64,000 nucleotides of DNA from Variovorax paradoxus (GTDB taxonomy: Bacteria; Pseudomonadota; Gammaproteobacteria; Burkholderiales; Burkholderiaceae_C): assembly GCF_030815975.1 (NCBI RefSeq), contig NZ_JAUSXL010000002.1, positions 1,798,001 through 1,862,000 of the forward strand, in the 5' to 3' direction. Below the pieces are notes generated by a model. The model ran no database searches. It was not told the origin of the DNA and saw nothing but the letters and a program-made list of their open reading frames with translations. Below are positions 1 through 64,000 of the stretch, one piece after another (positions within the stretch are counted from its first letter, which is position 1; every line of letters begins with the position of its first letter). The translations under genes were made by a program, and so were the position numbers.

Positions 1-8108: not shown

Positions 8109-8432
8109 ATGTCCGACGACAACCAGATCTTCATCCCGCCCTCGTTCTTCGCGGTCTACAGCGACGCGCGCCAGCGCCTACGCGAGCCGATCGCCGTGGT
8201 GCGCGAGCGCTACGAGATCTGCGAAGACCTTGCCAGCCACCTCGTGGGCCATGCGCAGATCCAGCACCACACCGAGGTGCCGGTGGAGAGCGAGATCCTG
8301 CGGCGCATCCATGCCGGGCTTGCAACGCCCGAAGCCGGCGTGTCCGTGGCCGAGGCCGGCTGGATCGTGCAGCGGCTGGCCGAACTGCTGGGCTGGCCCG
8401 GACCCGAGCCGGCACCGCCGGCCGAAGCGTAG
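8109..8432 (+). CDS. Conserved hypothetical protein (107 aa)
   Basis: The product starts MSDDNQIFIPPSFFAVYSDA and has a helical middle (RYEICEDLASHLVGHAQIQH) and a C-terminal helix VSVAEAGWIVQRLAELLGW. I recall similar short beta-proteobacterial proteins, some carrying a doubtful 'ATPase with chaperone activity' label. No nucleotide-binding motif is visible here. It has no signal peptide, stands alone, and converges on the GntR gene at 8464. Confidence 0.65.
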   Translation: MSDDNQIFIPPSFFAVYSDARQRLREPIAVVRERYEICEDLASHLVGHAQIQHHTEVPVESEILRRIHAGLATPEAGVSVAEAGWIVQRLAELLGWPGPEPAPPAEA

Positions 8433-8463
8433 ATCCCCGGCGCGTCGCCGTGCGGTCCAAGGC

Positions 8464-9168
8464 TTATTTGTCGATGATCTTCCGGGCGAAAAGCTCGAGA
8501 TAGTCCATCAGGCGGTTGGCGCCCGCGATGGCCGCGGCTTCGTCGCCGGTCGCGATGCCCTGGGCGAGTTCGAGGTGCGCATTCGCGCCTTCCACGATCT
8601 CGCCTTCGTGCTGGTAGGCGTACCAGAAGCGCCGGCACTGAACGATGAGCGGGGTCACCGCCTTCACCGCCGAATCGTTGTGGCTCGCCTGGTGGTTGAC
8701 GAAGTCGAGCGCACGGTCGGCCTGCATGTAGTCGTTCAGGTCGCCGCGATGGGCCGCCTTCACCATCAGTTCGGCGCAGCGCACGATCTCCTTGCGCTGC
8801 AGCGCGGTGGCACGGCGCGCCGAGCAGGCCGCGATCAGCCGTTCGAGCACGCGCCGGGTCTGGACCACGTCGAGGTGGTCGGCCAGGTCGATGGTCGACA
8901 CCAGCAGACCGCGGCGCGGCTGCTGCACGATGAGGCCGATCGACACCATGCGCATCAGCGCCTCGCGCACCGGCGTGCGGCCGAGGCCGGTGCGCTCGGC
9001 CAGGTCGGCTTCGACGATCTGGCTGCCGGGCTCCAGCTGCAGCGTGGAGAGCAGCGTCTCGATCGCGTCGTAGGCGAGGTCGGCGGCCCGTCGCTTGGGC
9101 TGGGGGCGGGGCGCGGTCTTCGGGGGGGGCATTGTTTTCTTTTGCTGCTGCTGCTTCTTCGGCTTCAT
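8464..9168 (-). CDS. GntR-family (FCD domain) regulator of the hydroxyproline operon
   Basis: The 234-residue protein opens with an unusual Lys/Gln/Pro-rich tail (residues 1-26). A GntR winged helix follows at about 27-95 (QIVEADLAERTGLGRTPVRE), then an all-helical FCD ligand domain with the metal-ligand style histidine segments DFVNHQASHN and NAHLELAQGI. It is the last gene of the hydroxyproline operon and overlaps the dehydrogenase stop by four bases (ATGA). It is therefore most likely a repressor of that operon, relieved by hydroxyproline or an intermediate. The palindrome at 15013-15040 is its candidate operator. Confidence 0.9.
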   Translation of the reverse strand: MKPKKQQQQKKTMPPPKTAPRPQPKRRAADLAYDAIETLLSTLQLEPGSQIVEADLAERTGLGRTPVREALMRMVSIGLIVQQPRRGLLVSTIDLADHLDVVQTRRVLERLIAACSARRATALQRKEIVRCAELMVKAAHRGDLNDYMQADRALDFVNHQASHNDSAVKAVTPLIVQCRRFWYAYQHEGEIVEGANAHLELAQGIATGDEAAAIAGANRLMDYLELFARKIIDK

Positions 9169-10460
9169 TGTCGGTCCACATCGTCATCAGGGACCGCGAG
9201 GCCGGCCAGCGTGGCAATGCGCGCGGGCGAGAGCGGCGGCCGTGGCGCGGGCGGCGTCCAACCGAACAGGAACTGCGCCGCATCGCCGCAGACGCGGCCC
9301 TGGCAGGCGCCCATGCCGCAGCGGCGATGGAGCTTGGCGTCGGTCCAGCCGCTGCAATCGGCGAGCGCCGAGAACGGCACGTCTTCGCAGCGGCAGACGA
9401 GGGTGTCCGGCCGTGGCAGCCGACGGATATCAGGGGACAGCGCGAAGCTTCGGTGCAGCTGCGCGGCGAAGGCATTCCAGCGGGTGCGTTCGGCTTCGTG
9501 CGGCTTCGCTGAGCGTTCGTTGCCGACGGCCGCATGGCCGGCGATGGTGCCTTGGGCAAGCGCGCGCTCGCTGCCGCCGAAACCCGTGCATTCGCCGGCC
9601 GCGTAGATGCCGGGCAGGCTGGTCGTTTGCAGCGCATCGACGGCCAACGCCTGTGCACCGGCATCGGCGGGCGTGAGGGCGCAGCCCAGCATCCGGCCGA
9701 GCTGCGTGTTGGGCGTGAGGCCGAAGCCGCAGGCCACGCGATCACATGCGATAGCCACTTCGCGATCGCCTTGAAGAAGCCGGGCCGATTCGACCTGCGT
9801 GGCGCCCATCGCCGAGACGACGCGCGACGAAGTGCGGTACTGCGGATCGGCCAGCACCACCGCCTGCGCGGCCTTGCGCGGCCAGCGCAGCAGGCTGGCG
9901 GCAAAGCCTGCGACCGCTGCGAACGAAGCCTGCTCGGCGACGCGCACGACCTTGGCGCCCGCCGCGCGCGCCGTGGCCGCAGCGGCGAGCAGCAAAGGCC
10001 CGCTGCCCGCAATCACGATGCGTTCGCCTTCGACCGGCAGGCCCGCCTTGATGAGCGCCTGCAATCCGCCCGCGCCCGTCACGCCGGGCAGCGTCCAGCC
10101 CGGGAACGGCAGCAGCAGTTCGCGCGCACCGGTGCAGAGGATCAGCTTCGTCCACTGCATGCGCCAGCCGCGTTCGGCATCTTCGAGCAGCAGTTCGTTG
10201 CGCAGAGGCGCCGCGACGACGCGCGTGCCGCTGCACACGCGGATGTTGGCGTGGCGCTCGAGCGCATCGCGCCACTTGCGCGCAGCGGGCGGCAAGGCGG
10301 CGCCCGGGCCGTCGCGCCAGATCTGCCCGCCGGGCGCGGGGTTGTCCTCGATCACGGCGATCGATGCGCCGCTCGGTGCCGCCGCCACTGCCGCGGCCAT
10401 GCCGGCGGGGCCTGCGCCGACGATCAGCAGATCGCAATGCTCCAGCGCCAGGGCCGTCAT
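9165..10460 (-). CDS. D-hydroxyproline dehydrogenase, large FAD subunit (OoxA/HcnB-like)
   Basis: The 431-residue flavoprotein has an N-terminal FAD dinucleotide fold (CDLLIVGAGPAGMAAAVAAA) and a second nucleotide fold in the middle (RIVIAGSGPLLLAAAATARA). Its C-terminal BFD-like [2Fe-2S] domain has the cysteine pattern CRC...CGMGACQGRVC. This is the composition of the alpha subunit of heteromeric D-hydroxyproline/opine/D-amino acid dehydrogenases. It overlaps both neighbours by ATGA junctions, arguing for coupled translation with the ferredoxin-like and DAO-type subunits. In Pseudomonas the equivalent subunits are called LhpB/E/F; I do not assign the letter here. Confidence 0.85.
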   Translation of the reverse strand: MTALALEHCDLLIVGAGPAGMAAAVAAAPSGASIAVIEDNPAPGGQIWRDGPGAALPPAARKWRDALERHANIRVCSGTRVVAAPLRNELLLEDAERGWRMQWTKLILCTGARELLLPFPGWTLPGVTGAGGLQALIKAGLPVEGERIVIAGSGPLLLAAAATARAAGAKVVRVAEQASFAAVAGFAASLLRWPRKAAQAVVLADPQYRTSSRVVSAMGATQVESARLLQGDREVAIACDRVACGFGLTPNTQLGRMLGCALTPADAGAQALAVDALQTTSLPGIYAAGECTGFGGSERALAQGTIAGHAAVGNERSAKPHEAERTRWNAFAAQLHRSFALSPDIRRLPRPDTLVCRCEDVPFSALADCSGWTDAKLHRRCGMGACQGRVCGDAAQFLFGWTPPAPRPPLSPARIATLAGLAVPDDDVDRQ

Positions 10461-10708
10461 TCCGAGGTCTCCACGCGCATGCCTTCGGCGCAGACCGCCT
10501 GGCAGGCGAGCCTCTGCCGGCCGTCGATCAGCACGCGGCATTCCTGGCACACGCCCATGCCGCAGAACGGCGCGCGCGGCTGGCCCGTGACGGAGCTGCG
10601 CGCCACGCCCATGCCGCCGGCCACGCGCAATGCGGCGGCGACCGAGCTGCCCGTTTTCACGCGGACGGGTTGCCCGTCGATGTGCAGCAACAGCACAGGA
10701 GTGCTCAT
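10457..10708 (-). CDS. D-hydroxyproline dehydrogenase, small [2Fe-2S] subunit
   Basis: The 83-residue ferredoxin-like protein (HcnA type) has the cluster-binding pattern FCGMGVCQECRV with a distal cysteine in RLACQ. It starts MSTPVLLLHIDGQPVRVKTG. Small subunits of this kind pass electrons between the two flavin subunits of heteromeric D-amino acid dehydrogenases. Four-base overlaps with the genes on both sides make a three-subunit enzyme very likely. Confidence 0.87.
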   Translation of the reverse strand: MSTPVLLLHIDGQPVRVKTGSSVAAALRVAGGMGVARSSVTGQPRAPFCGMGVCQECRVLIDGRQRLACQAVCAEGMRVETSE

Positions 10709-11808
10709 GCCGTCTCCAGCAAGCCGCGCGGCGCATAGGGCGCCGCGTCGAATCCGGGTGCGGCGCCGGTCATCAGCGCCGCGAGCAGGTGCGCACTGCC
10801 CGGCGCTGTGGTCACGCCCAGGCCTTCGTGGCCGACCGCGAGCCAGAGCTTCTGGCGCCACGGGTGCTTGCCCAGCAGCGGCAGCCCGTCGGGCGTGGCG
10901 GCGCGCAGGCCGGTCCAGGAGCGTACCGCATTGAGGTCCGCGAGCCCCGGCAGGTAGCCGATCGCGCGCTGCAGCATGCGCGCGAGCATCGGCGCTTCGA
11001 CCGCCGGATCGGTGGTGTCGAACTGGCGCGAGGAGCCGATCAGCAGTTGGCCCGTGGGCCGCGGCTGCACGTTGAAAGCGACCGAATCGCCGTCGCTGTG
11101 GTGCGCGCTGGTCACGTAGCCGAGTTCGACCAGCTGGTGGTGCACAGTGCCCGGATAGCGGTCGGTGATCAGCAGGTGGCCCTTCTTCGGGCGGATCGGG
11201 AGTTCGGGGCAGAGCGTCGTGGCTTCGATGCCGTTGGCCAGCACGATCTGCGGGGCGCTGCGCCGGCTGCCGTCGGCGAGCCGCAGCGCGCCGTCGTGTT
11301 CGATCGCATCGACCTTCGCATGCTCGACGCGGACCGAAGCGCCGCCCTGCGCGAGCAGCCAGCGCGCCGCGTTCGGCGCATAGAGGATGCCGTCGCCGGG
11401 CACTTCGAGCGCGCCCGCGAGGCCCTTGCGCAGCGCGGGCTCGGCGCGTGCGAGCGAAGGCGCATCGAGCAGGCGGCTGTCGATGCCGTGTTCACGCAGC
11501 CGCTGCTGCTTGCGCTCGGCCTCGGCCATTTCTTCTTCGTTGGCGGCAATCCAGAGCGTGCCGCAGGCGCTGTACGCGCAGCCCTCGTCCATGTGCGGCG
11601 CGAGGACGCGCCATCGCGCGGTCGAATCGCGGCTCAGCGCGAGTTCGGCGGGGTTGTCGTCCATCACCACGAGGTGCCCCATGCCCGCGCCGGTGGCGCC
11701 GCCGATGCGCGCATCGAGCACCAGCACGCGGCGGCCGGCCTGCGCCAGCGCGTGCGCGCAGGCGGCCCCGACGATGCCGGCTCCTATGACGATGACATCC
11801 GCGTGCAC
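10705..11808 (-). CDS. D-hydroxyproline dehydrogenase, catalytic FAD subunit (DAO family)
   Basis: The 367-residue protein of the DadA/glycine-oxidase superfamily starts MHADVIVIGAGIVGAACAHA, the ADP-binding beta-alpha-beta fold of FAD enzymes. The C-terminal substrate-side domain has GLRAATPDGLPLLGKHP and AVGHEGLGVTTAPG, typical of the family. In the operon it follows the epimerase gene and precedes the two electron-transfer subunits. It should oxidise cis-4-hydroxy-D-proline to the pyrroline imine and pass electrons on to the respiratory chain. Confidence 0.88.
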   Translation of the reverse strand: MHADVIVIGAGIVGAACAHALAQAGRRVLVLDARIGGATGAGMGHLVVMDDNPAELALSRDSTARWRVLAPHMDEGCAYSACGTLWIAANEEEMAEAERKQQRLREHGIDSRLLDAPSLARAEPALRKGLAGALEVPGDGILYAPNAARWLLAQGGASVRVEHAKVDAIEHDGALRLADGSRRSAPQIVLANGIEATTLCPELPIRPKKGHLLITDRYPGTVHHQLVELGYVTSAHHSDGDSVAFNVQPRPTGQLLIGSSRQFDTTDPAVEAPMLARMLQRAIGYLPGLADLNAVRSWTGLRAATPDGLPLLGKHPWRQKLWLAVGHEGLGVTTAPGSAHLLAALMTGAAPGFDAAPYAPRGLLETA

Positions 11809-11827
11809 GGCCTACTGCACGTCGCGG

Positions 11828-11864
11828 AACACCGCGGAGCCCGCTTTGCCGGGCCGCCGGTGTT
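11828..11864. repeat. Long imperfect hairpin inside the hydroxyproline operon
   Basis: AACACCGCGG (11828-11837) faces CCGCCGGTGTT (11854-11864) with one bulge, and an inner stem CCCG/CGGG (11840-11843/11850-11853) encloses CTTTGC. It fills much of the 113-base gap between the epimerase and the dehydrogenase genes, the only long gap among otherwise tightly packed genes. The surrounding 11865-11921 is also non-coding. From memory, similar blocks recur between Variovorax genes. Confidence 0.5.
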
Positions 11865-11921
11865 GCCCTCGGCAGGGGGTTGGCGAAGCGACACGAGGTG
11901 CGCGAAGACTGGGGGCGAGCT

Positions 11922-12857
11922 TCATGTCCGGATGCCCCATCCGAAAGGATCGTTGTCGTCGATCAGCAGCGTGGCTTCGGCGCTGATGTGCGCGCGGCCG
12001 CGCAGCGTCGGAATGACCTGGCCGCCATCCAGCGCGTAGCTGGCCTCGAAGCGGCTGCCGATCACGCTGGCCTGCGTCCACACTTCGCCCGGCGCGAGCT
12101 TGCCGTCGGCCGCAAGGCAGGCGATCTTGGCGCTGGTGCCGGTGCCGCAGGGCGAGCGGTCGTAGGCGTTGCCGGGGCAGAGCACGAAGTTGCGGCTGTC
12201 GGCGCCGTCTTCATCCTCGGCGAAGAGCTCGATGTGGTCGATCTCCGCGCCGCCCGAGCCCGTGATGCCCTGCGCCGCCAGCGCGCGGCGCAATGCCGTG
12301 GTGTAGCTGGTCAGCGCGGCGAGGTTGTCGCTCGCCACGCGCTGGCCGTGTTCGCTGACCAGGAAGAACCAGTTGCCGCCCCAGGCCACGTCGCCGCGCA
12401 CCGTGCCATGGCCGGGCAGCGCCACCGCCACCTGGTGCAGATGCCGGTAGGCCGGCACATTGCGCACGCTGACCGAACCATCGGCATGCAGCGTGGTCGT
12501 GACCGTGCCCACGGGCGTTTCGATGCGGTGCTCGCCCACGCCGATGCGCCCCATGTGCGCGAGGCTCGCGACCAGGCCGATGGTTCCGTGGCCGCACATG
12601 CCGAGGTAGCCGGTGTTGTTGAAGAAGATCACGCCCGCGGCGGCATCGCTCGACACAGGCTCGCACAGCAGCGCGCCGACCACCACGTCGCTGCCGCGCG
12701 GCTCGAGCACGGTGGCCGCGCGCCATTTGTCGTGCCGCTCGGCCAGCAGCGCGCGGCGCTCGGCCATGGGGCCGCCGCCCAGATCGGGAAACCCGCCGAT
12801 GACCAGGCGCGTGGGCTCGCCGCCCGTGTGCGAATCGATGATCTGGATGCGCTGCAT
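11922..12857 (-). CDS. lhpA: 4-hydroxyproline 2-epimerase
   Basis: The 311-residue protein of the proline racemase family starts [20 protein letters not shown]. Both catalytic cysteines are present: Cys88 in GMCGHGTIG and Cys237 in CGTGTSAK. A Cys/Cys pair identifies a racemase/epimerase; dehydratases of the family have Thr at the second site. It interconverts trans-4-hydroxy-L-proline and cis-4-hydroxy-D-proline, the first step of bacterial hydroxyproline use. The downstream D-amino acid dehydrogenase subunits and the upstream DapA-family deaminase support this against plain proline racemase. The start codon is the ATG 14 bases after the stop of the binding-protein gene. Confidence 0.93.
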
Positions 12858-12871
12858 GGGGCGTCGTCCGT

Positions 12872-14017
12872 TCAGTAGCTGGCGATGGGCACCGGGGCCG
12901 CGTTCTTGAAGGTGAAGACGGTGATGGGCGCCTGCTTCATGTTGCCCTTGTCGTCGTAGGCATAGGTGGCGGCCACGCCCTTGTAGGTGTCCTTGTAGAG
13001 CTGTGCGCCCACCTTGTCGGGATCGATGGAGTTGGCCTTCTGCATCGACTCGCCGATGAACAGCACCTGGTCGTAGTACGAGGCAGCGTACGCATCCGCG
13101 TCGGCGTTGAAGCGCTTCTTGAACTTGGCCTTGAAGGCCGGGCCGCTCTGCGCCTTCTCGAGGATGGAGCCGCCCTGCGCGCAGAACACCAGGTCGTTGA
13201 CCGCGTCGCCGCCGAGCTTGCCGGTGGCCGGGCTGCAGACGGTGTCGCCGCCCAGCAGCTTGCCGGGCACCGCGAGCTGCTTCATCTGGCGCGCCATGGG
13301 TGCGGCCTGCGGCGCGTAGCCGCCGAAGAAGATCGCCTCGGGCGCCTTGGCCTTCATGTTGGTGAGGATGGCGGTGAAGTCCACGGCCTTGTCGGTCGTG
13401 AACTCCTGGCCGACGATCGTGAGGCCCTGCTTCTTCGCTTCCTTGGTGAACTCTTCGGCCAGGCCCTGGCCGAAGGCGGTGCGGTCGTCGATCACGCCGA
13501 CCTTCTTCACCTTCAGCTCCTTGGCCGCGTACACCGCCATGCTGGAGCCGATCTGGTTGTCGCTTGCGATGATGCGGTAGAGATTCTTGTAGCCGCCCTG
13601 CGTGACCTTCGGGTTGGTGCCCACGGTGGAGACCATGGTGCCGCCTTCGGCATAGATGCGCGACGCCGGAATCGCCACGCCCGAGCAGTACGGGCCCATG
13701 ACGTACTTGACGCCGTCGTCCACGAGCTTCTGCGCCACGCTCACGCCGGACTTGGCGTCGCACTGGTCGTCTTCGGACACCAGCTCGAACTTCAGCGTCT
13801 TGCCGCCGACCGCGATCTTCTTCGCGTTGAGCTCCTCGATGGCCAGGCGCACGCCGTTTTCATTGTCTTTGCCCGCGAAGGCATTGGGGCCCGAGAGCGG
13901 GCCGCTGTGGCCGATCTTGACGACCTGCTCCTGCTGCGCATGCGCCTGGCCTGCGATGGCCAGCGCCACGAGGCCGACGACGCCGAGAAGTGGAACCATG
14001 CTTGCTTTTGTCTTCAT
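12872..14017 (-). CDS. Branched-chain amino acid-type ABC transporter substrate-binding protein
   Basis: The 381-residue periplasmic protein has a signal peptide of about 27 residues ending AGQAHAQQ. A type I (LivJ/LivK-like) periplasmic-binding fold follows: [20 protein letters not shown], then [20 protein letters not shown] and the [13 protein letters not shown] region. It is the second gene of the hydroxyproline operon and has no permease or ATPase beside it. It must use components encoded elsewhere. Its place between the deaminase and epimerase genes makes hydroxyproline or a related imino acid the likely ligand. Confidence 0.88.
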
Positions 14018-14057
14018 GCTTCTTCCTAGGTTGGGAACAATGAAAAGAGCGCTGTTA

Positions 14058-14972
14058 TTACATAACCGACTGGTACTGCGCAGGCCGCGTGGCCAGCGCC
14101 TTCTTCACGATGGCCTCGATGGCCGCGCGCTCCGCACCGACCAGCGGCAGCCGCGGGCGGCGCATGTGCTCGCTGCCCACGCCCACCAGCACATCGATCA
14201 GCTTCAGGTTCTGCACCAGCTTGGTCGACACATCCAGGTGCAGCATCGGCGTCATCCACTGGTACAGCTTCAGCGCCTCGGCGAACTTGCCGGCCTTCAT
14301 CAGGTCATAGAGCGCCACCGTCTCGCGCGGGAACGCGCAGCCCACGCCGGCCAGCAGGCCGTCGCAGCCCAGCGCCAGGCCTTCGTAGGCCAGGTCGTCC
14401 ACCCCCAGGAACAGCTGGTAGCGATCGCCCACCGTGTTGCGCAGGTCGGTGATGCGGCGGATGTCGTCCGAGCTCTCCTTGATGGCAGCGATCCACTCGC
14501 AGTCCGCCAGCTCCAGCATGTGCTCGGGCTTCAGGTCGACGCGGTAGGCCACCGGATTGTTGTAGACCATGATCGGCTTCTGGGCGGCACTGGCGATGGT
14601 GCGCACATTGAGCATGGCTTCGCGCGCATCGGCCACGTAGATCACCGAAGGCATCACCATGAAGCCGGCCACGCCGAGCTTGTTGGCGCCGTCCACATAG
14701 CGCAGCGCCTCGCGCGTGCTCGTTTCCGACACATTGGCCAGCACCGGGATGCGGCCGTCGGCGGCTTCGAGCGCGATCTTCGCGACCTGCAACTTCTCTT
14801 CGAGCGTGAGCGTGCTGGCTTCGCCCAGCGAGCCGCAGGTCACGAGGCCGTGGATGCCGTTGCGGATCTGGAAGTCGATGTGGCGCGCGGTGCCTTCGGC
14901 ATCGATGCTCTCGTCGGCGTGGAATTTGGTGGTGATGGCGGGGAAGATGCCTTGCCAGCGGGGTTGGGTCAC
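14058..14972 (-). CDS. Dihydrodipicolinate synthase-family deaminase (pyrroline-4-hydroxy-2-carboxylate deaminase, likely)
   Basis: The 304-residue class I aldolase-fold protein has the Schiff-base Lys165 (AAIKESSD), Tyr137 (MVYNNP) and the GSLGEAS loop near 48-53. In hydroxyproline catabolism a DapA-family enzyme converts pyrroline-4-hydroxy-2-carboxylate to alpha-ketoglutarate semialdehyde with loss of ammonia, and the operon context fits that step. The start is GTG at 14972 with AGGAG about eight bases upstream. It is the first gene of the operon, with a near-palindromic operator 40-70 bases upstream. The following enzyme, semialdehyde dehydrogenase, is not in the window. Confidence 0.85.
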   Translation of the reverse strand: MTQPRWQGIFPAITTKFHADESIDAEGTARHIDFQIRNGIHGLVTCGSLGEASTLTLEEKLQVAKIALEAADGRIPVLANVSETSTREALRYVDGANKLGVAGFMVMPSVIYVADAREAMLNVRTIASAAQKPIMVYNNPVAYRVDLKPEHMLELADCEWIAAIKESSDDIRRITDLRNTVGDRYQLFLGVDDLAYEGLALGCDGLLAGVGCAFPRETVALYDLMKAGKFAEALKLYQWMTPMLHLDVSTKLVQNLKLIDVLVGVGSEHMRRPRLPLVGAERAAIEAIVKKALATRPAQYQSVM

Positions 14973-15012
14973 GTGATCGCTCCTGGAAATGGGGGGAAGG
15001 GTCGTACTTTAA

Positions 15013-15040
15013 ATATATTAACGATATATCGTCAAGATAT
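15013..15040. promoter_or_regulatory. Candidate operator/promoter of the hydroxyproline operon
   Basis: The core ACGATATATCGT (15021-15032) is a perfect 12-base palindrome. Symmetry continues outward to 15013 and 15040 with only two mismatched pairs, ending in ATAT on both sides. On the minus strand a TTGACG -35-like hexamer (15035-15030) lies inside it. AT-rich palindromes of this kind are typical of GntR/FCD regulators, so the regulator encoded at 8464-9168 is the likely ligand. The AT content stands out against the GC-rich surroundings. Confidence 0.7.
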
Positions 15041-15124
15041 GCGTGGGGCAAGCGCTCTTTCGGAGTGGGGTCTTGTGTGATATCTGGGTCGTCGTGCGCT
15101 TTGGCGCTTTGTTCAGGGCGCGCT

Positions 15125-15359
15125 CCCGCCGACGGGGTACCTTGCTCCGCGAATGTCCTCCGGCCTTCGGCCTCCCCCTTGATTTCGCTGCGCAAGGCAC
15201 CCCATCGACGGGATCGTTATGCAGAGCGGTCGTTGATCAGCGGTACACCCACAGCGTGTCCAGGTGCACAGGGCATCGGGTGCTGCCCGCAGCGAAATCA
15301 AGGAGGAGGCCGCAGGCCGGGGGACATTCGCGGAGGGGAGCACCCGGTGGCCTGTGCAC
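15125..15359. repeat. Two inverted copies of a ~90-base intergenic repeat with terminal inverted repeats
   Basis: The left copy is 15125-15212 and the right copy is 15264-15359, facing each other across about 50 bases. Each carries its own ~21-base imperfect terminal inverted repeats (right copy: GTGCACAGG...CCTGTGCAC). Both share a ~48-base core running from CTCCGCGAATGTCC to TTGATTTCGCTGCG, reversed in the right copy, with about four differences. No open frame in this 390-base gap (15041-15428) looks like a protein. This is a dispersed-repeat or miniature-element pair by structure. Confidence 0.7.
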
Positions 15360-15428
15360 GCGCCCCGAACAGCAGCGCCCTGAACAACAGCGCCGTGCAC
15401 GACAGCGCCAAGGTCAGGAGCGACCCGT

Positions 15429-16427
15429 TCAGTCGATCTTCGCCCCCGAAGCCTTCACCACCGCCCCCATCGCATCCCAGTCCGCGCGCAGCAGCTTCTG
15501 GAACTCTTCGGCGCTCTGCGTGCGCGGCTCCACGCCCAGGCGCTTGAAGCGCTCCTGGATCACCGGCTCGGCCAGCACCTTGTTGGCCGCGGCGTTGAGG
15601 CGCTCGACCTCGGCCTTGGGCGTGCCGGCCGGCGCGAGCAGGCCGATCCACGAATCGAAGGCGTAGCCCGGCAGGCCGCTTTCGGCGACCGTCGGCAGCT
15701 TTGGCAGGAACGGGCTGCGCGCCTGGCCGGTGGAAGCGAGCAGCTTCAGGCGCGCATCGTCCTGGAAGCCCATCACGCCGATGCTCGACGAAATGACCGC
15801 CTGCACGCGGCCCGCCAGCACCTCGTTGACTGCCTCGCCCGTGGACTTGGTCGGGATGTGCGTCATCTGCAGCCCGGCCTTGGCGAGGAACGACGCCATC
15901 GCCAGGTGCGTGGCGCTGCCGTTGCCGGCCGAGGCGTAGTTGTACTTGCCCGGGTTGGCCCTGACCTCCTTGATGAAATCGGCCGTGTTCGACACGTTGA
16001 GCCCGCTCGCCACCGCCAGCACATAGCCCGCGTTGCCGATGTTGGCTACGCCCACGAAATCCTTCAGCGGGTCGTACGAGAGCTTGCTGTACAGGAAACC
16101 CGCGATGTTGTGGCTCGCGGCCGCGAGCACCAGCGTGTTGCCGTCCGCCGGCGCCTTGGCCACGGCAGCCGCGCCCACCGTGCCGCCCGCACCCGCGCGG
16201 TTCTCGACGATCGCGCTGGCATTGAGCGCCGCGCCCAGCTCGGCGTTGAAGGCGCGCGCCACCGTGTCCTGCACCGCGCCGGTGCCGAAGGGCACGACGA
16301 TGTGGATCACGCGCTGCTGCTGCGCGTGCGCGAACGTGAAGGCGCCGAGTGCCGCGGCGGCTGCAAGGACAGCCAGCGAACGCCGGGTGAACAGGGTGGA
16401 GGTCATCGGGTTGGCCGCTTTCATCAT
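15429..16427 (-). CDS. Tripartite tricarboxylate transporter substrate-binding protein (Bug family)
   Basis: The 332-residue protein has a signal peptide (RRSLAVLAAAAALGAFTFAH, then AQQ). The Bug mature start is IHIVVPFGTGAVQDTVARAF, with the conserved ENRAGAGGTVGAAAVAKAPA stretch close behind. It is the last gene of the long minus-strand operon, 19 bases after the M20 hydrolase gene, and has no TctA/TctB partner. The ATG at 16427 is taken as start; the in-frame ATG at 16406 would leave a more typical signal length, and neither has a strong ribosome site. The ligand is likely the acyl amino compound handled by the neighbouring hydrolases (inference). Confidence 0.88.
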   Translation of the reverse strand: MMKAANPMTSTLFTRRSLAVLAAAAALGAFTFAHAQQQRVIHIVVPFGTGAVQDTVARAFNAELGAALNASAIVENRAGAGGTVGAAAVAKAPADGNTLVLAAASHNIAGFLYSKLSYDPLKDFVGVANIGNAGYVLAVASGLNVSNTADFIKEVRANPGKYNYASAGNGSATHLAMASFLAKAGLQMTHIPTKSTGEAVNEVLAGRVQAVISSSIGVMGFQDDARLKLLASTGQARSPFLPKLPTVAESGLPGYAFDSWIGLLAPAGTPKAEVERLNAAANKVLAEPVIQERFKRLGVEPRTQSAEEFQKLLRADWDAMGAVVKASGAKID

Positions 16428-16446
16428 CGTTGGCAGGAAAAAGGGT

Positions 16447-17652
16447 TCAGCCGCCCGAAGGCAGCCAGCGCTGCACCAGCTTCACGAAGTAGCTGGCGCC
16501 GATCGGAATGATCTCGTCGTTGAAATCGAACGAGGTGTTGTGAATGATGCAAGGGCCGGGCCCGTGGCCGCCCTGCCGGTGGTCGCCGTCGCCATTGCCG
16601 AGGAACGCATAGCAGCCGGGCCGCGCGAGCAGCATGTGCGCGAAGTCCTCGGCGCCCATCACGGCGGGGAAGTTGTCGGTGACCATGCCGTCGCCCACCA
16701 CCTCGCGCATCACGCTGGCGGCAAAGCGCGCCTCGGCCGGATGGTTGACCACCGGCGGCGAGGAGCGGTTGAAGAAAACCTCGGCCGTGCAGCCATGCGC
16801 CGCGGCCACGCCGGCCGCCACCTCGCGCAGCCGCGCCTCGATCTTGTCGATGGCTTCGATGGAGAAAGTGCGGATCGTGCCGCCGACCGTGGCCACGTCG
16901 GGAATCACATTGGGTGCATCCGAGCCCTGCAGCTGGGTGACCGCGAGCAGGGCGCGCTCGGTGCTCGGGATGGTGCGCGGCACGATGGTCTGAAGCTGCT
17001 GCGCGAGCGTGACCACCGCGGCCACCGGGTCGATGCCGGTGTGCGGCATCGAGGCGTGCGTGCCGCGCCCGTGCATGGTGATCTTGTAGGTGTTGCTCGA
17101 GGCCATCAGCGCGCCCTCGTTGAGCGCGAAGCGGCCCACGTCGCCGACCGGGAAGTTGTGCAGTGCAAAGACCGCGTCGCACGGGAAGCGGTCGAACAGG
17201 CCGTCCTGGATCATCTTCTTCGCGCCGGCCTTGCCCATCTCCTCGGCGGGCTGGAAGATGAAATGCACGGTGCCGTCGAAGTCATGGGGCCCCTGCTGCG
17301 ACAGGTGCCACGCGGCGGCCAGCAGCATGGTGGTGTGGCCGTCGTGGCCGCAGGCGTGCATGCGGCCCGCATGGGTGGACTTGTGGGCGAACTCGTTGGC
17401 CTCGTGCAGCGGCAGCGCGTCCATGTCGGCGCGCAGGCCGATGGTGCGCGTGCCGGTGCCCTTGCGCAGCACGCCGACCAGGCCGGTGCCGGCGATGCCG
17501 CGGTGCACCTCGATGCCCCATTCGGCGAGCAGGCCCGCGACCTTTTCGGAAGTGCGGTGCTCCTCGAAGCCGAGTTCGGGATGGGCGTGGATGTCGCGCC
17601 GGATATCGACGAAGCGCGAGGCGTTGTTGGCAAAGGAGTCGACGATGTTCAT
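16447..17652 (-). CDS. M20D-family amidohydrolase / N-acyl amino acid hydrolase
   Basis: The 401-residue protein is a metal-dependent M20D peptidase of the hippurate hydrolase/aminoacylase group. The metal-binding segment HACGHDGH (99-106) is complete, the catalytic pair is Glu137-Glu138 (FQPAEEMG), and later histidines lie in ALHNFPVGD and GAEDFAHM. Members release the acyl group from N-acyl amino acids, or hydrolyse indole-acetyl conjugates and similar amides, in the cytoplasm. In this operon it would complement the two HDAC-fold deacetylases. A 90-base gap separates it from the upstream aminotransferase gene, with no obvious signals. Confidence 0.88.
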   Translation of the reverse strand: MNIVDSFANNASRFVDIRRDIHAHPELGFEEHRTSEKVAGLLAEWGIEVHRGIAGTGLVGVLRKGTGTRTIGLRADMDALPLHEANEFAHKSTHAGRMHACGHDGHTTMLLAAAWHLSQQGPHDFDGTVHFIFQPAEEMGKAGAKKMIQDGLFDRFPCDAVFALHNFPVGDVGRFALNEGALMASSNTYKITMHGRGTHASMPHTGIDPVAAVVTLAQQLQTIVPRTIPSTERALLAVTQLQGSDAPNVIPDVATVGGTIRTFSIEAIDKIEARLREVAAGVAAAHGCTAEVFFNRSSPPVVNHPAEARFAASVMREVVGDGMVTDNFPAVMGAEDFAHMLLARPGCYAFLGNGDGDHRQGGHGPGPCIIHNTSFDFNDEIIPIGASYFVKLVQRWLPSGG

Positions 17653-17742
17653 GGTGGCAAGGGTTGCAAAGGTCGTGGGGGCGAACGATTCTGGCGCAAG
17701 GCGGCGCCACGCGCAGCGGCAAAGGGGCGAAAAGGCGATCGC

Positions 17743-19026
17743 TCAGAGGCCGGCCAGCACCTGGTCGAGCGTCTCGACCAGCAGGTCGGCATTGGCTTCG
17801 GAAAACACCAGCGGCGGGCGGATCTTGAGCGTGTTGCCGTGTTCGCCGGTGGCGCTCAGCAGCACCTGCCGCTCGCGCAGGCCGTTGACGATGCGCGCGG
17901 TTTCTGCGGTGGCCGGCGTGCGGGCGCGGCGGTCCGTGACGAGCTCCACGCCCACGAACAGGCCCGCGCCGCGCACGTCGCCGATCAGCGCGTGGCGCTC
18001 GGCGAGCTTCGCGATGCCGGCGCGCAGATGGCGGCCGACGCGCTGCGCATTGGCCATCAGGTCTTCGCGCTCGATCACGTCGAGCACCGCCATGCCGGCG
18101 GCCATCGAGACCGGGTTGCCGCCGAAGGTGTTGAAGTAGCGGCACTCGCGGCCGAAGGCGGCCAGCACCTCGGGGCGCACCGCGAGGCCGGCCAGCGGAT
18201 GGCCGGCGCCGAGCGGCTTGCCCATGGTGACGATGTCTGGCACCACGCCGTGCCGCTGGAAACCCCAGAAGGCATCGCCGGTGCGGCCCAGGCCCGGCTG
18301 TACTTCGTCGGCGATGAAGAGTCCGCCGGCCTCGCGCACCGCGTCCACCGCCTCCGCCATGAAGCCGGGCGGATCGGTGAAGATGCCGTCGCTCGAGAAC
18401 ACGGTGTCGACCATCAGCGCGGCCGGGCGGAGGCCCTGCGCCTTCAGGTCGGCGATGGCCTCGCGCACGCCCTGCGCGAACGCGCGGCCCATGTCGCCGG
18501 GCGCGATGCGGTAGCTGTCGGGCGCGGGCACGGTGCGCACCGCATCGCCGAGCTGCACGAACTTGCCGAGCGAGGGCGAGGCCTCGGCGATCGACGCGGT
18601 GACGCCGTGGTACGCGAAGCGCGTGACGATCAGTCCCTCGGCCTTGGTGTGCGCGCGTGCGATGCGCATCGCGAGGTCGTTGGCCTCGCTGCCGGTGCAG
18701 GTGAACATCGCATGCGCGAGTTCGGCCGGCAGGGTGGCGAGCAGCCGCTCGGCGTAGTCGAGCACGCCCTCGTGCAGGTAGCGCGTGTGGGTGTTGAGCA
18801 CGCCGGCCTGGCGCGCGATGGCCTCGACCACGTGCGGATGGCAATGGCCGACCGAGGCGACGTTGTTGTAGGCGTCGAGATGGGGCCGGCCCTCGGCGTC
18901 GTACAGCCACACGCCTTCGCCGCGCACCGGATGCAGCGGCGTGTCGTAGAACAGGCGATAGGCCGGTCCGAGCACGCGCGCGCGGCGCTCGACGAGGGCC
19001 TGGGTTGCGGAAGCGAGGGAAGTCAT
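17743..19026 (-). CDS. AGXT2L-type class III PLP enzyme (phospho-lyase or aminotransferase)
   Basis: The 427-residue fold-type I PLP protein has its Schiff-base Lys270 in PDIVTMGKPLGAGHP. Many segments match, from memory, the human ethanolamine-phosphate/5-phosphohydroxylysine phospho-lyases (AGXT2L1/2) rather than ordinary omega-aminotransferases: YNNVASVGHCHPHVVEA, LNTHTRYLHEG, YFNTFGGNPVS, RVLIGD-like GDVRGAGLFVG and VLLSATGEHGNTLKIRPP. The gene immediately upstream encodes a hydroxylysine-kinase-like phosphotransferase. A kinase/phospho-lyase pair acting on 5-hydroxylysine, giving 2-aminoadipate semialdehyde, is therefore plausible. A conventional transaminase on another amine remains possible. 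Confidence 0.82.
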   Translation of the reverse strand: MTSLASATQALVERRARVLGPAYRLFYDTPLHPVRGEGVWLYDAEGRPHLDAYNNVASVGHCHPHVVEAIARQAGVLNTHTRYLHEGVLDYAERLLATLPAELAHAMFTCTGSEANDLAMRIARAHTKAEGLIVTRFAYHGVTASIAEASPSLGKFVQLGDAVRTVPAPDSYRIAPGDMGRAFAQGVREAIADLKAQGLRPAALMVDTVFSSDGIFTDPPGFMAEAVDAVREAGGLFIADEVQPGLGRTGDAFWGFQRHGVVPDIVTMGKPLGAGHPLAGLAVRPEVLAAFGRECRYFNTFGGNPVSMAAGMAVLDVIEREDLMANAQRVGRHLRAGIAKLAERHALIGDVRGAGLFVGVELVTDRRARTPATAETARIVNGLRERQVLLSATGEHGNTLKIRPPLVFSEANADLLVETLDQVLAGL

Positions 19027-19036
19027 GGGCGATCTC

Positions 19037-20092
19037 TCAGAGGTTCAGCGCGCGGCGAAAGGCTGCTGTCGCGGCGGCGCTGCCGACGCGCTCGCAGGCC
19101 TGCAACCGCGCCCACGAGAGCGGGTTGTTGCGCAGCAGGTAGGGCGCGTTCTCGGGATAGCGCGCGGCGCGCCAGCCGCTGATGGCCACCACCATCACGA
19201 GCCGCGCCACGATCAGGTCGAACAGCACGCCGACCTCGGCCACCGACAACGGCCGCACCGCGTGGTAGGCGGCGACCAGCGGCACGATGGCCGCGAGCGG
19301 GTCGCTGTCCGTGCCGGCCTGGTAGGCGGCGGCCACGGCCAGGTCGTTGATGCAGGGCGCGCGCACCATGTCGCCGAAGTCGAGGATCGCGGCGATGCGG
19401 TCGGTGTCGGCCGGGTCGACCAGCAGGTTGTAGATGTTGAAGTCGTTGTGGATCGGCTGCGCGGGCAGCGTGCGCAGCACCTGCTTGGCATCGCGCTCGA
19501 AGCGGTCGAGCGCGGCGGCCGCGAGTGCCCGGCGCTCCGGCTCCGCAATGTGTGCGAGCAGGCTGCGCACGCTGTCGGCGCGCTGCAGGTCCCAGGGCAG
19601 CGACAGCTCGCCGGCCGGATGCTCGAAGCCGGCGAGCGCGAGGTCGAGCCGGGCCAGCATGCGTGCGAGGTTCTGCTGCTGCAGCGGCGTGCGCGGCGCC
19701 TCGGGCAGCGGCAGGCCGGGCAAATAGGTGAAGAGGCGCACCACGCGCGGCGGGCCGTCGCCGGGGTCGCACACGAAAGAGGCGGCACCGTCCCGCGTCG
19801 GCACGATGCGCTGCACCGGCAGGCCGGGGTCGGTGGCTGCGAGGTGCAGCAGGGCCTGGGTCTGGAAGTCGGCGACCAGCGCGGTCTCGGCCGGGTGCGA
19901 GATCTTCAGCATGAAGCGTGCGCCATCGGTGGTGCGCTCGAGCCGGTAGTTGCGGTCGCGCTCGCCGGTCAGCGGCTTCATCTCGCCTTCGATGCCGTAG
20001 CGCTCGCGCGCCATCTCGCGCACCCAGGCGTCGTCGAGCGCGGGCGAGGCTTCGCTGAGCACCTGCGCGTCGGCGAACTCTACATTCGTCAT
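19037..20092 (-). CDS. Hydroxylysine kinase-like phosphotransferase (APH fold)
   Basis: The 351-residue protein of the aminoglycoside phosphotransferase/choline-kinase fold has the catalytic loop HNDFNIYN and the metal motif ILDFGD. VVRLFTYLPGLPLPEAP, ILDFGDM and WRAARYPENAPYLL closely parallel the human 5-hydroxylysine kinase (HYKK/AGPHD1) as I remember it. This supports GTP/ATP-dependent phosphorylation of a hydroxyl on an amino acid. The start ATG overlaps the stop of the HDAC-fold gene by four bases, and the phospho-lyase-type gene follows after 10 bases. Homoserine kinase-like activity is the main alternative. Confidence 0.78.
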   Translation of the reverse strand: MTNVEFADAQVLSEASPALDDAWVREMARERYGIEGEMKPLTGERDRNYRLERTTDGARFMLKISHPAETALVADFQTQALLHLAATDPGLPVQRIVPTRDGAASFVCDPGDGPPRVVRLFTYLPGLPLPEAPRTPLQQQNLARMLARLDLALAGFEHPAGELSLPWDLQRADSVRSLLAHIAEPERRALAAAALDRFERDAKQVLRTLPAQPIHNDFNIYNLLVDPADTDRIAAILDFGDMVRAPCINDLAVAAAYQAGTDSDPLAAIVPLVAAYHAVRPLSVAEVGVLFDLIVARLVMVVAISGWRAARYPENAPYLLRNNPLSWARLQACERVGSAAATAAFRRALNL

Positions 20093-21117
20093 GCGGCGCT
20101 CTCGAAACCGCGCAGCGCGCTCGCGATGTTCGGGCCGAGGTCGTCGGAGAGGTAGCCGCCCTCCTGCACCAGCACCGTGGGCAGCCCCAGGCGCGCGATC
20201 TCGGCCAGCAGCACGGCGAAGCCGGCGGTCTGGATCTTCATGCCCTTGTAGGGATCGCGCTCGTGCGCGTCGAGGCCCAGCGCCACCACGAGCACGCCGG
20301 GCGCATAGGCGCGGATGCTGTCGCAGGCATCGCGCAGCGCGGGCAGGTAGCCATCGATGTCGGTGCCCAGCGCGAGCGGCTTGTTGATGTTGTAACCCAG
20401 GCCTTCGCCTTCGCCGCGCTCGTGCGCATGGCCGATGAAGAAGGGCGTGAAGTTGCGCGGATCGCCGTGCAGCGAGATGGTCAGCACGTCGGCGCGGCGG
20501 TAGAAGACGCCCTGCGTGCCGTTGCCGTGGTGCACGTCGATGTCGAGGATGGCCACGCGCTCGTGCACGCCGCGCAGGTGCTGCGCGGCAATGGCCACGT
20601 TGTTGAGGTAGCAGAAGCCGTTGGCGCGGTCGGCATAGGCGTGGTGGCCGGGCGGGCGGCACAGCGCATAGGCAGCACGCTCGCCATCGAGCACGAGCTG
20701 CGCCGCATGCGTCGCCATGTGGGCCGAGGCGATGGCAGCCTCCCAGGTGCGCGCGCCGATGGAGCAGGCGTTATCGCCCATGTGGAAGCCGGCCTGGCCG
20801 ACCACGCTGTCGGGATAGGTGCAGGGCTGGCCCGGAAACGGATGGATGTTGGGCATCACCTCTTCGGACGGATCGTCCAGCAGTTGCCAGCGCGCGTAGG
20901 CCGTCTCCAGGAATCGCAGGTACTCGGGCGTGTGGATGGCGGCGCGCGGGCCGGCGCCGAAGTCGCGCGGGCCGACGATCTCGTGGCCTTCCCGCTGCAC
21001 CGCCTCGAGCAGGCGGAACGCGCGCTCGGGCTGCTCGTTGCTGCGCTTGAGCTTGCCGCGCACCATGAAGAGCTGCGGGTCGTGGTCCTTGTGCGTGTCG
21101 CTGTAGACGACTTTCAT
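20089..21117 (-). CDS. Acetylpolyamine amidohydrolase / HDAC-family deacetylase (copy 1)
   Basis: The 342-residue zinc deacetylase of the histone deacetylase superfamily starts MKVVYSDTHKDHDPQLFMVR. The active site is intact: tandem histidines in RPPGHHA (158-159), zinc ligands in LDIDVHHGNG (Asp194, His196) and GLDAHERDP, and the catalytic tyrosine in QEGGYLSDD. Bacterial members of this type remove acetyl or other acyl groups from polyamines and related amines. The gene lies 18 bases after the GntR gene and overlaps the kinase gene. A second paralogue is encoded at 22831-23889. Confidence 0.9.
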   Translation of the reverse strand: MKVVYSDTHKDHDPQLFMVRGKLKRSNEQPERAFRLLEAVQREGHEIVGPRDFGAGPRAAIHTPEYLRFLETAYARWQLLDDPSEEVMPNIHPFPGQPCTYPDSVVGQAGFHMGDNACSIGARTWEAAIASAHMATHAAQLVLDGERAAYALCRPPGHHAYADRANGFCYLNNVAIAAQHLRGVHERVAILDIDVHHGNGTQGVFYRRADVLTISLHGDPRNFTPFFIGHAHERGEGEGLGYNINKPLALGTDIDGYLPALRDACDSIRAYAPGVLVVALGLDAHERDPYKGMKIQTAGFAVLLAEIARLGLPTVLVQEGGYLSDDLGPNIASALRGFESAA

Positions 21118-21135
21118 CGGCGTGTCTCTCCGGTC

Positions 21136-21867
21136 TCAGGCGTGGGCGGGAAGGGGCGCGGCGGCGCCGTGCTGCTTCACGAACAGTGCGCGCACGTGCT
21201 GCCAGGCGTCTTCCAGGTGCACGCGCATCGCGGCCTTGGCGGCCTCGGGATCGCGGCGCACCAGGGCGTCGACGATGGGGCGGTGGGTCTCGGCCATGGC
21301 GGTGGGGTCGTGGTAGACCGCGTCGATCAGCGCGATGATCATCTGCATTTCGGTCTGCGTGTTCATGAAGATGCGGTGCAGGTGCGCATTGCCCGACAGC
21401 TCGCAGATCAGCGTGTGCAGCGCCAGGTCGGTGGCAATGCGGTGGTGCTGCGGCTGCGTGCTCGCCTCGCGCACCATGGCCTCGACCAGCGCCTGCACGC
21501 GCGCAATGCCCGCGTCGTCGGCCTTGCGGCAGGCCAGCTCGATGGAGGTGAGTTCGAGGCTCAGGCGCACCTCGAACAGATCGTCGATCTCCTGCACGCT
21601 GATGGTCCGCACCGCGAAGCCGTGGCGCGGCTTGGCCACCAGCACGCCCTGGCGCTCGAGCCGCCGCGCCGCCTCGCGCACCGGCGCGCGGCTCACGCCC
21701 ATGCGGCGCGCGATGTCGGCCTCGACGATGCGGCTGCCGGGCGCCAGGCGGCCTTCGACGATGGCGCGCGTCAGCTGGGCCTCGACCAGCCCGACGAGGT
21801 CGGTCGACTCGACGGACTCGAAGAGGGCCGTGTCGGCAGAAGGAGGAGTTGTCAGGGAAGTTGCCAT
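21136..21867 (-). CDS. GntR-family (FCD domain) regulator of the long catabolic operon
   Basis: The 243-residue regulator has an N-terminal winged helix (about 25-95; RIVEADIARRMGVSRAPVRE) and an FCD ligand domain containing ATDLALHTLICELSGNAHLH, the usual metal-coordinating histidine region. It sits in the middle of the operon, 40 bases after the DMT exporter gene and 18 before the first HDAC-fold gene, and is co-directional with them. It is probably the operon's own repressor. The repeated GACAGT sites at 32280-32316 upstream of the first gene are its candidate targets. Confidence 0.88.
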   Translation of the reverse strand: MATSLTTPPSADTALFESVESTDLVGLVEAQLTRAIVEGRLAPGSRIVEADIARRMGVSRAPVREAARRLERQGVLVAKPRHGFAVRTISVQEIDDLFEVRLSLELTSIELACRKADDAGIARVQALVEAMVREASTQPQHHRIATDLALHTLICELSGNAHLHRIFMNTQTEMQMIIALIDAVYHDPTAMAETHRPIVDALVRRDPEAAKAAMRVHLEDAWQHVRALFVKQHGAAAPLPAHA

Positions 21868-21907
21868 GTTGCTTGTCTCGTCATTGGTATGCGCCTGGGG
21901 CGATTCT

Positions 21908-22834
21908 TCACCGGATGGCGTCTGGCGCGGCCGATACGGTCTTCAGGCCCCGCCCCGCGCGGGCCAGGTAGATGCCGGCCGCCATGATCAGCGCGATGCC
22001 GGCCATCGCGATCGCGTCGGGCGGCCGGCGGAACCAGAAGGTGCTGAAGGCCACGGCCAGCAGCAGCTGGAAGTAGTTGAGCGGCGCCAGCGTGGAGGCC
22101 TCCACGCGCTCGAAGGCGGCCAGCAGCAGCCATTGCGCCGCCGCGCTGCAGGCGCCGCCCGCGAGCAGCAGCGCCACATCGGCCCAGGGCGGCTGGTGGG
22201 CGGGCAGGAAGAAAGGCGCCGGAAGCAGCGTGACGACGAAGCAGGCCAGCGCGGTCCAGGCGTATTGCACCGGCCCCGCGACCAGGCCCGCGAGCCGGCG
22301 CGTGAGCAGCTGGAAAATCGCGTAGCAGACGGCGGCCACGGCCATCAGCACGGTGCCGAGCAGCGGTAGGTCGGCCCCCGGCCGCACGATCAGCAGCATG
22401 CCGCCGAAGCCGACCGTCACCGCCACCCAGCGGCTGCGCCGCACCTGCTCGCCGAGCAGCCACGGCGACAGCGTCACCATCAGGAGCGGCGCGGTGAAGT
22501 AGATGGCCGTGGCCTCGGCCAGCGGCATCCAGATGAGCGCCGTCATGAAGCAGGTCGCCACCGTCGCGAGCATCAGCCCGCGCAGCAGCAGCAAGGGCTT
22601 GTGCCGCGTGTGCCAGATGCGCAGGTCGCCATGGCGCAGCAGCATCGCGAAGGCAATGCCGCTCACCGCGACATAGCGCATCACGTTGACGAAGGGCGCC
22701 GGGTAGAACTGCAGCATGTGCTTGCAGAACGCGTCGTAGGAAGCAAAGGCCACCAGCGCGCAGAAGAACAGCGCCACGCCGGCGCTCCTGGAGCCCGCCG
22801 GGCGCAATGCGAGGGCCGTGGCGGCGCTGCTCAT
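21908..22834 (-). CDS. DMT-superfamily (EamA-type) membrane transporter
   Basis: The 308-residue protein has about ten hydrophobic helices in two EamA repeats, with segments such as GVALFFCALVAFASYDAFCK and LAEATAIYFTAPLLMVTLSP. The EamA family exports amino acids and other small metabolites. The start ATG overlaps the stop of the upstream deacetylase gene by four bases. An efflux or overflow-valve role for an amine or amino acid intermediate fits the operon, but the substrate cannot be read from sequence. Confidence 0.85.
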   Translation of the reverse strand: MSSAATALALRPAGSRSAGVALFFCALVAFASYDAFCKHMLQFYPAPFVNVMRYVAVSGIAFAMLLRHGDLRIWHTRHKPLLLLRGLMLATVATCFMTALIWMPLAEATAIYFTAPLLMVTLSPWLLGEQVRRSRWVAVTVGFGGMLLIVRPGADLPLLGTVLMAVAAVCYAIFQLLTRRLAGLVAGPVQYAWTALACFVVTLLPAPFFLPAHQPPWADVALLLAGGACSAAAQWLLLAAFERVEASTLAPLNYFQLLLAVAFSTFWFRRPPDAIAMAGIALIMAAGIYLARAGRGLKTVSAAPDAIR

Positions 22835-23889
22835 CGCGCGGCCTGGAAGCCCTGCAGGAAGTTGTCGAGCGCGGGGCCGATGGCCTCGACCATGTAGCCG
22901 CCTTCCTGCACGATCACCGTGGGCAGCTTGAGCGCGCCGACGCGCTCGCCGATGTGACGGTAGGCGTCGAGGTCGGGCTTCAGCACGCTGATGGGGTCGT
23001 CCTTGTAGCTGTCGAAGCCGAGCGCGAGCACCAGCGCCTTGGGCGCGAATTCACGCAATGCGGCGGTACCTTCGTCCACCGCCTGCAGGAACACCGCGGT
23101 GCCCGCGCCGTGCGCGAGCGGCAGGTTCAGGTTGAAGCCTTCGCCCGCGCCGACTCCGCGCTCATGCGCATAGCCGGTGTAGAACGGGTAGTAGCCCGAG
23201 GGATCGGCATGCGTCGACACGGTCAGCACGTCGCCGCGCGCATAGAAGATGTTCTGCGTGCCGTCGCCGTGGTGCGCATCGACGTCGAACACCGCCACGC
23301 GGCCGTGCCGCTCCCACAGCCGCTCTGCCGCGATGGCGCTGTTGTTGATGTAGCAGAAACCGCCCGCGCGGTCGCGGTGCGCGTGGTGGCCCGAGGGGCG
23401 GCACAGCGCGTAGGCCGCGTCGCCGCTTTCCAGCACCGCATCGGCGGCCGCCACTGCCGTGTGCGCCGAGCGCAATATCGAGCGCCAGGTGTGCGGGCCG
23501 AGCGGGCACGAGAGGTCGCTGATGTAGTAGCCCGTGCGTGCCACCAGCGAAGGTGAAGGACACGGCGCGCGCGCCACGCCCGGCGTGCCGTTGTAGTAGG
23601 GCGAAAGATTCGGCAGCACCTCGATGCCGGGCTCCACGCCGGGCACGTCGAGCTCGCGCCACAGTGCCCAGGCGGTTTCCAGGTAGTCGAGGTAGTCGGC
23701 GCTGTGCACGGCTTCGAGCGGCGCGCGGCCATAGTCGCGCGGCTCGGCCAGCGCAATGCCGCGCAGGGCCAGCGCATCGCGCAGCGCATGCGCGCGGCTC
23801 GGCAGGTCGGTCGGCTTGCAGATGCGGCCCAGCCGCATGAACTGCTGCGGATCGTGCAGCAGTTGCTCGTCGGTGAAGAAGGCCTTCAC
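22831..23889 (-). CDS. Acetylpolyamine amidohydrolase / HDAC-family deacetylase (copy 2)
   Basis: The 352-residue paralogue of the protein encoded at 20089-21117 has a complete site: RPSGHHAHRDRAGGFCYINN, FDVDAHHGDGTQ, GFDSYKDDP and QEGGYMVEA. It starts with GTG at 23889, fused to the stop of the aminotransferase gene as GTGA. It differs from copy 1 in the N-terminal specificity region (MKAFFTDEQLLHDPQQFMRL) and in loops such as ISDLSCPLGPHTW. A different acyl-amine substrate is therefore likely. Two such enzymes in one operon with two PLP enzymes point to acylated diamine or amino acid catabolism. Confidence 0.9.
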   Translation of the reverse strand: MKAFFTDEQLLHDPQQFMRLGRICKPTDLPSRAHALRDALALRGIALAEPRDYGRAPLEAVHSADYLDYLETAWALWRELDVPGVEPGIEVLPNLSPYYNGTPGVARAPCPSPSLVARTGYYISDLSCPLGPHTWRSILRSAHTAVAAADAVLESGDAAYALCRPSGHHAHRDRAGGFCYINNSAIAAERLWERHGRVAVFDVDAHHGDGTQNIFYARGDVLTVSTHADPSGYYPFYTGYAHERGVGAGEGFNLNLPLAHGAGTAVFLQAVDEGTAALREFAPKALVLALGFDSYKDDPISVLKPDLDAYRHIGERVGALKLPTVIVQEGGYMVEAIGPALDNFLQGFQAAR

Positions 23890-25256
23890 GCGAAGCTTTC
23901 CTCGAACACCACCATGGCGCGGCCGAAGCGCGCGAACATGTCTTCGATCTGTTCGGCCGTGATGATGAGCGGCGGGCAGAAGGCGATGGAATCGCCCATC
24001 GCGCGCACGATGAGCCCTTGCGCCAGCGCGAGCTCGGCCAGCCGGGCGCCGGCCTTCTGCGCGGGATCGAAGGGCGTGCGCTTCGCGGGGTCGGCATACA
24101 GCTCGATGGCGCCGATGAGCCCCACGCCGCGCACCTCGCCGACGTACTTGCGCGCGGCGTGGCTCTGCAACCCCTGCTGGAATTGCGGCGCCAGCGACTG
24201 CACGTGCGCGAGGATGTTCTCGTCCTCGTACACCTTGAGCGTCTCGAGCGCGATGGCGCAGGCCACCGGATGGCCCGAGTAGGTGAAGCCGTGGCCGAAG
24301 GTGCCGATCTTGCCGCTGTTGGCGGCCACGGCCGCATGCACCTTCTCGTTCACCATCACGGCCGAGATCGGCACGTAGCCCGAGGACAGCGCTTTGGCCG
24401 CGGTCAGGATGTCGGGCTTCAGGCCGAAGGTGGTCGAGCCGAACATCTGGCCGGTGCGGCCGAAGCCGCAGATCACTTCGTCGGCGATCAGCAGCACCTC
24501 GTACTTCGCGAGCACCTTCTGGACCTTGTCGAAGTAGGTGGCCGGCGGCACCAGCACGCCGCCCGCGCCCATCACGGGTTCGGCGATGAAGGCGCCGACC
24601 GTCTCGGGGCCTTCTTCGAGGATGCGCTGCTCGAGCGCAGCGGCCAGCCGCGTCGCGAAGTCTTCCTCGCTCTCGCCGGCTTCGGCATAGCGGAAATGGT
24701 GCGGACAGTCGACGTGCAGGATGCGGTCGATCGGCAGGTCGAAGTCGCGGTGGTTCGGCGCGAGGCCGCTCAGGCTCGCGGCCGCGACGGTCACGCCGTG
24801 GTAGGCGTTGCGGCGCGCGATGATCTTCTTCTTTGCAGGCTTGCCGATGGCGTTGTGGTAGTACCAGACCAGCTTGACCGCCGAGTCGTTGGCCTCCGAA
24901 CCCGAGTTGGCGAAGAACACCTTGGACATCGGCACCGGTGCCAGCGCGAGCAGCTTCTCGGCCAGCGCGATGGCGGCCGGGTTCGAGCGGCCGTTGAACG
25001 TGTGGTAGTACGGCAGCCCGTGCAGCGCATCGCTGCCGGCCTTGGCCAGGCGTGCGTTGCTGAAGCCCAGCGAGGCGCACCACAGGCCCGACATCGCTTC
25101 GAGATAGCGGCGGCCCTGGTCATCCTCCACGAAGATGCCGTCGCCGCGCTGGATCACGAGCGGGCCGACCTGCGGATGGGTCGCAAGATTGGTGAAGGGA
25201 TGCAGATGCGCGGCGATGTCGTGGGCGGCGTTCTCCGCAGGCGTGCTGGCGTTCAT
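23886..25256 (-). CDS. Class III omega-aminotransferase, SpuC-like (diamine/polyamine:pyruvate)
   Basis: The 456-residue fold-type I aminotransferase has the PLP Lys288 in ILTAAKALSSGYVPISAV, the cofactor phosphate loop SGSEANDSAVK and the AYHGVTVAAASLSG segment. Its N-terminus (HPFTNLATHPQVGPLVIQRG) matches the SpuC/putrescine-pyruvate and beta-alanine-pyruvate aminotransferase group. It would transaminate a primary amine released by the deacetylase encoded immediately downstream, with which it shares a GTGA junction. The start codon is chosen at MNASTPAENAAHD; the frame continues upstream only as antisense-like sequence. Confidence 0.88.
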   Translation of the reverse strand: MNASTPAENAAHDIAAHLHPFTNLATHPQVGPLVIQRGDGIFVEDDQGRRYLEAMSGLWCASLGFSNARLAKAGSDALHGLPYYHTFNGRSNPAAIALAEKLLALAPVPMSKVFFANSGSEANDSAVKLVWYYHNAIGKPAKKKIIARRNAYHGVTVAAASLSGLAPNHRDFDLPIDRILHVDCPHHFRYAEAGESEEDFATRLAAALEQRILEEGPETVGAFIAEPVMGAGGVLVPPATYFDKVQKVLAKYEVLLIADEVICGFGRTGQMFGSTTFGLKPDILTAAKALSSGYVPISAVMVNEKVHAAVAANSGKIGTFGHGFTYSGHPVACAIALETLKVYEDENILAHVQSLAPQFQQGLQSHAARKYVGEVRGVGLIGAIELYADPAKRTPFDPAQKAGARLAELALAQGLIVRAMGDSIAFCPPLIITAEQIEDMFARFGRAMVVFEESFA

Positions 25257-25282
25257 GAAGGCGGTTCCGTTGTGTGGGGAGT

Positions 25283-26255
25283 TCAATAGCCGCGCGCCAG
25301 GTCGACCTGGTTCGCGGGGCGCCGGCCCTGCCGCACCGACGCAAGGTTGTCGAGCGTCTGGCGCGCGATCACGAGGCTGTCGGTGCGCGTGGCGATGTGC
25401 GGCGTGACGAGGATGCGCGGGTCGCCCCAGAACGGATGCTCCGGCGGCAGCGGCTCCTGCGAGAAGGCATCGAGCGTGGCCGCCGAGAGCTGGCCCGCAT
25501 CGAGCGCCGGCTGCAGGTCGGCCTCGACCAGGTGGTCGCCGCGGCCGACGTTGATCAGGTGCGCGCCGCGCGGCAGCTTGGCGAACAGCGCGGCATCGAG
25601 AAAGCCGTGCGTCTCGGCGGTCAGCGGCAGCAGGCACACCAGCGTGTCGCAGCCCGAAAGAAATTGGTCGAGCTGCGCCGCGCCGTGGAATCCTTCGACG
25701 CCGGCCGGCAGCGCCTCTTTCGCACTGCGGCTCCAGCCGCGCACCTGGTAGCCGATGGCGGCCAACGCCTCGGCACAGGCCATGCCCAAGGTGCCCAGCC
25801 CGGCAATGCCCACGCGGTGGTGGCGCGGCGACTCGATCGGCTGCTCCTCCCATCGGCGAGCCGCGGAACTTGCGACGTAGGCCCGCATGCCGCGGTGCTG
25901 CTGCACCACGGCCCAGCAGACATAGGCCTTCATGCCGGCCGCCATGCCGGTGTCGACGATGCGGCACAGCGGCAGCTGGCGCGGCAACCGCCGCATCGGC
26001 CGTGATGTGCTCGATGCCCGCAGCCAGCGACTGCACGAGCCGAAGCCTCGGCATCCGGGCGAGCAGGCCATGCGGCGGAAACCAGCAGACGGCCGCATCG
26101 ATCTGGTCGAGCGCGCCGAGGTTTTCACCCAGGCGCAGGTCGATGCCCGGATGGGCCTCGCGGAAGGCCGCGGCGAGGTATTCCATGTCCAGCACCGCGC
26201 TCAGGATCGCGACGCAGGGCGTACCGCCCTTGCCCTTGTCGTCCGGCGGCGCCAT
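25283..26255 (-). pseudogene. D-2-hydroxyacid dehydrogenase (glyoxylate/hydroxypyruvate reductase A type) with a one-base frameshift
   Basis: The N-terminal ~88 residues ([20 protein letters not shown] to AAGIEHITADAA) read in one frame from 26255. The rest reads in the next frame: LPRQLPLCRIVDTGMAAG, the NAD loop VGIAGLGTLGMACAEALAAI, INVGRGDHLVE, and the active-site histidine in ILVTPHIATRTD, ending at 25283. One extra base in the CCGCCG run at 25988-25993 accounts for the shift, since 973 bases equals 324 codons plus one. Repaired, the product would be about 323 residues, normal for GhrA. It is either a sequencing error or a recent inactivating mutation. It overlaps the ABC ATPase stop by one base. 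Confidence 0.85.
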
Positions 26256-27913
26256 CACGCGACCAGCGCCTCGGCCGGTGACGCGGACGACACCAGCCGC
26301 GGCACCGCCTCGATCAGCTTGCGCGTGTAGGCGTGCTTCGGATCGCCGAGCACCTTGTGCGTCTCGCCGTATTCGACGACCTCGCCGCGCTGCATCACCG
26401 CGATGTGGTCGCACATCTGGCCGGCCACGCGCAGGTCGTGCGTGATGAAGACCATCGCAAGCTGGAACTGCTCGCGCACCTGCGCGAAGAGCTCGAGCAC
26501 CTGCGCCTGCACCGACACGTCGAGCGCCGACACCGGCTCGTCGGCCACCAGCAGCTCGGGTTGCATCGCCAGCGCGCGCGCAATGCCGATGCGCTGGCGC
26601 TGCCCGCCCGAGAACTCGTGCGGATAGCGCTCGGCCGCGTCGGCGCCCAGGCCCACGAGCTTGAGCAGTTCCATCGCGCGTGCCATGGCTTCGGCCTTGC
26701 CCACGCCCTGTGCAATGGGCCCGCCCGCGATGGCCGCGCCCACGCGGTGGCGCGGGTTGAGCGACGCGTACGGGTCCTGGAACACCATCTGGATCTTGCC
26801 CGCGGCCTCGCGGCGGAACGCCGGGCCCTGCGACAGGCTGCGGCCCTTGAAGAGGATGCGGCCGCTGTCGAACGGCGAGAGCCCCACCAGGCAGCGGCCC
26901 ACGCTCGACTTGCCCGAGCCCGATTCGCCGACCAGCCCCAGCGTCTGGCCGCGGCGCAGTTCGAAGCTGACGTTCTTCGCGGCCTGCACCGAGCGGCCGC
27001 GCTTGAAGAGGCCGTTGCCCGAGGTGTAGGTCTTGCACAGGTCCTGCACCTGCAGCACGCGCGCGATCTCGCCGGTGGGGGTGTCGCGCTCCGCATGGCC
27101 GGTGGGAATGGCCGCGATCAGCTTGCGCGTGTAGGGGTGCTGTGGCGCGTCGAGCACCTGGCGCACCGGCCCGGCCTCGACCACCTGGCCGGTCTGCATC
27201 ACGACCACGTGGTCGGCAATTTCGGACACCACGCCGAAGTCGTGTGTGATGAACAGCACCGCCGTGCCGCGGCGCTGCTGCAGCTCGCGGATCAGCGCGA
27301 GGATCTGCGCCTGCGTGGTCACGTCGAGCGCCGTGGTCGGCTCGTCGGCGATCAGCAGCACGGGCTCGAGCACCAGCGCACAGGCGATCATCACGCGCTG
27401 GCGCTGGCCGCCCGAGAGGCGGAACGGATAGGCGTCGATCAGCAGCTCGGGGTCGGGCAGCCCCACGTCGGCCAGCGCGGCCAGGATGCGCCGCCGCTTC
27501 TCGGCCGCGGGCACGCTGCCGTGCGCGTCGAAGACTTCGCCGATCTGCTCGCCGATGCGCATCACGGGGTTCAGCGCCGTCATCGGCTCCTGGAACACCA
27601 TGCCGATGCGCCGGCCGCGCAGCTCGCGCATCTGCGGCTCGGTGAGCTGCAGCAGGTCGCGGCCTTCGAACAGGATTTGCCCCGCCACGGGCTCGACGTG
27701 CGGGCGCGGCAGCAGGCCCATCACGGCGTTGGCGATCATCGACTTGCCCGAGCCCGATTCGCCGACCACGCACAGCGTCTGGCCCGGCAGCACCGACAGC
27801 GTGGCGCCGTCGACCGCCAGCGCGCGGTCCGCGCCCTTGGGCAGGCTGATGCCCAGGTCGACGACATCGAGCACCGGCTGCACCGGCTTCATGGGTGTGA
27901 CGGTGGCGCTCAT
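26255..27913 (-). CDS. Peptide/nickel-type ABC transporter ATPase, fused DppD-DppF
   Basis: The 552-residue protein has two complete ABC cassettes in tandem. The first has Walker A GESGSGKS (about 50-57), signature LSGGQRQR and Walker [13 protein letters not shown]. The second has Walker A GESGSGKS near residue 325, signature FSGGQRQR and Walker [13 protein letters not shown]. Each is followed by the oligopeptide C-terminal motif HPYTRKLI / HAYTRKLI. This is the GsiA-like fused form that energises Dpp/Opp importers. Its start overlaps the permease stop by four bases, in an operon with two permeases and a binding protein. Confidence 0.93.
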
Positions 27914-28761
27914 TTGCCCCTCCCGTCGAGCCGCGTGTTGAGCCCGTCGCTCAGGCCTTCGCCCACCAGGTTGAGCGCGAGCACGGTCAGCACGATGGCC
28001 AGGCCGGGAAACAGCGCCATCCACCAGGCCTGGCGCAGCACGGTGCGCGCCGCGCCCACCATGTAGCCCCAGCTCATCTGGTTCGGGTCGCCCAGGCCGA
28101 GGAAGCTCAGGCTCGACTCCAGCAGGATGGCCGTGGCCGTCATGAGCGAGGCCATCACGATGATGGGCGACATGGCGTTGGGCAATATCTGCGTGAGGAT
28201 GATGCGCGGCGTCGACTGGCCCGCGAGCAGCGCGGCCTGCACGAAGTCGCGCTGGCGCAGCGTGAGGAACTCGCTGCGCACCAGCCGCGCCACCGGCGGC
28301 CACGAGACGATGGCAATGGCCACCACGATCGAATTGACCGAGGGCTGGAAGATCGCCACCAGCACGATGGCGAGCGCGAAGCTCGGCACGGCCTGGAACA
28401 GCTCGGTGAAGCGCATCAGCGCCGCGTCGATCCAGCCGCCGAAGTAGCCGGCAATGGCGCCGAGCGTCACGCCGATCAGCAGCGCGACCACGGTGGACAC
28501 CAGCCCGATCAAGAGCGAGATGCGCGCGCCATAAATTACGCCCGAAAGAATGTCGCGGCCCAGCGTGTCGGTGCCGAGCGCGAAGCCGGGCTCGGTCCAC
28601 GGCCGCAGGAACGGCTGCTCGACCATGTTCCATGGATCGTTGGTCGCGACCGACGGGCCGATGAGGGCCACCACGGCCACCAGCACCAGCACGGCCATGC
28701 CGAGCACGGCGCCCTTGTTGCGGCAGAAGCGCCGCCAGAATGGACTTTGCAGCAGGGTCAT
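27910..28761 (-). CDS. Peptide-type ABC transporter permease (DppC-like)
   Basis: The 283-residue inner-membrane protein has an N-terminal cytoplasmic segment (MTLLQSPFWRRFCRNKGAVL), one anchoring helix, a periplasmic loop containing GTDTLGRDILSGVIYGARIS (the DppC/OppC hallmark), and five further helices. The EAA-type coupling loop is around AGQSTPRIILTQILPNA. It starts in a four-base overlap with the partner permease gene. Confidence 0.92.
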   Translation of the reverse strand: MTLLQSPFWRRFCRNKGAVLGMAVLVLVAVVALIGPSVATNDPWNMVEQPFLRPWTEPGFALGTDTLGRDILSGVIYGARISLLIGLVSTVVALLIGVTLGAIAGYFGGWIDAALMRFTELFQAVPSFALAIVLVAIFQPSVNSIVVAIAIVSWPPVARLVRSEFLTLRQRDFVQAALLAGQSTPRIILTQILPNAMSPIIVMASLMTATAILLESSLSFLGLGDPNQMSWGYMVGAARTVLRQAWWMALFPGLAIVLTVLALNLVGEGLSDGLNTRLDGRGK

Positions 28762-29729
28762 AGCTCGATCCGGGGATCGACCAGCGTGTAGACGAGGTCG
28801 GTGATGAGGTTGAACAACACGGCCATGGCGGCCGTCACCAGGAAGGCGCCGAGCAGCAGGTTGTAGTCGCGCTGCAGCAGCGCGTCGAACATCAGGCGGC
28901 CGATGCCGGGCCAGGCGAACACGGTCTCGGTCAGCACCGCGCCGCCGATCATTCCGCCGGCCTGGATGCCCGCGAGCGTGACCACCGGCAGCAGCGCATT
29001 GCGCAGCACGTGGGCGCGCAAGATGCGCCCGGGCTTCACGCCCTTGGCGCGCGCGGTCTTCACGAAGTCCATCTGCGCCACCTCGAGCATGGCGGCGCGC
29101 GTCATGCGCGCATACACCGCCATGTAGAAGAGCGCGAGCGTCAGCGCCGGCAGCACCAGGTGGCCGGCGATGTCCCAGGCCAGCGCCAGGCCGGTGGCGC
29201 CGGAGCCCACGGTGCTGAAGCCGAAGCCCGGCAGCCAGTCGAGCTGCACCGTGAACACCAGCACCGCCATCAGCGCGAGCCAGTAGAGCGGCGTGGCATA
29301 GAAGACGAGCGCCACCACGGTGATCGAGCTGTCGACCCAGGTGCCGGCGCGCCGCGCGGCCAGCGCGCCGAGCGTGATGCCGAACAGCAGCGACAGCGCA
29401 AACGCCGTGCCCGTGAGCAGCAGCGTGGCCGGCAGCCGATCCATGATGAGCTTGAGCACCGGCTGCTGTTGCCGGTACGAAAAGCCCAGGTCGAGCCGCA
29501 CCACCTTGCCGACGTAGGTGGCGAGCTGCGTCGTGATCGGCTGGTCGAGCCCGAACTGCGCGCGCAGTTGCGCCACGAACTGCGGATCGGACGCACCCGC
29601 CTCGCCTGCCAGCACCGACACCGGGTCGCCCGGCGCGGCGCGCACCAGCATGAAGTTGACCGTGGCGATCAGCAGGATCGCCAGCAGGCCCTGCATCACG
29701 CGGCCCAGCATGAACTGCGTACGTTTCAT
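28758..29729 (-). CDS. Peptide-type ABC transporter permease (DppB-like)
   Basis: The 323-residue six-helix permease starts MKRTQFMLGRVMQGLLAILL. DppB/OppB landmarks are LVRAAPGDPVSVLAGEA, the TARAKGVKPGRILRAHVLRN coupling loop and VFAWPGIGRLMFDALLQRDY. It forms the heterodimeric channel with the DppC-like protein encoded downstream. The binding-protein gene ends 40 bases upstream. Confidence 0.92.
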   Translation of the reverse strand: MKRTQFMLGRVMQGLLAILLIATVNFMLVRAAPGDPVSVLAGEAGASDPQFVAQLRAQFGLDQPITTQLATYVGKVVRLDLGFSYRQQQPVLKLIMDRLPATLLLTGTAFALSLLFGITLGALAARRAGTWVDSSITVVALVFYATPLYWLALMAVLVFTVQLDWLPGFGFSTVGSGATGLALAWDIAGHLVLPALTLALFYMAVYARMTRAAMLEVAQMDFVKTARAKGVKPGRILRAHVLRNALLPVVTLAGIQAGGMIGGAVLTETVFAWPGIGRLMFDALLQRDYNLLLGAFLVTAAMAVLFNLITDLVYTLVDPRIEL

Positions 29730-29769
29730 CGGCGGCTCCTGCGGAATTGCATGTGCTGCGGGCTGGCCG

Positions 29770-31338
29770 TCATGCGAGCGTTGCGGTGCCGAGACTGTCG
29801 TTCAGGCCGATGCCCGAGCTGATGATGTTGTTCAGCTTGGTGCGGTACAGCGTCGGAAAGTTGAGCTCGTGCAGCCAGGCCACGGGCACTTCGTCGAGCA
29901 GGATCTTCTGCACCTGCAGGTAGATCGCCTTGCGCTTCTCGGGGTCGGCCTCTTTCGCGCCGGCGTCGAACAGCTCGTCCACCTTCGGGTTCGAATAGCC
30001 TTCCACGTTGTTGAAGGGCGAGCCCTTGGCGATGTTGCTGCTGGTGTAGTTGCGCGCCACGCCCAGCGCCGGGTCGCCGTACTGGTAGACGTAGGTGAAG
30101 GCGAGGTCGTAGTCCCACTCGTTGAGCTTCTGGTTCCAGCCGGCCACGTCGGTGGCCACCAGCTCGACCTTGATGCCCGCCTGCGCAAGGTTCTGGCGCA
30201 GGATCTCGGCCGAGCGCGCCCAGGTCTCGCCGTAGGGCAGGGGCAGCAGGCGCAGCGTCTCGCCCTTGTAGCCGGCTTCTTCCAGCAGCTTCTTGGCGGT
30301 GGCCACGTTGCGCGGGTACTTGGCGACGTCGGTGCTGTGGAACTTGATGTTGCTGTTGAACGGCCCGGTGGCGGGCTTGGCGAAGCCCTGCCAGGCGATC
30401 TTGGCCATGGCCTCGCGGTCGATCGCGTACATCACCGCCTGGCGGAACTTGACGTTGTCCATCGGCGCCTTGCGGTTGTTGAGCCACAGCCACGAATGCG
30501 GCGCGAAGAACTCCCAGCCCTTGGTGGTGACCGCCACGCCCGGCAGCTTGGAGAGCCGCAGCACGTCGAAATATTCGACCGCGCCGCCCGGCACCAGGTC
30601 GACCTTTCCCGATTCGAAGGCCGCCGCGCGCGAGGCCGCATCGGGAATGACGTGGAAGTACACGCTCTCGACCAGCGGCACGTCCTTGACGTGGTACTTG
30701 TCGTTGGCCACGAGCTGGATGTATGAGCCCTTGACCCATTCCTTGAACTTGAACGGCCCGGTGCCGATGGGTGTGGCGTTGGCCGGGTTGGTGGCGAAGT
30801 CGGTGCCTTCGTAGATGTGCTTCGGAAGCATCGGCATGCTGCCGACCTCGAAGATGCCGATGAACGGACCGAAGGGGTACTTGAGCTTGAACTCGACCGT
30901 GAGCGGATCGATGGCCTTGATGCTTTCCACCGCGGCCAGGTTGGCGCGCAGGCGCGCATGCGTCTTGCGCAGGAACACGTCGGCCGAGAACACCACGTCG
31001 GCCGAGGTGAAGGGCTTGCCGTCGTGCCAGGCGACGCCGGGCTTGAGCTTGAAGGTGTAGAGCGTGCCTTCCTTGTTGACGGTCCACGAAGTGGCCAGCG
31101 AAGGCAGCGGATTGATCTTCTCGTCGTAGCGCAGCAGGCCCTCGTAGATGTTGCCCGAGATCATCTGCGTGGGACCGTTCTGCGTGATGCCCAGCATCAG
31201 CCCCGGCGGCTCGGGCTGCACCACGGCGTTGATCACTCCGCCCTTCTTGCCCGCGGCGAGCAGGTGCAAGGGAACGCCTGCCAGCGTCAGGCCGGCGGTG
31301 GCAGCGGCACCCATCTGGATGAGGTTGCGACGTTTCAT
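29770..31338 (-). CDS. Peptide-type ABC transporter substrate-binding protein (DppA-like), possible Tat substrate
   Basis: The 522-residue cluster C binding protein (SBP_bac_5 family) begins MKRRNLIQMGAAATAGLTLA, a twin-arginine style signal, with AGKKGG at the mature start. Family segments are NIYEGLLRYDEKINPLPSLA, FKLKPGVAWHDGKPFTSADV, ANPIGTGPFKFKEW-like TPIGTGPFKFKEWVKGS and VKFRQAVMYAIDREAMA. Ligands of this group range from peptides to amino alcohols and polyamine derivatives. The operon content argues for an acylated amine or small peptide. The gene lies 88 bases after the aldolase gene. Confidence 0.9.
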   Translation of the reverse strand: MKRRNLIQMGAAATAGLTLAGVPLHLLAAGKKGGVINAVVQPEPPGLMLGITQNGPTQMISGNIYEGLLRYDEKINPLPSLATSWTVNKEGTLYTFKLKPGVAWHDGKPFTSADVVFSADVFLRKTHARLRANLAAVESIKAIDPLTVEFKLKYPFGPFIGIFEVGSMPMLPKHIYEGTDFATNPANATPIGTGPFKFKEWVKGSYIQLVANDKYHVKDVPLVESVYFHVIPDAASRAAAFESGKVDLVPGGAVEYFDVLRLSKLPGVAVTTKGWEFFAPHSWLWLNNRKAPMDNVKFRQAVMYAIDREAMAKIAWQGFAKPATGPFNSNIKFHSTDVAKYPRNVATAKKLLEEAGYKGETLRLLPLPYGETWARSAEILRQNLAQAGIKVELVATDVAGWNQKLNEWDYDLAFTYVYQYGDPALGVARNYTSSNIAKGSPFNNVEGYSNPKVDELFDAGAKEADPEKRKAIYLQVQKILLDEVPVAWLHELNFPTLYRTKLNNIISSGIGLNDSLGTATLA

Positions 31339-31426
31339 GTGCGGAAACTCCTTGTGGCTCTGTGCGAGCGGGTGGGGACGAAGAAACGGGAACGGAAGAA
31401 CGCAGGCGCCGCGCGCGGCGCCGCGC

Positions 31427-32218
31427 TCAGTCGCGGTACGACGTGGCGGGAAGCGGATCGATGCGCTGCAGCAGTGCGCGCCATTCGCGCGCGTTCGGAT
31501 CGGGCTGGCCCGGCTGGCGCACGCTGTCGCCGCTTTCGTACTGCTGCGCGGTCTTTTCGCAGACCTCGGCCGGCACCGGATATACCGGGAGGCCGCTCGA
31601 CTGGATGGCCACCTGCACGCGGCAGGCGCGCTCCAGGTTGAGCATCAGGATGAAGGCCTCCGACACCGTGCGCCCGAGCGTGACCAGCCCGTGGTTGCGC
31701 AAGATGAGCGCGCGCGCCGCCGGGCCCAGGTCGGCCACCAGGCGCTCGCGCTCGCCGGCGTCGAGCGCGATGCCTTCGAAGTCGTGATAGACCACGCGGT
31801 TGTAGAACTGCAGCGCCCACTGGTTGCAAGGCTGCAGCCCGCCCGCCAGCGACGACACCGCCACGCCGGCCACCGTGTGTGTGTGCAGCACGCAGGCCGC
31901 GTCGTGGCGCGCCGAATGCACCGCGCTGTGGATGGTGAAGCCGGCCGGGTTCACGTCCCAGGGCGAGTCGTCGAGGATGCGGCCGTCCAGGTCGATCTTC
32001 ACCAGCGACGAGGCCGTGATGTCCTTGAACAGCATGCCAAAAGGGTTGATCAGGAACTGATCCTCGGCGCCCGGCACGCGCGCCGAGATGTGCGTGTAGA
32101 TGCTGTCGTCCATGCCGTAGTGCGCCACCAGGCGGTAGGCGGCGGCCAGGTCTTCGCGCACCTGGCGCTCGGCATCGGAAACGGGTGGGGCCTTGCGGCC
32201 CACTGCCTGCAGTTGCAT
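31427..32218 (-). CDS. Class II aldolase/adducin family protein
   Basis: The 263-residue protein of the fuculose-phosphate aldolase/adducin fold has zinc-ligand histidines His112 and His114 in CVLHTHTVAG and a third in ILRNHGLVTLG. Members cleave sugar phosphates, or act on hydroxyacids or as decarboxylases; many from catabolic operons have no known substrate. It is the first gene of the long operon, and the palindromic operator region lies 62-98 bases upstream of its start. Confidence 0.87.
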   Translation of the reverse strand: MQLQAVGRKAPPVSDAERQVREDLAAAYRLVAHYGMDDSIYTHISARVPGAEDQFLINPFGMLFKDITASSLVKIDLDGRILDDSPWDVNPAGFTIHSAVHSARHDAACVLHTHTVAGVAVSSLAGGLQPCNQWALQFYNRVVYHDFEGIALDAGERERLVADLGPAARALILRNHGLVTLGRTVSEAFILMLNLERACRVQVAIQSSGLPVYPVPAEVCEKTAQQYESGDSVRQPGQPDPNAREWRALLQRIDPLPATSYRD

Positions 32219-32279
32219 ATCGCGTTCCTCTTTTCAGGCCAGGCGGAAATCCCCGGCGCCTTTTTGGGTTCATCGGATC

Positions 32280-32316
32280 GACAGTGCGAACTGTCGACAG
32301 TCAACCCGCGACAGTC
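32280..32316. promoter_or_regulatory. Repeated GACAGT operator region of the long catabolic operon
   Basis: Three related elements overlap: GACAGT-N4-ACTGTC (32280-32295), the perfect palindrome ACTGTCGACAGT (32290-32301), and another GACAGTC (32310-32316). On the minus strand TTGACT, a -35-like hexamer, lies inside. The arrangement fits a dimeric GntR/FCD repressor that covers the promoter of the aldolase-first operon; the mid-operon regulator (21136-21867) is the likely binder. The rest of the 32219-32577 gap holds only this site and the pirin terminator. Confidence 0.65.
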
Positions 32317-32404
32317 TTTAGCAATATGCAGGCCTGCGTGATGGGGTAAGCCCTGGGTGGCGCAGCTCGAAGCGTGAAAGGCGCGCCAGCAAAGGGCGGG
32401 CGCC

Positions 32405-32444
32405 AAAAGAAACGCCGCGCGCACTGTGCGAAGTGCGCGCGGCG
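32405..32444 (-). terminator. Rho-independent terminator after the pirin gene
   Basis: A perfect 13-base-pair stem joins 32413-32425 and 32432-32444 (GCCGCGCGCACT and its complement) with a six-base loop. Read on the minus strand it is followed by TTTCTTTT. It lies about 130 bases past the stop of the pirin gene and ends the DoxX-pirin transcript. Confidence 0.8.
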
Positions 32445-32577
32445 GGAGTGGCCGGAGGAGGCCTTTTTGTGCGCCATACCTGCGCCATGAAGGCGCCGGA
32501 TGCACCGGCGGAGTGCCGTTCAGGTCATCGGCAGGGCGCTGCAGCGGGGCCGCAGTGCCCGCCGCGCGCCCTGGCTC

Positions 32578-33444
32578 TCAGCGCAGCCGCCCTTCCTCGC
32601 GCAGCCTCGCGCCGATGCGCCGGATCTCGGCCTCGCCCCGGTCGAGCGCCGCCTGGCTGGTGTGCACCGAGTAGTGGCCCAGCACCAGTTCGTGCGGATG
32701 CTTCACCGCCGAGCCCAGCACGAAGGAGGCGTCGCCCCGCGCCACGAAGTCGATGGCCGCACCGGACTCCTCGAACACCGCCAGCTCGCCGGTGGCGACC
32801 GGTTCGCCGCTGCTGTCGCCCGTGTCGAGCCGGCCTGCGTTCACCGCGACCCAGCCCACGGTGTGGCCGGCAGGCGGCGTGTAGCGCCAGTGCTCGCCGT
32901 CCTTCAGCTGTACGGCCAGGTAGTTCATCGGCGCCGGGGCCGGAATGGGGCTTTGCGCCGTGCCGAGGCGACCGAGCAGCACGCGTGCCGGGCCTTCCTG
33001 CGGCACCTGCGAGGGCGCCAGGTAGATGCTTTGCGCCGGCGCGTTTTCTTCCGAGGCCGGCAAGGCCACCCAGAGCTGGAAGCCCTGCACGCGCTTCGTC
33101 TCCGGCGCGGGCGCGCCGTCGTGCCACACGCCGTTGCCGGCGCGCATCCACTCGACGCCGCCGGCCGGCAGCACGCCCTGCTCGCCGGTCGTGTCTTCGT
33201 ACAGCGTCTCGCCTTCGATCAGCCAGGTCAGCGTGGCAATGCCCGAATGCGGATGCATGCCGAAGCCCTTGCGACTGCCGGAAGTGTCGAAGCCGAAGAG
33301 GTCGAGGAACACGAAGGGCTTGAGGAATTCGCCCAGGTCGCCCGGGCTCATGAGCCGCGTGATCGGCCCGTGCTGCGCGCCGCGCGTGCGGTAGACGATG
33401 GCGCGGGCTTCGGTGGCGGTGGTGGTGGCAACGGCGGTGGTCAT
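32578..33444 (-). CDS. Pirin-family protein (cupin, possible quercetinase-like)
   Basis: The 288-residue bicupin protein has the N-terminal pirin signature GFGMHPHSGIATLTWLIEGE (metal ligands His in HPHSG) and GVEWMRAGNGVWHDGAPAPE, followed by a C-terminal pirin domain with HTVGWVAVNAGRL. Bacterial pirins bind iron or other metals; some oxidise quercetin and others act as redox-sensitive regulators. It follows the DoxX gene in a two-gene operon divergent from a LysR gene. A second, unrelated pirin is encoded at 46202. Confidence 0.9.
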   Translation of the reverse strand: MTTAVATTTATEARAIVYRTRGAQHGPITRLMSPGDLGEFLKPFVFLDLFGFDTSGSRKGFGMHPHSGIATLTWLIEGETLYEDTTGEQGVLPAGGVEWMRAGNGVWHDGAPAPETKRVQGFQLWVALPASEENAPAQSIYLAPSQVPQEGPARVLLGRLGTAQSPIPAPAPMNYLAVQLKDGEHWRYTPPAGHTVGWVAVNAGRLDTGDSSGEPVATGELAVFEESGAAIDFVARGDASFVLGSAVKHPHELVLGHYSVHTSQAALDRGEAEIRRIGARLREEGRLR

Positions 33445-33479
33445 GGGATGCTCCTGAACCAATGGAAGAAGAAGAGAGA

Positions 33480-33860
33480 TCAGGCTGCCCCGGCCGCCGG
33501 CACGGGCCGCAGGCGCCAGGCCACGAAGGCCGACAGCAGCATGAGCACCACGGCCGGCGCCGGGTTGCCGCCGATCAGCAAAAGGTGCGTGGCCACGGCG
33601 CAGACCATGGTCACGGCCAGCAGCAGCCCACCGAAGAAGCCGGTCGCCGGCACCAGCAGCAGCAGCGCGCCGCCCACTTCGACCACGCCCGTCACGTAGC
33701 GAAACCATTGGCCGAAGCCGATCGCCTCGAACACCTGGGCCATCTGCGGCACGCCGGCCAGCTTGGCGAGGCCGGCTGCGCCGAAGGCCAGCGCCAGAAG
33801 AATGCGAACGCCCCAGACGACGCGGCGCTGGGTCGGGGAAGTGAGAGATGAGGAAGTCAT
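33480..33860 (-). CDS. DoxX-family membrane protein
   Basis: The 126-residue protein has four predicted transmembrane helices, including VWGVRILLALAFGAAGLAKL and GALLLLVPATGFFGGLLLAV. The FGAAGLAKLAGVP start is typical of DoxX/DoxD-like quinone-associated proteins. It is often found beside pirins in beta-proteobacterial stress or quinone-detoxification loci. The gene is 35 bases upstream of the pirin gene and divergent from the LysR gene at 33946. Confidence 0.85.
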   Translation of the reverse strand: MTSSSLTSPTQRRVVWGVRILLALAFGAAGLAKLAGVPQMAQVFEAIGFGQWFRYVTGVVEVGGALLLLVPATGFFGGLLLAVTMVCAVATHLLLIGGNPAPAVVLMLLSAFVAWRLRPVPAAGAA

Positions 33861-33945
33861 GGGCCATAGGTTAGGGTCGCACCCATTGATCGACTAGACG
33901 GCAGAATCGGATTGCACTCATCCATCCATAGAAGGAATCGCCGCC

Positions 33946-34887
33946 ATGCTCGACCTCAATGACATCGCCATGTTCGTGCAGGTGGTGCGCCACGGCAGCT
34001 TTGCCGAGGCGGCGCGCCGGCTGGGCCTGCCGCCCAACACCGTGAGCCGGCGCATCCAACAGCTCGAGGCGCAGCTGGGCACGCGGCTGATGCAGCGCTC
34101 CACCCGCAAGCTCACGCTCACCAGCGCGGGCCAGGCGTTTCACGAGCGCTGCGCGGGCGCGGTCGACGGGCTGGCCGAGGCCGGGCAGGAGCTGATCACC
34201 GGCAGCCAGCAGCCCAGCGGGCTGGTGCGCGTGGCGGCAACGGCCGATTTCTTCGATTTCTTCCCGATGGAATGGGTGGCCGACTTCCTGGCCGCGCATC
34301 CGCTGGTGCGCGTCGACTTCGTGCTCAGCGACGCCAGGGCCGACCTGATCGCCGAGCAGTTCGACATCGCATTCCGCGGCGGCGCGCTGCCCGACTCGGG
34401 CTATGTGGGCCGCAAGCTCCTGGACGCCCGGACCGACGGCATGGTCGCCAGCCCCGCCTACATCGCCGCGCGCGGCGCGCCCGCCACGCTGCAGGACCTG
34501 GCGAACCACGATTGCGTCACCTCGCCCCATCCGAGCGGCCGCACCCTCTGGCGCCTGGCCGGCCCCGGCGGCGCGGAAGAAGAAGTGCTGGTCGCGGGCC
34601 GCTTCAGCGGCAACACCGCGCAGGCGCTGCGCAAGGCCACGCTCGCCGGCCTGGGCATCGCGCTGCTGCCGCCCACCATGGCCCGGCTCGACCTGGAGGC
34701 CGGCCGGCTGGTGCCGGTGCTGCCGCAGTACCAGCGCACGGGGCAGGGGCTGAGCGTGCTGTACCCGAGCCGCAAGCACCTGCCGCTGGCGGTGTCGGCG
34801 TTCATCGGGATGGTGATGGAGAAGCTCGGTGCGGTGGAGGCGTTGCCGGAGATGTTGCGGGGGGCGCTGGCCGGCCGGATTTCATGA
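33946..34887 (+). CDS. LysR-family transcriptional regulator (DoxX-pirin locus)
   Basis: The 313-residue LysR protein has an N-terminal HTH (MLDLNDIAMFVQVVRHGSFA, then LPPNTVSRRIQQLEAQLGTR). The effector domain is of the CrgA-like group: GLVRVAATADFFDFFPMEWV and FDIAFRGGALPDSGY. A GAAGGA ribosome site precedes the ATG. It is divergent from doxX-pirin, which fits control by a quinone, phenolic or oxidative signal as in related loci. Confidence 0.9.
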   Translation: MLDLNDIAMFVQVVRHGSFAEAARRLGLPPNTVSRRIQQLEAQLGTRLMQRSTRKLTLTSAGQAFHERCAGAVDGLAEAGQELITGSQQPSGLVRVAATADFFDFFPMEWVADFLAAHPLVRVDFVLSDARADLIAEQFDIAFRGGALPDSGYVGRKLLDARTDGMVASPAYIAARGAPATLQDLANHDCVTSPHPSGRTLWRLAGPGGAEEEVLVAGRFSGNTAQALRKATLAGLGIALLPPTMARLDLEAGRLVPVLPQYQRTGQGLSVLYPSRKHLPLAVSAFIGMVMEKLGAVEALPEMLRGALAGRIS

Positions 34888-34894
34888 ACCATGC

Positions 34895-35578
34895 TCAGCC
34901 GCGCGGGGCCGTGTTGCGCAGCGCGTGCCGAATGGTCGACAAGCCCCGCAACAAATGCGCATCGAGCTCTTCGAGCATCGCGTTGAGGTTGTTGCCGATG
35001 GCCAGCTCGAGGAACAGGTGGTGGTTCTCCGCGAAGTCGGGCTTGGGCGCGTGGGTCAGGCGGCACACCGCAAAGCCGAGCTGGATCTTCTGCGTCATCT
35101 GGCGCCAGACGTCGAGCAGCAGCTGATTGCCGCAGCGCTCGTAGACCAGGCCGTGGAAGTGGGCCTCCGCCGCGCTCTCGCGATGAAGCTCGCTGCTGGA
35201 AGCCGCTTCGGCCAATGCCTCGTAGCGCGCGGTCATCTCGGCGCGAAAGGCTTCGTCGCGCTGCGGCCACAAGCGGATGAACGCCTGCCTTTCCATGATG
35301 CGGCGCACTTCGTACACGTCGCTCATGGTCTCTTCGCTGATGTCCGTCACGTAGGTGCCGGCATAGGGCTTGTTCACGAGCAGGCCGGTTTCGATGAGCT
35401 CGCGGATCGCCTCGCGCAGCAGGCCGCGGCTGACGCCGAACTGCATTGCGAAGTGGCTCTCGACCAGCTGCGTGCCGGGCGCGATCTTCCCGGTGAGGAT
35501 GGCGTCGCGCAGGGTCTGCGCCACGTAGTCGCGCCGCGTGGCCGAGGGAGCGGGTGCGAAATCGGGAAGGGTTTTCAT
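34895..35578 (-). CDS. GntR-family (FCD domain) regulator of an amino-acid importer operon
   Basis: The 227-residue regulator has its winged helix at about 15-80 (TQLVESHFAMQFGVSRGLLR) and an FCD domain with RESAAEAHFHGLVYERCGNQ and NHHLFLELAIGNN supplying the metal histidines. It is the last gene of the 34895-39675 operon, 38 bases after a permease gene, and converges with the LysR gene. Its likely target is the palindrome at 39692-39713 upstream of the first gene. Confidence 0.88.
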   Translation of the reverse strand: MKTLPDFAPAPSATRRDYVAQTLRDAILTGKIAPGTQLVESHFAMQFGVSRGLLREAIRELIETGLLVNKPYAGTYVTDISEETMSDVYEVRRIMERQAFIRLWPQRDEAFRAEMTARYEALAEAASSSELHRESAAEAHFHGLVYERCGNQLLLDVWRQMTQKIQLGFAVCRLTHAPKPDFAENHHLFLELAIGNNLNAMLEELDAHLLRGLSTIRHALRNTAPRG

Positions 35579-35616
35579 CGCGGCGGGTCAGATGTCGGGG
35601 GCGTGGGCGGTGGGCG

Positions 35617-36285
35617 TCAATGGCTGCGCAAGGCAAGGCGTTTTTCGAGGCGGCTCGCCGCATAGGCGCCAGGGTAGATGAGCACGAAGTACACCACGGC
35701 CACGGCCGTCAGGATTTCCAGCGGCCGGTAGTAGGCGGCGCTCAGCGCGCGGCCCTGGTACATGAGCTCGTGCACCGCGATGACGGACGCGATGGATGTG
35801 TTCTTCGCCAGCTCGATGCCGCGGTTGGTGAAGGCCGGCAGCATGCGCTTGAGCACCTGCGGCAGCACCACGCGGCGCAGCACCTGCGTGCGCCGCATGC
35901 CCAGGGCGCGCGCGCCCTCCCACTGGCCCGCCGGCAGCGAGGCGATGCCGCCGCGGAATATCTCCGAGCAGTAGGCCGATGCGTTGAGCGAGAGCGCCAA
36001 GAGCGCCGCCACGTAGGGCGTGAGCTGCCAGCCCGTGAGGATCGGGAATGCGTAGAAGAACCACACCAGCTGGATCAGGATCGGGATGTTGCGGAACAGC
36101 TCCATGTAGCCGCGCGTCGCGGTGCCCACGAGGCGGCTTTTCGACCGCGCACCGAGCGCGATCAGGAGGCCGATCGCCATGGCCGAGGGAAAGGCAATGG
36201 CCCACAGCCCGGCCGTGACGCCCACGCCCTTGAGCAGCACGGGCCAGTGCAGCAGCACGGCCGAGAAGTCCCAGGTGAAGTCCAT
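35617..36285 (-). CDS. Polar amino acid ABC transporter permease (HisMQ type), second
   Basis: The 222-residue inner-membrane protein starts MDFTWDFSAVLLHWPVLLKG. It has the RGYMELFRNIPILIQLVWFF segment and the coupling loop region EGARALGMRRTQVLRRVVLP of glutamate/histidine-type permeases. It pairs with the protein of the preceding gene, which ends two bases before this start. Confidence 0.92.
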   Translation of the reverse strand: MDFTWDFSAVLLHWPVLLKGVGVTAGLWAIAFPSAMAIGLLIALGARSKSRLVGTATRGYMELFRNIPILIQLVWFFYAFPILTGWQLTPYVAALLALSLNASAYCSEIFRGGIASLPAGQWEGARALGMRRTQVLRRVVLPQVLKRMLPAFTNRGIELAKNTSIASVIAVHELMYQGRALSAAYYRPLEILTAVAVVYFVLIYPGAYAASRLEKRLALRSH

Positions 36286-36287
36286 CG

Positions 36288-36968
36288 TCAGTGTCCTGCA
36301 GCGCGGGTGGAAATGGCCAGGCGATGCTCGGCCATGCGCGCGAGCAGGCTCAGCGAGAACAGCGCCAGAAAGAAGATGGCCGCGACCACCGTGTACACCT
36401 CCAGCGGGCGGAAAGTGATCGAGTTGACCTGCATGGCCTGGTAGAGCAGGTCGGAGTAGGCCAGCGTGGAGGCCAGCGCGGTGGTCTTGATGAGTTCGAA
36501 CGAACGCTCGATGAACGGCGGCAGCATGCGCGCGAGCGCCTGCGGCAGCACCACCCGGCGCAAGGCCTGGTGCGAGCGCATGCCGATGGCGCGCGCCGCT
36601 TCCCACTGCCCGCGCTCGATCGACACCAGGCCGCCGCGGAACACCTCGGCGAAGAACGCGCCCGACTGCGTCGACAGCGCGATGACCGCTGCCGCGTAAG
36701 GGTCGAGGCTCACGCCGATGAGCACCGGCAATGCGTAGAAGGCCCAGAAGAAGTGCACCAGCGGCGGCGTGTTGCGATAGAACTCGATGATCCACAGCGC
36801 GGGCCTGGCGAGCCACGCCCTGCCCGACAGCCGAAGGGCCGCGAGCACAACGCCGAACACCACGCCCAGCGCGATGGCGACGGCAGCGATCTTCATCGTG
36901 CCGACGAAGCCCGCGAGCAGCATGTCGCGGTGCGCCCAGACGCCGCTGAAGTCCCAGTCGTAGTTCAT
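36288..36968 (-). CDS. Polar amino acid ABC transporter permease (HisMQ type), first
   Basis: The 226-residue permease starts MNYDWDFSGVWAHRDMLLAG, with EFYRNTPPLVHFFWAFYALP and the coupling loop EAARAIGMRSHQALRRVVLP. It is homologous to the adjacent permease, and the two probably form a heterodimer. It lies 33 bases after the binding-protein gene. Confidence 0.92.
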   Translation of the reverse strand: MNYDWDFSGVWAHRDMLLAGFVGTMKIAAVAIALGVVFGVVLAALRLSGRAWLARPALWIIEFYRNTPPLVHFFWAFYALPVLIGVSLDPYAAAVIALSTQSGAFFAEVFRGGLVSIERGQWEAARAIGMRSHQALRRVVLPQALARMLPPFIERSFELIKTTALASTLAYSDLLYQAMQVNSITFRPLEVYTVVAAIFFLALFSLSLLARMAEHRLAISTRAAGH

Positions 36969-37001
36969 GTGCGCTCGCCCGGCCAGTTCGATCCGCTCGG
37001 G

Positions 37002-37853
37002 CTACTGGCCGAGCGTTTCCTTCATCACGCCGGGCACGGTGGCCGGGTCGATGCCCTTGGTCTTGAGGTACTGGCCGTACAGTGCCTGCGTCTGGCCCGA
37101 GGCGTAGAGCTTGCCGATCAAGCCGTCGAGCTGGTTGCGAAAGCCGGCGTCGGCCTCGCGGCGGATGCCTACGCTGGTCGGCAGCGCAACCACCGGCTGC
37201 GGCACCTGCACCTTGCCCTTGCGGATCTTCGAATACGCGATGACCAGCGCCGGGTGGTAGAAGCCGATCGCGTCGACGCGGCCCGACATGAAGGCCGCCA
37301 CGGTTTCGTCGGTGTTGGTGAAGCGTTCGATCTTCGCCTTCGGCAGGCGCGTGGTCAGGTCGCGGTCGGTCGCCGTGCCGAGCGCCACGCCGATGCGCAC
37401 TTCGGGCTTGTCGAGGTCGGCCCAGTTCTTTGCAACAAGGCCGTCCTTCGCGAGCACGCCCTGCGCATACCAGAGCAGAGGGCTGGCCGGAAAGTCGATC
37501 GCCTTCTTGCGCTCTTCCGTGGCGTCGAGCACGAACATGGCATCGATCTGCCCGGCCTGCAGCGCCGCCACGCTGTTGCCCCAGGTGGTCTCGACCGGCG
37601 TCATCTTCACGCCCATCTCCTTGGCGACCTGTTCGCCGAGCAGCACGCCGAGCCCGGTCCAGGTGCCCGAGGCAGGATCGCGGAAGTACCACGGGTCGCC
37701 GGGCGCGACGCCGATGCGCAGCTCGCCGCTCTGCTTGATCTTCTGCAGCGTGTTGGTCTGCGCGCCGGCGGCGAGGCTGCCGAGCGTCAGGGAGGCGGCG
37801 AGCGCAAGAGCGACGGTACGGCGCAGGCGCCGGAAGGGAGTTGTGGCGTTCAT
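37002..37853 (-). CDS. Polar amino acid ABC transporter substrate-binding protein (family 3)
   Basis: The 283-residue periplasmic protein has a signal peptide with an RRLRRT start, a hydrophobic core LALAASLTLGSLAAGAQ and a mature region from about residue 32. Family 3 segments are SGELRIGVAPGDPWYFRDPA, AALQAGQIDAMFVLDATEER and ETVAAFMSGRVDAIGFYHPA. It should bind a polar or acidic amino acid. The operon also contains a class-IV aminotransferase-like gene, hinting at a D- or unusual amino acid. Confidence 0.9.
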   Translation of the reverse strand: MNATTPFRRLRRTVALALAASLTLGSLAAGAQTNTLQKIKQSGELRIGVAPGDPWYFRDPASGTWTGLGVLLGEQVAKEMGVKMTPVETTWGNSVAALQAGQIDAMFVLDATEERKKAIDFPASPLLWYAQGVLAKDGLVAKNWADLDKPEVRIGVALGTATDRDLTTRLPKAKIERFTNTDETVAAFMSGRVDAIGFYHPALVIAYSKIRKGKVQVPQPVVALPTSVGIRREADAGFRNQLDGLIGKLYASGQTQALYGQYLKTKGIDPATVPGVMKETLGQ

Positions 37854-37906
37854 GGGATGGGCTTTCCGTGGACTGGAGTTGAAGGGAGCAGGCGGTGTGG
37901 CGGTGT

Positions 37907-38860
37907 TCAGGCGGCCGCGGGCAATGCGCCGTGGGCCTCGTTTGCGCTCGTGATATAGGCGCGGTAGAGCGCGTCGAGGCGCTGCGTGAGTGGGCCGAGC
38001 GGCACCAGCGCGCGGCCGTCGACCGATGACACAGGCGTGAGGCCGGCCAGCGTGCCGGTGACGAAGGCTTCGTCGGCCGCGTAGACCTCGGCCAGCGTGA
38101 AGTCGCCTTCGTGCACCGGGATACCCGCCTCGCGTGCGAGCCGCACCACGGTGGCGCGCGTGATGCCGTTGAAGCAGTAGCGCCCCGACGAGGTCCACAG
38201 CGCGCCGTGGCGCACCACGAAGAAGTTGGTGGAGTTGCAGCTCGAGACGAAGCCGTTCGGATCGAGCATCAGCGCCTCGTCCGCGCCGGCCTGGATGGCC
38301 TGGATCAGGGCCTGGATCAGGTTGAGACGGCTGTGCGAATTGAGCCGCAGGTCGAACACGTCCGGCCCACTGCAGCGCAAGGTCGAGGTGAAGAGCTTCA
38401 GTCCGTTGCGCTTGGCGTCCGGCGTGACCACCTTGTGCTCGGCCACGCAGACCACGGTGGCGCTGCCGATGATGAAGCGCGGGTCCTGGTTGGGCGTCTT
38501 CTTGACGCCGCGCGTGACCATGAGCCGCGCGTGCGCGCCGTCGCGCATGCCGTTGCGCAGGAAGGTGTCGACCACGACCTGCTTCGTCTGCGCCCGGGTC
38601 ATGCCGAGGTCCAGCGAGATCGACTTCGCGCCCTCGTACATGCGGTCGATGTGGGCGTCGAAGGACACGATGCGGCCGTCGACCAGGCGCAGGCCTTCCC
38701 ACACGCCGTCGCCGCACACGTAGCCGGCGTCGAACACCGACACCACCGCCTGGTGGCGCGGCACGAACTGCCCGTTCACGTAGACGAGCACTTCGTCGTT
38801 GCGTGCATCGGGGGCGTAGGCCTGGGAACTGGTCTTCGAAGGGGCGCTGTCGGCGGGCAT
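37907..38860 (-). CDS. Class IV aminotransferase-like protein lacking the usual PLP lysine
   Basis: The 317-residue protein has the BCAT/D-amino acid aminotransferase fold: YVNGQFVPRHQAVVSVFDAG, YVCGDGVWEGLRLVDG, FDAHIDRMYEGAKSI and NGITRATVVRLAREAGIPV. The segment that normally holds the Schiff-base lysine reads LNSHSRLNLIQA (173-184), with Arg178 where K would be expected. The usual V-T-E-G site contacting the pyridine nitrogen reads VSSC (205-208), so that glutamate is missing as well. Either it uses PLP in an unusual way, or it is a binding or lyase-like relative. It lies between the importer's ATPase and binding-protein genes. Confidence 0.8.
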   Translation of the reverse strand: MPADSAPSKTSSQAYAPDARNDEVLVYVNGQFVPRHQAVVSVFDAGYVCGDGVWEGLRLVDGRIVSFDAHIDRMYEGAKSISLDLGMTRAQTKQVVVDTFLRNGMRDGAHARLMVTRGVKKTPNQDPRFIIGSATVVCVAEHKVVTPDAKRNGLKLFTSTLRCSGPDVFDLRLNSHSRLNLIQALIQAIQAGADEALMLDPNGFVSSCNSTNFFVVRHGALWTSSGRYCFNGITRATVVRLAREAGIPVHEGDFTLAEVYAADEAFVTGTLAGLTPVSSVDGRALVPLGPLTQRLDALYRAYITSANEAHGALPAAA

Positions 38861-38892
38861 GAATGAGAGTCCTGCTGTGATTCGCGTGGAAG

Positions 38893-39675
38893 TCAGAAAT
38901 GGAAGGCGGTGAAGCGCTCGATGAAGCGCTGCGTGCGCTCCTGCTTCGGGTGCTTGAGCACCTCGTCGGGCGTGCCGCTTTCGTGCAGCAGTCCGTCGGC
39001 GAGGAACACCACCTTGTTGGCGAAGTGGTAGGCAAAGCCGAGCTCGTGCGTCACGAGCAGCATGGTCCGGCCCTCGTCCGCCAGCGCGCGGATGGTGCCG
39101 AGCACCTCGCCGACCAGTTCGGGGTCGAGCGAGGAGGTCGGCTCGTCGAACAGCAGCACCTCGGGTTCCATCGCCAGCGCCCGGGCGATGGCGACGCGCT
39201 GCTGCTGGCCGCCGGACAGGTGGCCCGGGTAGGCGGATGTCTTTTCCGCCAGGCCCACCTTGGCGATTTCGGCCATGGCGCGCTCGCTGGCCTGCGCCGC
39301 GGGCAGGCGCTTGACGGTCACCAGACCCTCCATGACGTTCTGCAGCACCGTCATGTGCGGGAACAGGTTGAACTGCTGGAACACCATGCCGACCTGCTTG
39401 CGCACCTCGCTGAGTTCGCTTTCGCCGTAGCGCAGGGTGTCGGAACCCGCCACGGGCCGGCCCACGGCGCGCCCCTTGAGGACCACCTGTCCGGCAGAGG
39501 GCGTTTCCATGAAATTGAGGCAGCGCAACAGCGTGCTCTTGCCCGAGCCGCTCGAACCGATGATGGCGATGCGGTCGCCGGGCAGCACGTCGAGGTCGAT
39601 GCCGCGCAGCACATGGTGGCTGCCGTAGCGCTTGTGCAGGGCCTGGATGCGGAGAACGGGCGGGGCGGCTGTCAT
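38893..39675 (-). CDS. Polar amino acid ABC transporter ATPase (GlnQ/HisP type)
   Basis: The 260-residue ABC ATPase has Walker A GSSGSGKS (about 40-47), the family segment [20 protein letters not shown], signature HLSGGQQQR, Walker [13 protein letters not shown] and the switch histidine in [10 protein letters not shown]. It is the first gene of the operon and starts at [18 protein letters not shown]. There is no ribosome site upstream, and a TAACAT -10-like hexamer lies only eleven bases before the ATG, so the mRNA may be leaderless. Confidence 0.92.
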
Positions 39676-39691
39676 GGAATGGGATGTTATT

Positions 39692-39713
39692 GATTGTCGG
39701 ACAATCGACAATC
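39692..39713. promoter_or_regulatory. Candidate GntR operator of the amino-acid importer operon
   Basis: GATTGT-CGG-ACAATC (39692-39706) is a perfect inverted repeat, followed directly by another GACAATC half-site (39707-39713). The layout mirrors the GACAGT cluster at 32280-32316. On the minus strand the half-sites supply a TTGTCG -35-like hexamer 16 bases from TAACAT. The regulator encoded at 34895-35578 is the likely binder. Confidence 0.65.
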
Positions 39714-39813
39714 GGGAGTTGTACCATCTATGCAAAGTCCGTGCCACGTGTATCGCGGGGGCGCTCGTCAGCCGCGGCACGGCCGGTTCGCCCCTGCGGG
39801 AGAATCGCCCCCC

Positions 39814-40290
39814 ATGAAAATCGAAAAAGACACAGTCGTCACCCTCAAGTACAAGGTCGCCGACGCCCAGGGCAAGCTCATCGAAGCCAGCCCCGAGCCG
39901 ATGGCCTACCTGCATGGCGGCTACGAGAACACGCTGCCCAAGATCGAGGAAGCGCTCGATGGCAAGGAAAAAGGCTTCCAGGCCACGCTGAACCTCGCCC
40001 CTGAAGACGCCTTCGGCCTGCGCGACGAGTCGCTGGTGCGCAGCATCCCCAAGGCCGACTTTCCGCCGGGCGTGAAGGTGGGCGGGCAACTCGAGGGACG
40101 GCTCGACGATGGCACCGAACACCTCTTCACCGTGATGAAGATCAAGGGGCCGGTCGTGCTGCTCGACGGCAACCATCCATGGGCCGGCAAGGCCTTGAAG
40201 TTCAGCCTCCAGGTGACGGACGTGCGCGCGGCGCTGCCGGTGGAGATCGAGCATCGGCATGTGCATGGGGCGCACGGGCACCACCACTGA
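39814..40290 (+). CDS. slyD: FKBP-type peptidyl-prolyl isomerase SlyD
   Basis: The 158-residue protein has the SlyD layout: N-terminal FKBP part (MKIEKDTVVTLKYKVADAQG, YLHGGYENTLPKIEEALDGK), the inserted flap domain (residues ~70-125) containing AFGLRDESLV, and a short histidine-rich tail (EIEHRHVHGAHGHHH) able to bind nickel. It acts as a folding catalyst/chaperone and, with hydrogenase or urease systems, as a nickel carrier. The ATG at 39814 is chosen because the family N-terminus begins exactly there. Confidence 0.92.
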   Translation: MKIEKDTVVTLKYKVADAQGKLIEASPEPMAYLHGGYENTLPKIEEALDGKEKGFQATLNLAPEDAFGLRDESLVRSIPKADFPPGVKVGGQLEGRLDDGTEHLFTVMKIKGPVVLLDGNHPWAGKALKFSLQVTDVRAALPVEIEHRHVHGAHGHHH

Positions 40291-40308
40291 ACGGTCGCGT
40301 TCTGCTGC

Positions 40309-41895
40309 TTAGTTTTTCTTCTTCTTCCAGAACCGCGGCGCCTTCCCGATCCTGCCCAGCGCCTTGCGGCACGCCTTCGCGCCGGCCGCATGGCGCGCGC
40401 TGAACCAGCCAACGGCAAACCATGCGCGCGCATCGCGACCGGTGGCGTCCCGGTAGAGCGCGAGCGCCACGGCTTCGTCGTTGAATTCGCCGAGTGCGTC
40501 CTGCGCGGGGCGCAGGCGCTTCAGGTAGCGCCCGGCGTCCCCCTCGGCAGCAAACAACGGCACCACGAATTCGGCAAGGTAGCGCAGCCGTTTGAGCCGC
40601 TTGCGGGTGCGGTGCTGGTCTTCGGGGGCCAGGGATTCGAAGCGCCGGCCGTCGCGCACGGTCTGCCGGTGCAGGCGCTGCAGCTGCTTGCGCAGGAGGC
40701 GGTGCGCATCGCCGGCGTTCAGCGGCGCTGATTCTGGCGCGGCTTCTCCCGCAATGTCGCCGGGTTTTGCTGGCGTCGCCGCGGTGAAACCGATCAGCGA
40801 AACCAGCGCCGACTGGAATGCCGGCGCACGCACGACTTCGCCGGGTGAAAGCGGCGCATCGGCCCCCGCTTCATCGCCGGCCAGCGGATCGAACTCCGGC
40901 GCGCCCGCATCGCGCAGTTGCGGCTGCGCCAGCTTCACGATCTGCTCGCGGTCGCGCAGCGCGCCGAGCGCGCGGAAAGCCTCGACCAGCGGCGGCTCCC
41001 ACTGGGCCGCATCGAAACCTCCGCTGCCCGCATCGAGCGGCCCGAGTTCGCGCAGCGCTGTGCGCAGGCGCCGGATGCCGATGCGCAGCTGGTGGATCTG
41101 TTCTTCATCGGTGCTGCCCGCGGCGAGCTCGCTCGCGTTGGGCAGCATCTGGGCCAGGCACGATGCGACCACGGCCTGCTGGATGGCGCGGCCGTCGAGT
41201 CGGTCTTTCCTTTCGGCAAAGCGCGGCGCCGCGGCCCTGACGGCCGGCACCGTGTCCAGCTTCGCCAGCAGGCGCGCGCCGCGCTCGGCCTTGGACACGG
41301 TGCTGAACCACAGGCCGTGCTGCTGCGACCAGCGGCGCGCCAGCGTGACGAGGCCCTGCACCTCGCCGCGCTTGAGTTCGAGCTCCAGCTCGCACACCGG
41401 CGATTCACGCTCGTCCGGCGTGCCCGCATGGGCGATGACCTTGCCGACATCGAGCGCCAGCTCCACCACGGCCGCACCGACGCCCGTGGTGCGCACGTCG
41501 CGCGTGAGCCGCACGATGTCGGTGGACTGGCGTTCGACCAGCGGCGCGCCGCTCGCGGCCAGCACCTGCGCAAGCCGCTCGCCCACTGGCGTGCCCTGGT
41601 GGCGCTGCGGGTCGATGGCCGGGGCCGCGCTACCCGCCGCTGCGCCAAGGTCGACGTTGTGTTCCAGCCGGTGCAGTGCGTTGTCGCCGGTGGCCTTGAC
41701 GGTCTGCACCCAGCGCCGCCCCTCCTTGCGCAGGCGCAGCACGATGCCCTGGGCGGCCAGCGCCTGGTCGGCGGTGTCGAAGTAGCGCGCCTGCAGGCGG
41801 GTGCGCACCACGCTGCCGCGCCGCAGGGCGGCCTCGACGGCTTTCAGCCGCTGCGCGGGAACATGAAACTTGAACTCGATTTCCATGGCGGCCAT
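40309..41895 (-). CDS. CYTH and CHAD domain-containing protein
   Basis: The 528-residue two-domain protein begins with a CYTH (triphosphate tunnel) domain at residues ~1-200, with the EIEFKFHV signature and charged tunnel strands. The CHAD helical domain at ~245-520 is histidine- and arginine-rich (IHQLRIGIRRLRTALRELGP and HRTRKRLKRLRYLAEFV). CYTH-CHAD proteins hydrolyse inorganic triphosphate and bind polyphosphate. The start could be the second ATG (41886, MEIEFKFHV), which matches the family better. Confidence 0.9.
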   Translation of the reverse strand: MAAMEIEFKFHVPAQRLKAVEAALRRGSVVRTRLQARYFDTADQALAAQGIVLRLRKEGRRWVQTVKATGDNALHRLEHNVDLGAAAGSAAPAIDPQRHQGTPVGERLAQVLAASGAPLVERQSTDIVRLTRDVRTTGVGAAVVELALDVGKVIAHAGTPDERESPVCELELELKRGEVQGLVTLARRWSQQHGLWFSTVSKAERGARLLAKLDTVPAVRAAAPRFAERKDRLDGRAIQQAVVASCLAQMLPNASELAAGSTDEEQIHQLRIGIRRLRTALRELGPLDAGSGGFDAAQWEPPLVEAFRALGALRDREQIVKLAQPQLRDAGAPEFDPLAGDEAGADAPLSPGEVVRAPAFQSALVSLIGFTAATPAKPGDIAGEAAPESAPLNAGDAHRLLRKQLQRLHRQTVRDGRRFESLAPEDQHRTRKRLKRLRYLAEFVVPLFAAEGDAGRYLKRLRPAQDALGEFNDEAVALALYRDATGRDARAWFAVGWFSARHAAGAKACRKALGRIGKAPRFWKKKKN

Positions 41896-41967
41896 GATGC
41901 CCGGTCTTTTTCATCGCGCAGCCGGCGCTTCGCCTGCCGCTGCGGCATCAAGAAAGAAAGGCTCGCC

Positions 41968-43374
41968 ATGGCCACGCCCCTCGACCCCACCACCCTCCTG
42001 GCCGCCGGAGCCGCACAGTCGGCCAAGGCACTGGCCGCCAAACAGGTGAGCGCGGTTGAATTGTGCGAAGCCGCCATCGCCCGCATCGTGGCGCTCGATG
42101 GCAGGCTCAACGCGGTGGTGGTGCGCGACTTCGATCGCGCGCGCCGCCAGGCCGCCGAAGCCGATGCGGCCTTCGCGCGCGGCGAGCGCCGGCCGCTGCT
42201 GGGCGTGCCGATGACGGTGAAGGAAGCCTTCAACGTCGCCGGCCTGCCGACCAGCTGGGGCCTGCCGCCGTTCCGCGATTTCGTGCCGCGGCAGGACGCC
42301 GTGGCCGTGGCGCGCCTCAAGGCGGCAGGCGCGGTGATTCTCGGCAAGACCAACGTGCCGTCGGCGCTGGCCGACTGGCAGTGCGCCAATCCGGTGTACG
42401 GCCGCACGGTGCACCCGCTCGACGCCAGGCGCACGCCGGGCGGCTCGTCGGGCGGCGGCGCGGTGGCGGTGGCCACCGGCATGGTGGCGCTGGAACTGGG
42501 CAGCGACCTGACGGGCTCGCTGCGCGTTCCCGCGAGCTTTTGCGGCGTGTACGCGCACAAGCCGAGCCATGGCCTGCTGCCGACGCGCGGCTTTGCGTTT
42601 CCGGGCACCGAGGAGGCGCTGGCGGCGCTGCCCTCGGTGATCGGGCCGATCGGCCATTGCGCGGACGACCTTTCGCTGGCGCTCGATGTGCTGGCCGGGC
42701 CCGATGCGGCCCACGTGGCGCAAGGCCGCCTCATGCTGCCGGCGGCGCGCCATGCGGCGGCGAAGGACTGGCGCGTGCTGGTGGTCAGCTCGCATCCGCA
42801 GGCCGCGGTGGCGGCCGACGTGCGCGCCGCCGTCGAAGGCGCCGGGCAGCGGCTGGCGAAGGCCGGGGCCTCGGTGGCCCGTGCCTCGGACCTGCTGCCC
42901 GATCTGGCCGAGGTCGGCGACACCTACGGACGGATCGTGCAGACCGTGCTCGCGCATGCCGAGCCCGACGGCCGTTCGCCGATGCAGCTACGCACCTGGT
43001 TCGACCTGCTGGCCACGCGCACGCGCATCCGTGCGCAGCTGCGCACGCTGTTCATGCAGTTCGACGCCGTGCTGTGCCCGGCGGCCGGTTGCGCGGCCTT
43101 CGAGCACATGAGCGAGCCTGATTGGAAGAAGCGTGTACTCACCATCGACGGAAAGCCCACGCCCTATGATGCACTGGCTGCCTGGTCCAGCCTTGCGAGC
43201 CTCGGCGGACTGCCCGCCACGGTCGCCCCCGCAGGCTTCACAGCCGACGGATTGCCGCTGGGCGTACAGATCGTCGGTCCGTATTTCGAGGACCGCAGCA
43301 CCCTCGCCCTGGCCGGGCTGCTGGCAAGGAATGCTGCCCCCGGGGAACAAACTGGTGGAGCAGAAGACACCTAA
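41968..43374 (+). CDS. Amidase (amidase signature family)
   Basis: The 468-residue enzyme has the Ser-cisSer-Lys triad: Lys85 in PMTVKEAFNV, serines 160-161 in TPGGSSGGG, and Ser184 in GSDLTGSLRVP (the usual GGS is TGS here). It hydrolyses amides, possibly short aliphatic or aryl amides. The C-terminus is odd: after TLALAGLLA the expected glycine-rich family ending is replaced by RNAAPGEQTGGAEDT. From there on the base composition drops, where the TetR/hydrolase segment begins. The last ~15 residues may have been altered by an insertion. Confidence 0.88.
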   Translation: MATPLDPTTLLAAGAAQSAKALAAKQVSAVELCEAAIARIVALDGRLNAVVVRDFDRARRQAAEADAAFARGERRPLLGVPMTVKEAFNVAGLPTSWGLPPFRDFVPRQDAVAVARLKAAGAVILGKTNVPSALADWQCANPVYGRTVHPLDARRTPGGSSGGGAVAVATGMVALELGSDLTGSLRVPASFCGVYAHKPSHGLLPTRGFAFPGTEEALAALPSVIGPIGHCADDLSLALDVLAGPDAAHVAQGRLMLPAARHAAAKDWRVLVVSSHPQAAVAADVRAAVEGAGQRLAKAGASVARASDLLPDLAEVGDTYGRIVQTVLAHAEPDGRSPMQLRTWFDLLATRTRIRAQLRTLFMQFDAVLCPAAGCAAFEHMSEPDWKKRVLTIDGKPTPYDALAAWSSLASLGGLPATVAPAGFTADGLPLGVQIVGPYFEDRSTLALAGLLARNAAPGEQTGGAEDT

Positions 43375-43437
43375 GTCGTTGATCCGCTGCGACTGCCAGA
43401 AGCGGCAACTACGCAAGTGCGGGACATCGAGCCCGCA

Positions 43438-44019
43438 CTACCCCTCGGAGGCGGCCCATCTGTTGGCACAGACCTCCGCCAGCGCCTTGAATACGTCCGG
43501 CGTACGTTCCAAACGAGCAATTGTTCGCGCGCCTTCGAGAGCAGCAACCAACCCAGCGGCTGTAGAAGATGCACGCTCAGGTGTGAATCCGCATGCCTTG
43601 AAATGCTCCGCAACTATCGCCGTTGAATCAACAAACCCGCGCGCCACCCGTTGGGTCAGATCAGCGTCGAGCGAGGGCAGCTCATTCGCCAAATTTTGCA
43701 TCAGACACCCATATTGGAAATCTGTGGCGACCATTTCAGCCGCAAACGTGCTGAAAAGCTGTTGCACAAACTTCAACGCATCGCCCGCTGTATTCGCGGA
43801 AATCTTGCGCAATACGTCAATTCTTCTCGCAACGTAACGGTCGATCGCTTCTTCTGCAAGCTGCGTCTTGCCTCGCGGAAAGTGAAAGTAGAACGACCCT
43901 TTAGGTGCTCCGCTTTCTTTAAGGATCTGAATTAAACCGGTCGCTGTGAAGCCCTGGATCCGAAAAAGCCGTTCGGCCGTGGCAATCGCCCGATCACGGG
44001 CGTCGGATGTACGTGGCAT
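43438..44019 (-). CDS. TetR-family regulator (LmrA/YxaF-like) of the adjacent hydrolase
   Basis: The 193-residue TetR protein has an HTH at residues 8-50 (RAIATAERLFRIQGFTATGL, SGAPKGSFYFHFPRGKTQLA). Its C-terminal TetR_C domain resembles the LmrA/YxaF group (SLDADLTQRVARGF). It is divergent from the exported hydrolase gene; the promoter between them carries two identical-type palindromes, so it is almost certainly the repressor. Its lower GC content and codon use contrast with the flanks, suggesting joint acquisition with the hydrolase gene. Confidence 0.9.
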   Translation of the reverse strand: MPRTSDARDRAIATAERLFRIQGFTATGLIQILKESGAPKGSFYFHFPRGKTQLAEEAIDRYVARRIDVLRKISANTAGDALKFVQQLFSTFAAEMVATDFQYGCLMQNLANELPSLDADLTQRVARGFVDSTAIVAEHFKACGFTPERASSTAAGLVAALEGARTIARLERTPDVFKALAEVCANRWAASEG

Positions 44020-44042
44020 CTGATGAACATATCACGCATCGC

Positions 44043-44084
44043 TTGACGGGACTATGGCAAACGCCATACTATGGCGATCGCCAT
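44043..44084 (+). promoter_or_regulatory. Hydrolase promoter covered by two tandem TetR operators
   Basis: TTGACG (44043-44048) and TACTAT (44067-44072) form a promoter with an 18-base spacer. Two palindromes sit on it: ATGGC-AAAC-GCCAT (44054-44067) fills the spacer, and the perfect ATGGCGATCGCCAT (44071-44084) overlaps the -10 box. The operator centres are 17 bases apart. This is a textbook steric-repression layout for the divergent TetR protein. Confidence 0.8.
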
Positions 44085-44139
44085 ACAACAGGTCTGGCAT
44101 CGCTGTTCACAAAACCTAAGCTACGAAGGTATGTTCATC

Positions 44140-45447
44140 ATGGGTCACCCACAAAACTTCCAGTTGCCGACGTCTCGAAGAGCCGTCCTGGCGATGGGCG
44201 CTGCCGGTTTGGTTGCGGCTTCGCTACCCACTGCCCGAGCCGGCAACTTGGACGGGATGCAATCGACAGCATCAACCTATGGCGGGGGAACACTTCCCGG
44301 CGGCGTCCGCTCGCGCATGATCCACGGAGTCAACGGCCTCGACGTCCATATCCTCGAAGGCGGATATGAAAGCCCAGGCCGACCCCTCGCGCTGCTTTTG
44401 CACGGCTTTCCAGACCTGGCTTACGGCTGGCGACATCTGATCCCGATGCTGGCCGACGCCGGATACCATGTGGTGGCTCCCGACCTGCGCGGCTTTGGCC
44501 GTACCACTGGCTGGGTGAACGGCTTTGACACCCCACTTGCACCGTTCAGCCTTTTGAATATGACGCGCGATGCGCTCGGGCTTGTTTCCGCACTGGGTTA
44601 TCGGCAAACGGCGATGCTCGTTGGGCACGACTTTGGCTCGCCTGTGGCAGCATTTTGCGCACTGGCTCGACCGGACGTCTTCAGCTCGGTGGTGCTGATG
44701 AGCGCACCTTTCCCGGGTGCTCCAGCGTTTCCGTTCAATACAGCTGACAGTCAACCAGCACCAGTTCAACCGACAAACGAAAGTCTCAAGCTTGCAGCAG
44801 CACTGGCGGCCCTTGATCCGCCGCGAGTGTCCTATTTACAGTACCTGAGTTCTCGTGCCGCGAACAACGACATGTGGCACCCCCCGGAAGGACTACATGC
44901 CTTTCTTCGTGCATTTTTCTACGTCAAGAGCGGTGACTGGCCAGGAAATAAGCCGCATCGGCTGAAAGCGCGAACCGCCACAGAATTTGCGCAAATGCCA
45001 ACGTACTACGTCATGGAACTTGGCAAAACGATGCCGCAGACGGTCGCTCCTTTCCAACCCTCTGCCGCAGAAATCTTGGCTGGCAAATGGCTCACCGAGC
45101 CGGAACTTGCGGTATATACGGACGAGTATGGCCGCACCGGGTTCCAAGGCGCCCTGCAAACCTATCGGGTCTATTCCGATCCTGATCTGAACGCTGAACT
45201 CCGCCTGTTTTCGGGCAGGACCATCGATGTCCCATCGCTCTTCATAGGCGGAACGAAAGATTGGGCCACCTATTCGGCGCCGGGCTCGCTCGAGCTGATG
45301 AAGTCAAAGGCGACAACGAGAATGGGTGACATCGAGTTGATCGAAGGCGCCGGACATTGGATACAACAGGAGCAGCCGGGTCGGCTTAGCAGCCTCCTGC
45401 TCGCCTTCATGAAGGATCTGGGCGGGGCGAATCGGATTGCTGGCTAG
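44140..45447 (+). CDS. Tat-exported alpha/beta hydrolase (epoxide hydrolase-like)
   Basis: The 435-residue protein has a twin-arginine signal (TSRRAVLAMGAAGLVAASLP) and an alpha/beta-hydrolase core. HGFPDLAYGWRHLIPMLADA gives the HGXP oxyanion motif, nucleophile Asp is in VGHDFGSPVAAF (as in epoxide hydrolases and dehalogenases), and the catalytic His is in EGAGHW near the C-terminus. The start at 44140 is preferred because GAAGGT lies nine bases upstream; the ATG at 44071 is inside the operator. The TetR protein encoded divergently should control it. The substrate may be an epoxide or ester outside the cytoplasm. Confidence 0.87.
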   Translation: MGHPQNFQLPTSRRAVLAMGAAGLVAASLPTARAGNLDGMQSTASTYGGGTLPGGVRSRMIHGVNGLDVHILEGGYESPGRPLALLLHGFPDLAYGWRHLIPMLADAGYHVVAPDLRGFGRTTGWVNGFDTPLAPFSLLNMTRDALGLVSALGYRQTAMLVGHDFGSPVAAFCALARPDVFSSVVLMSAPFPGAPAFPFNTADSQPAPVQPTNESLKLAAALAALDPPRVSYLQYLSSRAANNDMWHPPEGLHAFLRAFFYVKSGDWPGNKPHRLKARTATEFAQMPTYYVMELGKTMPQTVAPFQPSAAEILAGKWLTEPELAVYTDEYGRTGFQGALQTYRVYSDPDLNAELRLFSGRTIDVPSLFIGGTKDWATYSAPGSLELMKSKATTRMGDIELIEGAGHWIQQEQPGRLSSLLLAFMKDLGGANRIAG

Positions 45448-45617
45448 GTTGAGGGCCGCTTCCGTTGCGCTGGGTCAGGGAACCACACCCCCTGGCTTGA
45501 GGACGCCACGACTTAATTCCCCGTAAGGCAAATGCGGCCTGAAAGAATAATGTGGACGCCGTCCATTTTCTTTGGTATCAACCTCCATCCACCCTTCACC
45601 GAAACAGGAAGACAACC

Positions 45618-46040
45618 ATGGCCAACAAGCAGATCTTCGTGAACCTCGCCGTCAAGAACCTCGACAAGTCCAAGGCGTTCTTTGCCGCGCTGGGCTACAC
45701 CTTCAACGAGAAGTTCACCGACGCCAACGCCGCCTGCATGGTGATCCAGGAAGGCAGCATCCACGCCATGCTGCTGGCCGAAGACTTCTTCAAGACCTTC
45801 ACGAGCAAGAGCCTTGCCGACACCAGCAAGAGCACCGAGGTGCTGCTGTGCCTCTCGTGCGAAAGCCGCGCCGAGGTCGACGAAATGGTGGCCAAGGCGG
45901 TGGCCGCGGGCGGCACGGTGCCGCGCGAGCCGCAGGACTACGGCTTCATGTACGGCCACGGCTTCCAGGACATCGACGGCCACCTGTGGGAGCTGATGCA
46001 CATGGACCCGAACGTCGAAGTGACCCATCAGAACGCGTGA
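45618..46040 (+). CDS. VOC-family (glyoxalase/bleomycin resistance-like) protein
   Basis: The 140-residue protein starts MANKQIFVNLAVKNLDKSKA. The two beta-alpha-beta-beta-beta halves of the vicinal-oxygen-chelate fold are recognisable, ending DIDGHLWELMHMDP with the usual metal-site Glu. It is similar to the YaeR/PhnB-like group annotated as lactoylglutathione lyase-like. An AACAGGAAGA ribosome site precedes the ATG. The 170 bases upstream contain TGGAC-GCC-GTCCA followed by TTTTC, possibly a terminator for the hydrolase gene. Confidence 0.85.
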   Translation: MANKQIFVNLAVKNLDKSKAFFAALGYTFNEKFTDANAACMVIQEGSIHAMLLAEDFFKTFTSKSLADTSKSTEVLLCLSCESRAEVDEMVAKAVAAGGTVPREPQDYGFMYGHGFQDIDGHLWELMHMDPNVEVTHQNA

Positions 46041-46201
46041 TGCCGCGCCGCTGAAGCACAAGAACGATGCCCATCGTTCCATATGCGTTCCTCACTGTTG
46101 CGCGGAAGGCACCTTCCTTGAAGCGAGTTCGCCCCGATATTCCTGGGAACAGCGCCGCCGCAAATTCGGCCGCGGCGCGCCCAACCGAAAGGAATACCGA
46201 G

Positions 46202-47296
46202 GTGTCCAGCAACAGCATCGACAACAACAGCAGCATCGAGGAAGGCCGCAGCCCCGTGCTGCAGGTGAGCCCGCTCGGCTTCCCGTGGCAGACGATCGAC
46301 CCGTTCCTGTTCTGCGTCTATCACGACGACGCCTATCCGAAGGCCAACGCGCAGATGGGGCCCGAGGCCTCGCTGGCGGGCCGCCAGCTCGGCCAGGACT
46401 TCAGCCGCAAGGACGGCTGGAGCATGTACCACGGCGACACGGTGCCGGGCTTTCCCTCGCATCCGCATCGCGGTTTCGAGACGGTGACCATCGTGCGCAA
46501 GGGGCTGGTCGACCATTCCGATTCGCTGGGTGCCACCGCGCGCTTCGGCGGCGGTGACGTGCAGTGGCTCACGGCCGGCAAGGGCATCGTGCATTCGGAG
46601 ATGTTTCCGCTGCTCGATACCAACGCGCCGAATCCGCTGGAGCTGTTCCAGATCTGGCTCAACCTGCCGGCCGGAAGCAAGATGGCCGAGCCGCACTTCA
46701 CGATGTTCTGGTCGGAGGCCATTCCGCGCTTCGCCTCCGACGATGCGGCTGGCGGCCGCACCGAGGTTGCGGTGATCGCGGGCCGGTTCGGCGGCACTGC
46801 CGCGGACGGCGGACCGGCGCCGATCCACCCGCTGTCGCCGCCGCCTGATTCATGGGCCGCGCAGGCCGATGCCGACGTGGCGATCTGGACCCTCAAGATG
46901 ACGCCCGGCGCGCAATGGACGCTGCCTGCCGCCGCGGGCGATGGCACGCGGCGCATGCTGTATTTCTTCAAGGGCGCCACTGCCTTCGTTGCGGGCCGGC
47001 GCGTGGAAGGCCCGGCCGCCATCGAGCTGCGCGCCGACACGGCCGTCGAACTGCGCAATGGCGATGAAGAGCCGAGCGAATTCCTGCTGCTGCAGGGACG
47101 CCCCATTGCCGAGCCGGTGGCGCAATACGGTCCGTTCGTGATGAACACGCAGGCCGAGATCAGCCAGGCGCTGGCCGACTACCGCCGCACGCAGTTCGGC
47201 GGCTGGCCCTTTGGCGATCCGGCGCCGGTGCACCGCCGCGATGCCGCGCGCTTTGCGCGGCACCCCGGCGGGCGAGAGGAAATTCCGGAGGCCTGA
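46202..47296 (+). CDS. Pirin-family protein, extended form
   Basis: The 364-residue pirin has N-terminal cupin motifs GFPSHPHRGFETVTIVRKGL (metal histidines) and GDVQWLTAGKGIVHSEMFPL, and a C-terminal domain with GTRRMLYFFKGAT. It is longer than typical pirins (about 290). A GTG start (46202) is proposed because AAAGGA lies eight bases upstream and the sequence before it is not protein-like. The first ~15 residues are Ser/Asn-rich. Whether it is a dioxygenase or a regulator cannot be told. Confidence 0.85.
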   Translation: MSSNSIDNNSSIEEGRSPVLQVSPLGFPWQTIDPFLFCVYHDDAYPKANAQMGPEASLAGRQLGQDFSRKDGWSMYHGDTVPGFPSHPHRGFETVTIVRKGLVDHSDSLGATARFGGGDVQWLTAGKGIVHSEMFPLLDTNAPNPLELFQIWLNLPAGSKMAEPHFTMFWSEAIPRFASDDAAGGRTEVAVIAGRFGGTAADGGPAPIHPLSPPPDSWAAQADADVAIWTLKMTPGAQWTLPAAAGDGTRRMLYFFKGATAFVAGRRVEGPAAIELRADTAVELRNGDEEPSEFLLLQGRPIAEPVAQYGPFVMNTQAEISQALADYRRTQFGGWPFGDPAPVHRRDAARFARHPGGREEIPEA

Positions 47297-47310
47297 GACA
47301 CGCGGCCTCC
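47287..47310. terminator. Possible bidirectional hairpin between convergent genes
   Basis: GGAGGCC (47287-47293) and GGCCTCC (47304-47310) form a perfect stem spanning the end of the pirin gene, just before the stop of the convergent YciI gene. There is no clear T-tract on either side, so termination is only suggested by position. Confidence 0.4.
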
Positions 47311-47315
47311 AGGCT

Positions 47316-47606
47316 TCAAAGCACCTTGAGGATCTCGGTCGCGGGCGCCGTCATGCTGGGCACGAACTCGATCACGTGCGTGCTTGCCGCGCCGCTCTGC
47401 ACGAACGGATCGCGTGCCAGCACCGCCTCTAGCTCTGCCCGGTCGCCCGAGCGCGCAAAGATCACGCCGCCCTTGCGCGGCACCTGCCGGCCCGAGGCCA
47501 GGAACAGTCCGCTCTGGTAGTGCTTTCGTAGCCACGCCATGTGTCCGTCCATCAGCACATCGAGCTCTTCAAGCGGACGGATGTAGGTGAGAGTGACGAT
47601 GAACAT
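47316..47606 (-). CDS. YciI-family protein
   Basis: The 96-residue ferredoxin-like alpha/beta protein starts MFIVTLTYIRPLEELDVLMD, with HMAWLRKHYQSGLFLASGRQ and the conserved DPF motif in LARDPFVQSG. YciI-like proteins carry a conserved His-Asp pair resembling a catalytic site and can act as small lyases or dehydrochlorinases; most are uncharacterised. It is a single gene, convergent with the pirin gene. Confidence 0.88.
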   Translation of the reverse strand: MFIVTLTYIRPLEELDVLMDGHMAWLRKHYQSGLFLASGRQVPRKGGVIFARSGDRAELEAVLARDPFVQSGAASTHVIEFVPSMTAPATEILKVL

Positions 47607-47753
47607 GAGCGAAGCGGCAGGTGAATCGGGAAGCCCCGATCCTATGGCCTGGAACCCGGGCATTCCATGACCAGAAGTAACGGAGTGATCCAGGTTTTAC
47701 GGCTTTCTGCTACCGTCTTTTTCGTTGCCTTCAACCGCAAAGGAGAGTTGCTC

Positions 47754-48824
47754 ATGCCGCTTCGCTCGCCACGTCTTTTGCCGCCCAGCTTCGTACCGCC
47801 GTACCTGCTGGACCGGCTGGCGGAACGCGCCAGTGCGCATGCCAGCGCAAGGGCGGCGCAGACGCTGATGATCGACCGCCAGCACCGCGGCCTGCGCGAG
47901 GCGGCGGCGGTGCGGGGCGTGTCGTCCGGCCCCGCGCCGCGCTATGTGCGGCGCGGCTCGCCCACGCGCGCCATCCACGACGCGGAGCACACCATGACGC
48001 TGCCCGGCAGGCTGGTGCGCGCCGAAGCGCAGGCCGCCACCGGCGACATCGCCGCCGACGAAGCCTACGACTACCTGGGCGCAACCTACCGCCTGTACCA
48101 CGACATCTACGAGCGCGATTCCATCGACGGCGCGGGCCTGCCGCTCACCGGCAGCGTGCACTACGGCAACGACTACGACAACGCCTTCTGGAACGGCCGG
48201 CAGATGGTGTTCGGCGACGGCGACGGCGAGGTCATGAACCGCTTCACCATCGCGGTGGACATCATCGGCCACGAGCTCACGCACGGCGTGATCGACCATG
48301 AGTCGGGCCTGGTGTACGAGGGCCAGCCGGGCGCGCTCAACGAGTCGATCTGCGACGTGTTCGGCGCCCTGGTCAAGCAGCACCTGCTCAAGCAGACGGC
48401 GCAGCAGGCCGACTGGCTGGTGGGCGCGGGGCTCTTCACCGACAAGGTGAAGGCCCGCGCGCTGCGCTCGATGGCCGAGCCCGGCACGGCCTACGACGAC
48501 CCGGTGCTCGGCAAGGATCCGCAGCCTGCCCACATGAAAGACTTTGTGGTCACACGGCAGGACAATGGCGGCGTGCACATCAATTCCGGCATTCCGAACC
48601 GCGCCTTCCATCTCGCTGCCACGGCCATCCCCGGCCCGGCATGGGAGACGGCCGGCCGCGTCTGGTACGACACGGTGTGCGACCGGCGGCTGCGCCAGGA
48701 TGCCGACTTCCTGGCCTTCGCCCAGCTGAGCGCGGAGAATGCGGCCAAGCGCTTCGGCGCCGACAGCGCGGCACACAAGGCCGTGGGCGCCGCATGGAAC
48801 ACCGTGGGAGTCTCAGCATCATGA
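47754..48824 (+). CDS. Protealysin-like M4-family metalloprotease
   Basis: The 356-residue thermolysin-family protease has zinc site HELTH (173-177), third ligand Glu in GALNESICDVFG, and catalytic His in GGVHINSGIPN. It has no signal peptide. The N-terminus is a short propeptide with the PSFVPPYLLDRLAERA motif found in protealysin-type enzymes, which differ from thermolysin by a ~50-residue propeptide and frequent intracellular location. The ATG has an AGGAG site nine bases upstream. The stop overlaps the start of the emfourin-like gene (ATGA), so protease and putative inhibitor are translationally coupled. Confidence 0.92.
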   Translation: MPLRSPRLLPPSFVPPYLLDRLAERASAHASARAAQTLMIDRQHRGLREAAAVRGVSSGPAPRYVRRGSPTRAIHDAEHTMTLPGRLVRAEAQAATGDIAADEAYDYLGATYRLYHDIYERDSIDGAGLPLTGSVHYGNDYDNAFWNGRQMVFGDGDGEVMNRFTIAVDIIGHELTHGVIDHESGLVYEGQPGALNESICDVFGALVKQHLLKQTAQQADWLVGAGLFTDKVKARALRSMAEPGTAYDDPVLGKDPQPAHMKDFVVTRQDNGGVHINSGIPNRAFHLAATAIPGPAWETAGRVWYDTVCDRRLRQDADFLAFAQLSAENAAKRFGADSAAHKAVGAAWNTVGVSAS

Positions 48825-49162
48825 TTCAGCTTCCGCCCCTGGACCAGGCTTCCGTCGTGCGCGTGACGCGCGAGGGCGGCGTGGCCTACGTGCCGGGCCT
48901 TTCGCGCCCGCGCAGCTACCAGCTGGGCAACTGCAGCGAAGAACTGCGCCAGCGGATCGGCGAGGCATTGCAAAGCGCCGCACCGCACGCCGGGCAGCGC
49001 AGCGGCCCCGGCTCGCCGGGCGGCGACCAGCGCTTCTACCGCGTGGAGGTGGTGGTGGAAAGTGCCACCACCCGTTCGGGCTCTTCGGTCAGCTTCGAGG
49101 TGCCCGAGAACGAGGCGCCCGAGGCGCTGGTGCACCTCTGGAAAGACGCGGCCGAGCGCTGA
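48821..49162 (+). CDS. Emfourin-like protease inhibitor (M4in family)
   Basis: The 113-residue acidic protein starts MIQLPPLDQASVVRVTREGG. A beta-rich core contains GDQRFYRVEVVVES, and the end is VPENEAPEALVHLWKDAAER. It is encoded directly after the M4 protease in a four-base overlap, the arrangement of protealysin and its slow-tight inhibitor emfourin in Serratia. The assignment rests mostly on that context plus size and general resemblance. If correct, it keeps the protease inactive in the cytoplasm. Confidence 0.75.
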   Translation: MIQLPPLDQASVVRVTREGGVAYVPGLSRPRSYQLGNCSEELRQRIGEALQSAAPHAGQRSGPGSPGGDQRFYRVEVVVESATTRSGSSVSFEVPENEAPEALVHLWKDAAER

Positions 49163-49188
49163 GGCAGGCGCGGTGCGGCTTCTTCGAA

Positions 49189-50517
49189 TCAAAGGCCGCC
49201 GAAAACCGTCGACGCCACCAGCCACACGTTGGCCGAGCTGATCACGCCGAACAGCCCCCATGCCAGCAGCTTGACCACGGTGCCGTTGGCAAAGCCGCCC
49301 ATCAGCGCGCGGCTGCTCGTGAAGCGGATCAGCGGCCACATCGCGAACGGCAGCTGAAAACTCAGCACCACCTGGCTCAGCACCAGCATCCTGCCCACGC
49401 CGCCATCGCCGAACCACCAGACACCGAAGAATGCCGGCCCGAGCGCCAGCCCCCGCGTGATCAGGCGGCGCTGCCAGCACGGGATCTTCAGGTCGAGGAA
49501 CCCTTCCATGATGATCTGGCCCGCGATGGTGCCGGTGAAGGTCGAACTCTGGCCCGAGGCCAGGAGCGCAATGCCGAACAGCGTGGCGGCGAACGCGCTG
49601 CCCACGATAGGCTCGATGAGCCGGTAGGCGTCGTCGATCTCGGTCACTTCCACATGGCCCGTGCTGTGGAAGGCGCTGGCCGCCAGCACCATGATGGCCG
49701 CGTTGACCAGGAGCGCGAGCGACAGCGAGAACACCGCGTCGAAGGTGCAGAAGCGCACCGCCTCGCGCCGCGCCGCATCGCTGTCGGCCACCAGCCGGGT
49801 CTGCACGATGGACGAATGCAGGTACAGGTTGTGCGGCATCACGGTGGCGCCGACCACGCCGATCGCAAGGTAGAGCGCGCCAGGCTGCTGCAGCCGCTCG
49901 AAGCTGGGCGCAAAGCCCATCGCCACGCCGAACCAGTTGGGCTGCGACATCGCGAGCTCCACCACGAAGCAGCCCGCGATGGTGCCCACCAGCCCGAGCA
50001 CGATGGCCTCGACGCGCCGGAAGCCCGCGCCTTGGAGCCCCAGCACGAGCAGCGTGTCGAATGCCGTGATCGCAATGCCGACCGGAATCGAGACGCCGAA
50101 CAGCAGGTGCAATGCGAGCGCGCTGCCCAGCACCTCGGCCAGGTCGCAGGCCACGATGGCCAGCTCCGCGCCCAGCCACAGGAAGCGGCTCGCGCGCGGC
50201 GAATAGTGCTCGCGGCAGGCGCGCGCGAGGTCTTTCTGCGCCACCAGCCCGAGCCGCACGCACAGCGTCTGCAGCAGCATCGCCGCCAGGCTCGCGAGCA
50301 GCACCACGAAGAGCAGGCCATAGCCGAAGCGCGAGCCGGCCTCGATGTCGGTCGCCCAGTTGCCCGGGTCCATGTAGCCCACCGAGACCAGCAGGCCAGG
50401 GCCCGCGTAGCGCAGCAGCTTCTTGCCGAAGGGCAGGTCCTGCGGGACCGCCACGCTGCCCTTGACTTCCGAAGGGCAGAACGGCGCGGTGGCCGTGCGG
50501 GGCAGGGGAAAGAACAT
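49189..50517 (-). CDS. mntH: Nramp-family divalent metal (Mn2+/Fe2+) transporter
   Basis: The 442-residue protein has eleven predicted transmembrane helices and both metal-binding motifs: DPGN (50-53, in VGYMDPGNWATDIEAG) and MPHN in GATVMPHNLYLHSS. GQSSTFTGTIAGQIIMEGFL, the helix 8-9 signature of MntH proteins, is also present. It imports Mn2+ (and Fe2+) with protons. No yybP-ykoY riboswitch or MntR/Fur-type box is recognisable upstream; only a short hairpin is. The gene is divergent from the ABM gene. Confidence 0.93.
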   Translation of the reverse strand: MFFPLPRTATAPFCPSEVKGSVAVPQDLPFGKKLLRYAGPGLLVSVGYMDPGNWATDIEAGSRFGYGLLFVVLLASLAAMLLQTLCVRLGLVAQKDLARACREHYSPRASRFLWLGAELAIVACDLAEVLGSALALHLLFGVSIPVGIAITAFDTLLVLGLQGAGFRRVEAIVLGLVGTIAGCFVVELAMSQPNWFGVAMGFAPSFERLQQPGALYLAIGVVGATVMPHNLYLHSSIVQTRLVADSDAARREAVRFCTFDAVFSLSLALLVNAAIMVLAASAFHSTGHVEVTEIDDAYRLIEPIVGSAFAATLFGIALLASGQSSTFTGTIAGQIIMEGFLDLKIPCWQRRLITRGLALGPAFFGVWWFGDGGVGRMLVLSQVVLSFQLPFAMWPLIRFTSSRALMGGFANGTVVKLLAWGLFGVISSANVWLVASTVFGGL

Positions 50518-50548
50518 GCGGGCGATGATAGGGTCGCGCGCGGGACCG

Positions 50549-50564
50549 CTGGCCGAGCGGCCAG
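50549..50564. other. Short hairpin upstream of mntH
   Basis: CTGGCC-GAGC-GGCCAG forms a perfect 6-bp stem in the 99-base gap between mntH and the divergent ABM gene; TCTTTT follows on the plus strand. It may be a structural element of the mntH leader or part of a regulator site; there is no direct evidence. Confidence 0.35.
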
Positions 50565-50616
50565 TCTTTTAGATTCGACGGTCCCATCCCACAAACATGC
50601 AATGGAGCCCTTTTCC

Positions 50617-50925
50617 ATGATCCACGTCGTCGCCGTCATCACCGCCAAGCCGGGCCTGCGCGCCCAGCTGCTCGAAGCCTTTGCCGCCAACCGCGCGGCC
50701 GTGCTGGCCGAGGAAGGCTGCATCGAGTACGGCGCCACGGTCGACGCGCAAGGCGTCCCGACATCGAAAGCCAGCTTCGGGCCGGACACCTTCGTGGTGA
50801 TCGAAAAATGGGAAACGCTGGCGCACCTGCAGGCGCATGCCGTGGCGCCGCACATGGCGGCCCACGGGGCGAAGACCAAGGAGTTCGTCGAGAGCAAGCT
50901 GATCCACGTGCTCGAGCCGGTCTGA
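50617..50925 (+). CDS. Antibiotic biosynthesis monooxygenase (ABM) domain protein
   Basis: The 102-residue single-domain ABM/YgiN-like protein starts MIHVVAVITAKPGLRAQLLE. Typical ABM features are GCIEYGATVDAQG, FVVIEKWETLAHLQAHAVAP and the closing HMAAHGAKTKEFVES. These ferredoxin-like dimers oxidise quinols or related compounds. The start at 50617 is favoured over 50602 because GGAG lies nine bases before it. Confidence 0.87.
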   Translation: MIHVVAVITAKPGLRAQLLEAFAANRAAVLAEEGCIEYGATVDAQGVPTSKASFGPDTFVVIEKWETLAHLQAHAVAPHMAAHGAKTKEFVESKLIHVLEPV

Positions 50926-51001
50926 AAATCGGCCTTCGCGCGCGGCGCAATGCCTGCTACCCTCGCGCCGGGATCAGGCATCCCGAGGAGGGACTCAAGG
51001 C

Positions 51002-51610
51002 ATGACGATCTTCTTCAGACCGCGGGGTTGGCGCTTGCGCGCTTTGGTTGGAGCGCTCGGTGCGCTGGCCGCGGCGGTGCTGGCGTCCGGCTGCGCGCAG
51101 CTCGCCGCACCGCCCTACGCGGCCGACTACGAGGCGCTCGACCGGCTCGAAGCCACGCGCCCCGGCATGGTGGCCGTGGCGAAGGTGCAGCCGACCGATC
51201 CGAACGACAGCATCAACACGCTGAGCCTGCGCCGCGCGAAACTGCTTTCGCCCAGCGGCACCTTCGCGCAATACCTCGAAGACGCGCTGATGCGCGACCT
51301 CGGAGAAATATCGGCCTACGACCCCAAGGCACCGACCCGCATCGCGGCGCGGATCCTGGCCAACGAACTCGACCTTGGCGTGATCAACGGCAGCGGCCGC
51401 ATGGAGGTGGAAGTGGTCGTGACGCGCGCCTCCGCGCAGCGGCTGCGCAAGACCTACCGCGGCGAACTCGCCTTCGATTCGAGCTACGCCAACATCGTGG
51501 CCGTGCCCGCCGGACAGGCCGCCTACCCGAGGCTGGTGCGCGCGCTGCTGCGGCAGGTGTATGCCGATCCGCAGTTCATCGCGGCCATAGCGCCCTCGCC
51601 CGCGCCCTAG
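51002..51610 (+). CDS. Lipoprotein of unknown function (202 aa)
   Basis: The signal peptide has a basic start (MTIFFRPRGWRLRALVGALG) and the lipobox LASGC, with Cys31 lipidated. The mature part contains TRIAARILANELDLGVINGS followed by GRMEVEVVVTRASAQRLRKT, suggesting an alternating beta-strand fold like that of outer-membrane assembly or ABC-auxiliary lipoproteins. I do not recognise the family. It is followed by a second lipoprotein gene after 19 bases, so the two probably act together at the outer membrane. Confidence 0.75.
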   Translation: MTIFFRPRGWRLRALVGALGALAAAVLASGCAQLAAPPYAADYEALDRLEATRPGMVAVAKVQPTDPNDSINTLSLRRAKLLSPSGTFAQYLEDALMRDLGEISAYDPKAPTRIAARILANELDLGVINGSGRMEVEVVVTRASAQRLRKTYRGELAFDSSYANIVAVPAGQAAYPRLVRALLRQVYADPQFIAAIAPSPAP

Positions 51611-51629
51611 CACCGGAGAAAGCCGCACC

Positions 51630-52226
51630 ATGCCGTTTCCTTTTTCTTCGGCCGCCCGCCTGTTTGCCGCCGCCGTTCTGGCGGCCTTGCTGGCAGGCTG
51701 CGCCCATCCGATCACGATGATCACGGAAACCGCGCCGCCGCGGTCGCAGGCCCGCCTCCTCCCGAAGAAGGTGGCCTACGTGATGACCGACGCCCAGCGC
51801 GACCAGCAGGTGACCACCGCCGGCGGCAGCGGCGACCGCGTGAGCTACTACCCGTACCGCGATCTCGAAAAGTCGATCCGCGACGCGCTGCGTGCGGTCT
51901 ACCGCGACGTGGTCGTGCTGCGCACCGCCGGCGATGCAAAGGCCAACGAGGCGGCGGGCGTGTCGCTGGTGTTCACGCCGCAGGTCAAGACCGATTCGAG
52001 TTCGTCCTCCTGGATCACCTGGCCGCCCACATCGTTCACCGCCGAAGTGAGCTGCGTGGTGAGCGATGCCGCGGGCGCCGAGCTCACGCGCGTGCGCGCA
52101 GTCGGCAACGGCACGGCGGAATTCGGGGAGTTCAACGGCGACTATGGGCTGGCGGCCCGGCGCGCGGCAACGCGCCTGACCTCGCAGCTCAGCAGCGAGA
52201 TCCGCAGGAACGAGAAGCTGCGCTGA
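51630..52226 (+). CDS. Lipoprotein of unknown function (198 aa)
   Basis: The signal peptide ends in the lipobox LLAGC (Cys24). The mature sequence includes KKVAYVMTDAQRDQQVTTAG, YRDLEKSIRDALRAVYRDVV and an unusual serine run (DSSSSSWITWPPTSFTAEVS), with a C-terminal helix ARRAATRLTSQLSSEIRRNE. The N-terminal strand/helix resembles proteins that probe for periplasmic partners, but no family is assigned. The gene is 19 bases after the previous lipoprotein gene and ends at a strong bidirectional terminator. Confidence 0.75.
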   Translation: MPFPFSSAARLFAAAVLAALLAGCAHPITMITETAPPRSQARLLPKKVAYVMTDAQRDQQVTTAGGSGDRVSYYPYRDLEKSIRDALRAVYRDVVVLRTAGDAKANEAAGVSLVFTPQVKTDSSSSSWITWPPTSFTAEVSCVVSDAAGAELTRVRAVGNGTAEFGEFNGDYGLAARRAATRLTSQLSSEIRRNEKLR

Positions 52227-52259
52227 AGCGGGTGCCCCAACCGGCGCGCCCATGAAAAA

Positions 52260-52279
52260 AACGCGCCCGGAGGCGCGTT
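52260..52279. terminator. Bidirectional terminator between lipoprotein and gap genes
   Basis: AACGCGCC (52260-52267) pairs with GGCGCGTT (52272-52279) around a CGGA loop. The left flank is AAAAAA (a T-tract on the minus strand, ending gap) and the right flank is CTTTCGTT (ending the plus-strand lipoprotein operon). Confidence 0.85.
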
Positions 52280-52301
52280 CTTTCGTTGGGGCTTCAAAGT
52301 C

Positions 52302-55472
<3,171 letters not shown>

Positions 55473-55607
55473 GGGCGGTGGACTTTCGGGGAATGTGGAT
55501 TGGGGGGAACCCGCGATTTTACCGGGCTCGCTCCAACCCCCTCCGATGCGGGCCGAACACCCGACTGATGTTCTTTGGCGACACCCGCGCTGCTAGAGTT
55601 GCCACCC

Positions 55608-55988
55608 ATGCATGGGCTGCACCTCACCGCCGATCTCCACGACTGCCAATGCGCGATGCAATGGCTGACCGACAAGGAGGCGCTCGGCGCCGTCTGCATC
55701 AAGGCGGCAACGGCCGCCGGGCTGCAGCCGGTGGGCAAGCTGGTCCATGGTTTTCCGGCCACGCCGCAAGGGCCGGGCGGCGTGACGGCCACCGTGCTGC
55801 TGGCCGAATCGCACCTGTGCATCCACACCTGGCCCGAACAGCGCGGCGCCACGCTCGACGTGTATGTGTGCAACTTCGGCGGCGACCATTCGGCCAAGGC
55901 GCATGCGCTGATGGAATGCCTGGTGGCGCTGTTCCAGCCCCGGCACAGCGAACGCAACGAACTGCTGCGCGGCAAGGTGGCGGCTTGA
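55608..55988 (+). CDS. speD: S-adenosylmethionine decarboxylase proenzyme
   Basis: The 126-residue AdoMetDC of the short prokaryotic class starts MHGLHLTADLHDCQCAMQWL. The self-cleavage site is AESHLCIHTWPE, giving a pyruvoyl group from Ser68 after processing between Glu67 and Ser68. Catalytic Cys88 lies in VYVCNFGG (usually CG follows directly). It makes decarboxylated SAM, the aminopropyl donor for spermidine, and so links to the aminopropyltransferase gene at 62175. It overlaps the murU region by position only. Confidence 0.93.
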   Translation: MHGLHLTADLHDCQCAMQWLTDKEALGAVCIKAATAAGLQPVGKLVHGFPATPQGPGGVTATVLLAESHLCIHTWPEQRGATLDVYVCNFGGDHSAKAHALMECLVALFQPRHSERNELLRGKVAA

Positions 55989-56014
55989 AGCCGCCGTCGT
56001 CTTCTTTTTCTGCG

Positions 56015-56734
56015 GTGCGGGCCATGATCCTTGCCGCCGGCCGCGGCGAGCGCATGCGGCCGCTGACCGACAGCCTGCCCAAGCCGCTGCTCGAAGTGCG
56101 CGGCAAGCCGCTGATGCAGTGGCCGATGGAGGCGCTGGCCGCCGGCGGCTTCACCGAGCTGGTGGTCAACACGGCCTGGCTTGGCGCGAAGATCTCCGGC
56201 CACTTCGGCTCCAATCCCGTGCTGAATGGGCACTGCGCGCTATCGATTTCATACTCCGACGAAGGCCGCGACTTCGGCGAAGCGCTGGAGACGGCCGGCG
56301 GCATCGTGCGCGCGCTGCCCCGGCTGGGCGAGATTTTCTGGGTGGCGGCCGGCGATGTGTTCGCGCCGGATTTCGCCTTCACGCAGGCCTCGGTCGACCG
56401 CTTTGCGGCCAGCGGCAGGCTGGCGCACCTGTGGCTGGTGCCGAACCCGGCGCACAACCCGAAGGGCGATTTCGGCCTTTCCGCGGAAGGCCTTGCGCTC
56501 AACTCGGCGGCCGGCAAATACACCTTCTCGACCATCGGCCTCTACCGGGCCGCGCTCTTTGCGCCGCCCTATTGCGGCATTCCGGCCGGCAACCCGAAGG
56601 GTGCCAAAGCCCCGCTGGCACCGATCCTGCGTGCCGCGATGGACAATGAACACGTGAGCGCCGAGCTCTACACCGGGCCCTGGACCGACGTGGGGACACC
56701 CGAACGGCTTCTTCAACTGAACACGCCAAGATGA
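56015..56734 (+). CDS. murU: N-acetylmuramate-1-phosphate uridylyltransferase (MurU) family nucleotidyltransferase
   Basis: The 239-residue nucleotidyltransferase has the family start VRAMILAAGRGERMRPLTDS. The sugar site is in LPKPLLEVRGKPLMQWPMEA, the metal region is WVAAGDVFAPDF and the C-terminal loop is GPWTDVGTPERLLQLN. In the MurU recycling route it makes UDP-MurNAc from MurNAc-1-P, bypassing fosfomycin-sensitive steps. The GTG start puts the ILAAG motif at the usual distance; TTG at 55985 or ATG at 56024 are alternatives. The kinase AmgK, its common neighbour, is not in the window. It overlaps pepP by four bases. Confidence 0.85.
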   Translation: MRAMILAAGRGERMRPLTDSLPKPLLEVRGKPLMQWPMEALAAGGFTELVVNTAWLGAKISGHFGSNPVLNGHCALSISYSDEGRDFGEALETAGGIVRALPRLGEIFWVAAGDVFAPDFAFTQASVDRFAASGRLAHLWLVPNPAHNPKGDFGLSAEGLALNSAAGKYTFSTIGLYRAALFAPPYCGIPAGNPKGAKAPLAPILRAAMDNEHVSAELYTGPWTDVGTPERLLQLNTPR

Positions 56735-58125
56735 CCTCAGAAGACAACCGGATCTACGCCGAGCGCCGCGCGCGCCTCGCCTCGCAACTGGGCAAGGACG
56801 GCATCGCCATCGTCCCGACCGCGCCCGAGCGCCAGCGCAACCGCGACAGCGACTTCCTGTTCCGGCACGACAGCTACTTCTACTACTTGACCGGCTTCAC
56901 CGAGCCCAACGCCTGGCTGGTGCTCGCGGGCGACGGCCGCGCGACGCTGTTCTGCGCGCCCAAGGACCTGGAGCGCGAGATCTGGGACGGCTATCGCCTG
57001 GGTCCCGATGCGGCCCCGGCGGCGCTTGGCGTGAACGAGGCCTTCTCGATCGACGAGCTCGACGCCAGGCTGCCGAAGCTGCTCGAGAACAGGTCGACCG
57101 TGTGGTTTCCGTTCGCGATCCACAAGGGGCTCGAAACCCGCATCGACGGCTGGCTGCAGTCGGTGCGCGCGCGCGTGCGCTACGGCGCACTGTGCCCCGA
57201 GGAGCAGCGCGACCTGTGCGGCCCGCTCGACGAAATGCGCCTGGTGAAGGACGCGCACGAGCAGGACACCATGCGGCGCGCGGCGCAGATCAGCGCGCGC
57301 GCCCACATCCGCGCGATGCAGCTGTCGGCGCGCATGCTGCGCGAAGGCAAGGACGTGCGCGAGTACCACCTGGACGCCGAGCTGCTGCACGAGTTCCGCC
57401 TCGGCGGCTCGCAGTACCCGGCCTACGGCTCCATCGTGGCGGCGGGCGCCAATGCCTGCGTGCTGCACTACCGCGCCGACGCGGCACCGGTGCGCAATGG
57501 CGAGCTGGTGCTGATCGACGCCGGCTGCGAGCTCGACGGCTACGCGAGCGACATCACGCGCACCTTCCCGGCCAATGGCAAGTTCAGCGGCCCGCAGCGC
57601 GCGCTGTACGACCTGGTGCTGGCGAGCCAGGACGCCTCGGCCGCAGTGACCAAGGCCGGCAACCGCTTCACGGACCCGCACGATGCGGCGGTCAAGGTGC
57701 TGTCGCAGGGCATGCTCGACCTCGGCCTGCTCGACGCCAACAAGGTCGGCAGCGTCGACGACGTGATCGACTCGCGCGCCTACTTCCAGTTCTACATGCA
57801 CCGCACCGGCCACTGGCTCGGCATGGACGTGCACGACTGCGGCAGCTACGTCGAGCCCACGCAGGCGGGCGAGGTGAGCGAGCGCAGGGACCCGCTGTCG
57901 AACGAAGTCATCAAGAACCGGCCGAGCCGCATCCTGCATCCGGGCATGGTGCTGACGCTGGAGCCCGGCATCTACGTGCGGCCCGCCGACGGCGTGCCCG
58001 AGCGGTTCCACAACATCGGCATCCGCATCGAGGACGACGCGATCGTCACCGCCACCGGCTGCGAACTCATCTCGCGCGGCGTGCCGGTGAAGGCTGACGA
58101 GATCGAGGCACTGATGCGAGCTTGA
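56731..58125 (+). CDS. pepP: Xaa-Pro aminopeptidase (aminopeptidase P)
   Basis: The 464-residue M24 peptidase has an N-terminal creatinase-like domain (RDSDFLFRHDSYFYYLTGFT) and a C-terminal pita-bread domain. The five metal ligands are visible: Asp in VLIDAGCELDG and SDITRTFP, His in HRTGHWLGMDVHDCG, Glu in LTLEPGIYV, and Glu in GIRIEDDAIV. It removes N-terminal residues before proline in the cytoplasm. It starts in a four-base overlap with murU, and its last 59 bases overlap the convergent LysR gene. Confidence 0.94.
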   Translation: MTSEDNRIYAERRARLASQLGKDGIAIVPTAPERQRNRDSDFLFRHDSYFYYLTGFTEPNAWLVLAGDGRATLFCAPKDLEREIWDGYRLGPDAAPAALGVNEAFSIDELDARLPKLLENRSTVWFPFAIHKGLETRIDGWLQSVRARVRYGALCPEEQRDLCGPLDEMRLVKDAHEQDTMRRAAQISARAHIRAMQLSARMLREGKDVREYHLDAELLHEFRLGGSQYPAYGSIVAAGANACVLHYRADAAPVRNGELVLIDAGCELDGYASDITRTFPANGKFSGPQRALYDLVLASQDASAAVTKAGNRFTDPHDAAVKVLSQGMLDLGLLDANKVGSVDDVIDSRAYFQFYMHRTGHWLGMDVHDCGSYVEPTQAGEVSERRDPLSNEVIKNRPSRILHPGMVLTLEPGIYVRPADGVPERFHNIGIRIEDDAIVTATGCELISRGVPVKADEIEALMRA

Positions 58126-59041
58126 CGGCGCGCTGCGACACCGGCGGCGGCGCATGCCGCGCCTGCAGGAAGTCGATGAATACCCGCAGCTTGCGCGGCA
58201 CCTGCGCGCGGCTCGGGTGGTACAGGTAGAAGCCCGGAAACGTGGGCCACCAGGGCTCGAGCAGCGGCACGAGGCGGCCGCTTTCCAGATCGCCGCGCAC
58301 CGCGCCTTCGAAGGCCACCATGATGCCCGCGCCGTCGCGCGCAGCAGCCAGCAGCACATCGCCGTCGTTGCTGATCAGCGGACCGGCCACTTCGACGTCG
58401 AGCACGCGGCCGTCCTGCGCGTACTCCCAGCGATAGAGGACGCCCGTGGTCAGGCGGTAGTTCAGGCATTGGTGCTCGCGCAGATCCTCGGGCGTCTTCG
58501 GCAGCCTGCGTCTCGCCAGATAGCGCGGCGATGCGAGGGTCACCATGCGCTGCGGCCCTCCCACCGGCAGGGCTACCACGTCCTGCGCCAAGCTTTCGCC
58601 GAGCCGGATGCCGGCGTCGAAGCCGCCTTCGACCAGGTCGATCATGCGGTTGTCGCAGACCAGCTCCAGCGTGATGTCGGGATAGGCCTCCGCAAAGTCC
58701 GCGAAGTGCGGGTTCAGCAGCAATTCGGCCGACACGCGCGCCACGTTGAGGCGCAGCAGCCCGGCCGGCTTGTCGCGCGCCTCGTCGAGGCCCTCGACCG
58801 CCTGCGCGAGTGCGGCCAGTGCCGGCTGCGCGCCCTTGAGCAATTGCTGGCCCAGCTCGGTCACGCCGACGCGCCGCGTGGTGCGGTCGAGCAGGCGTAC
58901 GCCGAGCCGCCCCTCGAGCGTGCGCACGGTCTGCGACAGGGCCGAGGGCGACACGCCCAGTTCTTGCGCGGCCCGCGTGAAGCTGGCGTGGTGCGCAACG
59001 CGTGCGAAGGCGGCAATGGCGGGGAGCAGTTCGGGCGACAT
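58067..59041 (-). CDS. LysR-family transcriptional regulator
   Basis: The 324-residue regulator has an N-terminal HTH (FARVAHHASFTRAAQELGVS, then PSALSQTVRTLEGRLGVRLL) and an effector domain with PAGLLRLNVARVSAELLLNP and FDAGIRLGESLAQDVVALPV, the CrgA-like pattern. The C-terminal ~25 residues are Arg/Ser/Pro-rich (VSQRAVKLASVPRSRQPSPA) and lie antisense to the pepP end, so they may be a recent read-through extension. No divergent partner is obvious; the ATG lies 45 bases from the end of the phytase-like gene. Confidence 0.88.
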   Translation of the reverse strand: MSPELLPAIAAFARVAHHASFTRAAQELGVSPSALSQTVRTLEGRLGVRLLDRTTRRVGVTELGQQLLKGAQPALAALAQAVEGLDEARDKPAGLLRLNVARVSAELLLNPHFADFAEAYPDITLELVCDNRMIDLVEGGFDAGIRLGESLAQDVVALPVGGPQRMVTLASPRYLARRRLPKTPEDLREHQCLNYRLTTGVLYRWEYAQDGRVLDVEVAGPLISNDGDVLLAAARDGAGIMVAFEGAVRGDLESGRLVPLLEPWWPTFPGFYLYHPSRAQVPRKLRVFIDFLQARHAPPPVSQRAVKLASVPRSRQPSPARRAR

Positions 59042-59086
59042 GCGCGAATTATGAAGACGCGCTTCAGTCGGCGACTCGCGCTGGTG

Positions 59087-60448
59087 CTACCTGGCCTGCA
59101 GCAGCGCCCCCGCCTCCAGCAGCACCAGCTCGTTGTCGTCGGCCTTGTTCGGCTCGCGGCTGCTGGAGAACGGCAGGTTGTTGTCGTTGCCGACCACGAT
59201 GTGGGTGGCATCGACCACGTCCACGTTCTCGATCGTGAAGAACGGGAACTTGAGCACGCCGTCGCTCCGCGGCTTGCGCGCCAGCTTGTCGGGGTCGGCG
59301 ATGTTCAGCAGGTCGATGTAGCCGATCTTGCGCACCGCGCCGCCCACGTTGGCATCGTTCAGCTCGACCTTGTAGACGCGCTTGAACTTCGCGATGTCAT
59401 GGAAGCAGTCGCTGCGCTTCTGGCCTTCGGGGCAGGCCTTGTCGCTCGTGCCTTCGCCGTTGTCGCGCTCGATGACGAGGCCGGTGGTGGCATCGATCAT
59501 GTTGAAGTCGCCGATGGCGTGGCCGTTGGCTTCGAGCGGATATTTCCAGTGGCGGCCGGTCCATTTTTCAGACGCCACGTCGAACTCCAGCACGCGCAGC
59601 GCTTCCTTGCCGTCCAGCTTTTCGTAGTCCTTGGCCTCGGCGTTCCACACCGGGCCTTCGAGCAGCGCGTAGAGCTTGCTGCCGTCCTTCGACGAAGCCA
59701 TGCCTTCGAAGCCCTTGGAGCGCTTGATCTGGAAATCGACCGCACCGCCCGGCGCGCCCGGCGTGGTGACCGCCGGATGGTCGGGCGAGCGCACGGCCTT
59801 GCCGTCGACCTGCGTGTCGAACACCGCGAGCACCTTGCCCTTCAGGTCGGCCTTGATCAGGAAGGGGCCGAACTCCTCGCCGATCCACAGTGCGCCGCCG
59901 GCAAACTGGAAGCTCTCGGGGTCGAAGTCGGAGCCGGTCAGGTAGCGCTGCTTCGTGCCTTCATGGACGATGCGGAACGGCACCTTCTTGTCCGGGTCGT
60001 GCAGGAAGATGGTGTTGAGGCGGTTGAACTTGCCGCTCTTGAAGTCCACCTTGTAGTGGTTCAGGTAGAGCATGAAGTCGGGCGAGTTGGCCTTGGCGCC
60101 GGCACCGTTGTCGGTGAGGATCCAGAACGAACCGTCATCCATCTTCCTGATGCCCGAGTGGCCCTGCAGCGGCTGGCCCTTGAAGGGCACCGAGACACCG
60201 GTGCCGCGGCCGCCCGACAGGCCTTCGACGGTGCCCAGCGCCTCCACGCGCTTGCCGGAGGTGAACTTGCCGCTGGCCTGCAGGTCGGCAGGCGCGTCCT
60301 TCGGAGCGGCGACAAAGCTCTGGGCGGGCAGCACGGCGTGGCCGGCCAGCGTGGCGGGAAAGGCAGTCTGTGCAGCGGCATGGCCGCAGGCGAGCGCGGC
60401 GGCCAGCGCGATGAAGGAAGAACAGAAGAAAGAAGCAGGGCGCGTCAT
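59087..60448 (-). CDS. Exported phytase-like esterase domain protein
   Basis: The 453-residue protein has a signal peptide (SFFCSSFIALAAALACGHAA, then AQ). The rest matches the esterase-like activity of phytase family, with beta-propeller style segments: GTVEGLSGGRGTGVSVPFKG, GHSGIRKMDDGSFWILTDNG, FDPESFQFAGGALWIGEEFG, LYALLEGPVW and DFNMIDATTGLVIERDNGEG. A role in phosphomonoester or ester hydrolysis outside the cytoplasm is inferred. The start at 60448 gives the correct signal; the frame is open upstream. It may be the last gene of the DUF350-polyamine operon (86-base gap). Confidence 0.85.
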   Translation of the reverse strand: MTRPASFFCSSFIALAAALACGHAAAQTAFPATLAGHAVLPAQSFVAAPKDAPADLQASGKFTSGKRVEALGTVEGLSGGRGTGVSVPFKGQPLQGHSGIRKMDDGSFWILTDNGAGAKANSPDFMLYLNHYKVDFKSGKFNRLNTIFLHDPDKKVPFRIVHEGTKQRYLTGSDFDPESFQFAGGALWIGEEFGPFLIKADLKGKVLAVFDTQVDGKAVRSPDHPAVTTPGAPGGAVDFQIKRSKGFEGMASSKDGSKLYALLEGPVWNAEAKDYEKLDGKEALRVLEFDVASEKWTGRHWKYPLEANGHAIGDFNMIDATTGLVIERDNGEGTSDKACPEGQKRSDCFHDIAKFKRVYKVELNDANVGGAVRKIGYIDLLNIADPDKLARKPRSDGVLKFPFFTIENVDVVDATHIVVGNDNNLPFSSSREPNKADDNELVLLEAGALLQAR

Positions 60449-60534
60449 GGAGAAGAGAGGTTCCGTGTCGAAACGCGAGACCATGCCGGCCATGCGTGAC
60501 GCGGCCATGACATGGCCTGGAAGCACCCGCGGCT

Positions 60535-62166
60535 TCAGCCCGGCGCCGCACCCGCCACGTGCCCGCGCGTGAACGCCTCCTCGAAGATCGAGTAGCCCGA
60601 CCAGTCTGCATGCGCGAACGAAAGCCGGCCCGCAATAACGCGGCCGCGATGCGCCGCGTCGGGCGACGTGCGATGCGCGCCGATCTGCGCGAGCAGCCCC
60701 GGCCGCGGGATCGCCATCGCATGGCCATAGCGCGTGACCTCGACACGCGTCGCGAGCGAAGGCAGGTCGGGGTGCGGCACCGAGAGTTCGGCGAGCAGAT
60801 CGTCGCGCCAGCCGGTCCAGGGGCGGTCGAGCAGCAGGCGGCGGCCATCGGCGCCGTCGTGGCGGCTCGGGCCGAGCGGGCGGTACCAGCTCAGCACGGT
60901 GCCGCGCGGCGTGGGATCGAGCGTCTGATGGCGCGCATCGACATAACCGAGGCCGCGCGTGCCGTAGATCACGTTGTCCCAGCTCGGCGCGGCGCCGGGG
61001 CGGTCGGCGAGCGGTCCGCGCAGGTGCACGTTGGCCACGAGCCAGGGGGCATAGCGCAGGTGCGCGGCGGCGTTCTTCAAGACCTCCGGCGCGTTCTCGA
61101 CCACGCGCGCGGCAACGAACACCGGCAGCGCGACGATGCAGCGCTCGGCCTGCCAGCGCACCAGCGATTTGGCCGCGGCATCCCACGCGTCGACCTCGAT
61201 GCCGCCGCGCAGCTCGGCGATGCGTGTGACGGCCTGGCCCGTGCGCAGCCGGTCGCCGAGCGGCGCGGCCAGCTGCCTGGTGAGCCAGCCGTTGCCTTCG
61301 GGCCAGGTGAGCACGCCGTCGCGCTCCGGCGTCGATTCGGCGCCGCCGCCGCCTTTCGTATCGCCGGGCGCATGAAAGCCGTGGCGGCTCGCGAAGTAAT
61401 GGATGCCGGCCCAGGCCGAGACCTGTTCGATGCCCGCGCCGTAGTCGTCGCGGCAGCAGTAGTCGAGATACCAGCGCAGCTGCGCATCGCCGAAACCCTC
61501 GCCGTCGAGCCAGCTCGCAAAGCTGACCGCGTCGAGCGCCAGCAGCTCGGGCGTGACCGCGGCCCTCTGCGTGGGAATGACGAAATGCGCGGCGTGCTGC
61601 AGCGCGTCGATGCGCTGCGCGAACTTGCGGTACTGCGCATGCGTGGCCATGCCCACGCCGTGCACGGGCAGCAGGCCCTCCTGCCACTCGCCCTGGAAGA
61701 ACAGCCGCTCCTGCGGGCTGTGGCAGAGGTGGCGTTCGTCGTATTCCCAGCGGCCCGCCACGCGCCGGCGCAGGCCGAGTTCCTCGAGCAGGTCCTGCAC
61801 TTCGCGCGCATCGTCGCCGGGCACCGGCAGGTAGTGCGCGCCGAGCGGACAGGCAATGCCGTTGACCATGCCGCCACGCGCATTGCCGCCGGCGACGTCC
61901 TCGAGTTCGAGCAGGGCGAAGTCCTCAATGCCCGCAAGCCGCAGCGCGCGCGCGGCCGCGAGGCCGGCAACGCCGCCACCCGCGATCACCACGCGCGTGC
62001 GCTTCACGGTCGCCGGCACCTGGCTCGTGAGCGTGCCGTCGCGCATGGCATGGCCGCGCGCCACGTCGATGCCGGTGAAGCCGCCTTCGATGGGCGGCGG
62101 CGGGGCCTCGCAGCCGGCGAGCGCAAGGGCACCCGCCGCCACGCCGAGGAAATCGCGCCGCTGCAT
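60535..62166 (-). CDS. Tat-exported FAD-dependent amine oxidase-like lipoprotein
   Basis: The 543-residue flavoprotein begins MQRRDFLGVAAGALALAGC: a twin-arginine motif (RRDFLG) followed by a lipobox (LAGC, Cys19), so a folded, lipidated product is probable. The FAD fold follows (RVVIAGGGVAGLAAARALRL, then LLELEDVAGGNARGG). The middle is that of the flavin amine oxidoreductase superfamily, and the C-terminus has GRVIAGRLSFAHADWSGYSI, giving the usual FAD-closing glycine region. It begins eight bases after the aminopropyltransferase stop, so it probably oxidises a polyamine or related amine in the periplasm. Confidence 0.83.
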   Translation of the reverse strand: MQRRDFLGVAAGALALAGCEAPPPPIEGGFTGIDVARGHAMRDGTLTSQVPATVKRTRVVIAGGGVAGLAAARALRLAGIEDFALLELEDVAGGNARGGMVNGIACPLGAHYLPVPGDDAREVQDLLEELGLRRRVAGRWEYDERHLCHSPQERLFFQGEWQEGLLPVHGVGMATHAQYRKFAQRIDALQHAAHFVIPTQRAAVTPELLALDAVSFASWLDGEGFGDAQLRWYLDYCCRDDYGAGIEQVSAWAGIHYFASRHGFHAPGDTKGGGGAESTPERDGVLTWPEGNGWLTRQLAAPLGDRLRTGQAVTRIAELRGGIEVDAWDAAAKSLVRWQAERCIVALPVFVAARVVENAPEVLKNAAAHLRYAPWLVANVHLRGPLADRPGAAPSWDNVIYGTRGLGYVDARHQTLDPTPRGTVLSWYRPLGPSRHDGADGRRLLLDRPWTGWRDDLLAELSVPHPDLPSLATRVEVTRYGHAMAIPRPGLLAQIGAHRTSPDAAHRGRVIAGRLSFAHADWSGYSIFEEAFTRGHVAGAAPG

Positions 62167-62174
62167 GTCCAGGT

Positions 62175-63719
62175 CTAGTGAGTCGTCATTACCTTGCCCC
62201 ACTCCTGCTCGTAGGTGGTGACAAGGGTCTGGTTCGACAGCCGGTTCACTTCGGCCGGCACGCGCGCCATGTCGAGCGGAAAGTCGAACATCAGCGGCAA
62301 GGTGGAAGGCGAGAGAAAACGCAGCCCCGAAGGCAGCGCATCGGGCATCCGATACGGCCGCCGGCTCGCGATGATGAAGCCCCATTCGCCGAAGCTCGGC
62401 ACATGCGCGTGGTAGGGCGTGGCGCGCAGGCCGACCGACTCGATGGTCGCCGCCACGGTCCAGTAGCTCTTGCGCGCGACCAGCGGCGAGGTGGTCTGGA
62501 TCACCGCGTAGCCGCTCGCCGAAAGGCGCTTTTCGAGCAGCGCATAGAAGCTGTTGGTGTAGAGCTTGCCGATCGCGAAGTTGGTCGGATCGGGAAAGTC
62601 GACCACGATCACGTCGAAAAAGTCTCCGGACTGCTGCAGCCACTGAAAGGCATCGGTATTGACGATCTTCACCTTCGGCGACGAGAGCGAATGCCCGTTG
62701 AGCGCGGCCAGCGTCTCATGCGCGGTGAAGAGCTGGGTCATGTTCGGATCGAGCTCCACCAGCGTGACCGATTCGACCGAGGGATATTTCAGGATCTCGC
62801 GCACCGCCATGCCATCGCCGCCGCCGAGCACCGCGACTTTCTTCGGTGCGCCCTGCGCGGCCATCACCGGATGGACGAGCGCCTCGTGGTAGCGGTACTC
62901 GTCGCGCTCGGCGAACTGCAGGTTGCCGTTCAGGAACAGCCGGTGCCCGAGCTGTCCGCGTGTGACCACGATGCGCTGGTAGGGCGAGGTGGCGCTGAAC
63001 ACGATGCGGTCCTGGTAGAACTTGTCTTCGGCCAGCGAGGTGATGCGGTCGGCCCACGCGAAGGCGCCGGCCAGCGCGGCCAGCGCCAGAAAGCAGGCCA
63101 GCGCATGCGCACCGATGCGGCGCAGCTCATGGCGGAACAGCCACAGCGCCCACACGGCCACGGCGGCATTCATGAGGCCGAACAGCAGGCCGGTGCGGAT
63201 CATGCCGAGCTGCGGCACCAGCACCAGCGGAAAAGCCACCGACACCGCCAGCGCGCCGAGGTAGTCGAAGGTGAGCACCTGCGACACCAGGTTCTTGAGC
63301 TGGATGTTGCGCTTGAGGATGCGCATCACCAGCGGGATCTCGAGCCCCACCAGCGTGCCGACCACCACCACGAGCCCATAGAGCAGCGGGCGGAACGCAC
63401 CGGGCACATAGGCGTTCGCGAGGAAAAGAATGGCCGGCAGCGCGCCGCCGACCAGCGCCACGAGCAGCTCGATGCGCAGAAAGTGCGCTGGCAGCTGGCG
63501 GTCGAAAAAGCGAGAGAGCCACGAACCCACGCCCATCGCGAACAGGTAGGTGCCGATGATGGTGCTGAATTGCAGCACCGAATCGCCGAGCAGGTAGGAG
63601 CTCAGCGCGGCCGCGGTCAGCTCGTAGACCAGCCCGCAGGCGGCCACAACGAACACGCTGGCGAGCAGCGCGATCTCGACGGGCTGCGGCCCGCGCGCAT
63701 CGGCGGCATGCGCGGACAC
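62175..63719 (-). CDS. Membrane-anchored polyamine aminopropyltransferase (SpeE-like)
   Basis: The 514-residue protein has about seven hydrophobic helices at residues ~10-230 (VEIALLASVFVVAACGLVYE; LYGLVVVVGTLVGLEIPLVM). A C-terminal spermidine synthase domain follows, with GNLQFAERDEYRYHEALVHP, the SAM loop VAVLGGGDGMAVREI and VVDFPDPTNFAIGKLY. It would transfer an aminopropyl group from decarboxylated SAM to an amine at the membrane. A GTG start at 63719 is proposed, with GGGGAGG five bases upstream. It is downstream of the DUF350 gene and upstream of the flavoprotein gene. Confidence 0.88.
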   Translation of the reverse strand: MSAHAADARGPQPVEIALLASVFVVAACGLVYELTAAALSSYLLGDSVLQFSTIIGTYLFAMGVGSWLSRFFDRQLPAHFLRIELLVALVGGALPAILFLANAYVPGAFRPLLYGLVVVVGTLVGLEIPLVMRILKRNIQLKNLVSQVLTFDYLGALAVSVAFPLVLVPQLGMIRTGLLFGLMNAAVAVWALWLFRHELRRIGAHALACFLALAALAGAFAWADRITSLAEDKFYQDRIVFSATSPYQRIVVTRGQLGHRLFLNGNLQFAERDEYRYHEALVHPVMAAQGAPKKVAVLGGGDGMAVREILKYPSVESVTLVELDPNMTQLFTAHETLAALNGHSLSSPKVKIVNTDAFQWLQQSGDFFDVIVVDFPDPTNFAIGKLYTNSFYALLEKRLSASGYAVIQTTSPLVARKSYWTVAATIESVGLRATPYHAHVPSFGEWGFIIASRRPYRMPDALPSGLRFLSPSTLPLMFDFPLDMARVPAEVNRLSNQTLVTTYEQEWGKVMTTH

Positions 63720-63733
63720 GGCCGCCTCCCCGC

Positions 63734-63952
63734 TCAATGGATCGCGGCTGCGACGATGACGCAGATGCCCAGGCTCATGGCGGCCACGACCAGGCCCAGC
63801 GCCACGTTCTGCTTCTCGACGATCTCGCCCCACAGGTCATAGGGCGTGACCTTGTCGATGATCAAAAAGCAGAGCCAGAAGATCAGTACGCCAAGCAGCG
63901 CATACACGAGCGATCCGAGGACCACGCCCGGTTTCAGCCATTCAAATCCCAT
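63734..63952 (-). CDS. DUF350-family small membrane protein
   Basis: The 72-residue protein has two hydrophobic helices (GVVLGSLVYALLGVLIFWLC, ALGLVVAAMSLGICVIVAAA) separated by a conserved charged linker (DKVTPYDLWGEIVEKQN), as in DUF350 proteins. The GGAGG ribosome site is seven bases before the ATG. DUF350 genes regularly sit beside membrane aminopropyltransferase genes, as here. The operon probably continues beyond the window edge. Confidence 0.85.
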   Translation of the reverse strand: MGFEWLKPGVVLGSLVYALLGVLIFWLCFLIIDKVTPYDLWGEIVEKQNVALGLVVAAMSLGICVIVAAAIH

Positions 63953-64000
63953 GGGGACCTCCAGTCGTAGTAGCAGTAGTGGTGGTAAGTGACATCGACG

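Follow-up and report, generated by a model that had tools for sequence, protein, structure and literature searches.

In animals, 5-hydroxylysine is degraded by an APH-fold kinase, HYKK, which phosphorylates it with GTP, and a class III PLP phospho-lyase, PHYKPL/AGXT2L2. Proteobacteria from soil or associated with plants commonly carry homologues of this pair, and the stretch of Variovorax paradoxus DNA analysed here (64,000 nucleotides, referred to as the window) contains such a pair close to a hydroxyproline-type operon. Hydroxylysine and hydroxyproline are both signature residues of collagen, and the initial annotation had linked the two sets of genes on that ground. The question that the locus raises is which amine the pair degrades. 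Its usual partners are amide-cutting enzymes, not hydroxyproline genes, and the substrate is therefore probably some acylated amino alcohol other than hydroxylysine.

Both genes lie where the initial annotation placed them, on the minus strand: an APH-fold small-molecule kinase of the amino-alcohol or hydroxylysine-kinase-like type (19037-20092, 351 aa) and, after a gap of 10 bp, a class III PLP enzyme that belongs to the phospho-lyase subfamily (17743-19026, 427 aa). All six of the segments quoted in that annotation are present in the translations. The best NCBIfam match of both proteins is PRK06148, the model of a fused protein with 1015 positions, with the kinase covering positions 5-340 (289.8 bits) and the PLP enzyme positions 583-1009 (523.6 bits); because each of the two separate ORFs covers only part of this model and neither reaches the model's cut-off of 1128 by itself, the description of the pair as unfused is correct. 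The pair has the same two catalytic domains as the fused PRK06148/PRK06149 proteins, which are single chains that include an M23 peptidase domain (in locus L133 the order is APH, peptidase M23, Aminotran_3). Among 80 related loci, a PLP homologue is present in 79, the sole exception (L081) being a contig that stops just after the kinase, so the pairing is not due to chance. Gene prediction placed the two next to each other in 72 loci, with a median gap of 10 bp.

The PLP enzyme matches PF00202 with 245.1 bits (cut-off 30.5). Its closest solved relatives are human ethanolamine-phosphate phospho-lyase (ETNPPL; 388.8 bits), with which it aligns over 14-425 and shares the subfamily positions, and the class III fold phospholyase of PDB entry 5g4i (383.9 bits), which we take to come from Arthrobacter; the next, a racemase, reaches 220.6 bits. 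In a tree containing 31 of the 74 predicted PLP proteins, the window enzyme, L133, these two PDB chains and seven class III aminotransferases encoded in the same genome, the 35 lyase-type rows are separated from the aminotransferases (100/100). Sixteen subfamily positions are each found in 33 or 34 of the lyase-type rows and in none of the seven aminotransferases; residues that the window enzyme has in common with the lyases, and that are absent from the aminotransferases, include N54, N55, R82, W254, G269, P271, F298, N299 and K401, and the PLP-lysine, K270, is retained. The tree, the bit scores and the sixteen positions support the proposed assignment of the enzyme to the phospho-lyase subfamily, apart from the transaminases, and its lyase activity is predicted from its sequence. 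Within the tree, however, human ETNPPL clusters with the fused bacterial type (100/96), to which it is nearest, rather than with the branch of the window enzyme; the Arthrobacter phospholyase also sits outside the clade of the window enzyme (95/87 and 90/98). Another class III lyase acting on a beta-hydroxy amine is PbfA, the (R)-1-hydroxy-2-aminoethylphosphonate ammonia-lyase (PMC8154272), which uses the unphosphorylated hydroxyl of a phosphonate. Unlike PbfA, the window enzyme falls below the cut-off of the PbfA model (197.8 bits versus 525).

The kinase matches PF01636 (APH) with 93 bits (cut-off 23.2), and in an alignment of 31 sequences the residues K63, H215-N216-D217, N222 and D238-F-G-D241 are invariant. 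Its predicted structure (pLDDT 93.2) retrieves APH-type kinases, matches that do not single out one substrate. Foldseek ranks homoserine kinase 2ppq first and an aminopropanol kinase after it; 2ppq is also the second match in a profile search of solved sequences, and N-acetylhexosamine kinase and antibiotic kinases have similar folds too. These similarities would fit a kinase for homoserine, or for another sugar or an antibiotic, that adjoins an ordinary transaminase by chance. Such an arrangement is very improbable, given the separation of the PLP enzyme from the aminotransferases and its presence beside the kinase in nearly every locus. Although fold search places a homoserine kinase first, this function was rejected: the kinase scores 37.9 bits against TIGR00938 (cut-off 255.9), and the genome's own ThrB, with 272.7 bits to the same model, is located elsewhere.

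The hydroxyproline-type operon (9165-14972, minus strand), a neighbour outside the module, does start about 3 kb downstream of the pair (2.8 kb by our coordinates). It encodes a DHDPS-family protein (14058-14972), a LivK-like protein (12872-14017), 4-hydroxyproline epimerase (11922-12857; PRK13970, 552 bits, cut-off 442) and FAD oxidoreductases (10705-11808 and 9165-10460). The intervening minus-strand genes, for an M20 amidohydrolase (16447-17652; TIGR01891, 354.8 bits, cut-off 153.75) and a TctC/Bug substrate-binding protein (15429-16427), follow the pair only in some Variovorax, and a terminator-like site (16467-16448) and a promoter-like site (15035-15006) on the same strand, both consensus matches only, would set a boundary between the pair and the hydroxyproline operon.

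This proximity is one of several observations consistent with a conversion of 5-hydroxy-L-lysine to 2-aminoadipate semialdehyde, as by animal HYKK and AGXT2L2, within the use of collagen. The enzyme subfamilies fit, some sources name homologues of the kinase 'hydroxylysine kinase', and the genome encodes elsewhere a piperideine-6-carboxylate dehydrogenase (807 bits, cut-off 730), which makes the route feasible. (The likeness of the kinase to HYKK itself is taken from the initial annotation and from such source names.) However, a match to the dehydrogenase (E <= 1e-180) is found in 23 of 25 Variovorax genomes, in 22 of them above the cut-off, and an enzyme that is nearly universal in the genus says nothing for a link to the pair. 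Furthermore, the hydroxyproline epimerase or operon adjoins the pair in only 6 of the 80 loci (16 of which are shorter than 20 kb), all of them from Variovorax; within this genus the operon and the pair are not associated (7/13 versus 4/12 genomes, p 0.43), and three relatives that carry the whole cluster (G003, G006 and G012) have no epimerase match anywhere in their genomes. Because this gene neighbourhood is confined to part of Variovorax, and operon and pair occur independently of each other there, the proposed collagen link is not supported, and a collagen-use unit was rejected. The position of ETNPPL with the fused type also argues against 5-hydroxylysine, and the comparison gives no support to the name 'hydroxylysine kinase' for the branch of the window enzyme. 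Degradation of 5-hydroxylysine by this pair is accordingly doubtful; it would also leave unexplained, for a free amino acid, the HDAC-family enzymes and the peptide transporter of the operon.

HDAC-family amidohydrolases are the usual partners of the pair (58/80 loci). In the window, a gene for an acetylpolyamine-amidohydrolase-like enzyme (20089-21117, minus strand) overlaps the kinase gene by 4 bp, and a second, of the acetylpolyamine type, is found at 22831-23889 (minus strand); these are two of the five HDAC-family genes in the genome. In 73 loci a predicted gene immediately preceding the kinase on its strand could be read, and in 46 of these it encodes an amide hydrolase: HDAC in 40, and a PRK06837-type M20, a window-like M20 and a PRK09290-type enzyme in two each. 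A close orthologue of the HDAC (at least 75% identity) occurs in 9 of 41 relatives and adjoins the kinase in all nine; the other 32 of the 41 have no HDAC match of 75% at E <= 1e-90. (An apparent HDAC-kinase fusion of 690 aa in L062 departs from its relatives at the HDAC end and at the kinase end; it is read as the product of frameshifts and is therefore no evidence for fusion.) Further usual companions are a peptide-type ABC transporter, a regulator and a GhrA-like dehydrogenase. In the window the remaining genes, all on the minus strand, encode a GntR/FCD-family regulator (21136-21867) and an EamA-family transporter (21908-22834); a class III aminotransferase of the PRK06105 subfamily (23886-25256; 717.4 bits, cut-off 517); a GhrA-like D-2-hydroxyacid dehydrogenase (25283-26231), whose frame is broken between 26001 and 25990 (an intact relative in L030 scores 202 bits, below the cut-off of 403); a peptide/nickel-type ABC transporter (26255-31338); and a class II aldolase/adducin-family protein (31427-32218; PRK07044, 348.9 bits, cut-off 207). 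The substrate-binding protein of the transporter (29770-31338) was identified by scan, and its ATP-binding protein (26255-27892), DppC-like subunit (27910-28761) and DppB-like subunit (28758-29729) were named from sequence. Unlike the animal pair, then, the window genes belong to an operon that also encodes HDAC amidohydrolases and a transporter of the peptide type.

It is reasonably likely that the kinase and the PLP enzyme form a module that deaminates a vicinal (beta-hydroxy) primary amine in two steps, the amine arriving amide-bound and leaving as an aldehyde. An amide-bound amine would enter through the peptide-type ABC transporter, and one or both HDAC-family enzymes would cleave the amide to expose the amine. 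The kinase would then phosphorylate the hydroxyl next to the amine, and the PLP enzyme would eliminate phosphate and ammonia, yielding an aldehyde that would then be oxidised further. This proposal is based on the families to which the proteins belong, on the order and tight spacing of the genes, and on their conservation and co-occurrence; from these we infer the reactions, their order, the cleavage of the amide before phosphorylation and the catabolic role.

The conserved HDAC-kinase-lyase order points to a concrete substrate class, within which the candidates are of nearly equal likelihood: an acylated hydroxydiamine or hydroxy-amino acid; 5-hydroxylysine, either free or acylated; and 1-amino-2-propanol or ethanolamine. 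(2-Hydroxyputrescine and 4-amino-3-hydroxybutyrate are examples of the first; pantothenate, ectoine, octopamine and siderophore substrates were considered and set aside.) 2-Hydroxyputrescine/hydroxyagmatine is known as a polyamine in Betaproteobacteria and as a defence amide of cereals. Tentatively, the operon may degrade an N-acylated form of either compound, with the HDAC removing the acyl group and the kinase and lyase turning the H2N-CH2-CH(OH)- end into an aldehyde. (The predicted aldehyde is 4-aminobutanal, or succinate semialdehyde after aminotransferase action on the other end.) Consistent with this, the operon holds polyamine-type HDACs and a class III amine transaminase, the pair lies beside a PotA-type transporter in some relatives (L091, 367.3 bits, cut-off 355.6), and Lampropedia cohaerens, a member of the Comamonadaceae, has 2-hydroxyputrescine as one of its major polyamines (PMC5015223). 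Although 42 of the 58 HDAC-bearing loci are from Betaproteobacteria, host range is weak evidence, since Alphaproteobacteria account for 13 of the 58, and Betaproteobacteria also account for 11 of the 22 loci that lack an HDAC. The HDAC at 20089-21117 resembles acetylpolyamine amidohydrolases (287-309 bits to PDB chains 9gkz, 3men and 6phr) and, like these and P. aeruginosa PA1409 and PA0321, keeps PPGHH, the metal positions and EGGY. However, it lacks known polyamine-binding positions: by our reading of the alignment, the M. ramosa residues Glu106 and Glu117 are absent, and it has PYK where characterised bacterial polyamine deacetylases (cluster 4) carry PIS at the gatekeeper position (PMC11532494). 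PYK or PYQ occupies this position in 38 of 49 HDAC homologues and PIS in none (one has a gap there), while the second HDAC of the window has PIS. Degradation of hydroxyputrescine would also leave the aldolase and the hydroxyacid dehydrogenase unexplained.

A bacterial route in which an amino alcohol is phosphorylated by a kinase and then cleaved by a phospho-lyase has been described in older work and for aminoacetone microcompartments. The nearest solved sequence to the kinase, PDB 6ef6, is titled a microcompartment-associated aminopropanol kinase (4.7e-8 with the single sequence, 2.8e-12 with a profile), and its microcompartment partner is presumably also a phospho-lyase, although no microcompartment genes were seen in the operon of the window; the solved relatives of the PLP enzyme are likewise named for phosphoethanolamine or as phospholyase. 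A pathway for 1-amino-2-propanol or ethanolamine, fed by N-acyl forms, is nevertheless rather unlikely, as the kinase is only 20-23% identical to 6ef6, the Arthrobacter phospholyase does not fall within the clade of the window enzyme, and the genome encodes an ethanolamine ammonia-lyase elsewhere (EutB, 722 bits).

The enzyme families are known; their conserved HDAC-kinase-lyase arrangement was not found in the literature searched (open-licence papers), and no paper among the matches listed dealt with a bacterial operon for 5-hydroxylysine kinase and phospho-lyase or with the catabolism of 2-hydroxyputrescine. The conserved operon could conceivably, if with low probability, supply the catabolic route that is missing for acylated 2-hydroxyputrescine (or hydroxyagmatine), the kinase and phospho-lyase being a portable module coupled to different amide hydrolases. 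If so, bacteria would couple this module to various amide hydrolases to consume hidden amino alcohols, the HDAC-family enzymes of these bacteria would have roles, and phospho-lyase chemistry would be built into amide catabolism. In a few lineages an M20-type hydrolase replaces the HDAC. Such an enzyme occupies the usual HDAC position in L080 and L089, and in a tree of kinases (61 of the 74 predicted, of at least 330 aa, with the window kinase, L133 and three second-type kinases) both fall in a set of 37 rows (100/96), 34 of which have an HDAC nearby. In four loci the pair lies near PxpA, a 5-oxoprolinase subunit and another amide-opening enzyme (257.2 bits in L116, cut-off 226).

Every gene considered in the window lies on the minus strand of a 6.09-Mb genome; the named genomes closest to it at this locus belong to Variovorax species. 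In the order of transcription, a class II aldolase gene is followed by genes for an ABC transporter of the peptide/nickel type, a GhrA-like D-2-hydroxyacid dehydrogenase (25283-26231), a class III aminotransferase, an HDAC-family enzyme (HDAC 2, 22831-23889), an EamA transporter, a GntR regulator, another HDAC-family enzyme (HDAC 1, 20089-21117), a kinase (19037-20092), a PLP enzyme (17743-19026), an M20 amidohydrolase, and a TctC protein. A hydroxyproline-type operon (9165-14972) follows about 457 bp past the TctC gene. HDAC 1 and the kinase gene overlap by 4 bp, and the spacing between the kinase and PLP genes is 10 bp. (The dehydrogenase frame is broken, through either a sequencing error or a frameshift mutation: residues 6-82 of the protein from the related locus L053 match 26231-26001, and residues 86-320 match 25990-25286 in a second frame.)

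Among solved structures, the PLP enzyme scores highest with human ethanolamine-phosphate phospho-lyase (388.8 bits) and the phospholyase of PDB 5g4i (383.9 bits), ahead of the next solved relative at 220.6 bits. In a tree of 42 rows, support of 100/100 separates 35 lyase-type sequences from seven class III aminotransferases that the genome also encodes, and 16 positions are conserved in 33 or 34 of the lyase-type rows and in none of the seven aminotransferases. Both results uphold the phospho-lyase assignment of the initial annotation. Here human ETNPPL groups as the sister of a fused bacterial type (100/96), and the branch of the window's enzyme is separate (95/87). The kinase and the PLP enzyme best match opposite ends of the fused model PRK06148, which is found at E <= 1e-100 in 8 of 185 genomes of the class, one of them over the cut-off; a fused protein of this class (L133, genome G133), with APH, M23 and Aminotran_3 domains, lies nearest to human ETNPPL.

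The kinase is an APH-fold protein whose catalytic motifs are invariant across 31 sequences. With the homoserine kinase model it gives 37.9 bits, below the cut-off of 255.9, and a separate ThrB is encoded in the genome. Its closest solved sequence is 6ef6, titled a microcompartment-associated aminopropanol kinase. With the predicted structure (pLDDT 93.2), Foldseek ranks homoserine kinase first and 6ef6 second, and Z scores are 28.8 for N-acetylhexosamine kinase, 28.3 for homoserine kinase, and 24.6 for 6ef6; the fold thus gives the family and not the substrate.

Across 80 related loci, the PLP enzyme gene is present in 79 and an HDAC-family gene in 58 (42 in Betaproteobacteria, 13 in Alphaproteobacteria, 1 in Gammaproteobacteria, 2 unassigned); the 22 loci without HDAC fall in Betaproteobacteria (11), Alphaproteobacteria (10) and Gammaproteobacteria (1). 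Clusters of predicted neighbouring genes, whose counts are lower bounds since the flanks end at 10 kb, include an ATP-binding protein (at least 51 loci), DppC-like (at least 50) and DppB-like (at least 47) permeases, the D-2-hydroxyacid dehydrogenase and the GntR regulator (at least 45 each), an aminotransferase (at least 31), and an aldolase (at least 14). The cluster is found in, among others, Variovorax, Acidovorax, Pseudorhodoferax, Comamonas, Curvibacter, Polaromonas, Cupriavidus, Ralstonia, Achromobacter, and Halotalea, and in rearranged form in Bradyrhizobium, Bosea, Microvirga, and Pararhodobacter; in loci of Bosea (two), Microvirga (three) and Pararhodobacter the second type of HDAC is present, accompanied by a thiamine-diphosphate enzyme and, in some, an aldehyde dehydrogenase.

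At the 73 loci readable upstream of the kinase, the adjoining gene encodes an HDAC (40), D2HDH (6), M20-type hydrolases of three kinds (6), HAD (3), GntR (3) or another protein (7), or lies on the opposite strand (8). In loci L080 and L089 an M20 enzyme replaces the HDAC within a clade of HDAC carriers (100/96, kinase tree), and in L119 and L125 a different M20 gene overlaps the kinase gene by 4 bp. Mapped onto the kinase tree, the HDAC label requires five changes, three of them forced. A close HDAC orthologue (75% identity or more) occurs in 9 of 41 relatives, beside the kinase in all nine; it is absent from G001, G013 and G022, genomes with other pair copies only (kinase identities of 39%, 44% and 42%; G022 also has a broken copy at 54-57%). 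At G022:C44:21701-22318 a kinase copy is split in two and a search for the PLP gene recovered no more than a fragment, so this is probably a decayed copy. In genome G010, where a truncated pair sits on a 3.4-kb contig, a search for the HDAC gave no match. An ORF in Polaromonas sp. P2-4 (L062, 8945-11017) that looks like an HDAC-kinase fusion more likely reflects frameshifts in the deposited sequence.

The hydroxyproline operon, whose proximity the initial annotation had pointed out, adjoins the pair in few of the relatives. The epimerase gene of that operon lies behind the pair in 6 of 80 related loci of named genomes, all Variovorax, although a few such neighbours may have been missed because 16 of the 80 loci are shorter than 20 kb. 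Within the genus, 25 genomes were compared: the epimerase occurs in 7 of the 13 that have the pair and in 4 of the 12 that do not (Fisher p 0.43); for the HDAC-type pair alone the figures are 6 of 10 and 5 of 15 (p 0.24), with G010 counted as HDAC-type by sequence identity, no HDAC being found in its broken contig. Of the relatives with the full cluster, three have no epimerase and two have it elsewhere in the genome.

The enzyme families of this module are already known, and automatic annotation of some relatives already reads 'hydroxylysine kinase'. The animal enzymes of the hydroxylysine pair were reportedly identified in a 2012 paper, to which PMC8154272 refers. Among the matches listed in the open-licence literature, none has the amide-hydrolase/kinase/phospho-lyase arrangement. 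Family membership and linkage are observed, and they suggest a probable scheme whose reactions and order are inferred: the ABC transporter would import the substrate, the HDAC would then cleave an amide to free an amine, the kinase would phosphorylate the hydroxyl neighbouring this amine, and the PLP enzyme would eliminate phosphate and ammonia to yield an aldehyde. HDAC 1 retains the metal and catalytic motifs and lacks PIS, described as the polyamine gatekeeper of bacterial polyamine deacetylases (PMC11532494); HDAC 2 has this motif. According to PMC4784309, acetylpolyamines are substrates of P. aeruginosa enzymes of the HDAC family, and growth on acetylcadaverine or acetylputrescine is poorer in mutants.

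As to the substrate, 5-hydroxylysine, the initial proposal, is possible, since the genome has a piperideine-6-carboxylate dehydrogenase, but a match at E <= 1e-180 is present in nearly the whole genus (23 of 25 genomes). The ethanolamine ammonia-lyase encoded at another place in the genome makes ethanolamine less likely; 1-amino-2-propanol is kept as a candidate because of 6ef6. PMC5015223 names 2-hydroxyputrescine as one of the major polyamines in Lampropedia cohaerens, a member of the Comamonadaceae, and wheat is described as containing its coumaroyl and feruloyl amides (PMC9257175), which together make 2-hydroxyputrescine an attractive candidate.

As a candidate for a hydroxylysine pathway, a distant second-type pair (L037/L141, G001:C16:81000-110500) is preferable to the window's pair. 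It lies near a piperideine-6-carboxylate-dehydrogenase-like ALDH (610.6 bits, cut-off 730), and its other neighbours, judged by their sequence starts, are putatively an amino-acid ABC transporter, an FAD oxidoreductase, and HAD proteins. Another second-type pair (L035, G022:C50) lies downstream of genes for a Dpp-type transporter, for tartrate dehydrogenase (520.2 bits, cut-off 470.4) and for succinate-semialdehyde dehydrogenase (656.8 bits, cut-off 646.35), and a HAD-like gene adjoins its kinase. In L116, L117, L121 and L124, transporter genes and 5-oxoprolinase subunit PxpA lie near the pair; the PxpA genes of the four loci fall in one cluster, whose member in L116 was the one scanned.
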